Assembly: GCA_029237695.1 (NCBI GenBank) | Contig: CM055272.1 | Location: 18,774,042 to 18,838,041, forward strand | From: Conchocele bisecta | Lineage: Eukaryota > Mollusca > Bivalvia > Lucinida > Thyasiridae | Length of the DNA: 64,000 nucleotides | Direction of reading: 5' to 3' | Shown: positions 1-64,000 of the stretch, piece after piece | Layout: every line of letters begins with the position of its first letter | Position numbering within the stretch: position 1 is the first letter of the stretch | Notes under the pieces: model-generated | What the model was told of the DNA's origin: nothing | The model's database searches: none | What the model saw: only the letters and a program-made list of their open reading frames with translations | Made by a program: the position numbers and the translations under genes

Positions 1-39
1 TAGCAAAAACAAATGCAAAACTACATACCAGTATACACT

Positions 40-572
40 AATAGTTGTGTCCTACGCAATTACGTACAGACATTATCGCCTGAGATAAATGACCAAGAAA
101 TTCTTGGCTAAATAAGATTACAGGTGTTTTCTTGGTGTCCGGTTTGTTTGTTTGTTGGGGTTTAATGGCCTATCAACAGCTAATGTAATTTCAGGCCGGG
201 TCAATGTGTTTAGAATTAAATCCCATATATTACATGCACAAATGGGGGAAACTCCCAAAATCTGAATATTTACAATAAAAATTCTATAATCAGCCCTGAA
301 TAATCCTGATCTGATACCAGGTCCTCACCACACTAGAATCACTTGACCACCTCCTAAAAGCAGTAGAATCAGTAATAATCTTACTGCTTTTATAATGGGC
401 AATAACCCAATTCAACTCCCAGGTAACAGAAGAGCCAAAGATAAAAACGTACCTGAGGGCCAAACCAGGAAATCGTGATTCCTATATGGAGGAACCCCTA
501 CTATTAATTTACGCCGTCGCGTTCGCCCGATCAAACACCCACGGTGTTGGGTTTAGAGAGGTTCCACTGTGC
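40..572. mobile_element. CAGTG-TIR MITE interrupted by a SINE
   Basis: The right end reads TTTAGAGAGGTTCCACTG, and the same TIR (complement CAGTGGAACCTCTTTAAACC) ends the related copies at 32639-33121 and 55780-55998. The 55780 copy matches this one across the SINE site but lacks the SINE, so it acts as a related empty site. CAGTG termini are typical of pogo/Tigger-like elements of the Tc1/mariner superfamily; that assignment is inference. The left TIR would lie outside the window. Confidence 0.6.
146..542 (-). mobile_element. SINE copy with TTTG tail, nested in the MITE
   Basis: Read on the minus strand, the copy ends in the conserved block CTGTTGATAGGCCGTTAAAC (slightly diverged here) followed by a CAAA-type tail, seen on the plus strand as TTTG repeats near 146-160. 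It interrupts a MITE within GGTGTCCGGTTT, which also follows the SINE in the paralogue at 33093-33104. That pattern fits a 12-bp target duplication. The same family recurs at 3640-3990, 30972-31314, 32833-33092, 33170-33380 and 51226-51616. Confidence 0.65.
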
Positions 573-624
573 ATGCGTCTTCATGCTGCGCTTACGCTTT
601 CACACCCAATAACTATTCAATTCA

Positions 625-3590
625 CTTGCGCTTGAAAAAAGAAAATTTGAAAGAAAAATTATTTCACAGCTAACTGTAAATGGAAAACTTGTTACAGACA
701 AGGAACAAATTCTACTAGAATAAAAACATTACTATGAAAAACTACATAAGAAAAAAGAATGTACAGATTCTGATATTAATTTTTTCCCAAATGATTATAA
801 TAATAAGTTAAATGATGAGGAGAAAAGTAAATGTGAAGGAATATTGACAGAAGCTGAATGTTATAATGCCTTAAAAGAAATGCAAAAAAATAAGAGCCCT
901 GGGTCGGATGGAATAACTAGATATTTTCAAAAATTTTGGAATGACATAAAAAGTCATTTGGTAAAATCATTAAACTTTTCGATGGAGCAAGGCGAACTAA
1001 CAACACTACAAAAAGAAAGTGTTATATAATAAATTTAATTCCAAAAACAGGCAAAGATACAACACACCTCGCCAACTGGAGACCAATAAGTTTGCTAAAT
1101 ATCGACTACAAAATAGCAACAAAGGCCATTGCAAATAGAATAAAAAAGGTATTAAATAATTTAATAGATTCTTCACAAACAGGATTTATTAAAGGTAGAT
1201 ATATTGGAGAAAATATAAGGCTCTTATCCGAAGTAATTGAACACGCAAATGATAAAAATATACAAGGAATCTTATTATTCGCCGATTTTGAAAAAGCATT
1301 TGATAGTATAAGCCATGAGTATATAATTAAGGTATTAACTTTTCTAAACTTCGGACCCAGCTTAATCAAATGGATTGAAATATTTTATCATAATATATCT
1401 AGTTGTGTAACAAATAATGGCTATCTTTCAGATTTTTTTTACTTGGGAAGAGGAGTAAGACAAGGATGTCCATTATCTCCTTATTTATTCATAATCGCAA
1501 TAGAAATACTCTCGCACAGTGTCAGAAAAAATCAATTAATAAAAGGAATAACTATAAATAGTGAAGAAATAAAAAATACTATGTTCGCGAATGATGTTAC
1601 ATTTTGCATGGATGGGTCCAGACAATGTCTCGAAATATTAATTAGTACAATAGATAATTTTGGAAACATTTCAGGTTTACGTTTAAACTATTCTAAGTCA
1701 ATATTGTTTAGAACAGGTTCGACGAAGAACTCTACAACTACGTACTGTGATGATAAACCATTTTCATGGACTGCAGATGTGGCCAAAACTTTAGGGATAT
1801 ATTTTTGCAATGATAAAAATAAAGTGCATAGTTTAAACATAGATCCTAAAATAAAGGAATTTCAGCAATGTTTAGGCAAATGGAAAAAAAGAAAGCTCAC
1901 CATACTAGGTAAAATAACTGTCATTAAAAGTTTTGCATTTCCAAAATTAATATTCCCGTTAACAGTTCTAGACAATCCGGAGCAGGAGACTTTAAAGCAA
2001 ATTATACGCATTATGTTTGATTTTCTCTGGGATTCAAAGCCTGATAAAATTAGTAGAAAAATTATTGTTAAAGCGTTCGAAGAAGGCGGGCTAAAAATGA
2101 TAGAATTAGAATCGTTTATTGATGCACTAAAGGCTACATGGGTCAAACGACTTGCAGAAACTGAAAATCACGGAAAATGGAAAGTACTATATTTAAATTA
2201 TTTGAAGCCTTTTGGTGGTGTACATATATTTGAAGGAAATGTAAACCAAACAGACGTAAAACATTTGATAAAAAATAAATTTTTGACAGATGTTCTTAAA
2301 TCAAGGTGCAAGCTAAACTTCTGCGATAATCCAGAAACAATATCAAAGCAAATTTTATTGAAAAATTCGAAAATAAAAGGTAATGGAAGAATGTTTTACT
2401 ACAAGGAATGGGCTAATAAGGGGATTAAATATATAGAACAACTATACGATTATAGAACTACATCATTCTTCAATTTTACAAAAATAAAAGAACTATTTGA
2501 TGTTAGTAATAACGATTACCTAAAATTCTTCAAACTGATTTCGTGCATTCCTCAAGACTGGAGAACACGAATTAAAAATGAAAGAATAAACACGATTAAT
2601 ACAAAGATACTATTAATAGAACAAATAAAAACCACGACCTAATGTAATAAGAAGCTATATAACATGTTTCTTAATCAACAGAAACCGGTTATGCATAAAG
2701 CCAAGACAAAATGGGATGACGAATTCGCGGATAAAAATATATAAATTAAGATAGTCTACACAAATCATTTTACAAACACTATAAGTTCTAAACTTAGGAA
2801 TTTTCAGTACAAATTTTTGATGAGAATTGTTGCTACAAACGATTATTTACTTAAGTGTAACATTGTCAGCTCCAATTTGTGTGATTTTTGCGCCATGGCT
2901 CCAGAAACAAATAAGCACCTTTTTTGGGAATGCACTATAAGCCAACAGTTTTGGTCACAGCTGAATACCTTTTTAAACAATAATAATATTGTATGTAATT
3001 TTGATTGGCACACTGTTTGCTTCGGGCAATATGAGCAAGACAACAAGTTTTTCAACTTTTGTATCATACTAGGAAAATACTTTATATATACATGTAAATT
3101 ACGAAACACGGAACCTAAATTTCCAGAGTTTATGTCTTACCTAAAGGCAACACAAAATATTGAAAAAGAAATTGCAATGAATAGAAATAAGCTCATAGTT
3201 CATGAACGAAAATGGAATGTTATCCAATTAGACTAACACTCATTTAGAGATACACGAACCTTCTGATTATACATACAAATATTACAATTAGGTATAACAG
3301 CATATACCGTAATAGTATTGTATCGTGATGTGTTGCTCAATTATTATTCACTAAACCTATTTCACCATATCTCATTTTCAACTCTATTCTCTCATCTAAA
3401 TAACATTCTTAAATAAATCCAACCTAACCATGTATGAACAATACGTTATAATCTATAATTATTTACAATACATGTACTCATAGTTGATTGCAAATAAGGA
3501 GTGTAACCTATAAATTCATGTTGTTAAACTGCTTGTAACTCATTTATTGTTTGTATATGACTATGTATGGAAATAAAAAACTTAAAACTG
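625..3590 (+). mobile_element. 5'-truncated L1/Tx1-like non-LTR retrotransposon
   Basis: The insertion is flanked by a perfect 14-bp direct repeat, AACTATTCAATTCA, at 611-624 and 3591-3604. This is the target-site duplication of a LINE integration. The element ends with an AATAAA signal near 3571 and a short A-rich tail. No endonuclease domain lies upstream of the reverse transcriptase, so the copy is 5'-truncated, as is usual for target-primed reverse transcription. It inserted into DNA related to 32.7-33.7 kb, where the LINE is absent. The clade is inferred from the style of the RT and the C-terminal zinc knuckle, without a phylogeny. Confidence 0.85.
655..3236 (+). pseudogene. LINE ORF2: reverse transcriptase plus C-terminal zinc knuckle, broken
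   Basis: Coding remains begin near 655, and NKSPGSDGIT lies in the segment 844-1029. A frameshift near 1025 leads into one frame from 1032 to 3236, which holds in-frame stops at 2640-2642 and 2742-2744. In the 1092-2642 segment the RT motifs occur in order: FADFEKAFD (residues 63-71), GVRQGCPLSP (121-130) and FAND (165-168). FAND replaces the catalytic FADD, so a metal-binding Asp (codon at 1590-1592) has become Asn. The 3' part (2817-3236) has C-x2-C then H-x4-C spacing (NLCDFCAM, HLFWEC), as in the zinc-binding tail of L1/Tx1-type ORF2 proteins. The copy cannot mobilise itself. Confidence 0.85.
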
Positions 3591-3604
3591 AACTATTCAA
3601 TTCA

Positions 3605-4195
3605 ATTTATGTGTAACTGGGTAATTTAAAAAAAAAGTATTTTTGTTTATTGGTGTTTAACGGCCTATCAACAGCTAATGTCATTTAAGGTCGGGCCAAC
3701 GGGTTCAATCCCGTATTGAAATATATTTAATTAGAATAACCTGACATGGTGCCAAGTCCAAACCATACCAAGGTCACCTGGCACCTTCCCCACAAAAGTA
3801 AAAGTAATATGACTATGAATAATAATATATATTACTCATATAAGGTGTATAAGGTGTAACCAGATTCAACTCTCACTGACAAGAATGGTTTTGTTTTAAA
3901 GTATGCACATGGTGCAGATCACGTGGATGCGGCTTCATACCTACACCAGTGACTACATGTGCATGTACCACCGCTACAGAACAGAGTACAGTAGGTGGAC
4001 AGAAGTAATTCCCCACCCATTGAAATCCCATAGACTTGCATGTATTTCTAATTGTGCTTGGAAGCATGTTACTTCAAATATAAAATTAAAGAGTTTAATG
4101 AAATAAAATGCATTGAGTAGAAAATAGATTTGTGCAGTATTGGATTATATGTGTATTCAATTCAAAGTAGTTTACAAGATACATGCAGTTAAATA
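3605..4195. repeat. SINE relic and flank, duplicated at 33.17-33.68 kb
   Basis: From 3640 the plus strand carries the complement of the SINE family, including GGGTTCAATCCCG, which resembles a pol III B box. From about 3690 to 4195 the sequence matches 33175-33682 closely, including GTAGGTGGACAGAAGTAATT near 3990 and 33466. With 40-620 it forms a duplicated block that the LINE has split here. The short ORFs across it have no recognisable product. Confidence 0.6.
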
Positions 4196-5880
4196 TATTG
4201 AATTATTTTGGAAATGCTGTTCCCATTGACGTCACTGGTGACGTCGCTGAAATAATGACGTCAAATAATTACACCATATTTAAAAATATGTATCTATCGA
4301 ACTCCTTGTGACAATCAGTAAACAAAACATTCATATTCTGCATAAATCTATTTTCTTTCAAACGCTTTATATTTCATTCAAATTGGTTAAGTATGTATTG
4401 AGCTACACATTTGAGAGTAACCCGATTGTTATGCATGTCTCCGTGTGTTACAGACAGAGAATTCGGTTAATTTGAGAGTAACGATGGAAATACATGCAAG
4501 GGATTTTAACTTTCGGGAAATTCCTTCTGTCCACCTACTGTATATCCTCACTGGAGCTGCCCTCCGTGTCAGCGTAAAATGTTTCACGTGGAAATAGGTG
4601 CCGGATTCCTGACAAATTCCCATTCAGTTACATACAGAAGATACTGCATAAACACAGGTGTATCTAATAAGCGGCGCAATAAATGCCCACAGGTTACCAG
4701 GTTACTAGTGGTAGAGTTGATTGGCATCTAGTTACGAAACCGGTGCGTTTTTTCAACGTGAAACATTTGACGCCGGTGCAGAATGCGTATCAGTGATCCT
4801 GAGGAAACACGCAATAGTTATAGTTCACATATTGAATTTTAATAAATTAATTTCGTAGCGAGCGGTGACTAAGTTTTGAACATAATTAGGCTTCAATAAG
4901 TTGGAGTGTTGATTAATGGTTTCTTTCGGAGCGCTAATCACGCTGTATAATGTCATTAATGAGGCAAATTGGCAATTATTGCAACAAAGTATTTTAATTA
5001 ATAGATAAAATATTTGGCTCATTGTGAGCTGTGTCACTTGCCAATCTTCAATACAATGATAATTACCAATTAATAATTAGTAATCAGAATGTCCAAATTA
5101 GATTAAATATTTGTAAAATAAGTTAATTACTAGTATCTGTTCCACCTTATATTTAGATGTAATGTGTTTAATAGCCAAAAGTTCATCAGCAGCAAAAACT
5201 GGAACAGACAGTATATAAACTAAGATAAACAATGCATGCCGCATGTAATCTGTTCAGGGTCTACACTGCTGGCAAACTTCGGTCACTGAGGATCTATACT
5301 GTTCTTTGTTCATTCATATACACAATTCAAACATTCAAAAATTACACTAGCCATATCAATACATGTCAATTCTTTTGTTTTGATGTATGTGTACACATGT
5401 AAACAATATATTAGTCTAATAAATTTGTGTTTATAAAACAGTTTTCATATTATTTCCTATTAACCTAAATGACCATACTGAATGTAGATTGAAAGGTGTC
5501 AAACACAGCAAACACAGCTAATTAACAGTTTGTTCAATGAGCTGTGTCAGCCCACTAGCGATATTCCCACGTTTCATCCAATCTGAAATGTGTTCAATTT
5601 ATCGTTATTAAAACATTTGTTTTGTTTCATTTATTTTCATCAAGGTTATTTTAATTACTTTTTTGTCTAGGTTACGACTTGACCAGTGTTTTTGGCACGG
5701 TTACGAATCGACCAACTGAATGGTTGATATTAAACGAATTGACCAAAAATGTCTTGTTACAAAACGGTAAGGTTACGAAATGACAAGATACCGTTCATAC
5801 TCCGGACTGGCAAATGACCGCGTCCTTGTAAAATACACTCGGTTCAGTGTGATTTTAACAATAAATCATGTAACCGGAAT
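4196..5880. other. Gene-free stretch with a MITE half and CRE-like sites
   Basis: No coding sequence is recognisable. GACGTCA-type motifs cluster at 4218-4264. At about 4815-4862 there is one half of the short inverted-repeat element that is complete at 31846-31929, sharing AATTTCGTAGCGAGCG. The rest is AT-rich DNA without visible structure. Confidence 0.5.
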
Positions 5881-7470
5881 ATTATGCAACTTGTATATCT
5901 GACCCTTGCTGTTGTGTGTACACAGAGAGTGGTGCAGAGAGAGAGAGAGTTGTACAGCCAAAGTGGTCAGGGCGTTTTCCCACAGCAGGTTGTTTTAATA
6001 TTGCCGTTTTCCATGTCATTCTTAAATGGTGTGACCATCATCAGGGCCTACACTGGTTGCGAATTATTATTTTACATCACTTCTCAGTGTGACTCCGTGT
6101 GACTCGGATCATCCCGTGCGTCTGCGCAGTCTGGTCAGGGTCAACACTGTTGATAAATACTCATCATGCTCATTGTGCGAGTTATTCAGTCTATTATTTA
6201 GCCGGTGTTACTCTACCAGTGTGGATCAGATCCGTTTGTTCATTCACACAGTCTGATCTGGATCTACACTGTTTGCCAACATCCGCTTATGATTTAGGCC
6301 CGATGTAAGGATATCTACTATTGTGATGACGTAATATTGAGTTTAGGCGACTCGGACCAGATATGTCTGATAACTAGGTCTACGGCCTGTTTATGCCCAT
6401 GTCTGTCCACTTATCCCTTGTTTACCTTGGATATACCTGGACCACTCCTTTGTCTCATTTATCACAGACAAATTGCTGTTGAACCAATTGATGGAAATGG
6501 TGGTTTACAACCCATTAAGGAGAGATTACTCTTATAACAATATGACACATGGTCATTGTTTATAGATCGTTCTGCACCGGTAATTTTTCCATCAATTGGA
6601 CCTCATAATAAACCGGTCAAGGAGTGCTTCAGGAATTACCATTTTCCATAATGTTAAGCTGCTTCTGAGTAAGAGAAAACACTCGAGTTCTCAAGTAAGT
6701 TTATACTTGCTTCTTGGTGTACAGTGTGCTTTAGCTTCGTATTTAATGGTAGCATTGTGTGCTTATTGTTTAATGTTATTTGTGCGGCCAAATTGTTGCA
6801 GAAGCATATCGTCATAAATTGAGGTTGAATTTAGTGAACCGTCATTCGCTTTTGAATTTGTTATTATGACGGGGAAGTAAGTGCAACCTCTTTCTTAATT
6901 GTCTTGTTGCGTTCAGATTATAATTAGTAGACTACACAAAACTAGTGGGTCGACTTCAAACCATGATGTAAAGGTCCCCTTAGGTAGGCAGTTCCTTCTT
7001 TGTGTCAATATTAAAGTTGATTTCCCATCGATTAGGCACAAACTGTTCTTTACAGGAATTTAATAAGTTTTTCTTACTTTTCAGCCAGTAGTTTACATAA
7101 ATATAACGGTGAATTACACCACTCGGAAGCAGTAATTTATAACACTCTCGTGCTTACCATATTTGGAGAAATGACGTCAGAAACGTCGCAATGACGTGTT
7201 TCTTTCGGCCAATCAAATGCTGTTCTCAGACACACACACTGAATCGCGAGACAGTCGCCTTTAGAACGACCCGCCTCCATAAATTAATTCGTACACATAT
7301 TGGCCATATTTTACGCTTGATTCGCTTTGTTTTATAAAGTATCGTGTATGAAATGTAAGAAAACGTTTATTTAACCAGGTAAGCTGATTATCTTGAAATA
7401 TTGCACGAGTGATTGGGTCCTTACGCGAAACAAACGAGAGGGCGTAGCCAACCGAGTTTGTTTAGCGGTA
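5881..7470. repeat. Gene-free region with 'TCTGATCTGGATCTACACTG' repeats
   Basis: Variants of CAGTCTGATCTGGATCTACA occur near 6127 and 6248, with relatives near 10665, 10750, 55480 and 57440. I recall similar short interspersed motifs as abundant in clam genomes; that is memory, not a search. A GA run lies at 5936-5950. CRE-like TGACGTCA occurs near 7173. The small ORFs here show no domain. Confidence 0.4.
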
Positions 7471-7880
7471 GGACCCAATATACTTGTGCAACATGTCCAC
7501 CAGTTTTAAAAGGTTCGAGTGCCCGATACAGATACATATATGATCAGTTAGTAATCTTCAATTTACTGATAGTGACGACCGTTTGTATCAAGGTATTTTG
7601 ATATGCAAATGAAATTTATTATTTATATCAATAAAACGCGTCACCTGAATAAACAATTTTATCGATATATTATAAAGTATAATAATTACACATCAACAAA
7701 TAAATAAAGAGACTAAATATGTGTTTACGTTATCATTTTAAGGAAACACGGTTATCACCCCTGATCTCAAGACTGACAATTCACGCTACATAATACCAAT
7801 GTGCACATCCGATCATGGTAAACATATATGTTTATTTTGCCGAAAAAATGTCACATCTAAAAGATGTACGAATATTTTAC
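7470..7880 (+). mobile_element. Degraded copy of the 518-bp TIR element
   Basis: It shares with 8600-9000 the ordered blocks CCACCAGTTTTAAAA, GAGTGCCCG, TATGCAAATGA, GTCACCTGAATAA and the TTATCACCCCTGAT region. Neither terminal inverted repeat is intact. No ORF of note. Confidence 0.5.
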
Positions 7881-8528
7881 AACCTGGTAAGTGGGGAGTC
7901 CAGGTTTAGCAAAGACATGCATCTTATGTCACGGGATCAACAAATAATCCGGGCTGGTCTATAAGCAGGCTGTACAACGCAATTGAATATTTGTGTCTTA
8001 GTCTGGAGAAATGGGGCTTATGAGATTTTTGACAAATGCTGCTTCTGAACAGATAGCAGACTCATCTAGCCTGATAGCGATCTTTATCAGGTAACCTGCC
8101 CTGTATTGACCGAATACGTATGACGGATAAAATTGACCTGCTAAAAGCATCCAGGTTACAACGAAGTGAAAACTGGCCTTCCCTTGGTCGGATGACGTCA
8201 CGTGACGTTAACGAATGACGTCAGCGTAATGACGCAACGTAAACAAATCCGCGTTTTGTCCATAGATAACGACGTCACCTGTGGTCCTTTTCGAGCTAAA
8301 ACGTTACCTGATAAATATAATACCAGGCTCGGCACAGAAACGGTAGTAATTCATCGGCAAGCCTCGGAATTTCTACGCGTTTCCTAGCCTTGTCTGATAA
8401 ACATGATATCAAAATATACTATCCTGGTATGCTCTATATTGCTTTTTAGCCTCATTTATCCAGTCACAGTCACATGTGTGTTTGCAGCAGATGTAGTAGA
8501 TGGCTATACTAGGATTGCTGCGGTATTT

Positions 8529-9046
8529 TAAAGGTACATGCCCACTCAGTAGGCACAGAATGTACTTTATATGAATTAATTGAGTGTACAATTGTGTCAC
8601 TATTCCACCAGTTCTAAACATTACGAGTGCCCGCTATGCATAATATTATATAATCTGTTAGTAATAGTTATTTACGGTTAGTGACTCGCGGTGGTATCAG
8701 GCTATTTTCATATGCAAATGAGGCATGATATTATGATATTTTTTTATTATTTGTACTAATTTAATGCGTCACCTGAAAAAATAATATTTTCGACAGAGTA
8801 TAAAGTATGATCATTGCACATCAAGAAATAAATACAGAGAATAAATAGTATCGTCAGTTAACATTTTAAGGAAACACGTTTATCGCCCCTGTCAGTGTGG
8901 AAATTTACTTCTGATATAAAATGTATAATAATGCCAATTGATACGTGGGGTAAATGTGAATGAATGTTTATTTTGCCAGACAATGTCTCAGATGATGGCT
9001 CTGATATAAATAACAGTGTGTGCTAATGAGTGGGCATGTACCTTTA
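8529..9046 (+). mobile_element. Non-autonomous TIR element (518 bp)
   Basis: It begins TAAAGGTACATGCCCACTCA and ends with the exact reverse complement, TGAGTGGGCATGTACCTTTA. There is no coding capacity. An inverted-orientation relative lies at 17307-17816, and partial copies at 7470, 12395, 53228 and 58838. The flanks are TTAA/TTTAA-rich, so the target duplication cannot be fixed by eye and the superfamily is left open. Confidence 0.8.
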
Positions 9047-11463
9047 AGTGAGAATTTGGCTCGATAAAATACTTCCGGTTGTTCAATGCCATTTCAAAGA
9101 GGCGCCAGCGGGACTACAACGAGGCGACACCGTGGCTAGCACGTGGCGACAACGTGGCAACCGGCCGAAATTTGCAAATCGTGGGGTTCAGAAACGTGGC
9201 ACAACGGCGCAGTCAAAACGTAACACTATGACTGGGGCATAAGAACATACGCGATTTTTAATGCAACAGTGTAACATTTTCTGCAAATGACGTCGAAAGA
9301 ATACCGCATTTGCAATGAAAATTTCGTCAACTTTCGATGTAATTTACAGAAAACATCGTAAATTTTGTAAATATATTGCATGAAATATCGCACATGTTCC
9401 TAGTAGAAACAACATTGCTACCCTGCTCCATACCTCTCGCGAGGGTAGCAATTTAACCCCATCTCTTTAATGTAACAGATGGAAGAGTGATTTTTGCAAT
9501 CAGTTATCCGGCGTGTTTGATATGTTAGCGATATATAACTGTCAAAGCTATATCAATAAATTATTAATAAAGAACATACATGTACACATGCAGAACTTGG
9601 TTATTTTACCGTGTCAATGTGTTTATTTGATATTTACATGTATATCTTGTAAATTTGAAAGCTTACTTTCGTTATGTCGAATGTTCAACAACAATAAGAG
9701 AAAAGATGGCTTCCATGGGAAATGATTTCCCTATTCTATTATATTTGGCAATTCACTAGTTCTACATCAAAGATTATTTGTTTAAATGTTTAAAATACAG
9801 TTTACTAAATTTTAACAGGTTTGGGTATGGACATCGGTTGCTCACATTTTTAATTGTTAAATTGTAGCCGTAGATAACATATCGGAGGCGAATTAGTGTA
9901 GTTAATGTTCTTAGGTACACAATCACATGTCGTGTCTCATATATGATTTACCCTTATGAAACGGTGATTGTGTTTTACCAATTGTTATGTCGCTGCTATT
10001 GATTCTGAAAATAATACGAAAATTACTGTAAATGACTTAACATTTGACGAAAGATAGACAGAGATTATATATTTTGTAAATGATGCCGAAAAGGTGAAGA
10101 TACTAATCACATTTCGACACCATTTACAAAACAAGGCGATCGCCGGGGAGTGTCTCACCCACTAAACGAGGTGATCGCCACAAAGGTCAATGTTACCAGG
10201 TCAAGGTCACAATATCATCAAGTCCAACATTACTGATACGAAGATCACGGTCATGAAAGCAAAGGTCACATACATGAAACTGGGTGGATAGCCAGAAATA
10301 TTCAACATCTGGACGTACGTCCAAAATTGTTGACACCAAAGTCAAGGTCACCATAGTCACGGTCACCCGTGTGAGGAATCTATTGACGAAGTTTGGTAAT
10401 GATCCGACTGACTGATCAAGGGATATTACGTCCCGAATTGTTGACAACGACAACAAGGACGATGCTGGAATAGGGGATCGTAGCTAGTGATTTCCCATTG
10501 AAATTATTTATAGAAATCCGGTCCAAATTGTACATTTTATGGCCTTATTGCTTGTAAAGTCGGGCGAACGTCGCATGTTTTGTTATGAAAGGGAGCCATT
10601 ATCAGATTATAGTGTATTCGACTAGTGTTGATCCAGGTTATCCTACGTACCTGCACTGTCTGATCCGGAACTGCATTATTTGCCAGATTCATATGTTCAC
10701 ACTTATTAATCGTATTGCAGTCAGTGTATACTCAGATCAGACTGCATATATGTGCAGTCTGATCTGGATGTACATTGTTTGCAAAACTCAATTTTCGTCC
10801 TATTCAGTAAGAAACAAACGCTGAATTTCTATGAATATATTTGCATAGGGAGATCCATGTAACAAGCTATGATCCACCATTTTGACCGCCTAGTATAATT
10901 ATTGTCTCACTATCGTGGGTGATACAAAAATATAGATCTTCAATATCAAGTTCAGAACATTCATATTTGTGATAAGGCAGAAACTCATACGATGTCCTGT
11001 AGTCGATTTCACCCAGCCAAAATGGCTGTGATAATGTAATCAATTCTGTATAATAAAAAAATTATCATAAAATTGAAAATTTCTCCCTCAAAGTATACTT
11101 TGCTAGATAAGTATGCTTTGCAATGTTGGTGAAATGGGCTACTGGTATATGATATTAAACACATGTCCCACGAATGTGCATCATGTCTCGCATATAAATA
11201 TCGAGTGTACAAAATATGCAACCATTTGCATTTGCACTGCAAGAATGTCTCGGGAATGCGTCACGAAACTGGGCTTGGTATGTTTATTTGTCTTGAATAT
11301 TAGATGTAATCGGAAACAAGGGCATCGTTATGGATCGTATCGTGGATCGTGGATCGTATGCAAAACAAAGCACCGTCCATAGACACACCATGTGGCCAAC
11401 TATTATCAGAATCGGTGAAGTGGTTCATAAGTTATCGAAAAAATGAAGTGTTACTAACCTGCG
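9047..11463. other. Gene-free stretch with AGGTCA half-sites
   Basis: No gene is recognisable. Between about 10183 and 10370 there are repeated AGGTCA-type hexamers, including GGTCAAGGTCAC near 10200 and GTCAAGGTCACC near 10340. Short inverted segments occur near 10070-10130. The ORFs are short and featureless. Confidence 0.4.
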
Positions 11464-12290
11464 TATTCACGCACGTATCGGCAAGGGGATGCATGTATCT
11501 ATAAGGGTTGGAATGTCAACTTCACATGTATTCACGACGTATCGCAAGTGATTGCATGGGGTTATATAGGGTTGGAATGTCAACTTCAGTATTCACGCAC
11601 GTCGGCAAGGGATGATGTATATAAGGGTTGGAATGTCAACTTCACATGTATTCACGCACGTATCGGCAAGGGGATGCATGTATATATAAGGGTTGGAATG
11701 TCAACTTCACATGTATTCACGCACGTATCGGCAAGGGGATGCATGTATATATAAGGGTTGGAATGTCAACTTCACATGTATTCACGCACGTATCGGCAAG
11801 GGGATGCATGTATCTATAAGGGTTGGAATGTCAACTTCACATGTATTCACGCACGTATCGGCAAGGGGAGGCATGTTATAAGGGTTGGATGTCAATTCAC
11901 ATGTATCGCAGTACGGAAGGGGATATTGACAATGTCAACTTCACATGTATTCACGCACGTATCGGCAAGGGGATGCATGTATCTATAAGGGTTGAATGTC
12001 AACTTCACATGTATTCACGCACGTATCGGCAAGGGGATGCATGTATCTATAAGGGTTGGAATGTCAACTTCACATGTATTCTCATGCGCACGTATCACAA
12101 TGTATGCATGTCGATATATAGGAAGGGTTGGAATGTCAACTTCACATGTATTCACGCACGTATCGGCAAGGGGATGCATGTATCTATAAGGGTTGGAATG
12201 TCAACTTCACATGTATTCACGCACGTATCGGCAAGGGGATGCATGAATGTATCTATAAGTGTTGGAATGTCAACTTCACACGTATTCACC
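11464..12290 (+). repeat. 65-bp tandem repeat, about 12 units
   Basis: The unit contains TTGGAATGTCAACTTCACAT, then TATTCACGCACGTATCGGCA, then AGGGGATGCATG and a short TATCTATAAGGG end. Central units at 11627, 11692, 11757 and 11822 are nearly identical and exactly 65 bp apart. Edge units and those near 11880-11940 and 12085-12120 carry indels. The unit has no stop in any plus frame, and 65 is not a multiple of 3. The overlapping ORFs here are therefore by-products of the repeat. Confidence 0.9.
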
Positions 12291-12394
12291 AGACATGCAC
12301 CATTCAGCCAAATGAAAGTCTGAAATGACTGCAAAATAAGCTGAACCCCAACCCCCACCACCCCTTAAAGTTGAAGACAGATCTCGTAGGCAAC

Positions 12395-12855
12395 ATTAAA
12401 CAAGTGTACAATTTTGTAACTATTCCACCTGTTTTAAACATTACGAGTGCCCGCTGTGCAGCTATACTCATTTATTAATCCTTAAAATACTGATAGAGAC
12501 GCGCGGTTGGATCAGGCTATTTTGATATGCAAATGACGGAGGACTTTTTGTATATCAATTACATTTGTCACCTGAATAAATATGTTTATCGACATATTTT
12601 AAAGTATATGTATTATCAGCGCACATCAAAAAATAAGACAGAGAACAAATAGTTGGTCCGTTAACCTTTTAAGGAAAGACGATTATCGCCCCTAATATCA
12701 AGACTGACAATTACGTTTGATACAAACAGTATAATAATGCCAATTAACACATCCGGTAATCATGGTAATGGTAAATTAATGTTTATTTTGCCCGACAAAC
12801 GTCATACCAAAAGAAGGAACGAAAAATATATGTCTCCTTATATTACAGCCTGTGA
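12395..12855 (+). mobile_element. Degraded copy of the 518-bp TIR element
   Basis: It holds the same block order as 8529-9046: CTATTCCACCTGTTTTAAAC, ATTACGAGTGCCCGCT, GATATGCAAATGA, GTCACCTGAATAA, ATTATCGCCCCTAATATCA. The termini are missing. It lies just outside the TIR transposon that starts at 12965. Confidence 0.5.
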
Positions 12856-13651
12856 TGTGGGAATCCAGGTTTAATTTCAGCAAAACTTACTGAATCTGAA
12901 AAAGACAATCGCACACACAACTACCAGAGTATTCATGATATAGTCTGGAGGAAGTTCGCTAGACCCAAAATTAGCGTCCACACGATGTTTTTTTACAGTT
13001 TCTTAATGTTCAACATATTGTCATTCAGAATCCGAATGGTGCCACCTTGTCACCCTTGAGGAAATTGAGAAATTCAAGATGGCCGCCATGAATGTTGCCG
13101 AAACATGTTTCGGTCATACTCGGGTGCAAGTGTGAGTTTTTCCAATGACAACAGTGTATGAATTTGTTTTAAATACACCACCACATTTATTACTACTATT
13201 ACTAAGTATTTTAATCACACATAATGACGGATTTTGGTATTGTAATATACCCGATCTAGAGGTACAGTCCTGTGATTTTGGCCAAATTTAGAGAAAGAAT
13301 GCCATAAAAATCATTAAAACTGGTAATAAAAAGAAGTATGCTTTGGAAAGAACGTGTCGTTATATAAATTAATCTAATTTACTTTTCAGTCATGGAAAGT
13401 TTTCAATAGCGTACTTAAAATTACCAATCACTCCGAAACAACGCTGCAATGTTTTCACTTCATTTTGCACTTTTCGCACAATAATATATTCCCTCAACAC
13501 CCTGCATCGGCCGTGGCTATTTGCTGTTTATAAAGCATATACTAATTTGTACACACTTATTATTTAATCAGTATTAGGTATGTGATTTATTGAACTTCAG
13601 TGGCTGAATGACGAACAACATGGACGCTGATCATACTGCGGATAAGACCAT

Positions 13652-15700
13652 GTGATGCGCCACACAGCTGGAATATGGAACGCCATATGGTCGGATATGT
13701 TTATCGAAACGACGTTCAAGCGATATGGACACGGACCTGGTGGACTGGTTGGTATCACGCTCAATCGGTCGGCATTGAAGAGGTGGGCGTTAAGTCAACA
13801 CACGTGCAGTCGCCTCATCAAGGATGTTGCTGAAATGAGAGATGACACTGGGACACAGTCAGTGATGAAGCACAAGGCAGAAATGAAAAGTAGAAAATAT
13901 GAAGATCAGGGATATGCTGGAGACATGTGTGGATCCACTGAAACCTGATGACCATCCAGATGGTATTATGAACATTGTATCTGGACAAATAGGCACCGAT
14001 AAAGTAAACGTTGATGATTCGGTTCAGATTGGTACACAGCAGTTGACTGATTACGAAGCGAGTTGACCGAACGGTTTTCACGGAGCACTGACAAACAAGG
14101 TTGTAACTATGAGTGTCATGAAGAAAGCAATCAAATGTGGATCTGGTGAAGTATTTGATACACAACTGATATATTCAAGTTCAATGGGCATCATTACTAC
14201 TCGTGACATTGACATGAAGAGCGTGTTCCAGCATGAATTATCACCAATCCCAACATCAATGTTCGAAGACAGTGGTGATAGGAGAATCATGAAAACAAAA
14301 TCGACATTAAAAACGAAGTTCCAAGTCGAGCACTCAACGCGAACAATGATGAAATCGGATGTCATCATTGTTGATGGATGCGCGATTATTTGGTGTATCC
14401 ACTGGCCAGCCACTGGAACCGTGCAGGACTTTGTTGACCAATACTGGACATATGTTCATAGGAAACTTCAGAAAGCTGACGTTTTTCGTGTTTTTGATCG
14501 CTACCAAGAGTACAGCATCAATAGTTACACACGAAGGTCTCGAGAATCTAGGAAGGCAGATACTGGACACAAACTTAGATTAGCAACACCACTGCCATCA
14601 CAAAATACGATCCTGACCACTACAGAGAACAAGGTTCAGCTTATTGATATCCAATGCCAGCAGATCCAGGAAAATGCGAAAAACATTGTACCAACCGATG
14701 AATGTTTCGAACACCGACTGATAGTCATAGGTTCTAGCAACGCACCAACATAGATTCATCATGGGGTCGTGATAACCCGAACTGACATGACGACAAGTCA
14801 TGAAGAGGCAGATACAATTATTGCTCAGCAAATGGTAAGCGCTGCTACCCAATATGCGTCCTGTATAGCTGTAGTATGTGATGACACAGATGTGTTCGTT
14901 CTATTACTACACTACTAGCAGAAGAAGTTGACATGCACGCTTCTCATGGAAGTAACCAGCTCACAGAGAACTGTTGTTGACATTGGCGCAACAGCAAGCA
15001 AGCACTCTACAGTAGTAGAACATCTCTTGGCAGCCCATGCACTATCTGGTTGCGACACGGTAGCACAAATGTGTGGGATTGGAAAGGCCCGAGTTCTTAA
15101 GGTTCTCTTGAAAGGATGTACATTGGTGAACCTTGGCAATCCTGTTGCGAATATACAATATGTTATTTCAGAGGCCACAACATTCATTGCATCTTGTTAT
15201 GGATACAAGATCAAAGGCAGCATGTCTGACATTCGTTTCGAAATATGGTCAGCAAAAACAGCGAGGAGAAATATCGGCAAGACTCCAGATTTGTGATCAC
15301 TGCCGCCAACATCGGAAGCATTTGCAGAAAACGTTAAACGAGCACATCTGCAAACTTCAATTTGGAAGGCTGCTTGGAGCCAGATACCCCAAACCTTGTC
15401 GCCATAGAGTGGGGTTGGTTCAAATACAACAATTCAAAAATGCTTTCAGCAGTGACTCTGCCTTCAGATAAACTACCAGCTACAGCAGCTATCATGCAGA
15501 TGATTCGATGTGGTTGTTCATCAGAACAACCATGTGCGACTGCCAGATGTGGATGTTACACAGCTCGGTTAGCGTGTACCATCTTCTGCAGCTGTAGCAG
15601 CACAGGCCATTGTCAAAACCGATGGACGAAAGATGCCGCAGATTTATGTGACAACGATACATGCAACGAGACCGAAGAACCAGATTTCGCCGATGAATGA
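13652..15700 (+). pseudogene. Broken gene, uncharacterised EADT/DTD/SGCDT family (FEN/XPG-like)
   Basis: The 5' part (13652-13948) encodes a segment with GPGGLVG and RWALSQHTC, which I recall from N-terminal parts of this invertebrate family. One frame from 14109 continues to about 15385, with in-frame stops at 14751-14753, 14916-14918 and 15294-15296. A frameshift near 15385 leads to the C-terminus, ending at 15700. Motifs in order are EEADTIIA (from 14802), CDDTDVFVLLL (gat-gac-aca-gat at 14880-14891) and LSGCDT followed by GIGK (15042-15086). These resemble in order the acidic motifs and helix-hairpin of FEN1/XPG nucleases (EAEA, D-x-D, GCDY...GIG). The C-terminus is Cys-rich with C-x-C spacing (RCGC, ARCGCY, FCSCS). 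Nuclease or transposase function is inference. Confidence 0.65.
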
Positions 15701-16104
15701 AGCCATTCTTTTAACAACGCCCATCACTCGTGATGTATACGAGCAACCACGTTACATGAGAATCATTATTGTCGTGATAATAAGTATACACTGACGAGTA
15801 TAACATATTTGCGCTAATATGTATAAACCTGCTGCTGTGGAGATTGTCTCCGCCACAGGTATATGAATACAGCTGGCTCATATATTTTATATTCAGAGTA
15901 TGTTGTAAATAGCAATTGGTGGGCGCTTGGTATCTTGCAATGATAACTTAGGTAAAAACGTACTACATAACTATTGATATATGCTGTACTAAATATTGAC
16001 ACGTCAATATATAATAGGTCCGATACTGTATACGCTCTTGGTGCTGTCCCGCTACAGACATACTTATATACTATATTCATGATTTTCATTAATTTTCCAT
16101 ATAT

Positions 16105-16430
16105 TTTGGCGGCCATCTTCAATTTTCATTTTGGACAAAACAGTAAAGTAGTTAATGCTATCAGTGTGTCATTTAACGAATAATATATACCAAATTGATT
16201 GGTCTAATTCGAATAGCAAACACATTACGATATTGATTATAATTTTTTATATATGTGGCGGCCATCTTGAATTTCGATTATGGAAATTCTAATTAAGTAA
16301 TTAAGTGCCCAATACTATCAAGGTATTATTCCGCTTGAAAAAAACGAATAATATACACCAAAGGGGTTGATCTAACTTGAATAACAAACAAAATACGACA
16401 TTGATTATTATTTTTTATACATATGGTGGC
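16105..16430. repeat. Subterminal tandem repeat, about 150-168 bp period
   Basis: GGCGGCCATCTT-type blocks recur near 16109, 16256 and 16423. Each is followed by related sequence including ACGAATAATATA and ACGA(C/T)ATTGATTAT. The array lies just inside the right TIR of the 12965-16547 transposon. Subterminal repeats often bind transposases; that role is not shown here. Confidence 0.55.
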
Positions 16431-16547
16431 GATCTTGGATATCTCAATATCCTCAAGGGTGTCAAGGTGGCACCCTGCGGTTTTGCAATTAGTAGACATC
16501 CAAGTTATCAAAACCATCAAAACATTTCGTGTGGACGGTAATTTTGG

Positions 16548-17116
16548 CATCTGCACTAATAAGAGTATATAGTATTTTCTTTATATAGCTTTTTGGAGGG
16601 AGTGGGGTGAGTTTTGGGTGGTGATGGTGAGTTGTGGAAGGAATAGTACGCTATATTGGGAACTGTTTCCGCTTGCATACCTTGTTACTATTAACACCAT
16701 CCAAGCACAATATTTCACCAGTCTTCTTCCATCCTGAAGTAAATACAAGTAAATTATGTCATTAATATTGACATTAACATATTTACGAAATCTTAATCGG
16801 TGATGTACTTATTCACTGTCAAATTGTCTACTTTAAGAAAACAAGTTACTTGAACAAGAAGATGTCCCGTAGACAATGCCGAAGTTAAAATGTATCCACC
16901 CGGGAGTCAGAAGTCAAAACATTCCATTCTTAAAGTCGGTTGAAAATGTGCACAGCTCAGTCATGGGTATTTGACTATTCAGAATGAGTACGTTTTGACT
17001 GCTCAAATTGGTATGTTTTGACTTCTCGAATGGGCACGTTTTGACTCCGAAACGTATGGTGGCATATTTCTGCCATCCACATACCGTGATAACGTGATAG
17101 CTCAGTCGTCCCACTA
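16548..17116. other. Gene-free spacer with a short imperfect repeat
   Basis: Three imperfect units related to GAATGGGTACGTTTTGACT lie at about 16978-17046. Nothing else is recognisable. Confidence 0.4.
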
Positions 17117-18034
17117 CACCTTATAAGACGTCTTAACTACACAATTATCGCGTCTAGACGTCTTACTAACTGGTCAGGACGTGATAAATTAGACGCGATA
17201 ATTATCACGAAATCTTGTCAAAAACGTGATGCTGCCAATTAATGACATCCATTTTTATTTGAATGTCTTCAGATGTTCTCATCTAATAAAGACAATAAGA
17301 CAACTTATAGGTACATGCCCACTCAGTAGGTACAAACTGTTCTTTACATCAGAGACATAATCTGAGACATTTCCTGGCAAAATAAACATGCGTGCACCAT
17401 TATCCCACTTATTGATTGCCATTATAATACATTTTATATCAGACGTAAATTTACACGCTCATATCAGGGGTGATAACAGTGTTTGCTTAAAATGTTAACG
17501 GCCATTACTATTTAATCTCTGTATGTATGTTATGATGAGCAATGACCATACATTATAATCTGTCGAAAATATTATTTTTTTCAGGTGACGCATTTAATTA
17601 GTATAAATAATGAAAAAATTACATGCCTCATTTGCATATGAAAATAGCTTGATACCACCGCGCGTCACTATCAGTAAAATAAATATTACTAAATGATTGT
17701 ATCTGTATAGCGGGCACTTGTAATGTTTAGGACTGGTGGAATAGTGACACAGTTATACACTTATTTAATCCCTATAAAGAACATTTTGGGCTTACTGAGT
17801 GGGCATGTACCTTTAATAAGTTTTATCTCGTCGTGACCAGTTAGTAAGACGTCTTGACGCGCTCAGTATCTCGTCAAGACGACATACTGACCAATCAAGA
17901 CCAGATAAAGTGTAATACAAATTATGTCACTAGTGGGCAGTGTCACGTGTTTGAGGACATTTCGTCTTATTTATCGCGTCCAATTCATCTCGTTTTGATG
18001 CGATATTTATCTGGTAAAGCCTACTTATAAGGTG
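17117..18034. mobile_element. Outer MITE, split by an inner TIR element
   Basis: The outer ends are CACCTTATAAG (17117) and CTTATAAGGTG (18034). Inside, AGACGTCTTACTAACTGGTC (about 17156) is mirrored by GACCAGTTAGTAAGACGTCT (about 17836). The 17307-17816 element has inserted between these arms. Confidence 0.6.
17307..17816 (-). mobile_element. Non-autonomous TIR element, same family as 8529-9046, inverted
   Basis: The ends are AGGTACATGCCCACTCAGTA and TACTGAGTGGGCATGTACCT. Internal blocks (GGCAAAATAAACAT, TTCAGGTGACGCAT, CATTTGCATATGA, GGACTGGTGGAATAGTGACA) run in reverse order and complement relative to 8529-9046. It contains no ORF. Confidence 0.75.
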
Positions 18035-18985
18035 GCCATCTTGGATGACGCAATCACAAGATTTCGACAAAAAATGCTCCAGAGTGACCGTCTCCTCGAC
18101 ACCTTCAATTTGATATATCACGTGAATATATTTGGTCAAATGTGAAATTTGATCCCCATGGCCATGCACATTTTTGATATCGGGGTCATCATTTTAACAA
18201 ATCTGAAAGAGCAGTGTCGACTATTGATAATTCCTGCCAAGTTTCGTGGAAATCGGTCAGGCGATTCCTGAAAATAATTTTTTTTAAGATTTTGAAATAT
18301 GTTTCTATGGCGGCCATCTTGGGCTATGCGATGACCTCAATTTTAACAAGTATGAAAAAGGCTTCACACAAGCACCGTAAGTGTGAGTTTGACCAACATT
18401 GGCCAACCGGTTCACAAGAAGAAGCTTGCACTATATATTAAAAGGATGCACTTTCGTCTTTTCGGCGGCCATCTTGGATGACGTAATCATCCGATTTCGA
18501 CAAATAAATGCTGCAGAGTGATCGTCTCCTCGATACCTTCGATTTGATACAGAACACGACCATATTTGGTCAGATTCGAATTCGACTCCTACTTGACTGC
18601 CCCCCCCACCCCCCCCCCACCCCCCCCCGCGGGCCCCGCTCATTTTTGATCCCGGGGTTATCATTTTAACAAATCTGAAAGAGCGTTGACGATCGATTAT
18701 TACTGCCAAGTGTCGTTGAAATCGGTCTGGCGGTTCGTGAGAAGAAGTTTTTTTCAAGAATTTTACCTACTTTTTTACCGTGGCCATCTTGGATATGCGA
18801 TGACATCCATTTAAAGTTTAACAAATCTGAAAAGGAGTAACACATGTACCATCTCCATGAAGTTTGGTCAACATCGTTCCAGCGGTTCAGAAGAAGAGCT
18901 CGGAAAGGTGTTGACGGAGGACGGACGACGATGGATGAAAAGCGGTAACAATAGCTCACTAGAGCGTTTGGCTCAGGTGAGCTAA
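18030..18985. repeat. Two direct copies of a ~440-bp repeat
   Basis: GGCCATCTTGGATGACG at about 18033 and 18466, GTCTCCTCGA(C/T)ACCTTC, a GAAATCGGTC segment (about 18246 and 18718) and the TCACAAGAAGAAGCT-like end at about 18410 and 18885 occur in the same order twice. The second copy continues into CTCAGGTGAGCTAAAAC near 18975, a short hairpin with GCTCACTAGAGCG. ORFs over this region are not supported as genes. Confidence 0.65.
18600..18640. repeat. Poly-C tract
   Basis: A C-homopolymer-like tract broken only by a few A residues, followed by GCGGGCCCCGC. It explains a glycine run in a spurious minus-strand ORF. Confidence 0.95.
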
Positions 18986-19995
18986 AACAAGTGGGTAAGT
19001 TTTGACCAACATCAGGAAGTGGTTCACGGTCTCCTCCGCTCCACATTCTCAGAGGGGGCTTACATTTTTTTGCTATCTGTGGATAGATAATAAGATTGCT
19101 ATTTTTCCTCAGGTGTAAAATGTTTGCCAAATTATGTAATGGGTAAATAAATAACATGTTGAACTCCTTGTGGCATTTTGAAATCGTTTCACATCATACT
19201 AAGTAAAATGGTCATAGGAATGTTTATTGTAACCTTATTTTGTGGTGCTTGAGAATAATAACCTTTTACTGAAGGTTTGAAGTGAAAAAAAATCTGTATT
19301 TGTGTGTACTAAATTACAAAAAAATCACTTGTGTGAATAGTCATTTTCGCCAATTGAGGATATTATATCAATTTCACTTTGTTTTTAGATGATTTGAGAA
19401 AGATCAATTTGTCTTTACAAATAGACTTCCACTCAGTATGTACGCGCAGGAATTGTGTTTTCATTCAGCAATGTGAATGTATTCAGCAATTTGGGTGTTT
19501 TAGTTAATTAAACAAATATTTGGGGTGGGGGATCGCTGGATGTGGGTTGAACTATACTTATAGCCATTTGTCATTATTTTGGAATATTATTAAGTAAGTC
19601 TAATCGCACTATACCTCTGTCTTCGTTCGTAATTTCATGCGTGCTTGTTTTCTTAATGACGATATACTCTGTTGCAAGAGTAGAAAGTTCCTCGATATAT
19701 TTTTGTCTAATTTTAAGCGTTTCTGTCTTTTAGATAAAGACGGATAATGTTCATAGCCCCATAAATCTGTGTCACCGTGCCTTCCATTTGTTGCAGCATT
19801 CGTGGCGTTTGTGGGAAACCAAGAATCATCATGTAGACACACATTGTGGCCAACTATTTTTAAAATCGATTAAGAAATAATAGTTGTCATTAACGTATGT
19901 TCATATGTATTGTATACGCCGGTACGTACGCACATACATGAACTATCGCTATATATACTCCTGCCTATCGGTGAGGAGATAATAGCCATGTCTTG
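18986..19995. other. Gene-free stretch
   Basis: AT-rich DNA with no recognisable gene, RNA gene or repeat structure. The minus-strand ORFs here are short and featureless. Confidence 0.4.
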
Positions 19996-20495
19996 TAAAT
20001 GGCTGACGGTAAGACGGAAGGGTGGGCAACCTGAACTCAATCTGTCCCCATCCCATCAAACAACTAGTTGCGGCAGCGGGTGAAGGACTGTCAACATGAT
20101 TTGACACTTGGCCTTGTTTTATAATTACAATGACAGAACACGAGCAACTGACGATCAATGATTCTGTAATCAACGCACCTTATGTCAACTGGATCTGAAG
20201 AGAAATGTGTGACACATCGTATCTTTTTTGCCGTTCCTGTACAAACCGTAGAGTGTTTTCGCGCAACGCCGTATCATTGTATACACTTTCTTACGGAAAC
20301 TCTAGAAAATGCCATAAAACATGTCATATCCTACATGTAGAGAGCTGAATTTTCGCGATAATTTAGACTGTATTTACTGGATATCGCCACCAAAAATAGA
20401 CAATAACACGTGCGTGTTAGGCAGAAAAAGGCACTTTCATCACGTTCCATCGATTCATCAAACGAATTATTCAGAAAATACGTTGTTATTAATAT
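19996..20495. repeat. 490-bp dispersed repeat, copy A
   Basis: It is nearly identical, in the same orientation, to about 26655-27142. Shared blocks include CAACTAGTTGCGGCAGCGGG, AACACGAGCAACTGACGATC and CATCACGTTCCATCGATTC. Copy A is followed directly by the 3' end of a LINE, and copy B by other sequence. No function is evident. Confidence 0.85.
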
Positions 20496-20672
20496 TGTGA
20501 GCACAATATAGAATATAAAAATCGTTTATTGCTTAAGCCATGCTGGCTCTTGAGCACAATAGTAATTAACAAACATACAGGCAACATGACAATGCAAGCA
20601 AGATGACAGACAGTGGACTTGAAAGGTAGTGTATGTGTACACTAAATGGAAGTTTTGTAAATACAAAGTTGC

Positions 20673-20675
<3 letters not shown>

Positions 20676-20725
<50 letters not shown>
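20676..20725. repeat. (GA)n microsatellite in LINE 3' UTR
   Basis: About 25 GA dinucleotides. The sister LINE copy has a matching CT run at 29863-29902, seen in the opposite orientation. Confidence 0.95.
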
Positions 20726-20729
<4 letters not shown>

Positions 20730-20897
20730 TTAATTTATGGGAATGGAAAATTCAGAATACTTGAAAAAGGTACGTTGAAATGTTGTCAATCGACACAGTA
20801 TGAAAGAAAATGTCCCCTACAAATCAGACATACGCACATAATACGAATTCGCCTGCATACATCTATCAATGTATATAAACATTTAAGTTGACATACG

Positions 20898-22127
20898 TTA
20901 TAGATGTGACAATATTTCATCTCTCCTTTTAAATGATTTAGCAATGAACGTTCCTAGGTTTCTTACTTTCCTTTGATTATTTGACTTGATCAAACTAAGT
21001 ACTTTAAACATACTTGGGCGCTGTCGGTAAAATGTATCTACATACTGCAAGCGTAAATCAGTGTACATAGCGCATTCAAATAGAAAATTATATTCATCTT
21101 CTAAAACGTTACATAGATTGCATTTTCTGTTTTCAATGGGTATTTTGTTTGGCTTGTGCCATCTTCCTGTTTCTATAGCTAATATATGTGAGGATACTCT
21201 AAGTTTTGTAAAAGAAACCCGAAATTGTCTAATTGTGAAAATGTCCAAATATGACTGATACTCAAACTGTGCAAACTGTCTGTAAAAATAGTGCTCTACT
21301 AGATTACACTAGTCTGGAATTCCAGTTTTTGATAAAATTATCAGTTAACCTCTGCTTTAATATGCTTAAAAAATACTTGATATCGTCAACGCATTGTGCC
21401 AACCATACATGATGAAAGCCAAGACTAGATAACAATGCTTTAACAAGGAACGCCCAGTTAGTTTTATTTGGTCTTTCAGTAATATCATTCAACATCATTT
21501 TATACAGAACATTTATATATTTACGATCTGTCGCCCCAGTTACCTTAAACCAATACTTAATACTATTATAGAATATGTGTCTCTTTAAAGATGTCCGTCC
21601 TAGCTCTCCATATATAAAATCATTTTGGTTTGATAGTTTGACACCCAATAATCGTTTACAAAACTGTAAGTGTATTCGTTCAATCTGGTTTGCTTGGCTA
21701 AATCCCCAAATTTCCCCTCCGTAATTTAAAATAGGTAACACGAGCTTATCAAATAAATCTAACACACACTTTGGTTTGAGGTCCGTGAACTGATACAGAT
21801 ACTTGTTTAATTTGAACATAGCCTTTCGCGCTTGCCCAGCTAATGTAGTTTGAGCGTTCACAAAAGACCCGCCTGTACAAATACAATTCCAAGATAAGAA
21901 AACTTGGATACAATTTCTATTTCAGAGTTATTGTAATAAAAATGTGTATTTAAAGGTAGTCTACCACCCTTACGGAAAATCATAATTTTGGTTTTATCAG
22001 TATTAACAGTTAATTTCCATCTTTGACAATACTCATAAAGAATATTTAAACCATTTTGCAAACCCTCCGACGATTCAGAAAATATGATTATGTCATCAGC
22101 ATATAACAATAGGAATAATATTGCCAT
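20898..22127 (-). pseudogene. LINE reverse transcriptase C-terminal half, broken
   Basis: Segments at 21858-22127, 21304-21861 and 20898-21248 (minus) together encode the RT from the catalytic YADD block (residues ALLYADD-like, near 22100) to the C-terminus. A zinc-knuckle-like CNLCNV...FECAMY segment is near the end. The first two segments are out of frame with each other near 21860. A stop separates the second and third near 21304. The homologous region of copy B is at 28440-29690. YADD is intact here, but the fingers and first palm motifs are missing. Confidence 0.8.
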
Positions 22128-22394
22128 AGTGGTAGTAATCTCGCCTCAGATGTAGAAGTGTCTAGTGATAACCTAGAACACCCGCTGTGCCATCATCACA
22201 GGGAGGTACTGTTCAAAAATCAAAAGTTACAATGACCATTACATCGACTATCTCTCAAGATCGCCTCAACTCTACACTTCTGTACCTAGGTAGTCAAATC
22301 ATGTATGTGGTGATGTATTAGTGCCTAAGTGTTGGAGGGCATCATTCCTTACCTTAACTCCCAAGGCAAACAAATACAAGATTGAATTTTGACG

Positions 22395-22595
22395 ACACCA
22401 GGGGTACAGCTATTCTAGCCTCCTTACTTCAACTGCTTTGAAGAAACCGATTATAAAAGAGGAAACAAACCCCACTTCTGAAACCATTGTCAAGGTCATT
22501 ACCAAGGTACAAATTGTCTCCCCTATTATCATAAAAACCAAGTATACTTCAATGCAGTTGAAGTAAGGAGGCTAGAATAGCTGTACCCCTGGTGT
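22395..22595. mobile_element. Foldback/MITE with perfect 42-bp inverted repeats
   Basis: Arms at 22395-22436 and 22554-22595 are exact reverse complements, starting ACACCAGGGGTACAGCTATT. The 117-bp centre shares sequence with the complement of 26590-26655 (GACAATTTGTCTC, AAGTATACTTGG). The right arm ends where the retroelement integrase reading frame starts (22593-22595). This element therefore marks the 5' break of the Gypsy element. Confidence 0.75.
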
Positions 22596-23100
22596 AGGTC
22601 TTGTGACATATGTCAAAAGACTGTGTCAAAGGGACACATCATCAAGGTTCCGTTAGGAACTATGCCATTGATAGACACTCCATTCCAACGAGTCGCAGTT
22701 GACATTGTAGGGCCAATTTTTCCAGCTACCGATCGGAAGAATCGTTACATACTAACGTTAGTTGATTATGCATCCAGGTACCTAGAAGCGGTACCACTAC
22801 CAGGCATCGACGCCGAACGAGTCGCGGAAGCTCTCGTGGACATGTTCAGTAGACTGGGTATCCCCGAGGAGATGCTCACCGATCGGGGTAGTCAATTTAC
22901 TTCGGCAGTCATGGAGGAAGTGAGTAGATTGTTATCGCTGAGACAATTAACCACAACACCGTACCACCCACAGTGTAACGGTCTCGTGGAACGGTTCAAT
23001 GGTACATTAAAGCAAATGCTTCGTAGAATGGCAAGCGAACGTCCCAAATCCCAAAGATTGGGACAAATACATCAACGCGCTCCTATTCGGGTATCGCGAA
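22593..23100 (+). pseudogene. Ty3/Gypsy integrase catalytic core
   Basis: The frame opens with the last part of an integrase zinc finger, C-x2-C-x2-C-Q (tgt codons at 22593, 22602 and 22611). In the segment from 22623, the catalytic triad is intact: Asp27 in VAVDIVGP, Asp87 in LTDRGSQF, Glu123 in NGLVERFNGTLK. D87 and E123 are separated by 35 residues, the DD35E spacing of retroviral and Gypsy integrases. Near 23042-23056 a 7-bp tandem duplication (cccaaat/cccaaag) breaks the frame. The 5' half of the element, including gag and protease, is absent. Confidence 0.85.
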
Positions 23101-24124
23101 GTCCCTCAAGAAAGTTTGGCTTTCTCACCGTTTGAACTACTGTACGGAAGGACCGTTCGGGGTACCATGAGCATACTAAGACATCTGTGGTACGAGAAGG
23201 ACATAGAGGACAACGTCAAAACGACGTATCAGTACGTCCTCGACTTGCGCGAACGTCTCGAGCAAACGTGCGAAATCGCGCATGATAACTTGAAGAGTGC
23301 GTCCAAAAAGTACGCAAAGTACTACAACCGTAAGACCCGTAGTAGGCAGTATGCAGTGGCAGATCAGGTACATGTACTACTACCGACAGACAACAACAAA
23401 TTGCTTCTTATGTGGAAGGGACCATACCCCATAACAGAGGTAGTTAATGAGTGGGACTATAGGGTTGACATGGGACGAAAGTTGAAAACCTTTCATGCAA
23501 ACATGTTAAAGATGTACGAGACTAGGCCTGAGCACCCGGGGAAGGGAATACTCACTGTAATAAACGCGGCCGTGATAGAAGACACAGTAGAGGGGGATCC
23601 TAGTCCAAGTGGGTGTAGTGCCGAAGAAAACATGTTATGTCCCAGGGGATTAGAGTCCGATTCGGAGAGCAAAGTTGACCTGTCGCCTGACTTAGGCAAG
23701 AAACAAAAGACCCAAGTCAAAAAGATCTTACGGGTATTCACCCATGTCCTGAGGGACGCACCAGGACACACCCATATAGAGAAACATGAGATAAAGTTGT
23801 CAACGCAAGACCCATTAAGAATTAAGGGGTACCCTATCCCATTTAAGGTCAGGGAAACAGTCAGCCAGGAAGTAGAGGATATGCTCAAGCTAGGTGTCAT
23901 AGAACCTTCAAAATCACCCTACTCATCCCCAGTAATTCTGGTTAGGAAAAAGGACAGTGGGCATTGATTTCCGGCAACAGTTGGTTTACCTAAACAAAGC
24001 CAAGGTTGCAAATTCCAGACTAATGAGGTGGGCCTTGATACTGCAACCTTAACGAATGCGTATTGTTGCGATACAAGGGGTCGACAATCTGGGGGCAGAC
24101 TACCTGAGCAGGGTATCGGGGTAG
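23056..24124 (+). pseudogene. Ty3/Gypsy integrase C-terminus joined to RT start and RNase H end
   Basis: The frame resumes with FSPFELLYGRT and a GPY/F module (WKGPYPI...HANMLKMY, about 23420-23520). After a spacer it enters the RT N-terminus (MLKLGVIEPSKSPYSSPVIL, VRKKDSG, about 23880-23960). At about 23963 the frame shifts to IDFRQ and jumps straight to an RNase H C-terminal sequence (RLMRWALILQP, then GVDNLGADYLSR), ending at 24124. One TAA lies in it near 24045. The RT palm with its catalytic YxDD box and most of RNase H are deleted. The order integrase-RT-RNase H differs from canonical Ty3/Gypsy and resembles the Gmr1-like group. Confidence 0.75.
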
Positions 24125-25654
24125 ATTCAGCTGTGCCAACGTGTCTCGCGATTATGCACGAAAGTGTAAACACTTTTGTTTATGGGGGAGATATGTCGCG
24201 TGACACGTGCATTCTTGTATATTCCGGATTTACGTATAATTGTATATTTGTGATGTGTGGTACTGTGTTGTATTGTTGTGCGTATTATTGATTTCACATA
24301 CCTGTGATTCCACATACCTGTGATTTGGCATGTACAGTTGGCATGCATATACAATGTGCGTGTAATAACGGGGCTTATGTTGTATTGGTGGAAATACGTT
24401 TATGCGTGTCCTTTTTGTGGATTTAAATACACGTCCATTTTATGAGCAATGTTTTACTGATGTTACGCCATATTTGCCACATACTCTGCATGTGTGTGGC
24501 AGAGGACTCTTTCACTGCGTGTGCTGGATTCGCTAGTGAATCGACACCTTTTGGTATTACGGACGTCCACTATCCGTCCGCGTGTCAGTTGTTCACCAGA
24601 TAAGGGACCTTCTGTAGGTGAAGCCAGTATATGTTATGCTACGGGTTAGTGTTTCAGCATAGGCTGGTACTGGCCAACACGGATATATCAGATCCCATAC
24701 TGGTGATGCTTTGTGTCGTGATATTTCCGTAAATTACCACGATATTTGAGTTTAGTATGTGCTACACTCTCATTTGAGTGTACAGCCGTAGTACCGATAT
24801 GGACGGGTTTGGCGGGGCCAAATAGCGACCCTCGTATGTCGAGACCAGCCGAGTCCATTTCGCATTATGAGATCTGGGTCTATAGTGTGCAGATTTATGG
24901 TAGTGTGGGATATACCATGTTGGATGGGATTTATTCCGCGAGTGCTGTACACTAGTTTGGTTGGATTTATGGCGTGGGAACATATATGTATGCCAAATAT
25001 AACCCGCGGGTGAAATGGCAAAAGCCATGATTTTGTAATATTTACGCTGAGATGTCGAACTAGGTTTAAGCATATTCATTATTCCGTGCGTGGATTCGCT
25101 GGTGCGCATATAAGCGATGTCTCGCAATGTGTCGTTGGCACTCATATTTTCTGGTAGCAGAAGGATAGTCCTATATTTACCAGTGACACGGAGGATTTTG
25201 TTATGTACATACAACATTTTATTTCAGCTGTGATTTGTCTTTGTTCGATTCCCGTTTTAGTCCGTTGTGCAGCCTGTCTGTCCGTCTGTGCGTATTCGTC
25301 CAGTAATTGGAGGCTCATTTCATTTTGTAGCCTCTCGAGATCGCTCCAGCGAGCCACATTGGATGTTTTGGTCCACTCGTTGAGGGCAGACCCCATTCAG
25401 TGCAGAGTACCAGGTCGTCCGAGTGTCCTTACGTATGTCTGGCGCAGTGTGTGTAGCAGCTCCGGGTACAGGCCTGTATAAAGCAGTGTGTGATTGCTAC
25501 ATCGCTTTCAGCAGACAGTCACAGTTATCGATTAGTGAAGTGAAACACCATACACATATATCATCTTATTATACTACCACCGAGTTGAATGTCACCCATG
25601 TGAAACTTTTCCCAGCGTCTTAGCCAACGTGATAATCGCTATTTGTATTCTATC
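24125..25654 (+). other. Possible 3' LTR and flank of the Gypsy element; no gene
   Basis: A short G-rich stretch (GTATCGGGGTAG) precedes TGTGCCAACGTGTC at about 24130, which would suit a polypurine tract and LTR start. An AT-rich TTTAAATACACG near 24420 could be promoter-like. No second LTR exists in the window, so the LTR end cannot be set. CTGTCCGTCTG repeats occur near 25277. The ORFs here show no domain. Confidence 0.3.
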
Positions 25655-25855
25655 GGAACTTTACATCCGGTCTACCACTTCCGGTATTACAACCAATTGA
25701 TTTACCATGGATACTTTACATCCGGTCCACCACGTCCGGTTTGCTACAGTCGAGTGATACCATAGGAACTTTACATCTGGTCCACCACTTCCGGAAATAA
25801 CACTTCGCGACAGTCTACCTTTGGAACTTTACTTCCGGTACCAGCTTCCGGAACA
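25655..25855 (+). repeat. Four-unit imperfect tandem repeat, about 54-58 bp
   Basis: Units start GGAACTTTACATCCGGT (25655), GGATACTTTACATCCGGTCC (25709), GGAACTTTACATCTGGTCC (25765) and GGAACTTTACTTCCGGT (25823). Each carries a second CCGG shortly after (CACTTCCGG). Confidence 0.75.
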
Positions 25856-26654
25856 TTATCGTTGTTGACTACCATGTGATGTAACCACAGCCGGCTTTGA
25901 CTTTAACATTCAGACTTTGGAAATACATTGCATAGGCAATACATATGTATACTTTGATAGTGTATGGTAATACTCCTATCATGGCATATCATGGCTAAAG
26001 GACTTCAGTAAGACTACATATATTGTTTATTGATTAATCCACTTGAAGTTGGATTATAGCCATATTGTTGACTAGACCTCATACTGCGGGTGAGGCAGAC
26101 CTTGGGACCTTGATACTCAGGTTTTACCACTATCTATTGAGATACGCCAGCACTGGGGTAGCTCAGATGATTGTCATTTGTCCTCCAATGTTCGTTCTAC
26201 CATGTTGTACTTGTATGTTATTTCACTTTGATCAGCGATCATCAAGTTACTTGTGCATTCATACTATTGTCCACTACGGGACCATTGAGATACCACATAC
26301 TGAGTTTATTCGTCTATAGCTTTTAAGTTGCGTTAGAGTATAACAGTCGATTGGCTTACAACCTTGTAATTGAATAGTATCATGCACCGTACAGTGATGT
26401 TCGCATATCAATGTATCATGTATTCCTGCGTGTTCCCCATGTAATATAGTGTACATTATAAGTGATTAAGTGACTACGTGTCCTTATCTACTCTAGCCTA
26501 TCCCTTACACTTCAACTGCTTGTTACCACTTTTCGTTCGTCAGATCAAGCTATACTGGCCATAACCATGATAACGTCATAACATTGAAGTATACTTGGTT
26601 CTTATGATAATAGGGGAGACAATTTGTCTCGATCATTCCTGACCTTGGTAATGA
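25856..26654. other. Gene-free stretch with a partial foldback copy
   Basis: No gene is recognisable. Near 26497-26530 and 26590-26655 there are pieces of the 22395-22595 foldback element (CACTTCAACTGCTTG; TGAAGTATACTTGG; GGGGAGACAATTTGTCTC), the latter in the opposite orientation. Confidence 0.4.
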
Positions 26655-27142
26655 CCTTGACAGACGGTAAGACGGATGGGCGGGCAACGTGAACTCAATC
26701 TGTCCCCATCCCATCAAACAACTAGTTGCGGCAGCGGGTGAAGGACTGTCAACATGATTTGACATTTGACCTTGTTTTATAATTACAATGACAGAACACG
26801 AGCAACTGACGATCAATGATTCTGTAATCAACGCACCTTATGTCAACTGAATCTGAAGAGAAATGTGTGACACATCGTATCTTTTTTGCCGTTCCTGTAC
26901 AAACCGTAGAGTGTGTTCGCGCAACGCTGTATCATTGTATACACTTTCTTACGGAAACTCTAGAAAATGCCATAAAACATGTCATATCCTACATGTAGAG
27001 AGCTGAATTTTCGCGATCATTTAGACTGTATTTACTGGATACCAAAAATAGACAATAACACGTGCGTGTTAGCCAGAAAACGGCACTTTCATCACGTTCC
27101 ATCGATTCATCAAACGAATTATTCAGCAAATACATTGTTATT
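26655..27142. repeat. 490-bp dispersed repeat, copy B
   Basis: Same orientation and sequence as 19996-20495, with scattered substitutions and an 8-bp-scale difference near 27040 (ATATCGCCACC in copy A, ATACC here). Confidence 0.85.
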
Positions 27143-27394
27143 AGTATTGTGAGCGCAATCGTTGGACGGCATATTCATTTCTTGCGTCTGTAAATACCAG
27201 ATACATTGCTGATAATGCCCTGTCTGCTGTAACATATTTAATTAAACTGACACTTACCTGCTGTCGTCCCGCAACTCCATTTTGGGGACATGTCTGCACC
27301 GTATCACGGAAACTCTCCACCGTATCACAATTCCGACAGTGTATACTGTCATAATGGAAACGCCCATTCAACGTATTGCGTTCATATATATCAC

Positions 27395-27715
27395 AGTACA
27401 TTACTTTAGCCACGTTGGTATTCTTTTCCCCGCCCTCAATCCATTATAATTTTGATCTTAGTATAATCCCTCTAACTTTCTTTCCGTGTAAATCTTGTAA
27501 ATTGTCTTCGTTAGTGTTTAATTTATTTAAAATGTTTTCCGACATATTATTTGAATACTCTGCTTCAATTTATCTATTTATTCTATTAACCTTTTCTCCG
27601 TCGTTATATCTATTTTCTTTTCAATGGACGCATGTTTTATTGTTTCAATTCCTATTGTTCCTTTTATTATCTCCCATAGTGTGTTTGGATCATCGTTTTT
27701 GTTAAATTGCGCTAT
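27395..27715 (-). pseudogene. L1/Tx1-like LINE fragment (linker before RT)
   Basis: On the minus strand, NDDPNTLWEIIKGTIGIETI is followed by a lysine-rich stretch. After a frameshift comes ILRSK...WIEGGEKNT. This resembles the endonuclease-RT linker of L1/Tx1-like elements, where a W-x-E-G-E-K-N-T block precedes the RT. Several stops and frameshifts make it a relic. It lies antisense to, and unrelated to, the LINE that follows at 27860. Confidence 0.5.
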
Positions 27716-27788
27716 TTAAGTTATATTACGTTTGATCTATAATGTTTCTAATCACATTGACATTATATTGTGATATTGTAAATTTAAT

Positions 27789-27816
27789 AATATATATACA
27801 TATATATATATATAGT
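27789..27816. repeat. (AT)n microsatellite
   Basis: An ATATAT run with a CAT interruption, just upstream of the plus-strand LINE remnant. Confidence 0.9.
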
Positions 27817-27901
27817 GTTAAATGAATTTTGTATTCATGGCAAAGATATACTTCTGCCTTTATTTCAAAAGCATTAAACGTAGCATTTAATAAGGTTATT
27901 T

Positions 27902-29690
27902 CCCAGACACATGGTCAGATGGACATATAAATCCTCTTCATAAGAAAGGTAGCATAAACAATACAAATAATTACAGAGGAATAACATTATTAAGTAGGTA
28001 ATCTGTTTACACGAGTTTTAAATAATAGACTGACAGAATGGACCGAATAATATTATGTATACGTCGAGGCACAGGCAGGTTTTCGAAAAAAATATGAGCA
28101 CAATAGACCATATTTTTTTATTACATAGTCTAATTACGAACTATATTAATAATGGCTCAAAATTATTCTGTGCGTTCGTAGATTTTACGAAGGCCTTTGA
28201 TTATGTTGTTAGAGATAATTTGTGGTACAAACTTTTACATTTAGGTATTAGAGGCAACATGTTAAATGTTATTAAGTCAATATATAACAATGTTAAGACG
28301 AGAGTGAAATATAATAATCAGTTAAGTGATGAATTTTCATGTTGTCTTGGGGTACGTGAGGGTGAGTGTTTATCACCATTTGTATTTGCTATGTATATTA
28401 ACGATCTTGAAGATGAATTGTGTCAAAAAGGTTTAGACGGTGTAGATATAGAAATGGCAAAATTATTCCTATTGTTATATTCTGATGACATAATTATATT
28501 TTCTGAATCGTCGGAGGGTTTGCAAAATGGTTTAAATATTCTTTATGAATATTGTCAAAGATGGAAATTAACTGTTAATACTGAAAAAAACAAATTTATG
28601 ATTTTCCGCAAGGGTGGTAGACTACCTTTATATACACATTTTTATTACAATAACTCTGAAATAGAAAGTGTATCCAAGTTTTCTTATCTTGGAATTGTAT
28701 TTTCTACAGGCGGGTCTTTTGTGAACGCTTAAACTACATTAGCTGGGCAAGCGCGTAATGCTATGTTCAAATTAAACAAGTATCTGTATCAGTTCACGGA
28801 CCTCAAACCAAAGTACGTGTTAGATTTATTTGATAAGCTAGTGTTACCTTTTCTAAATTACGGAGGGGAAATTTGGGGATTTAGCCAAGCAAACCAGATT
28901 GAAAGAATACACTTACAGTTTTGTAAAAGGTTATTAGGTGTCAAACTATCAGCCCAAAATTATTTTATATATGGAGAGCTAGGACGGATATCTATACAGA
29001 CAAACATATTCTATAATATTATTAAGTATTGGTTTAAGGTAACTGGGGCGACAGATCGTAACTATATAAATGTTCTGTATAAAATGATATTGAATGATAT
29101 TACTGAAAGACCAAATAAAACTAACTGGGCGTTCCTTGTTAAAGCATTGTTATCTAGTCTTGGCTTTCATCATGTATGGTTGGCACAATGCGTTGGCGAT
29201 ATCAAGTATTTTTTAAGCATATTAAAGCAGAGGTTAACTGATAGTTTTATCCAAAACTGGAATTCCAGACTAATGGAATCTAGTAGAGCACTTTTTTACA
29301 GACAGTTTGCACAGTTTGAGTATCAGTCATATTTGGACATTTTCACAATTATACAATTTCGGGTTTCTTTTACAAAACTTAGAGTATCCTCACATATATT
29401 AGTTATAGAAACAGGAAGATGGCACAAGCCAAATAAAATACCCATTGAAAACAGAAAATGTAATCTATGTAACGTTTTAGATGATGAATATCCTGTTCTA
29501 TTTGAATGCGCTATGTACACTGATTTACGCTTGCAGTATGTAGACACATTTTACCGACAGCGCCCAAGTACATGTATGTTTAAAGGACTTAGTTTGATCA
29601 AGTCAAATAATCAAAGGAAAGCAAGAAACCTATGAACGTTCATTGTTAAATCATTTAAAAGGAGAGATGAAATATTGTCACATCTATAAT
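27902..29690 (+). pseudogene. LINE reverse transcriptase, nearly full length but broken
   Basis: The RT starts with WSDGHINPLHKKG and NNYRGITLLS (about 27908-27995) and shifts frame near 28000-28060. It continues as 28055-28732 with FVDFTKAFD, GVREGECLSP (usual form RQGE) and YSDD (usual form YADD; both Asp kept). A nonsense codon at about 28730-28732 separates the thumb region (28763-29635). A TGA near 29633-29635 removes the last residues, which read on to about 29687. The zinc-knuckle-like CNLCNV...FECAMY block is near 29460-29520. Confidence 0.85.
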
Positions 29691-29857
29691 GTATGTCAAT
29701 TTAACTGTTTATATACATTGATAGATATCCGCAGGCGAATTTGCAGTATGTGCGTATAGTTGACCAGTAGTGGAAATTTTCTTTCATAATTTGGCGATTG
29801 ACAACATTTCAACGTACCCTTTAAAGTGTATTCTGAATTTTCCATATAAATTACACA

Positions 29858-29862
<5 letters not shown>

Positions 29863-29902
<40 letters not shown>
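29863..29902. repeat. (CT)n microsatellite in LINE 3' UTR
   Basis: A CT run matching, in complement, the GA run of the sister LINE copy at 20676-20725. Confidence 0.95.
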
Positions 29903-29903
<1 letters not shown>

Positions 29904-30080
29904 CCTCGCTTTGTAACTTTGTATTTACAAAAATGATATTTAGTGTATGCATACACTACTTTTCATGTCCACTGTCTGTCATCTTGCTTGCATTGTCATG
30001 TTGCTTGTATGTTTATTAATTACTATTGTGCTCAAGAGCCAGCATGGCTTAAGCAATAAACGATTATTCTAAATTCTATA

Positions 30081-30423
30081 TAATGTATCGTTGTCGCGCC
30101 TGCTTTAGCAGAAGCGCGACTATAGTCTGCCATTAACATAACATTGACCTTTTTTTTAACCTCACATATTTGCGGAAACACTTTGCAATGTTTTTAATCT
30201 CAAAAAGTTTCAACCTTGCCCTTTTTCGTGTTTTTAGCATGAACTTCTCTGGCGGTTTTTGAGATGCTTACTTTAGCACATGCGTATGGTTATGTTACGG
30301 TCAAATGCCTCAGCAGGCGCGACAGCGCTTCCGTGGCGGAATTCTTGTTTTTTAAAGTATTTATATATTATGATAAAATTAGTTAATACTATCTTTATCT
30401 CATTCTGCTGCCTTTTAATATAG
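30081..30423 (+). other. Spacer ending in an intron-like 3' splice site
   Basis: No gene is seen. The last 35 bases are pyrimidine-rich and end CTTTTAATATAG at 30423, a good acceptor for the exon that follows. Confidence 0.5.
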
Positions 30424-30899
30424 GAATAGCTGCTGGGAGTCATTATGACCAGACCGGTGGAACAACGACGTACACTTGCCTTCCGAAGGACCCGCTCTGG
30501 TGGAATGTCTACAGGGGGGGAAATGGATCGCCTCTCTATGGAGCCAAGAAACAAATTGTTGCTGCCCAAAGCAATGCAATATTTGGTAAATAGCTCGAAG
30601 ACCAAGACGTACCGTGCATCGTCTGTGAAGCGACTGGGCGGGGAAGCAAGATATTGGTCCCGACTCGGAACGTCTGCTACCCCGGCTGGCATCTCGAGTA
30701 TGCCGGTTATCTGATGATGGAGCGTTATAATCACCACCGCACATAACTTATCTGTATGGATGGTGACCCGAAGACGGTGCAAGGCGAATCAAGCAATGCC
30801 GATGGTGCCGTGTTGTATCTAGTAGTGGCATGGGGTCAGATTGCCAATCCTCCATATGATCCCGATAATGAACTCACGTGTGCTGTGTGCACCAAATAA
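30424..30899 (+). pseudogene. Terminal exon, short-chain-collagen-C4-like C-terminal domain, two nonsense codons
   Basis: A single frame from 30426 to the stop at 30897-30899 encodes a Cys-containing domain seen at the C-terminus of secreted invertebrate proteins often named short-chain collagen C4-like. Hallmarks visible here are YTCLP, DVPCIVC, CYPGWHLEYAG, YLMMERYNH, a later CMDGDP segment, ADGAVLYLV and LTCAVCTK. The exon follows a pyrimidine-rich acceptor. TAG at 30591-30593 and TAA at 30744-30746 interrupt it, with no indel, so inactivation looks recent, or these are assembly errors. No collagen Gly-X-Y exon is visible upstream. Binding or matrix function is known only loosely for the family. 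Confidence 0.7.
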
Positions 30900-30971
30900 T
30901 GCGACCCGCACAACCTCACAAATGGTCGTATACTTACTCGTGTATTTCTATCTCATTTCTGTGGTGGTTGT

Positions 30972-31314
30972 TTGGGAGCATGCGATGGATAATTTAACAA
31001 TCGGGGTTCATCCTTATCGGAATCCCGACCGGAGACCTGGTTCGGCACTCAGATACGCGTTTGCCATTCTTGCATGTGAGCGTTGAATCTGGTTATACCC
31101 CTTATATGAGTAAAACAATTATTCATGATCCTATTACTGTTAGGGGAAGGGGCCAAGTGACTTTGTTTGGTGTGGTAGTGGCCTGGCGTCAGGTTATTCT
31201 AATTTCAGGGCTGAACATATCCAACCCCAATGTATCAGGTTAAATACCGGATCGAACCTGTTGGCCCGGCCTTAAATTACCTTAGCTGTTGATAGGCCGT
31301 CAAACACCAGTATA
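30972..31314 (+). mobile_element. SINE copy (sense +)
   Basis: It runs from GGGAGCATGCGATGG through GGGGTTCATCC and TGAATCTGGTTATACCCC to TAGCTGTTGATAGGCCGTCA. It is the sense counterpart of the minus copies at 146-542 and 51226-51616. Confidence 0.65.
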
Positions 31315-31580
31315 TCAAATCTATTGTATTTCAATGTATTAGTATCAGCTTTGTTTTGTTTTATAAATATGCCAAATTATGTAAAGTCATGAATAACCTG
31401 GCAATTTCTGGACCGATTTTCAAAATCTAACTTTTGTTTTATTAGTTATGTCATTATCAGTCCTTACGGTTATGTTTCAGAGGTGATTTCCAAAACTGTT
31501 CGTTTTCGGCTCAGCCACTATCCGCCGTCATTTTGAGTCGACCCATATTGACGGGTTTGACAGGAAATATTGTTCACATC

Positions 31581-31610
31581 ACATATTGGATTTTTAAAAA
31601 TCCAATATGT
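31581..31610. repeat. Perfect 30-bp palindrome
   Basis: ACATATTGGATTTTT is followed directly by its reverse complement AAAAATCCAATATGT. Confidence 0.95.
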
Positions 31611-31845
31611 CAACAATAACCTATTTATAGTTCAGCCAAATTTTACCATGTATCTCCCATCCTAGTTTTGATTTTCCACTTCCTGTCGAACAATTACTGA
31701 TTAAATCTGTTAACATGTAACGTATTGGTGTTAAATCTTGCAATATGTGAAATAAGTGGAGCACGATACTGGCCAGTGATTGGCTTAGAAGGTAGGGGAA
31801 CTATAAGCAAGAGCCCATATTACCTGTCAAACCCGTAAATATGTA

Positions 31846-31929
31846 ATAGTTATAGTTCACATATTTAATTTTTAATAAATTAATTTCGTAGCGAGCGCTA
31901 GAAAAATTCAATATATGAACTATAACTAA
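31846..31929. mobile_element. Short MITE
   Basis: Left end TAGTTATAGTTCACATATTT and right end AATATATGAACTATAACTA are imperfect inverted repeats around AATTTCGTAGCGAGCGC. A half copy lies at 4815-4862. Confidence 0.6.
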
Positions 31930-32638
31930 CATATTGTTTGCCACGCCCCATCGCGTACTCATGTTATGTTTCAACGGAGCTCCGCCCCCTATGCGCTTGC
32001 AAATCCCGATACTATTACGTGATAGGCGGTTTTACAACGAATCGATCATGTACACGCCATGACAAAATGCGCGTCACAGAAAATTACGTCACCAAGGTGG
32101 AACCTGTGGTTCTAAATATAAATGTGCAAGCATTGCATCATTTAATGATTAATTTAATAGATATTGACGAAAGCGTCGCAATATTAGATTTATTGAGACG
32201 AAATGCTGTGCTTTCATTGGTCGAGAAATTAGGGCAAACAATAAAGTATACGAGCTAGCCCATGTGATTGTGTACCTAAGAGCATGTGCGATATCTCATG
32301 AAAAATATAGCCTATATACAACATTTACGATATTGTCCGTCACTGACGTCGATAGTTGGCGAAATATTCATAACAGCGGAGTTCTGTTCTGCATTTGCTA
32401 TGAACATTTCGTTATCTAACAACGTCTTTTGCAGAAAATATCACAGTTTCTGTAAATATATTTCATAAAAAAAATATATATCACATATTTACGTGTCACT
32501 GTCTACACTACATGTACTAGTGGCTCCAGCTATGACACCAAATTGGACCACTCGGTCACTCTTCGTCGCGTCTCTGTCTGACCCGAACGTCTTTAGCAGC
32601 AACCTGCAATATCGACGTGTTGTACAACTTAGTATACA

Positions 32639-33121
32639 GTGAAACCACTCTAAACCTGACACCCTGGCAGGTACTCAGGGTGTCCGGTTTAGAGAGGTTT
32701 CACTGTAAATCAGGCATGATCGTTATAAACCCTATATAGTTGTGTGCTACGCAATTACATACACACAGTATCGCCAGAGATCACCAAGAAACTCATCAAA
32801 ATAAGATGACAGGTGTTTTCTTGTTGTCCGGTTTGTTGGAATTTAACGGCCTATCAACAGCTAAGGTAATTTAAGGCCGGGTCAATGTGCTTAGTACTAA
32901 ATCCCATATATTACCTGTACAAAGGGGGTGGGGGGGGGGGGAATCCCACATTAAGAACTGAATATTTACTCCAAGGTAACAAAAGAGAAAAAGATAAAAA
33001 CGTACCTGAGGGCCAAACAAGGAAATCGTGATTCCTATAAGAAGGAACCCCTACTGTAAATTTACGCCTTCGCGTTCGCCCGACCAACCACCCACGGTGT
33101 CCGGTTTAGAGAGGTTCCACT
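32639..33121. mobile_element. CAGTG-TIR MITE with nested SINE, second copy
   Basis: It starts with a 68-bp hairpin (CAGTGAAACCACTCTAAACC to GTTTAGAGAGGTTTCACTG, 32639-32706) and ends GTTTAGAGAGGTTCCACTG at about 33120. A SINE (minus sense, 32833-33092) splits it. GTCCGGTTT stands on both sides of the SINE. Confidence 0.65.
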
Positions 33122-33682
33122 GTACATGCGTCTTCATGCTGCGCTAACGCTTTCACACCCAAATAACTATTCAAGGCCGGGACAACGGGTTCAATCCCGT
33201 ATTGAAATATATTTCACCGCTGAAATTAGAATAACCTGACACGGTGCCATTTCCAAACCACACCAAGGTTATTTTTGCACCTTCCCCACAAAAGTAAAAG
33301 TAATATGACTATGAATAATAATATATATTACTCATATAAGGTGTATAAGGTGTAACCAGATTCAACTCTCACTGAAGTATGCACATGGTGCTGATAACGT
33401 GCAGGCGGCTTCACACCTACACCAGTGACTACATGTGCATGTACCACCGCTACAGAACAGAGTACAGTAGGTGGACAGAAGTAATTGCCCACCCATTGAA
33501 ATCCCATACACTTGCATGTATTTCTAATTGTGCTTGTTATCATGTTACTTCAAATATAAATTAAAGAGCTTAATGAAATAAAATGCATTGAGTAGCCAAT
33601 ATATTTGTGCAGAATTGGATGTATATGTGTATTCAATATTCAAAGTAGTCCACCAGATGCATGCATTTAAACATATTAGGCC
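33122..33682. repeat. Duplicate of the 570-610 plus 3690-4195 flank
   Basis: It matches the left edge of the window without the LINE: TGCGTCTTCATGCTGCGCT and ACCCAAATAACTATTCAA are followed directly by GGCCGGGACAACGGG. A SINE fragment is at 33170-33380. Confidence 0.6.
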
Positions 33683-36600
33683 GTCAGCCGGAAATGGAAA
33701 CCCTCCTCCCCTGTGGGATTTTTGCAGACATATTTTTTCTGAAACTACATTCAATTACGACTTCCATGCCGTATGTCTGCGCCCTGTTACCCACTGGATG
33801 AATGCTTGGCACCATTTTGTTGTATACCACACTCAGACTTTTCGCAATTGTGAAAAATCACATTTTTCATTCGAAATCGACTGTTTTTTATCCTTAGAAA
33901 CAACTGATATGGCAGTTTTGTATGTTTTCTGATGTGTTCATAACTATACAATGGAATAATGTTCAAATAAATAATATCTGCTAATTCAAATGAAGAGTTG
34001 TGCACGTTTTGTTACCACACCCACTGAATATCAATGGCAAAACGCCTACCTTAATAACTCCATAAAAGTATGGTACTTTTGTATTTTCTTCGTGTCAATG
34101 GTACCTAGTAGTGTTCATTAGACATGTTAATTGCGGTATGCCTATTATCTGATGTCTGCAGTCTATGATACAATGTTAAATACAAAGTATATTTCACCAT
34201 ACCCCACCCACACATTTTACAATGGGAATTTTTACATGTAATGAATTAAATTTGTTATACACTGTTACTTACTTATAAATTGTTAAATGCGTATGCAACT
34301 ACTTAGACACTACTGATAGATATCCGTGCGCACTTCAGATACAGTGTGTCAGAGTGTTCGTTCGTCTCTCCGTCCGCTTCGCATTGTCTTAGTCTTGGTA
34401 ACAACTACGCTATATGTCTCATTATGCAAATCTCTCTCGGTGTCTATTAATTGTATCAATGGTACTTGTACTTACTAGTGCTTTCAATATATAGTGAATG
34501 CCAATATTCTGATTACATAATGTTTACAGCAGATGATGCAATGTTGAAACAAAGTAGTTTTAACTATATATTCCCCACCCACTGAATTTACAATGACCAT
34601 TGTACATGTACTAATTGTTCTTACATTATACTCTGCCAGATACTTTTAAAGGTTCATGTGAACGTGTAGCTACTAACACATGTATACATGTATGTGGCTG
34701 TGACTGGAGAAATGGGGTTTATGACCAGTGTAGTGAAACACCCATCATGCTTCTAACAAGCATAATATATCGTTATCAGGGTACAGGAGTGTGCTATTTG
34801 ATAAGAAGCCACACTGGTCGCAAATCCCGTGAGCCCCATTCCTCCGTAACATTCACATATTAGTTATCCACACACATTTCAGATACAGAATGAATGTCTG
34901 TTCGTCTCTCTATATGTCCAGCTGTTGACATGCCTTTACACACCATTAAGTAAAATATATATATATATATAAATATAAGTATTACTGTCAATAGTATAGG
35001 TCGTAGGTACTAATTTGCAAATTGGATATAGAAAATATACATTTTCCAACATGCGAAATGGATGATTTGTAGCACATATTACTCCATGTATGACCTAGTA
35101 AATACTATAATACAGAACATTAAGACAGCTGTAAATAATACGAGCAAGCTAAGCCGGAGTAAAACTGGACAAATATATTGTTATACACTTTCAAGATGAC
35201 AGCCAGCAAGTAAATGAGTTTGTGTGACATAAAAATAAAATTAGGTAGCAGAGCCTATGAAACAGATACATCCCGGTTCCACATAATGTGCACACTATTT
35301 ATCGTGCATTCCAATCATATTCCCTCACCACATTCCGAGTCATCAGCGGGAACAGGATTCAAATGTGTAGTTGGCACCTGTACTTATACAATCATGTATA
35401 TATAGTAAAATTGTATACATGTAACTTGTATAACTACTGAAATACAGTATGTGTCATACGAGAACGTGTGTATGGCCGTCATAAATTACCAGTGTAAGTG
35501 CACACCAGTGCATGCATCATGTCTATTGCCTAATACATGCAGGTATATTGCTACATTAGTCTGATTTGAGAGGAACCCATGACGATAGTGTATTTTTTAA
35601 GTGAGGCTTTGTAAGTAAATATTTAACCATGATTTCATATTAGTGACATTTGATAACCTGTAAGGTTGATATACCATTTCATAATGTTCATATAAACAAA
35701 GACATTGAAGGTGCATGATCTTTTTAAAAGCATGCATATGCTCTTCAAATATATCCACTATATTCATATAGCTGTTATGTATACATACATAAACTATTTT
35801 GTCCAATATGTTTTAACATTCGGTGTTCTTAATTATAGCACACGTGTTATTCTACACCTGTTGAGTCAAATTACCAATATTTACTATACATACAAACGAA
35901 TATTAGCATGTATGTAGTCGGTAAAAGCGATTCCGGGGTATTCAAACATCAATCTAGTCCAGTTTAAGAAGTATGTACATCTACCACGCGTAGCCACACA
36001 CACTCATAGGACCATCAATATGAATTTAAATCCCCATGAATGATAACGTATCTCCATGATGGCATATTATGCAATGTATCAAAATGTTCATCTAAACAAT
36101 ATCACATAGCCTCTATCGAGACACATTACATTTTGGATTTTATTATGCAATTAAACTATTATCTACATGGCATTCTAACTATTTACACAGGCGGTAAGGA
36201 TTATGGAAGGCGTTTTCTGCCGCATTGTACCACAGTTGTGTGTTTTGCGGGGTCGTCTGAATATATTTCTCTATTTGACAACAGGTAATGTCATTCTAAT
36301 GATCAAACAACTCTATACTCATTTACTATGTGTACATTTATGTATTGAATGCAGAATTATATTTCCATTGTACCTGTTTAGCACATACATATCACACGTA
36401 GCTTGTAGTTAATAGACACGTTTTTGCCTCCATATACCCCTATATGGCATTGAATCCGCATAACAATCCCTATGGTTCTCTTTCAAATTTATTACACCGC
36501 TGATGGACAATCATATTTCATTACTAGAGCAACCAGAGACATGTATTCGAGTACATTGCATGGACTAGCAGAGTTTGGTGTCATCGCAAGATGCGGGACC

Positions 36601-37544
36601 TCCTCGGGCTAAAGTATTATCAATTATTTTTAGAAATACTTTAAGCTGTATTAAACGTGTACATATATATCCGTAAATATCACATCTCCTAATTGCAAAA
36701 GCGACCATGTTGATGGTCATCTTGAAACTGACCGAGAGTCATGGTGATACTGTATATGGTTAAGTTTTTGGTGTATTAGTTTCAATAATGTTTAATTAGA
36801 AGAATGAATACAGCACATGTAGTGGTTAATGTAGAACTGATTACATCAGTGCCTGCATGAATTACATATCGTTACCATGCATTGTATTTATTTTCCAATC
36901 CAACTCACGACCAAGGGTTAATTTAGTTTAAACAATATTTATTCGACAGTATATGGTACAATACAAGGTATACAATGACAGGGATATGAAAACAAGCGTG
37001 AAGCTTATATGAATTCGTCTCCCACAAGGTGGATGTAAGACACGAATGTGGAACAAGATAGTTAAGTGCACATACAGGCGAATATACATGTTGAAATAGT
37101 CTAAGTGGAATGGCTTTGTCTTACAATGATGTACTTACAAAATGAGATTGACAGTGTTTAAACCTTAGATTTATGACATGATAATGCGTGTGGCTGTGCT
37201 TCAGAGATGGTCACCAAGCAAATGAGACAGGGACACGGGAATGGGAGGTTACATGGGGAATCGCCCATGCCTTTCCCAACCCTCACGATTTCCCTCTCAC
37301 ATTCCGTGGACGGGGAGTCGCCCCCGAGCGGCGTAAATGGATAGTGCCCGGAAGTTGTCGTCTATTGTTAGGATGATATGTATGGTATCTTTTGGTTGTC
37401 TATGTTGGAATGTTATTATGATGCTAGAATCTATTTGTTGCTTTTATGTAGTTTTGGACACTTATAAACATTTTTTTATTTTTAATTTAAACTATTGTCA
37501 CATGCGAAGATATATCCGGGATGCTTAATGTGGGAGAAAGCTAG
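33683..37544. other. Long gene-free AT-rich region
   Basis: No coding exon, RNA gene or complete mobile element is recognisable over 3.8 kb. There is an AT run near 34951-34970. The GC-rich patch near 37250-37330 holds a 62-codon ORF without a recognisable domain. Weakly similar blocks occur at 34060-34200 and 34440-34580. Confidence 0.4.
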
Positions 37545-40500
37545 GAGGTATTACGGGGTTTGGGGAAGTCACATTATACAGGAGGTAACTACGGGGTACT
37601 GGGACGTCACAGTATATAGGAACTGACTACGCGGTACGGGGACGTCACAGTATACAGGACGTAACTACGGCGTACCGGGACGACACAGTATACAGGAGGC
37701 AACTGCGGGGTACGTGGACGTCACAATATACGGGAGGTAACTACGGGGTACCAGGACGACACAGTATATAGGGCAGGTAACTACGGGTACGTGGACGACA
37801 CAGTATACAGGGGGTAACTACGGTGTACGGGGACGACACAATATACAGGGGTTAACTACGGGATACAGAGACGTCACATTATACAGAAGGTAACTACGGG
37901 GTACGTGGACGTCACTATATACAGGTGATAACTACGGTGTACGGGGACGACACAGTATACAGGAGGTACCTACGGGGTATGTGGACGTCACAGTATGCTG
38001 AAGGTATCTACGGGGTACCGGGACGTCACAGTATACAGGAGGTAACTACGGGGTACGTGGACGTCACTGTATACAGGAGGTAACTACTGGGTACGTGGAC
38101 GTCACTGTATACAGGAGGTAACTACGGTGTACGGGGACGACACAGTATATAGGGGAGGTAACTACGGAGTACGGGGAGGACACAGTATACAGGGGAGGTA
38201 ACTACGGGATACGGGGACGACACAGTATACATTGGAGCTAACTACGGGTACGGGGCGACACAATCTACAGGAGGTAACTCGGGGTACTGGGACGTCACAG
38301 AATGCAGGAGGTAACTACGGGGTACTGGGACGACACAGTATATAGGGGGTGGACGTCACAGTATACAGGAGGTAACTACGGGGTATTGGGACGTCACATA
38401 ATACAGGAGGGAACTACGGGGCACGGGACGTCACAGTATACAGGAGGTAATTACGGGGTACCGTGACGACACAATATATAGGAGGTAGCTACGGGGTACG
38501 TGGACGTCACAATATACAGTAGGTAACTACGGTGTACGGCGACGACATAGTATACAGGAAGTAACGACGGGGTATGTGGACGTCAAAGTATGCAGAAGGT
38601 AACTACGGAGTACGGGGACGTCACAGTATACAGGAGGTAACTAAGGGTACGGGACGTCACAGTATACAGGAGGTAACTACGGGGTACGGGACGACACAGT
38701 ATACAGGAAGTAACTACGGGGTATGTGGACGTCACGGTATACAGGAGGTAACTATGGGGCACATGGACGTCACTGTATACATGAGGTAACTACGGTGTAC
38801 GCGGACGATACAGTATATAGGAGGTATCTACGGGGTATGTGGACGTCACAGTATGAACATGGTAACTACGTGATATTGGGACGTCACAGTACATAGGGGC
38901 TAACTACGGATATGTGGACGTCACTGTATACAGGAGGTAACTACGGTGTACGGGGACGACACAGTATACAGGAGGTAACTACGGGGTATGTGGACAGTAT
39001 ACCGGAGGTGACTATGGGGTATGTGGACGTCACAGTATGCAGAAGGTGACTACGAGGTACTGGGACGTCACAGGATACAGGAGGTAACTACGGGGTACTG
39101 GGACGACACAGTATACAGAGTAACTACGGGATACGGGGACGACACAGTATATTGGAGGTAACTACGGTATACCGGGAAGACACAGTATACAGGGGAGGTA
39201 ACGACGGGGTACGGGGACAACACAGAATACAGGAGGTAACTACGGCGTACGGGGACGACACATTATACAGGGGGGGAGTAACTACTGGGTACTGGGACGT
39301 CACAGTATATAGGAGGTAACTACGGGGTATGGGGACGTCACAGTATACAGGAGGTAACTACGGGGTATTGAGACATCACAGTATACAGTGGGTAACTACG
39401 GGGTTTGGGGACGACACAGTATACATGAGGTAACTACGGGGTACGGGCCGACACAGTATACAAGAGGTAACTACGGTGTACGTGGACGTGACAATATACA
39501 GGAGGTAGCTACTGGGTACGTGGACATCACTGTATACAGGAGGTAACTACGGTATACGGGGACGACACAGTATACAGGAGGTACATATGGGGTACGTGGA
39601 CGTCACTGTATACAGGAGGTAACTACGGGGTACGGTGACGACACAGTATACAGCAGGTAACTACGGGGTATGTGGACGTCACAGTATGCAGAAGGTAACT
39701 ACGGGCTACCGGGACGTCACAAAATACAGGAGGTAACTACGGGGTACGGGACGTCACAGTATACAGGAGGTAACTACGGGGTATGTGGACATCACAGTAT
39801 ACAGGAGGTAACTACGGGGTATGTGGACATCACAGTATGCAGGAGGTAACTACTGGGTAAAGCAACGACACAGTATACGGGACAGGTTACTATGGGGGTA
39901 CGTGGACGACACTGTATACAGGGGGTAACTACGGGGTACGGCTATGACACAGTATACGGGACAGGTAACTACGTGGTACCGGGACGACACAGTATACAGG
40001 AGGTAACTACGGTGTAAGGGGACGACACAGTATACAGGGCAGATAACTACGGGGTACTGGGACGACACAGTATACCGGAGGTAACTACGCGGTACGGGTA
40101 CGACAGTATACAGGGGAGGTAATTATGGGGTATGGGTACGTCATAGTATGCAGGGGAGGTAACTACGGGGTATTCGGACGTCACAGTATACAAGAGGTAA
40201 CTGCAGGGTACGGGTACAACACAGTATACAGGGGAGGTAACTACGGGGTACTGGGACATCACAGTATACAGGATGTAACTACGGTGTACGGGGACGTCAC
40301 AGTATACAGGGGAGGTAACTACGGAGTACGGGGACGACACAGTATACTGGAGGTAAGAACGCGGTGCGGGGATCACACAGTATACAGGGGAGATAACTAC
40401 GGGGTGGGCGGACGACACAGCATACAGGGGCAACTACGGGGTACGGGGACGACACAGTATACCGGAGGTAACTACGGAGTACGGGGACGACACGGTATAC

Positions 40501-41195
40501 ACAAGGAAACTACCGGGTACGAGGACGACAAAGTATACAGGGGAGGTAACTACGGGGTACGGGGACGACACACTATACAGGGAAGATACCTACGGGGTAC
40601 GGGGACGTCACAGTATACAGGAGGTAACTACGGGGTACGGGGGCGTTACAATATACAGGGGATGTAACTACGGGGTATGGGGTCGACACAGTAGACAGGA
40701 GGTAACTACGGGGTACGGGGACGACACAGTATACAAGAGGTAACTACGAGGCACGAGGACGACACAGTATACAGTAGGTAACTACGAGGTACTGGGACGA
40801 CAGAGTATAGAGGAGGTAACTAATGGGTACGGGACGACACAGTATAATGGAGGTAACTACGGGGTACTTACGACACAGTATACTGGAGTTAACTACGGGG
40901 TACGGGACGACACTGTATACTGGAGGTAACTACGGGGTGCGAGAACGACACAGTATACAGGGGGTAACTACGGGGTGCGGCGAGGAAACAGTATACAGGA
41001 GGTAACTACGGGGTATTGGGACGACACATTATACAGGAGATAACTACGGGGTACGGTGTCGTCACATTCTACAGGAGGTAACTACGGGATATGGGGACGA
41101 CACAGTATACAGGAGGTAACTACGGGGTACGGGGACGTCACAGTATACATGGGAGGTAACTACGGGGTATGAGACGACACAGTATACAGAGGGTA
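37545..41195 (+). repeat. 38-bp minisatellite, left array (about 95 units)
   Basis: The unit is GGTAACTACGGGGTACGGGG followed by ACG(T/A)CACAGTATACAGGA. Units vary by substitutions and 1-3 bp indels. GACGTCAC and GACGACAC variants alternate irregularly, and TATAC is strongly kept. The ORFs across it are repeat translations (YGVRGRHSIQ-like), not genes. Confidence 0.95.
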
Positions 41196-41957
41196 AGTAA
41201 TAGTTAGATCATAAAAGTGCAAGTTTAAATCAAATGCACGTGCAATTGTATGATCTAACTGATTTGTATCATTTGCCAAATATGGAAAATTGGCACATGC
41301 GCAATTTTATGTGGGCGCGGCTCATTAATGACATGAGCCGTTTTTGATCGCTCGACCTGCCACGGAATTGACACGGTCCAATCATAATTCTAGTGCCAGG
41401 TGGGGGGAAGTCCCTTCACCTGCCATGTTTACGTCGTCATATACGCGTTGTCTGACTCATTTCCTGTTGACATCATTCGGTCATTTCACTTCATGGAACA
41501 AAGTTGTAGGCTGTGTTTGTTACATGTGAACTACAATGGAATCGGACTAAGACATTTTATCGCAAATAGCGATAGGGTTGGAAAATGAATACATTACAGA
41601 AATTTTGAAATTAATGCTATTAAAAGTACATTGGTTTAATTGAATAAAGTTTCTCAAATATTCAATGCTGTCAATGCTGCCAGGTGGGCCCGAATTCAGA
41701 GGAGGGTTCAAATGAGTGGTCATAACCTGTACCTTCATTGAGAGGAACAGCCGTGCAATAATTGCAGTGCGTATAAGTGCCCATACGTTTCAGATATACG
41801 CACGGCAATTATTGCACGGCATCTCATTAAATTAGGCTCCACCCCTTTTGTTACGCCACATTCTAAGCTCCACCCCTTTAGATGCACAGAACAACAACTT
41901 GGTATTGGAAATTTATAGCAGGTGCGTGTATAATGCTGAAGGTCTTTGGGCTATGAT
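41196..41957. other. Non-satellite insert with hairpins
   Basis: It interrupts the minisatellite. GTTAGATCATA (41203) pairs with TATGATCTAAC (41249). GCCGTGCAATAATTGC (41750-41765) is the exact reverse complement of 41805-41820. GGTTCAAATGAGTGGTCA near 41705 also occurs in the palindrome at 52657-52731. Probably one or more MITEs; there is no gene. Confidence 0.5.
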
Positions 41958-41995
41958 ACAACTACGGGTTACGGGGACGACACAGCATATTGGAG
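41958..41995 (+). repeat. Orphan minisatellite unit
   Basis: One unit (AACTACGGGTTACGGGGACG and the rest) between the 41.2-kb insert and the palindromic element. It shows that both blocks sit inside the same original array. Confidence 0.85.
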
Positions 41996-41999
41996 GAGT

Positions 42000-42100
42000 A
42001 GTATATAAGAGTCACAATGATACCACCACCCTCTGAAAGGCACCGGCTAACGCGCGGTGTCCCCACCGCATGGTGGTATCATTTGTGACTCTTATATACT
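42000..42100. repeat. T-shaped hairpin terminus of the palindromic element
   Basis: AGTATATAAGAGTCACA (42000) through TGATACCACCA pairs with TGGTGGTATCA through TTGTGACTCTTATATACT (42071-42100). A 42-base GC-rich loop can itself form a smaller stem (GGCACCG with CGGTGTCC). The right end of the element (48434-48480) repeats half of this structure and stops inside the loop. The shape recalls parvovirus-type terminal hairpins; that comparison is structural only. Confidence 0.65.
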
Positions 42101-44805
42101 GCTTGGATTTCCCCCCACTGTTCGGCGGGTATGTATGAGAAGAATGGACCATATTTTCATCAACCGCGAGACCATATATTTATGACATGAGAAGATACAC
42201 CCTATTAGAGATAAGAATCCCTATGTTATACTCAGTATATATAATAACAATCTGTCATACATTTATTACGAATAAAATAACAACTGACACCCTATTAAAG
42301 ATAAGAAATCCATAAGTTATACTCAGTATATTACAGCAATCTGTCATAAATATAGAAGGCGCATATTTCGTCGGGGCTAATGTGATTTCGGCTATTTTTT
42401 GCTACTTTTTCGGAATTCTACAAAATCGCGCAGTCCAATTGAACACAAGAAAATTAGAGGAATACACAACGCTATTTCTCAAAAATGACAGTGCAAGCTA
42501 CTTTTCAAAGCATGGGAATTCGATCGGCGAAAGCCGTTTCCACCCACATTCTCCTAGAGAACGCGCACGGTAGCAATTTGCTTCCAGACATCTCTGGAGT
42601 TGACTACATACTCGGAAACAAAGGCCAAACCCACTTGCAACCCCTCGAGGGTCTCCCTCCATTTGTGGACGACGTCTACATCTTCGGGTACCTTCGTCGG
42701 GAAGATTGTGTAGAACGCGGGGGTCGGCTCTTTGTACATCCGGGGAAAAAGGCTCTGCAACGGAGGTGCTTCGGGAGGTCTCCATGGCGATTCGGAAAAG
42801 CATGGGTAGAACTAGAATCCAGACAAACATCGCGCAAACAATAGCCGCCGGGGAGAAAGCTGGTGGTACGATTCGAGAAACGATTCGTCGGATCGAGCGA
42901 GACACACGGTTCGAGGCGAGGAATGCGTGGATGGAACTCTACCCTTCCGCCAAAATTGGAGGGTACTTCGTTGCGAAAGCGGCAGTCTCCGACATTCCAA
43001 TGGACGAGCTGCAAGAGAACTTGCCAGCACTCGCTCGCCACTTGCAAACTTTTGGGTACGGAATCTACTCCATCGACTACACACAAGACTTCTCCGGGGT
43101 TCTAGATCGCGATGCCCTAGTACGACATCTCTGCGAAAACGAGGGGTTTCGAGAGCAAGGTACCTTCGAAGCAGCAATGCGGGAGCACGACTGTCCAACC
43201 ATTCTCGACAACACTTCCAGCGTGGGACGAAATGTCTGCACGTGGATTCGCACAACAGACGACAACACGGTCCGCACAAAATTCTACAAAAAGTTGTCTC
43301 CAATTTCGAAGCCGGGGAGATCCGAGAACCAGTTGGTGGACACCTAGCAGAGTACGCGGACTGTCCATTCGAACATATAGGGAAAACATTCCGGAATCCG
43401 GATGTCCAAATTCGAGGTTGCACTCGCATCGAGATTTCCCTCTACGCGTGCAGAGAAAAACAACTCTCTACATCCACAGCGGAAGAACTTCTTGCCGAAG
43501 CTCTAGATCTAGTCTCGCCTAGAGACGGCCCTGGACTCTTCGTGGTACAAACACCGGCGGCGCAGTGGGAGAACCTAGCGAGTGTTCTCGACAGATGTCT
43601 CGTTCTTGCCGACCGTCCAGCTGGCACAATCTTTGTAGCGTGGTACGCACACACGGAGACCGGTCGAATTTCGGGGATTCGAGTACGACCAACTCCCGCG
43701 AGAGTGGAGCAAGATGCTTCCTGTGAGAAAGCGGCTCTGTGGGCAATTGCGGAGTTTGGATTTCGCTCGTGTCCAATCTTCCGAGTGGACATTCTAGCTT
43801 CCGAAGAAGAGAATGGTGTAGAACTTGGACCACTACGCTGCTACACGAAAGGGGAAGACACACACACAGTTCTTTCCGCGAGCAAACGACCAACGCAAAC
43901 ACATCCAGACGCCCAAGACCCCTCCATTCTCCTACCAGAAACAAGAGTAGTCTCTTGGGTCTGGCGAAAGAAGAAATGCAATCCGATCGGAGGAGAGACA
44001 TCGCAGTACCAGATTCGGGAGGTTCCAGAAATTGCGACTGGGAGGGAGATCTCCACACTTTCCACAAAAAATCGTGCAAACAGACTGCTAGAAATCCGAG
44101 AAGCGGAGGAGGTGGAGCTCTGGAAAAGAAGCGCTTGGGAGAGAATCGAGAAAGACAAGCTAGAGAATGGAGAGAGAAGAGAGAAAGAACTCCAAAGACT
44201 AGTCGTACTGGAGGAAGAACGCGAGAAGTACGAAAAACGGCCCGAGGCAACACTCCAACACGTAGGAAGCATGTTGCGCGGAAACACTACAACAATCTCC
44301 CACATGGACACAATCGGGAATTTCCTCGTTCTAGGGTACAGAAAAACACCAAACGTGGGTACATCGCGGCGAGTCGTTCTGCGGCACGAGGATGGGGGAT
44401 GGACGAAAACCGCCTGGGCAACCAAAGGTGTAGAGAAATTGCTGGACGCGTGCGAGAGTTCTTTCAATTTTGTTTCCGACAAGTACGGCAACACTGCGTA
44501 CTGGATCCCCGAACTACCAGATGGGGAACAACAAGGAGAGCGCCTGTGTGGGCCCAAGATCGAAATCCAAGAGGCAAGAGCCTTCTCGAACAAGGAGGGG
44601 GTGGAGATCTCTTGGCATCCAATTCGGATTCTTTCCACACCACATCCGGAGAGGCTGGAGCAGATCCAGAAGATGGTGGATGTCTTGGAGGAGGGCCAAA
44701 CAACCGTACGACTGGCGAGGACCACACCCCCCAAACCCACTCTCTACGAGAAAGCGCTAGATCTCCAGCCCGGGGAGTACATCGTTCGCAGGTACGCGCA
44801 GACTG
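42054..44805 (+). repeat. Left inverted arm
   Basis: Reverse complement of 45943-48480. Homology ends sharply after CGCAGGTACGCGCAGACTG at 44805. It contains a 217-bp insertion with two tandem copies of an ACACCCTATTA(A/G)AGATAAG segment. Confidence 0.85.
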
Positions 44806-44888
44806 TCCGAGCACCGCGAACAAGTATTTCGACCATTTCGAACGATTTGGGAATTCCATGTTGGACAAATGTCCCCCTCTCTAGATAG
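42485..44888 (+). pseudogene. Large ORF1, left-arm copy (broken, 3' end replaced)
   Basis: The start is the ATG at 42485. Reading is broken by a 1-bp loss in the T run near 42731 and another near 43288, relative to the right arm. It is then open in one frame to 44888. The last ~28 codons differ from the right arm because the arm ends at 44805. The second half contains a long charged, probably coiled-coil stretch (about 44090-44250) and a W/G-rich globular part after it. The N-terminal motifs are described at the right-arm copy. The left copy looks dead. Function is unknown; replication or integration is a guess from context. Confidence 0.65.
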
Positions 44889-44906
44889 AAAAGGTATTTT
44901 GTAAAT

Positions 44907-45713
44907 ATGCCAAAAACCTATTTGTCTCCGGAAAATATTAGAGAAATTATTTCCGCCCGTGGAAAGTCGACAGCCGAAGAAACAAAAAAGAAATACGGGA
45001 TCGGCAGTGCCAGACTTCGAAAGTTGTGGGATGGTGTCGATGCGGAACGTAGTACAAAACCCGAAGAACAAGAAACCCCCGAAGAACAAGAAAAACCTAC
45101 TCCCGTAGTACACAGGGTGACCGCGCCTGGTTTTGCGGGCCCCACCGAGTTCCCCACGGATCTAGTAGAAGATACACGAAACGCCAGCTCGTTCGAAGAA
45201 TCGACACACCTGTCCGACATGGAGAGACGTTTGGAGAACCGGTTGGACATGTTGGAACGCAGACTGTTGGACGCAATTTTCGACGATGCCCGCTCGGCCG
45301 ATTCCGAGTGTCCGAAGAAAGACGAGCTGGAGGTGCACGACATCTGGGGAACCGTAGAGAATGCGAAGTGGTGGCTGGGGGTCTCTGTGGTGGCGTACGC
45401 GGTCTGCAGACCACTGTTCCCATTCGTGGCTCTAGAGGCCCGTAGACTCTGGAAGAACAAAACAGACACCGACGCCCAGTTCGTGCATTCCACAAAACAG
45501 TCCGGTACACCGAAGGAAAAAAAACAACTAGCGACTCCGTACACCAGCACTCTGGTAGTAGCGACCCGTTCTACATGGAGTAGCCATTTTGAAAAAAAAG
45601 AAATTCTTTGTCGATTTTTGTCGCTGCTCGTTTTGGGTGGCGCGATTGTGTTCGAGAAAAACTGTGTGTGCATTTATTTGTTGCACTTGCGAGAAAAGAA
45701 GTGTGGATTCTAG
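44907..45713 (+). CDS. ORF2, uncharacterised 268-residue protein in the unique centre
   Basis: Start ATG at 44907 and TAG at 45711-45713; the frame is intact. Residues 5-43 (YLSPENIREIISARGKST... YGIGSARLRKLWDG) look like a small helix-turn-helix domain. Residues 50-70 are E/P/K-rich. Residues 103-127 are heptad-like (MERRLENRLDMLERRLLDAI), suggesting a coiled coil. Residues 154-176 form one good membrane segment, and a second hydrophobic stretch lies near 236-262. The gene converges on ORF1 of the right arm, and the two stop codons overlap. No family is recognised. A DNA-binding or structural role is possible but unproven. Confidence 0.6.
   Translation: MPKTYLSPENIREIISARGKSTAEETKKKYGIGSARLRKLWDGVDAERSTKPEEQETPEEQEKPTPVVHRVTAPGFAGPTEFPTDLVEDTRNASSFEESTHLSDMERRLENRLDMLERRLLDAIFDDARSADSECPKKDELEVHDIWGTVENAKWWLGVSVVAYAVCRPLFPFVALEARRLWKNKTDTDAQFVHSTKQSGTPKEKKQLATPYTSTLVVATRSTWSSHFEKKEILCRFLSLLVLGGAIVFEKNCVCIYLLHLREKKCGF
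45673..45678 (-). promoter_or_regulatory. AATAAA poly(A) signal candidate for ORF1
   Basis: AATAAA on the minus strand, about 32 bases past the ORF1 stop (45710) and inside the 3' part of ORF2. The position suits mRNA 3' processing; it is a short motif and may be chance. Confidence 0.35.
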
Positions 45714-48266
45714 AGGGCCAAATTGGCCAGCCGATCGGGTTTGTTCGTGGGAGTAGTTCGTTTTCCCCCCAATCTGCAGAGAATTGGATTGTGTGTGTTC
45801 TGGAGGACTGTCTCCCCGCCGAGATTTGCAACCTCCCTCTCCAGAAAGAACCCGTACGTTGGAATCTCGATGTCCGTCTTTTGCTCCCCATTTTCGTCGG
45901 TCTCTAGAAGAAATAGAATTGTTCGTGTCGTGCCTCTGTAGCCAGTCTGCGCGTACCTGCGAACGATGTACTCCCCGGGCTGGAGATCTAGCCCTTTCTC
46001 GCAGAGAGTGGGTTTGGGGGGTGTGGTCCTCGCCAGTCGTACGGTTGTTTGGCTCTCCTCCAAGACATCCACCATATTTTGGATCTATTCCAGCCTGTCC
46101 GGATGTGGTGTGGAAATAATCCGAATTGGATGCCAAGAGATCTCCACCCCCTCCTTGTTCGAGAAGGCTCTTGCCTCTTGGATTTCGATCTTGGGCCCAC
46201 ACAGGCGCTCTCCTTGTTGTTCCCCATCTGGTAGTTCGGGGATCCAGTACGTAGTGTTGCCGTACTTGTCGGAAACAAAATTGAAAGAACTCTCGCACAC
46301 GTCCAGCAATTTCTCTACACCTTTGGTTGCCCAGGCGGTTTTCGTCCATCCCCCATCCTCGTGCCGCAGAACGACTCGCCGCGATGTACCCACGTTTGGT
46401 GTTTTTCTGTACCCTAGAACGAGGAAATTCCCGATTGTGTCCATGTGGGAGATTGTTGTAGTGTTTCCGCGCAACATGCTTCCTACGTGTTGGAGTGTTG
46501 CCTCGGACCGTTTTTCGTACTTCTCGCGTTCTTCCTCCAGTACGACTAGTCTTTGGAGTTCTTTCTCTCTTCTCTCTCCATTCTCTAGCTTGTCTTTCTC
46601 GATTCTCTCCAAGCGCTTCTTTTCCAGAGCTCCACCTCCTCCGCTTCTCGGATTTCTAGCAGTCTGTTTGCACGATTTTTTGTGGAAAGTGTGGAGATCT
46701 CCCTCCCAGTCGCAATTTCTGGAACCTCCCGAATCTGGTACTGCGATGTCTCTCCTCCGATCGGATTGCATTTCTTCTTTCGCCAGACCCAAGAGACTAC
46801 TCTTGTTTCTGGTAGGAGTATGGAGGGGTCTTGGGCGTCTGGATGTGTTTGCGTTGGTCGTTTGCTCGCGGAAAGAACTGTGTGTGTGTGTCTTCCCCTT
46901 TCGTGTAGCAGCGTAGTGGTCCAAGTTCTACACCATTCTCTTCTTCGGAAGCTAGAATGTCCACTCGGAAGATTGGACACGAGCGAAATCCAAACTCCGC
47001 AATTGCCCACAGAGCCGCTTTCTCCCAGGAAGCATCTTGCTCCACTCTCGCGGGAGTTGGTCGTACTCGAATCCCCGAAATTCGACCGGTCTCCGTGTGT
47101 GCGTACCACGCTACAAAGATTGTGCCAGCTGGACGGTCGGCAAGAACGAGACATCTGTCGAGAGCACTCGCTAGGTTCTCCCACTGCGCCGCCGGTGTTT
47201 TTACCACGAAGAGTCCAGGGCCGTCTCTAGGCGAGACTAGATCTAGAGCTTCGGCAAGAAGTTCTTCCGCTGTGGATGTAGAGAGTAGTTTTGCTCTGCA
47301 CGCGTAGAGGGAAATCTCGATGCGAGTGCAGCCTCGAATTTGGACATCCGGATTCCGGAATGTTTTCCCTAGATGTTCGAATGGACAGTCCGCGTACTCT
47401 GCTAGGTGTCCACCAACTGGTTCTCGGATCTCCCCGGCTTCGAAATTGGAGACAACTTTGTTGTAGAATTGTGTGCGGACCGTGTAGTCGTCTGTTGTGC
47501 GAATCCACGTGCAGACATTTCGTCCCACGCTGGAAGTGTTGTCGAGAATGGTTGGACAGTCGTGCTCCCGCATTGCTGCTTCGAAGGTACCTTGCTCTCG
47601 AAACCCCTCGTTTTCGCAGAGATGTCGTACTAGGGCATCGCGATCTAGAACCCCGGAGAAGTCTTGTGTGTAGTCGATGGAGTAGATTCCGTACCCAAAA
47701 GTTTGCAAGTGGCGAGCGAGTGCTGGCAAGTTCTCTTGCAGCTCGTCCATTGGAATGTCGGAGACTGCCGCTTTCGCAACGAAGTACCCTCCAATTTTGG
47801 CGAAAGGGTAGAGTTCCATCCACGCATTCCTCGCCTCGAACCGTGTGTCTCGCTCGATCCGACGAATCGTTTCTCGAATCGTACCACCAGCTTTCTCCCC
47901 GGCGGAAATTGTTTGCGCGATGTTTGTCTGGATTCTAGTTCTACCCATGCTTTTCCGAATCGCCATGGAGACCTCCCGAAGCACCTCCGTTGCAGAGCCT
48001 TTTTCCCCGGATGTACAAAAGAGCCGACCCCCGCGTTCTACACAATCTTCCCGACGAAGGTACCCGAAGATGTAGACGTCGTCCACAAATGGAGGGAGAC
48101 CCTCGAGGGGTTGCAAGTGGATTTGGCCTTTGTTTCCGAGTATGTAGTCCACTCCAGAGATGTCTGGAAGCAAGTTGCTACCGTGCGCGTTCTCTAGGGA
48201 AATGTGGGTGGAAACGGCTTTCGCCGATCGAATTCCCATGCTTTGAAAAGTAGCTTGCACTGTCAT
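45710..48266 (-). pseudogene. Large ORF1, right-arm copy (about 850 codons, three lesions)
   Basis: The start is the ATG at 48266. The first ~460-489 codons are open. A CA run (46878-46891) is 2 bp longer than in the left arm and shifts the frame. A 1-bp loss near 46608 shifts it again, and TAG at 46085-46087 is a nonsense codon. The frame then runs to the stop at 45710-45712, past the arm boundary, so only this copy holds the natural 3' end. Visible motifs are IDYTQDFSG (residues 197-205), TVRTQFYNK (262-270) and GCTRIEISLY (312-321). This order loosely recalls replication initiators of the Rep_trans type, where a Tyr lies in a YxK strand and an R-x-E strand follows. A coiled coil is in the second half. 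Rep function is speculative. Confidence 0.65.
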
Positions 48267-48480
48267 TTTTGAGAAATAGCGTTGTGTATTCCTCTAGTTT
48301 TCTTGTGTTCAATTGCACTGCGCGATTTTGTAGAATTCCGAAAAAGTAGCAAAAAATAGCCGAAATCACATTAGCCCTGACGAAATATGCGCCTTCTATA
48401 CATACCCGCCGAACAGTGGGGGGAAATCCAAGTAGTATATAAGAGTCACAAATGATACCACCATGCGGTGGGGGGCACCG
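45943..48480 (-). repeat. Right inverted arm
   Basis: Reverse complement of the left arm. It ends at GGGGGGCACCG (48480), inside the hairpin loop sequence, and is followed at once by a minisatellite unit. Confidence 0.85.
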
Positions 48481-49608
48481 TAACTACGGGGTACGGGGAC
48501 GTCACATTATACAGGAGAGGTTACTACGTGGTACGGGGACGACACATTATACAGGGGGTAACTACGGGGTACGGGGACGACACAATATACAGGGGAGGTA
48601 ACTACGGGGTACATGGACGCCACAGTACACAGGAGATAACTACGGGGTACTGGTCGACACAGTATATAAGTGAGGTATGTACGGGTTACGTGGACGTCAC
48701 AGTATACATGATGTAACTACGGGGTACTGGGACGACACCGTATACAGGAGGTAACTACGGAGTACGGAGACGACACAGTATACAGGGGAGGTAACTATGG
48801 GGTATGGGGACGTCATATTATACAGGGAATGTAACTACGGGGTACGGGGACGTCACAGTATACAAGGGGTAACTGTAGGGTACGGGGACGACACAGTATA
48901 CAGGGGAGGTAACTACGGGGTACTGGGACATCATAGTATACATGAGGTAACTACGGTGTACGGGGACGTCACAATATACGGGAGTTAACTACGGTGTACG
49001 GGGACGTCACAGTATACATGAGGTAACTACGGCGTACGGGGATTTCATAGCGGGGACGTCACAGTATACATGAGGTAACTACGGTGTACGGGGACGTCAC
49101 AGTATATAGGAGGCTTACTACGTTGTACGGGAACGTCACAGTATACATGAGGTAAATACGGTGTACGGTGACGTCACAGTATACAGTGGAGGTAACTACG
49201 GCTTACGGGGACGACACAGTATACATGAGGTAACTACTGGGTACGCGGACGACACAGTATACAGGAGGTAAAGACGTGGTATGAGGACGACACATTATAC
49301 AGGGGGTAACTACGGGGTACCGGGACGACACAGTATACACGGGAGGTAACTACGGGGGACGGCGACGACACAGTATACAGGGGAGGTAACTACGGGGTAC
49401 AGGGTCGTCACAGCATACAGGCGGTAACTACGGGGTACGGGGACCACACGGTATACAGGGGAGGTAACTACGGGGTACGGGGTCGTCACAGTATACAGGA
49501 GGTAAATACGGGGTACGGGGTAGTCACAGTATACGGGAGGTAACTATGGGGTACGGGGACGTCACGGTATTATACAGGGGGTAACTACGGGGTACGGGGA
49601 AGTCACAG
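48481..49608 (+). repeat. 38-bp minisatellite, right array (about 29 units)
   Basis: Same unit and orientation as 37545-41195, so this continues the array on the other side of the inserted element. It ends after GGGGAAGTCACAGTG near 49610. Confidence 0.95.
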
Positions 49609-50342
49609 TGATTTTAGAACATACACGCCGTGTACGTTATACATACGCTCACCCAAATCAACCAGTGACCAAGGCAAACATTTCGTATCTGATGCACATA
49701 GCGTAGAGGTTAGAGTTATTTGTTTTGTTTAATTAATCAACGTTGAGGGTTGTTGGTTCGAAACCAACACTGTGCTATCTTTTTTTATTGAATTGTGTCC
49801 CTCACTTCACACTCCCAGTTAGATATCTGCCGTCGTTAATACGTTTATTTTATTATCATTATTTAATGTGACTTACAGAAACATATTTTTGTGTTGGTTC
49901 AAAAACTGATACAGACGTAATGTGTGGGGTGTATTTATAGTCAAACATTTCCAGGGGCCGGGTATTAAGAGGCCAAGAACCCCGAGGATGTGTATCTTTC
50001 ACGTCCCCAAGAGTCCCCACCCCGTACTGTCGTGTCTATGAAATACCTACTGGCGACAATTTTGGAATGTGTTGGAATTTTGGAATTTTGGAACATCCCG
50101 ATTTTGTTTCACGTTGTTTGATAGTGAAATATGTATTCAGTTAATGAATTGATAACACCGTAAGCCCTGATCTGACTGCGTGATGTGCATCCTGATATGT
50201 GACGCTGTAAACCCAGTGCCCACGTCACAAGGACCCTTTTGTCAAACTATATCTAAGACAAAATGAATCTACTATCGAAACATTTTACGTTTACAAATAT
50301 GGCATTTGTGGTTTTCAATCGCCTGTTTCACCAACTAAATAG
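49609..50342. other. Gene-free stretch with a tRNA-like segment
   Basis: Apart from 49696-49785, no gene or repeat is recognisable. Confidence 0.4.
49696..49785 (+). repeat. tRNA-derived segment (SINE head or tRNA relic)
   Basis: TAGCGTAGAGGTTAGAG resembles a pol III A box. TTGGTTCGAAACCAA is a perfect T-arm with the B box GGTTCGAAACC. GATGCACA at the start can pair partly with TGTGCTATC at the end. The anticodon arm region is AT-rich and not convincing, so this is more likely a SINE head or relic than a working tRNA. Confidence 0.45.
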
Positions 50343-50640
50343 AGAATAGTAGGTTAGTGCCGTGAATGGGAAAAATATATGGCAAGGCTTAGGAAACGGG
50401 ATGGCGAGGCTCTGCCGAGCACATCCCGTTTCCGTGCCGCGCCAGATATTTTTCCCATTCACGGCACTAACCTACTATTCTATTTATCCCGTCAATACCT
50501 ACAAATGCCTTTAAATTCAATAAAATAACCCCAATAACGCACATATTCATACGCAGTGATTATGTCGTATTGACAGGATATCTTAAACGTTTCACAGCAA
50601 CGTGTTTCTCGGCACTACCGCACTGTGTTGACGGGATAAT
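50343..50640 (+). mobile_element. Hairpin MITE, copy 1
   Basis: AGAATAGTAGGTTAGTGCCG (50343) pairs with CGGCACTAACCTACTATTCT (about 50463-50482). The flank to 50640 ends GTTGACGGGATAA. Copy 2 (52344-52632) is the reverse complement. Confidence 0.7.
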
Positions 50641-51225
50641 TTACATTATCTCCCAAGCTATCGGGAGCAATCATTTTCAAGCTCTCAATTGCTCTAGATA
50701 AGGTACCAGTCCACCAAAATTTTAGACTTTTTTAGCAATTCTTGGCCGAGCGAACACTTCAGCAAGTTTTTTTCTCAGATATCCTCTTCATATATTCACT
50801 GAGGCTGTTTGCTGTATACACCTGTTATATTATATGTCAAGAAACGTCAGGTTGGCATACAGCTAAGAGCATTTATAGTGTGTAAAAGTTAGCATGTGGT
50901 GGTCAATTTCTACACTTATTCCGTCATGGCCACTGGACTAAAGGCGCCAAAAAGCCACGTGACATGCAGAATTTGTACTAACAAATAATGTGTGAAACAA
51001 TTCTACATGTATACCTGCCCACACTGATCATAGTCTGTACTGGTACCGAGTGTTTTGTTTTCGAGCTACACACCTCTGTTTCAGCAAACAGCAAACACAC
51101 ATTTCGAGCGGAAGATCCGTACAAGTGGAATCTGAATATGCTCACTGAATGGACCAGATCACAGTTTAGCACATACTTTTACAAATACTTGCTTTTGTCA
51201 GCTGAAAATAGCATAGGACGCTGAG

Positions 51226-51616
51226 TTTGTTTGTTTGTTTGTTTGTGTATTAGTGTTTAACGGCCTATCAACAGCTAAGGTCATGTAAGGCCTGGCAAGC
51301 GGGTTCGATCCCATTTTAACCTGCTGCATTGGTGGAAAATCCCAAAATCAAAACGGAATATTTACATCAAGAACAAATATATTCAGCCCTGAAATTAGAA
51401 TAACCAGCCATACCACACCAAAGTCACTTGACCCCTTCCCTAAAATAGGATTACGAATATCGTAATACTCACATAAGGGGTATAACCAGATTCAACTGTC
51501 ACATACAAAATGCCAAAGACGTATGTGAGGTCCAAACCAGGTCTCCAGTCGGGATTCCGGTAAGGATGAACCCCGATCGTTAAATTACCCATCGCGTGCT
51601 CCCACCTGCCACCCAC
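51226..51616 (-). mobile_element. SINE with 12-bp target duplication
   Basis: A perfect TAGGACGCTGAG repeat at 51214-51225 and 51617-51628 bounds the copy. On the minus strand it starts GTGGGTGGCAGGTGGGAGCA and ends in a CAAA tail (GTTT repeats at 51226-51244). Near 51302 the plus strand reads GGGTTCGATCCC. This is the cleanest copy of the family in the window. Confidence 0.8.
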
Positions 51617-51628
51617 TAGGACGCTGAG

Positions 51629-52343
51629 TATTTAATTTTAAGTCACATTCAATCACCACAGACAGGCAGTTTTGGAATATTCAGTAAAAAGCACATAGGA
51701 AAACTACGAAACTAATCCTTTTTCAAGTGGACTGGTACCTAAGGCGTCGATTCGGCTAGCTAAAATGGCTGCAAACCGCTACGTCCCTAAAACGCTATAA
51801 TATACATAGTCTGCTGACCCCGTGATGTAACTTGGTACCCTTGCCAATTTATCGGAAACCAACAGTATAATTGCCTATTTAAATGGCATCTGAATATAGT
51901 TCTCTTGTGGGTTTTCGATGTAATGAGAAAAAAATTGCTGGTTGCTAAAATATGTCCATCGGACGTGAGGTGACCAGTGTTGAGACATTCAATTATGCGA
52001 CCTGAACTATGGCTCTGACTGGAGAAATGAGACTGATGGCATGTGCTGGCTGATCACGGACTTCACTCAGAGCTCCAGGTAAGCTGCGTATCGACGCATT
52101 TTACGCACTTATTTTATCCTAACTTTGCACTTATGAACATTTTAGTCGTACGAAGTTTAGTGAAACGGACCCCAGATCGCCATCGACCAGACATACTACT
52201 AGTAGTAGTTGCTCAAAACTATGTAAATTGCCCAAATCCAGCGAAATCCACCCAAGTCTACCCAAAATCCACCAAAATACCCATATGACACCACCATACT
52301 GACCATCTGTTCAAACACCTGCGATACTATACACTAAAACACC
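51629..52343. other. Gene-free spacer
   Basis: A short repeat (CAAATCCAGCGAAATCCACC and CCAAAATCCACCAAAATACC) lies near 52234-52285. Nothing else is recognised. Confidence 0.4.
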
Positions 52344-52632
52344 CATTTATCCTGTCAACACAGTGCGTACGTGCCGTGAAACATTTTTGATATCCTGTCA
52401 ATACGACCTAATCACTGCGTATGAATATGTGCGGTGGCTGGGATTATTTTTTTGCATTTTAAAGCCATTAAGGTGTTGACGGGATAAATAGAATAGTAGG
52501 TTAGTACCGTGAATGGGAAAAATATCTGGCGCGGCTCGGAAACGGGATGTGCTCGGCAGAGCCTCGCCCATCCCGTTTCCTAAGCCTTGCCGGATATTTT
52601 TTCCCATTCACGGCACTAACCTACTATTCTCT
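52344..52632 (-). mobile_element. Hairpin MITE, copy 2 (inverted)
   Basis: Reverse complement of 50343-50640, with AGAATAGTAGGTTAGTACCG at 52490 and CGGCACTAACCTACTATTCT near 52611. A further half copy lies at about 52755-52806. Confidence 0.7.
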
Positions 52633-52656
52633 ATCTATTTTCCTTATTTCTGAACC

Positions 52657-52731
52657 GAAGTATATGTTGTGACCACTCATTTGAACCGTCTCGGCGAGAC
52701 GGTTCAAATGAGTGGTCACAACATATACTTC
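52657..52731. repeat. Perfect 75-bp palindrome (37-bp arms, 1-base centre)
   Basis: GAAGTATATGTTGTGACCAC... reads to ...GTGGTCACAACATATACTTC with no mismatch around a single G at 52694. A related half (GGTTCAAATGAGTGGTCA) occurs near 41705. Confidence 0.95.
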
Positions 52732-53227
52732 TGATGAGAAATAAAGAAATTCTTGAGCCTTGCCGGATATTTTTTCCCATTCACGGCACTAACCTACTAT
52801 TCTCTATATTCAAATACACCGCATCTCCCTTAGCGAACAACTATCTGTGTAACCAATGACACGTTTCTATGAAGTTCATTGTACATGTATGCCATTAATC
52901 CCTGCGATGAACGGATATTGACAGTGCCGGTAATAGCCCCCGCATTTCATGCCATTCATCTGTGTTGGGTAATTGTGTTATTCCGTGTTTCGCATTTCAA
53001 AAACAGCGAATCGGATTCGCAACATTAATAAGCCTTGGCATTGAGACTTTGGGGCGAAATTCCGAGATCACGACAGGCCGTGTTTTTGTTGTACCATTTC
53101 GCTGTGCGATAAATCCACTTTATGTTTCCGACGAGTTGCTTTGCAAGTCCCAACGCGAAAACATGAAGTGCTTCTATGGTGTTCGGTTAAAGTTGGGGTC
53201 CCATATAGTGGGCATAAACTGTTAAAA

Positions 53228-53390
53228 TTAAACAAGTGTATAATTGTATAACTATTCCACCAGTTTTAAAAATTACGAGTGCCCGCTATTCAGATATAAT
53301 CATTTAGTAATCTTTATTTTACTGATGGTGACTCGTGGTGGTATCGGTCTATTTTTATATGCAAATGAGGCAGGACATTTTAAACATATC
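53228..53390 (+). mobile_element. Fragment of the 518-bp TIR element
   Basis: CTATTCCACCAGTTTTAAAA, ATTACGAGTGCCCGCTA and TATATGCAAATGAGGCA in family order; truncated. Confidence 0.5.
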
Positions 53391-53970
53391 CAACTTTCGC
53401 GGCCATCGTACCTGGACAAAATCCATAGTGACCACATGGTCAATTTCAGCTGACCAATATGTGATGGTCAGTCGGCAATTTCCGTGATATCGGCTTTTTC
53501 CGTAATCTCTCGGAAATCTACAGTTGTCACGTGATGTACGCAATTTTATCGATATGTAAATCGATAATCCATGTACATGTAATGTGGCCATTCCTGCTTG
53601 CTTGCTTGCTTACGTTTAACGGCCGCACTGTCTCTATGGACTTGCACGCCGTCCGCAAAAGGTGGAATAAAAACTTGGGCCGAATGGGAATTTTGAATTT
53701 TTGAAATTGTGCAATCTGGGTAGAACCAGTTCGCGGGCTTAGGGCCCCAGAGACAAATGTGCGAATTGGATTACTGCTGGCGGCCACCAATTTGGTGACC
53801 TAATTTCGCGCAGTAATCCGGAGCACAGCCGCCGTATGAGATGATTGCTGCTTGCAATCTGCCGCCTAGAACACCGCTGTTATGGGCGGTCGTTCCATGG
53901 TAATTCTGGCCCCGAGATCTATGTCGCCCTTCTTCTGTCCAGGTTTACGCATCACAGACGTGAATTCTGC

Positions 53971-54825
53971 CTATGCGTCGGGGTGGTGTTTCCTCGTGTA
54001 GTTGATGTTTCGTCGGACTCCTCTGACATTCTTGTAGGTGATGTGGTGCTCGTAGACGCGCTCTCCCTGTAGATTTCCGTCACGGAATGAGCAGGTCAGA
54101 TATCCCTTGTGGTGATATCCGTTGACATCCGTGGCGGTTGTTGGATGTACGACGGCACGTACCGCCGGCGCGTTTCCGAAGATGAAGTGTTGTTTTCTGG
54201 CAGGAGATGGTGGCAGCTCAATTTTCGCGATCTCGGGTCCGTTGTAGTCCTGGCCGTATGCGAATCTGTCGTTGGATGCGAGTGTTGTTGTAGTGGCTGG
54301 TGTTCGTCGCGGCGGCTGTGGGACGACGGGTGACGTATCGTGCCACTCGTCGTCGCTGTCCGAGTCCGGTTGCATTTCCCGGGACGAGTTTAGCTCGTCC
54401 GGGATTATGCTGGCGCTCCCCGAGGGGCTCGCCTCCGGACTCTGTTCCTCCCGTCGTGGAGGAGTGGTCGGTGTGGTCGGCGTGGTCGGCGTGGTCGTCG
54501 TGGTCGGCGTCGGTGGCATCATGGGTGCTGGCTCGACGGTGGTGTGTAGTGTCGTCGAGGGGCCCTGAGAAGGGCCGTTACCGGATGAGCGTGACTCCCC
54601 TAGGGGAGCCTTCTCAATCCCAGTTACCTTCCTCGAGCGACGAGATCGTTTGGGTTTCTTCACCACAGCAGTTATGGTAGGCTGCTGTGGTTTCAAACTC
54701 CAATTGACCTCTAGGGTAAATGTTTTATGTCCATTGTGTATGCGATACAACGGCTTCGCATTTAACCCCTCCGGCATCAGTGGCTTCAAAACTGCGAACA
54801 CGGCGTCAAGAGTGCTAATTAGCTA
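53971..54825 (-). CDS. Uncharacterised Pro/Thr-rich ORF, about 280 residues
   Basis: The minus-strand frame is open from just after a TAG near 54826 to the stop at 53971. The first in-frame ATG is near 54777; the region may instead be an exon or part of a larger ORF. The N-terminus (GLNAKPLYRIHNGHKTFTLE) looks globular. A basic stretch KKPKRSRRSRK could be a nuclear signal. A long P/T/S tract (PTPTTTTTPTTP...) follows, then acidic DSDSDDE, and a C-terminal part with AVVHPTTATDVNGYHHKGYL. GC is higher than in neighbours. It could be an ORF1/Gag-like mobile-element protein or an exon. No family is recognised. Confidence 0.5.
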
Positions 54826-55249
54826 CATCCTGACAGCTCGGTGTTCAAACAAGAAGTGAATGAAAATGAATGCCTATGGTGGCCATTCCACCATTGACCA
54901 CTGTGATATTCTAATTAACGTGTCAGGCTAACATGTATCTCGATTCCCGAACATTTTTATTTTATTGAAAATGACATTTATGACCACGTGAAAATGATTT
55001 CCAAAGTTAAATGGGAATGTATATGCGAAAATGAGTTTGAAATTACTAAATAATTATTTCATAAATTAGATGATGTCCAATGTAGACGAAAATTTCAGCG
55101 CAAATGCGGAATTTAATTTCGCATTTGTAATGCAATTGTTGTGAACATTAGGCAAACATGTATCCAATATGTATGATGATGTTGGAATTGAACAGTTTAT
55201 ATCATTATCATGTTCGGGGAGTGTGTTACATGATTAGGAGCTATGCTGG

Positions 55250-55324
55250 TTAAAACAAATGTTCTGGTTCCCATGTAGAATCGCTGACGTGGTACCCTTC
55301 CCACTTCACCAAGTACTCGTGCGC
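55250..55324 (-). CDS. Chromodomain gene, downstream exon
   Basis: The acceptor CTCTCCTGTCCTTTCAG ends at 55325. The exon opens in phase 0 with AHEYLVKWEGYHVSDSTWEPEHLF and stops at 55250-55252. EYLVKWEGY and STWEP are the central and C-terminal hallmarks of a chromodomain, whose aromatic cage (Tyr at the start, Trp here) reads methyl-lysine on histone tails. The usual C-terminal helix is missing. Either the protein ends here or a weak donor near the end leads to a further exon. The 5' exon is 57785-58037. Confidence 0.75.
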   Translation of the reverse strand, partial: AHEYLVKWEGYHVSDSTWEPEHLF

Positions 55325-55779
55325 CTGAAAGGACAGGAGAGCATATGATATTTAAACTTGTTTTCATATGTTTTTAATACAACAGCTATTCACAGTTATC
55401 ATCATTATGAACCAGAGGTACACTAAGAACAATTGAATTAATTCACGCAATATATATCTGTTGCAACCGGTGTAAACAATGATCAGACTGCGCGGATGAA
55501 CAGGCTTAACTGGGTGGCTAACTTTTCTAACTTAGTATTTCTGAACGGTTTCTATCCTGGCTGTTCAAACATGATAGTTAAACTATGTTTGCAGAAAATA
55601 ATTATACCCTGTTTGTACAAATAAAGTTCAAGGAAGTTTTGTTTGCAGTAAATAATCGTTTACATCCGCACATTCTGAACGGGGTCTACGCTGGTTGTAC
55701 AAATATAATTCAATAAGGTTTAGTTTAGTTTGCAGTAAATAATTCGTGTATGTAAAAAGGGAATTGCGTTAATTATACA

Positions 55780-55998
55780 GTGGAACCTCTTTAAACCGGA
55801 CACCAAGAAAACACATGTGATCTCATTTTTATTAAGTTTCTTGGTCATTTATCTCAGGTGATAATGTATGTTAATGATCGCATAGCACATAACTATGGCT
55901 CAGCATGATCAAATATTACATGATTTCAGTGAAACCTCTCTAAGCCGGACACATTGGGGACCTCCCAGGGGGTCCGGTTTAAAGAGGTTTCACTGTAG
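55780..55998. mobile_element. CAGTG-TIR MITE without SINE (empty-site copy)
   Basis: It starts CAGTGGAACCTCTTTAAACC and ends with a 68-bp hairpin CAGTGAAACCTCTCTAAGCC to TTTAAAGAGGTTTCACTG. Inverted, it aligns with 45-145 plus 545-570 and shows no SINE at the same site. It lies inside the large intron of the chromodomain gene, or just beyond its second exon depending on gene end. Confidence 0.65.
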
Positions 55999-56802
55999 AT
56001 TTATATGCGGGCAATTTCATAATATGTGGTGGTGACTGGAACAAATGTAGTTCCAGATCAGCGTATAAAGATGAAATTATATTAAGTATTGCAAGTTGCA
56101 ATTGTGTCAAATGAGACAAAGTCTATGCTGAAATAACAAATCAGTAGAATATGTTTGCCGTACTGCAAATTTAAGAGAAACACAATTTTGTAATTGTTAT
56201 CAAAATAGCTATCAACTGATAGACACTTTATACCAACAATAAAACTGTGCGTATTTTTTATATACATGTATATACTGGAGAAACGGGACTTCTAACAAGC
56301 GTTATTAGACTACAGGATCGTGCTATTTGATCAGGATCTACAATGGTCACATATACCATTTATTAAGCCCCATTTTCCCAGTAACATGACACATAAGTAT
56401 ACCAAGCAAGTCAATTTGGCTTCCAAAAGTTGTAAGTTCCATTTTGTTTACCAGTGTCCAACATAGCCAGTCAAAACAACAAGTAGCGCATGCACATGAA
56501 AACCAACATGGTTGGCATGTTGACGTCCTCACCCATCAGTTAACTAATACTGGTCTGTGTTTGAAATGTTTCAATTTCATCAACATATATATGGATAAAT
56601 AACTAACAACATCGATGGTATCCCAAGGATTTTAATTTTAACGTTGAAATAAAACATTATTAGGTAAACATATTTTATGTGGAATTTGCAAACAGGGCAC
56701 GTTTTCTCGTGCACCTGTCCCCATTTGGAGAAGTGTAATATTGATTTTTTTAGCTGACAATATACAAGGCTGTACACAGGCCAAAAATTGGACGCTGATT
56801 TA

Positions 56803-57072
56803 CCTCAAGATAAACTGGATTAGATGTTGTCGTCTGCTGGAAATGTTTTATTTTCCATATTTCTCGACAAAAAACTGGTTTTGACAGCACATGAGAATCG
56901 TCTCCAGTGGAGACGATTCTCATGTGCTGTCAAAACCAGGTTTTTGTTAAGAATTAAAAGCAAAAATGAAAATAAAACATTTCCAGCAGACGACAACATT
57001 TAATTCAGCGTAGTAAGGGTTAAGTCGATTGCGCATGAATATCAGTAAAAACTAATCCAGTTTATCTTGAGG
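56803..57072. repeat. Nested palindromes in the chromodomain intron
   Basis: Outer arms CTCAAGATAAACTGGATTA (56803) and TAATCCAGTTTATCTTGAG (57072) enclose ATGTTGTCGTCTGCTGGAAA with its complement near 56982-57001. The innermost is a near-perfect palindrome centred at about 56914 (AGAATCGTCTCCAGTGGAGA). It looks like a foldback MITE with a 50-bp insertion on the right side. Confidence 0.75.
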
Positions 57073-57784
57073 TTTATCTTGAGGTATAACATTTAAAATA
57101 TACAAATATTATTTAAAGGAGTACCGATATGATATATTTAAATCCCGTTAATATTGCCCTGAATTTAACGTCATAAAACAATATAGCATAGTCGACCAAC
57201 ATTTATAACGTAGACAAAAAAAGTAAATTATGATTACCATGTTACCGATAATTATTTATAGCTGTATACTGAACACAGAATAACAAGTGAAAATTATATA
57301 AATTATATAAATTACTTCTAGCTGCAATATTGACAATTACATAATTGTAAAAAATATTTTATTATGCTCCATAAAATCAATGAGCTGTAATAAATCAACA
57401 AAAAATGTATGCTGTTTTGTAATCACTGTAATGAACATGAACACGAGTCTGATCAGGGTTTGCACTGTTCGCTGTGAAGTCTTGACTACTTACACAGCCG
57501 CGAGTGGGGCGGTAGCAGAATCCTGGGACAAATTATACAATACTGTGTCCCAGTACAATCTGATCAGGGTTTGTACTGTACGTTATTTAGTCTGTACTGG
57601 GACTCAATATTCTATGATTTGTCACAGTCTGTACTACTAGTGTACAGATTAAAGTATGATCAGACCGGATGAATGTCAACCACAAAGTATTTGGACTAGC
57701 ACAATATTTACAATGAGTAAGAAACGCAATCAATTGGCGTATATTCATAGCAAAAAAGGGAAGAAATAACAATATTATACTTAC

Positions 57785-58037
57785 ATTCCCGTGCTTTTCT
57801 TTTCGTCTGTAAATTAGTCGTTCAACGTTGTAGGTGTCCTCAAGAATTACTGGCTTGCTTAAAGTGGACGTCTTATTTTGCCGAGGCAAAACATAATCTC
57901 CTTCATTTAGAATGTTGTAGCTAACATTAGAACGTGGTCTGAGAGATGAAGCCATGCCTGCTACCATAGATCGTATGTCTGTATGAAGATACAGACGTAT
58001 GAAGAATTGTCTTTTAATTGAGTAGTCTTGTCGGCAT
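57785..58037 (-). CDS. Chromodomain gene, upstream exon
   Basis: The exon lies between a strong acceptor (TTTGTGTTTTTTTAG ending at 58038) and a consensus donor (AAT|GTAAGT after 57785). The frame carries TYNVERLIYRRKEKHGN at the end, which is the N-terminal half of a chromodomain. It joins in phase 0 to AHEYLVKWEGY at 55324. The intron is about 2.46 kb. If translation starts at the ATG at 57967, the product is about 85 residues with a single chromodomain at its C-terminus. If the acceptor is used, an unseen 5' exon exists upstream. The residues before the domain (DIRSMVAGMASSLRPRSNVS) are unlike any domain I know. Spliced structure and intact frame argue for a live host gene, not a retroelement chromo-integrase. 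Confidence 0.7.
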
Positions 58038-58051
58038 CTAAAAAAACACAA

Positions 58052-58837
58052 ATCGCAGTTTGCACGGCAGCTACTAATTAACTGCTTTTAATTGGCAACC
58101 ATGACGTTAGTTTCGGATTAACTGTGTAATTTGTTAGATAATCAGCAGTGTTTAAAATGAGCGATTAATATTTCGGTGACAAACACACTCGTCTCTAATT
58201 ATTAGCTTCAAAGTACGTGAAAATCAAAGTCTAATTTGGTTACTTTGTTCACAAATATTTTTACCGACAACACGGTCATGCCTTGGGTAACATACAATCG
58301 TCCCACCGCCGCTAAGCAGGTGCCCGTTTCAACGAATATCACGGAAATTGCCGAAGATTTCCGTGATACGTTAACTGGAAAATGAAAACAGATGGTGTCA
58401 TTTTTATTATCTAAAAAGGACCAACATATTATTAACTTAGAAACATAATTTTTATATCAATAGATAGAAAAATGAATGAGCTAATTGAAAATACCTGTGC
58501 ATTTTTTGTCACTATTCTTATAAAAAGAGATTTTGCAATTTTCCCAACGAAAATCGGGAAGAAAAATCACAATTTGCTATATAAATCATATAAAAACTAC
58601 CAACTATTTTTAAAGCTAAAAAGGACCAAAATATTTTTATTTTAAAAACACGATCGAAACATCATCATAAAGTACAATAATTGAAGTTTAAAATTTGACT
58701 TGTGCATTTTTAATCGGTTGTGCAGTTTAAAAGTTACGTAAGAAATGGTAATGGTCTCGTATATAATTACATATAAAACTCGCCGCTACTAATGCAGACT
58801 TTCTACAGGTAAGGTGGCCGCGAAAGTTGGATATGAT
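58052..58837. other. Gene-free stretch
   Basis: AT-rich with two short similar blocks (AAAAAGGACCAA(C/A)ATAT near 58415 and 58619). No upstream exon of the chromodomain gene is recognisable here. Confidence 0.4.
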
Positions 58838-59165
58838 TATTTATACCAATTCATTGCGTCACCTGAAAAAAAAATGTATCGACAGATTATAAAGTATGAT
58901 CATTGCACATCAAAACATAAATACAGAGAATAAATAGCAATTTCCGTTAACATTTTACGGAAACAGGGTTGTCGCTCCTAATATCCTAATATCAGTGTGA
59001 CAATTCACGTTTGATATATAAAGTATAATAATGCCAATTAATACGTCGGATATCGGTGAATTAATGATTATTTTGCCAGAAAGATATCATATCTAAATAA
59101 TGCAGGAAAAATATGCTTCCCTTAAAGATAACCTGGCATGGGAGACCCCATATTGAATGTCATCG
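58838..59165 (+). mobile_element. Partial copy of the 518-bp TIR element
   Basis: It shares GCGTCACCTGAAAAAA, TATAAAGTATGATCATTGCA and ATTATTTTGCCAGA with 8529-9046. The 5' half is missing. Confidence 0.55.
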
Positions 59166-59183
59166 TCATATCACATTATTTAA

Positions 59184-59272
59184 AGGTACATGCCTGTAGT
59201 GACACAATTATACACTTATTTAATTCCTATAAATAACATGTTGTGACTACTGAGTGAGCATGTACCTTTAAC
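59184..59272. mobile_element. Internally deleted TIR element (89 bp)
   Basis: AAAGGTACATGCCTG to GAGCATGTACCTTT. Only the termini of the 518-bp family remain. Confidence 0.6.
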
Positions 59273-59637
59273 GAGGGTGACACAGTTGGCCAAGACCAGT
59301 CTACCCTGTGGCCCTCACTACATTATTACAATACAACATAGTAGTTAGGTGGCATAGTGAAATTACCGTTACCTGACTGATAAAAGCACCATATTTGGCA
59401 AAAGGCTCCCTTAGGGCCTATTAATTAATGTTAGCCTAGGAGCCCTCCAGAGATTTTAATGTAAAGCACCAAAATCCAAGATGGCCGCCATATATAATAA
59501 TAATCATAATCATAAAGTTTGTTTGCGCCGAATATCCACCCGACTGTGCGCTCAATGTACTTATGCCCCAATAACGGAATGTCAGTGGGGCAGTATGTTT
59601 TGTACCTGTCTGTCTGTGCTTGCGTGCGTCCGTGTGT

Positions 59638-59663
59638 GTGTCCGTCCGTCCGTCCGTCCGTCA
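59638..59663. repeat. (GTCC)n microsatellite
   Basis: Six or so GTCC units just inside the left TIR of the second transposon; they generate a spurious ORF on each strand. Confidence 0.9.
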
Positions 59664-60174
59664 CACGTTTGGTTCACCTTGTTTGAAAAGTATTTTTCAG
59701 AGCGACTGCACAGCCACAGCCACCAAACTTGCACAACATACTTGCCTAGTGGTGTGCTACAAAACAAATATGTAGTATGTGACCTTGATTTTACCGTGAC
59801 CTACTTTTTCCACGTTATTGACTTAACCGTTTTTCGAGAAAAAACTGCCAATGGGGGCATTGCTGTGTCTTACAGACACAATTTTGAAGATCACATTAAA
59901 GATGTCCAAGGCAGTCACTTATTACAACATCTACAGTAATTTAAATGATACAGACTACTCATTTTTCAAGCAAGTAACTGCTGTAATGCTTTATTAATAG
60001 GTATCTGGGTAGTTCTACTTGCACCTTAATATTTTACACCACCGAGGCTAGACCATTGCATGGTGTTGAGTTGGAATGCAATGTGTTTATAACAACAGCC
60101 ATAGTTCTTACATTATTATATGTGACATTATTATGTGATGTCTCTTGCAGGAACACACAGTTTACAATGTTCTA

Positions 60175-62657
60175 TGGAGTACATTTTCACTTGCAAAGTG
60201 GTGAGCAGTCCAGATTTGCTTTGCCACATTTGCAGTTTGAGCAGTCCCCTTTGCAGGAGCATTTGATCAGCTCCCTGCCCGATTTGGAAACCTCTGGAAT
60301 TGTCACCAAAACTGGTAGCCTCGACTCTGATACCTTGGTCCAGGCAAACGTCTGTGGAGAAGGAACCACTAGCTGTGTTTGTGTGCTTGTCGTCCATATT
60401 CCTGCTTGATACACTGCGCGTCGGAAATGCTGGAGTAGCGCATCGTTGGTGGGTGGCAGTTTCTCCATTGCTCGATTCTTCTGGCAGAACAGTTCCCTTC
60501 TCGTTGACAGAGCTCAAAGGACTTGTTTGTTGTCATACATGATAACAGTCAGTCTATCGAGCTTCTGGAAAGGGTCGTCGTCGAGATCCAGCCGCTGGAA
60601 GGGGTGACCTGCCAGATACACAAATGTGTCTGTGACGTCTTCATAGGCCTGCCAGGCCTGCCAAGCAGACTTCTTGCCCTTGCCATTGAAGGCAGATGTT
60701 GTGTCACTACCTGAAAATGCGTGGAACACAGCCAATCCTCGTGACTGTGGCTGCCCCAGGCTCGCACAGATAAAGTTAATGTGGTAAAACCTATAAGTCT
60801 TGCCCATGCCAAAGGCCACCCAGATGTCGGCCAATGGTTGAGTCGCAATGAGATCATGGAATGTGCCTGCAAGGATAACTACAATATCTGTATCCACTGT
60901 ATGCACTTGAATAGTCTTTTCTCCATGCTCCAGTACATGCAGTACATGAACCACGATCCTGGTGTCCGCCTGCTCATAATTGCAGTTTTGCATGGGGATG
61001 CTGGTTCCAATAAATGTCACAGATTGCCCTGATGTGACATATACAGCTTTGGCTGGTGGTCAGTGGAACTTTTCAAAAAGGAAAACAGCTCCTTCCTGTT
61101 GTCTGGGTCACGGAGGCAGTCCACCCAATTGCTTGGAAGTTTTGTCTCGCCCGACACTTTCCTGCGTACGCCATTGCCTCTCTTTTCCCGGGTAGATTCC
61201 TTTAAACTGTCTGGCATGTATGTGTCCCACACAACATCCAACCTTGTGGCAGCCTGTAGCTGCTTCTCTAGGTATGGTATGAAAACCCTGTCTGCATACT
61301 CGTGGAAGAAGCTGACGCTGGTAGTGGGCAGGCAGTGATCGATGACAGCACCATCCAGGACCTTGCAGTCGTAAGTCGATGGTGGCTCTGATTGCCCGAG
61401 CTGCTCAAGACATTGCAGCAAGTCAGACTTCGTGTTTGGAAGATGAAGCTTGCCAAAGTCTGAGAGGGAAGGAGGGAAGGACTGTATCTCAAGTGCAAAG
61501 AACTCGGCCAAGTCACCTTCACGGTTCTGCATGGATATGTATAGCTGGCCAAATAGTGCCACAATGTTCTGATCGTCTTCCCCTGCTTAGATGTTGCCTT
61601 GTGTTTAGGTTTCCTCCTGAAGAGTTCCAGAGAATTCCTCTTGATTGGGCCATGGATAGAGTGGCTGCGCACATTCTTGACGAATTCCTAGTACTGGTTC
61701 TTGCCTATATATTCCATAGTGCGCACTGTGGTTACCACTGATTTGTTTGTACAGTTGCGATTATCGAGAGTTACTAGATCAGGGAAATCATCAAAGAATG
61801 GGTTTCCCATTCTTCTGATGGTTTCGGAGAGGGTGGTAACCTGTCGCTGGAAGGTCTTCTTTTTCGAGAGACCCTGCTCGTGGTACTGGAAGCTCTTGGG
61901 GGATTTCTGCGTCATCATCAGGAATGTATTCTTCCTCAAACTGATTCAGCAATCTGGCCATCTATGGCCCCGGGAGCATCCACCGTCGAAAGCTAACAGG
62001 GTTTTCTGTAAGCCCAACAACACCGCCAGAACCTTTCACAATCTTGTTCTCCTGCCCATGAGCCTGGTCAAATGGGATCGTAGATAACTTGTTGGTGGTC
62101 TTGGAAAGGACCCAATGAGAACACTTTTCAAACTCATACTTGATAGTGTCGGGCAAGGACTTCATATCCCTGATGTGAACAGGCACCCACCGTGAGTAAT
62201 TCACATGATCCAAGGCAAAGAACAGTGGTGTGAGTTCCTCCAAGACGTCCACATAGAGAGGAAAATTCTTCTCTCTGTGAGCCCTGATGAAGATGAGGAT
62301 TAGGGTTTCATATCTCATGATCAAGTCCCAGTACATGAAAGTAGAACTCTTCTTCATCATGTCGTTTCTCCAAGCCATGACAGACTCGTTGGGTCCCTCG
62401 CTCTGCACTAAAGCCTCCTTCTGGAGATTATGCATGGTCGATAGTGTGACTTGGTGGGCATGCCTGATTCGAGTTAGGTGTGCCGCCTTGAGATTTGAAT
62501 TAGCTGTGCCAGAGGATGCTATTGCTGCATCTGTGAGTGCCGTTGTCCAGCCGGAACTATCCAATACATCTCCCAGTGTATTCCAGAGGGCCATTTCTGT
62601 GTGCAGACCACCTAACATAACCACAAGGGCGTTGGGTAAAATGAAATGATTCGACAC
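60175..62657 (-). pseudogene. Broken gene, EADT/DTD/SG[CS]DT family, copy 2
   Basis: About 820 codons on the minus strand resemble a family of unnamed invertebrate proteins. Segments in order are 61964-62657 (VVMLGGLHTEMALWNTLGDV and RYETLILIFIRAHRE), about 61575-61940 (MGNPFFDDFPDLVTLD), 61017-61562 (LHLPNTKSDLLQC, DYADRVFIPY-like), 60514-61020 and 60187-60468. Lesions are TAG at 61962-61964 and 61688-61690, and frame changes near 61895, 61560, 61040 and 60495. Motifs in 60514-61020 are EQADTRIV (60975), VDTDIVVIL (60897) and FSGSDTTSAF (60717). The C-terminus is KCSCKGDCSNCKCGKANLDC, a C-x-C metal-binding-like tail. Copy 1 at 13652-15700 has the same motif order but is much diverged. Confidence 0.7.
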
Positions 62658-63419
62658 TATCCATATACATGTATCATCAAGTATTTACAGTATTTACCTT
62701 ACAACATATTTGTTGTATTTTTTTAAATTCTTGTAGAAACAAAACTTTCTTGTTGTTTTTTGTTGTTGTTGTTGCGGAACTTCCCTCGCTTATATTATGT
62801 GGCACCGCCCGAAATGGGATGGTGTAATTGATGTACAGATTGTCAGAGTCTTAACTACCAATTCAAAATGAACACATCGTATTATAAAGGTAACAGGGCG
62901 ATATACAGCCGTCAAATTAATTCCGCTGTTCGGACATTGTGAATAAAATTACCAAGAGCAGGGCTGGGTCAGGACTCCCTGTACCCATCCAGTGAACCCT
63001 CGACTGACCCATCCTCTTGGAACAGACAGTAGACACATGATAGGACCACAAAACTATATAAAAAACTTGAAATGAGTATTTACAATCAGTTGTTGGTATT
63101 TTCCTTACGGAACTATGCGAAATTTACAAAGATTACAGACATCATTTGATGATTTTGGCGGCCATCATGGAATTTCGTCATGATAATGGGCATGACATGT
63201 GAACATTGCAATAGTCTTCTTACGACTCATATGACTGGAGAAAAGCGTTATATTCCATAGATGGCGTCCATCTTGAATGTTGGTGCTTATGTTAAAATCT
63301 CCGGAGGGCTCCTAGGCTAACATTGATTAGTATGCCATAAGGAAGCCTCATGCCAAATGTGGTGCTTTTATCAGCCAGGTAACGGTAATCTCTAAACATA
63401 GCCCTAACCAACCTAACTA

Positions 63420-64000
63420 TAGACACATAAATATACAAATAGGTTGACCATGGCTGTAGACAATGCTCATTCCGGGGCCAAGCGAACACCTACGTAATGC
63501 ATGTGTCTCATGACGTTACTAGAACGCGCCATTACGTCACCATACCAGTTCACAACGGTCACACTGTAATTTTGAAATTGATGCAGCTGCATCACGCGAC
63601 GTGTACCGCGGCCCCGAAATATGCATGTGTAAATCAGCTGTTTGAATGGAGCAGATTATGAAAGTACCGAACGTACTACATAAATGCAGTAGTATAGACG
63701 GTATTAGTACGTTACCGTTTTTGTATAACAAGATAACAGAGTGAAACAAACACCCCACACCTACAATATAGTATAAAAACCTATTAAAAACGGTATCACA
63801 ATAAGCCTTATATATAGGGGTTTAAACCCATAGACCGTAAAAGGTGAAAAAAGTAAAAAGTTTATAGATAGTGGTGTTATATGTTATATAACCACTTAAA
63901 CAAAAAATGAAAACCACTATAAATAATTTACAATTAAACATTAACTATTTTCTATATATAAACAACAATAATATACAAACATGAGCCGACAAAGTCCTGC
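63420..64000. other. Gene-free window end
   Basis: AT-rich, with no recognisable gene. A short inverted structure lies near 63880-63905 (GTGGTGTTATATG/ATATAACCAC). Confidence 0.4.

Follow-up and report, generated by a model that had tools for sequence, protein, structure and literature searches.

What is the 6.5-kb inverted structure at positions 41996-48480 of a 64,000-nt stretch of the Conchocele bisecta genome (contig C8; the whole stretch is called the window here)? A preliminary description, made from the letters of the window, had taken it for a single palindromic element with a unique centre. We compared it with its relatives in the same genome, with the larger elements that have the same ends and with known replication proteins.

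Layout of the window copy

The two inverted, nearly identical arms of about 2.5 kb were borne out, as they aligned with 98.5% identity over 2,459 columns across a spacer of 1,137 nt (Table 1). The repeat search split the arms into five pieces and gave a sixth, outer pair at 42061-42136/48398-48473; positions 42137-42350 had no counterpart on the right side of the element. The arms had been called coding, and ORF1 was indeed present in both, but it was broken in both arms of the window copy. In the left arm, the longest open piece followed the frame of ORF1 beyond about 43.3 kb, as judged by eye. ORF2 overlapped tail to tail with the open C-terminal piece of the right-arm ORF1, so the convergent, overlapping genes of the preliminary description were confirmed.

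Minisatellite units had been placed at both ends of the element. On the right the array directly adjoined the element, but on the left the array was followed by about 750 nt of other DNA and then by about one degenerate unit (by eye) that touched the element at 41996. A hairpin end was found on the left, where the terminus folded as a DNA hairpin (z −9.35, with 0 of 200 shuffles as stable), but the right end kept half of the hairpin and showed no significant fold (z −1.22). At gathering scores, the window had no Rfam match. It contains a further short inverted repeat (50333-50599/52372-52640, 90%) near self-complementary stretches; as far as seen, this repeat is unrelated to the element.

Table 1. 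Features of the window copy and its surroundings (positions in the window)
Feature	Positions	Strand	Remarks
Minisatellite array, left, 38-bp	37543-41196		Tandem Repeats Finder
GGAGG flank	41992-41996	+	adjoins left terminus; opposite (right) terminus cut
Left terminus, AGTAGTATATAAGAG..., 107-nt imperfect palindrome/hairpin, asymmetric bulge	41997-42103	+	fold, compensatory changes
Subterminal repeats, common to the large element	42104-42350	+	42163-42328 at 84%
Left arm	42351-44805	+	with broken ORF1
Left-arm ORF1 open pieces	42485-42844, 42706-43347, 42927-44888	+	open frames
Remaining centre	44806-45942		conserved ~60-nt palindrome centre searched for and absent
ORF2, 268 aa	44907-45713	+	open frame
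ORF1 C-terminal end, open piece (right-arm copy)	45710-46075	-	open frame
Right arm	45943-48400	-	with second ORF1 copy, likewise broken
ORF1 N-terminal piece, 489 aa	46797-48266	-	last ~20 aa of low confidence
Half terminal hairpin	48431-48480	-	right end cut here
Minisatellite array, right, 38-bp	48480-49609		Tandem Repeats Finder

Palindromic relatives in the genome

The whole genome (1.89 Gb) was searched with an ORF1 piece at the DNA level, giving at least 46 matches (191 candidates, 40 scored), and with the ORF1 protein, giving at least 88 (1,422 candidates, 87 scored). Some matches had open frames of up to 874 aa, at 51-58% identity. Twenty loci of 10 kb each (L021-L040) were taken as the comparison sample. 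The ORF1 unit was inverted, at least partly, in 13 of these (L021, L023, L025, L027, L028, L029, L033-L036, L038-L040) and not inverted in the other seven (L022, L024, L026, L030-L032, L037). Among the ORF1 protein matches listed, neighbours within 10 kb stood 13 times in +/- order, never in -/+ order and twice in ++ order, one of the latter reflecting one gene that appeared as two matches. Both partners were 51-59% like the window copy in six of the 13 +/- pairs.

L038 and L027 were the fullest copies. L038 contained a self-inverted stretch at 1618-9152 (96.9%) with element ends at 948 and 9252, and its order was end, ORF1, ORF2, short unique centre, ORF2, ORF1, end. ORF2-related frames occurred in 16 of the 20 loci, and ORF2 matched in both orientations in L038, L027 and L026. 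The centre of the window copy does have the expected length of 1.14 kb and its own ORF2, but it is not unique, because ORF2 too sits in both arms of L038 and L027. The true centre is a unique loop of about 60 nt between the inverted arms, which was found once each in 10 of the 20 loci, across subfamilies, and was not found in the window copy. Repeats resembling GCAATCYGAGCA were seen in 10 of the 20 loci, beside the centre where a centre was present; L028 had the loop without such repeats and L031 the repeats without the loop. The sole match of this kind in the window lay at 3026, far from the element. The window locus is thus not a single element with a unique centre but a decayed, deleted copy of a larger palindrome; it no longer has the centre, one of the two ORF2 copies or one half of the right end. 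Where ends were found near full length, elements measured 4-8 kb. A dimer made at the window site only is ruled out by the one centre common to 10 of the 20 loci.

Several loci had features of their own. In L024 (1548-2434), a segment that matches the window's ORF2 region was present as three copies in tandem at intervals of about 350 nt. On C12, L037 had two adjacent ORF1 stretches that belong to different subfamilies and point the same way (906-1490 and 2662-4936; similarity to the query 52% and 80%). The outer arms of L021 (425-2574/7194-8957) contained further frames, without a convincing Pfam match, around an inner ORF1 palindrome of 95.7%. L028 had an extra frame of about 165 aa between end and ORF1 in both arms (1070-1564/6930-7433), which by eye resembled one near L030:8728-9141. 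In L040, the sequences outside the duplication-bounded element (1-711/7645-8359) were themselves an inverted repeat of 98.2%; L040 is perhaps an insertion near the middle of another palindrome.

Ends and target duplications

The element ends begin with AGTAG. Exact 5-bp target duplications were observed in 11 of the 12 small loci that had both ends, namely L022 (GAAGG), L023 (CGAAT), L025 (GCAGG), L028 (CTACC), L031 (GTTTG), L033 (TATGC), L034 (GGCCC), L035 (CGTGT), L038 (TGACT), L039 (GGTAC) and L040 (GCCAG). The twelfth, L029, had three ends, and its outer flanks differed by one base (TTTCA/TGTCA). The other eight loci showed one end within the 10-kb stretch. Long palindromes are error-prone and the window locus is known from the assembly alone, which would favour an artefact of assembly or cloning, or an inverted duplication that happened once. 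We regard this as very improbable, and for the family as a whole it is contradicted, because many independent copies carry matching 5-bp duplications and a common centre.

In the 10 hairpin ends that could be aligned, 96.9% of cells paired. Nine of 39 pairs had changed on both sides (shuffle mean 5.9, with 9 of 500 shuffles reaching 9; slid controls 0-2), and these reflect few independent compensatory events because the aligned ends come from related copies. An extra base was present on the inner strand in all 10 ends. The hairpin was absent from some satellites (L022, L023). The terminal hairpin was rejected as a general origin for ORF1, because it is missing from some ORF1 carriers and present in the Maverick-like element.

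A large Maverick-like family with the same ends

The 27-nt terminus pattern (up to 2 mismatches) gave 2,096 + 2,130 matches in the genome, against 0 + 0 for reversed controls. Among the first 100 places listed, 33 neighbouring pairs closer than 25 kb were in +/- order versus 2 in -/+ order. The +/- pairs were mostly (31 of 33) 13.6-20.5 kb apart, with a median of 17,608 and 19 pairs at 17-18 kb; the remaining two measured 5.8 kb (L040) and 6.0 kb. Eight of nine hand-picked large pairs had exact 5-bp duplications and the ninth a single mismatch. The 6.0-kb pair (C1:33015225-33021226) had the exact duplication CAATT and was absent from the ORF1 matches listed; it is either another satellite or a deleted large element.

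One 17.7-kb member was compared through its first 8 kb (L041). A frame of L041 matched the polymerase B family PF03175 (E 2.8e-5; 23.6 bits, below the cut-off of 25.8) and another piece matched rve (E 0.014; 16.1 bits, below the cut-off of 32.6), so on the modest scores of these 8 kb it appears Maverick-like. Its first ~280 nt matched the palindromes, the window end at 92.7%. The palindromes therefore carry the terminal sequence of the local ~17.6-kb family, and both have a 5-bp target duplication. The link to linear DNA virus-like elements with a hairpin end, suggested in the preliminary description, is upheld by these ends. No relative of ORF1 or ORF2 was found in the 8 kb of L041 at E <0.1 (tblastn).

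The second end class, that of L030, likewise occurred in pairs 14-18 kb apart, and 15 of 16 neighbouring combinations (100 places listed) had matching flanks, the sixteenth having a better partner. Of the end classes that accompany ORF1, two or more are thus ends of large elements as well. The same class bounded an element of about 0.2 kb (MITE-sized, C5:74975237-74975438) and elements of 4.6 and 5.5 kb (C2:3924295 and C1:216805211), all with matching 5-bp flanks. L030 itself (455-2728 and 5453-8765) has Maverick-like DNA beside an ORF1 unit and may be either a recombinant or a pair of adjacent relics.

The ends and subterminal repeats common to palindromes and large elements could also mean that certain Mavericks carry ORF1 and ORF2 among their ordinary genes and that the palindrome arises repeatedly by fold-back of a replicating end, in the manner of copy-back, defective-interfering-like genomes. 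ORF1 is carried with several end classes, those of L028, L031, L033 and L035 among them, the class of the L030 ORF1 unit recurs in the 14-18-kb pairs, and about 2.7 kb from that unit L030 contains sequence 66-87% like L041 5693-8000. However, the part of L041 compared has no ORF1 or ORF2 relative, and the left end of L030 was found neither in the adjoining 1.5 kb nor among the listed ends with the expected flank, so L030 may be two neighbouring relics. The same centre loop in subfamilies that differ at dS ~1 also speaks against repeated origin, and we consider it unlikely.

Evolution of the arms

The arm tree contained 24 arms, after 16 shorter stretches had been dropped, and seven elements were represented by both arms. 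Partner arms were sisters in L021, L025 and L040 (starred support) and in L038 (94/90). The order of partner arms was unresolved in the tree for the window copy, L023 and L039, and no partner arm of the seven elements was placed in another subfamily. Between the window copy and the subfamily L037-L040, dS was 0.96-1.03 and dN/dS 0.10-0.12, with differences of about 11, 10 and 42% at codon positions 1, 2 and 3. The two arms of the window copy differed by a dS of 0.013 with dN/dS ~1, as in dead copies. Low dN/dS at dS ~1 together with near-identical partner arms indicates that ORF1 was long under strong constraint and that the arms tracked each other. Two cases ran contrary to this: an inverted pair on C1, in which one arm resembled the query at 77% and the other at 60%, and L021, whose outer arms with their other frames were no more than 77% alike. 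Within most of the elements seen the arms stay alike, and subfamilies have diverged to dS ~1. The palindrome is an inherited architecture; the inversion was inherited rather than re-made because the centre loop is the same in these old subfamilies.

ORF1 and ORF2 proteins

The proteins had not been recognised in the preliminary description, and neither ORF gave a convincing sequence match in Pfam, NCBIfam, PHROG or PDB. The structure prediction proposed there for ORF1 gave a TBP/Rep_trans-like fold at residues 54-352 of the N-terminal piece, but no family at the sequence level; PF02486 (Rep_trans) matched 0 of 74 family members at E ≤0.1. TBP and Rep_trans were the matches of the structure search. 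With the window protein, Rep_trans 4cij came first (16% identity), with 4cwc at 14% and 4cwe at 10%, versus 6-11% for the TBPs listed.

K266, Y268 and K270 were conserved in 78, 79 and 79 of 80 rows (the window copy has Q266), and the acidic residues D198, D202 and E317 in 75/76, 74/76 and 74/78. D62/D63, D198 (or D202) and E317, which are conserved and follow one another as in Rep_trans, are candidates for the three acidic metal ligands. The YxxK motif (motif III) is absent from ORF1, and Y268 may be equivalent to the catalytic Tyr of RepDE. On the predicted fold, ORF1 is probably a Rep_trans-like nicking protein. Alternatively, it could be a TBP-like protein that binds DNA or acts in regulation and has no nuclease activity, in an element that is still a satellite; we judge this rather unlikely, as near-invariant Y268, K270, D198, D202 and E317 would not be expected of a pure binder and 4cij exceeded the TBPs.

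An autonomous fold-back-type transposon with very long inverted repeats and ORF1 as its transposase would account for the precise ends, the 5-bp duplications and the place of ORF1 as the largest conserved gene. We hold it to be improbable, since the ends recur in the far more numerous ~17.6-kb-spaced family, in which one copy gave an rve match, since neither ORF1 nor ORF2 matched a transposase family, and since the structure matches were TBP and Rep_trans. RNase H-like folds were not among the ORF1 structure matches listed, an absence that shows little. For DNA polymerase B and for HUH nuclease or SF3 helicase (NS1), the window ORF pieces had no Pfam match and the 74 relatives none that was convincing; RVE integrase had no Pfam match in the palindrome, and no DDE transposase was recognised in the family. 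An ordinary parvovirus or DDE element was set aside, as no family match was recognised.

By eye, ORF2 begins with a helix-turn-helix-like segment and contains one stretch that resembles a membrane span; no homologue of it was found in the protein database. Among the other searches, the best BFVD match was an unnamed protein (E 1.4e-3), and short-pattern scans of IMG/VR and GTDB, which were not exhaustive, returned 0 relatives. Phage B5 was discarded as a Rep_trans yardstick, as its Rep is Rep_1, and the plasmid search with B5 Rep was uninformative. An ORF1 relative on a 2-kb contig in a Candidatus Thiodiazotropha bin (P0010) is, at a guess, host DNA in the bin.

Proposed mechanism and significance

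We conclude that the locus is probably the decayed remnant of a palindromic satellite that depends on Maverick/Polinton-type virus-like elements as helpers. The Maverick integrase would insert the palindrome, and the Maverick protein-primed polymerase would begin synthesis at the AGT repeats of the palindrome ends; in protein-primed replication systems, sliding back at terminal triplets is known. As every strand is self-complementary, a displaced one could snap back on itself to give a duplex that has a normal end. Copying round the centre may then re-template one arm from the other and keep the arms identical. ORF1 would nick near the centre, where the short repeats and the loop are the likely site.

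A wider reading, which we offer tentatively and hold with less confidence, is that the satellite is a wholly self-complementary mobile genome that has long evolved in palindromic form and relies on several Maverick lineages for its ends, polymerase and integrase, and that ORF1, with relatives in sea anemones and a sea slug, is the first eukaryotic TBP-fold (Rep_trans-like) rolling-circle initiator, which would make this a new kind of animal hyperparasite. In open-licence papers, no gene-keeping Maverick satellite or palindromic coding transposon was recognised as this. A heritable palindromic gene order runs counter to the view of long palindromes as short-lived, and fold-back replication can be tested on it in nature. 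If ORF1 nicks DNA, an initiator type described as bacterial and, since 2026, as archaeal (PMC13107129) would also exist in animals.

Comparison with known systems

AG...CT termini are a Polinton trait and are also seen in the palindromes, and the Polinton target duplication is 6 bp, as against 5 bp here. Like adintovirus-type Maverick/Polinton elements, the palindromes have the end sequence of the local family with its hairpin and subterminal repeats, and its 5-bp duplication as well; unlike them, they are 4-8 kb long and have no recognised polymerase, integrase or capsid gene. Polintons are described as 15-20 kb long and carry pPolB, RVE integrase, ATPase and protease (PMC4028283).

The predicted TBP-like sheet of ORF1 resembles that of Rep_trans (RepSTK1, RepDE) and archaeal Rep-Arvir. 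The motif of RepDE is R189-x-Y191-x-K193 (PMC4797284, PMC13107129). ORF1 has K-x-Y-x-K, with K replacing R, and acidic residues in the same order. Unlike Rep_trans, ORF1 measures about 800-850 aa, has a long helix and a C-terminal part and sits in animal genomes, and it lacks the PF02486 match and YxxK.

Adeno-associated virus (a dependovirus) is small and helper-dependent, with terminal hairpins, its own Rep (HUH nuclease plus SF3 helicase), a capsid gene and a helper in the adenovirus-Polinton group. It differs from the present elements in that it is not palindromic throughout and does not use its helper's ends; flip/flop hairpins as in parvoviruses were not seen, all 10 aligned ends having the extra base on the inner strand. 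Virophages and transpovirons are satellites of large DNA viruses with other genes and hosts and with non-palindromic genomes. Fold-back transposons and copy-back defective genomes have long inverted arms and the same snap-back logic. In the present elements, by contrast, the same constrained genes lie in both arms, and a single centre has been inherited across old subfamilies.
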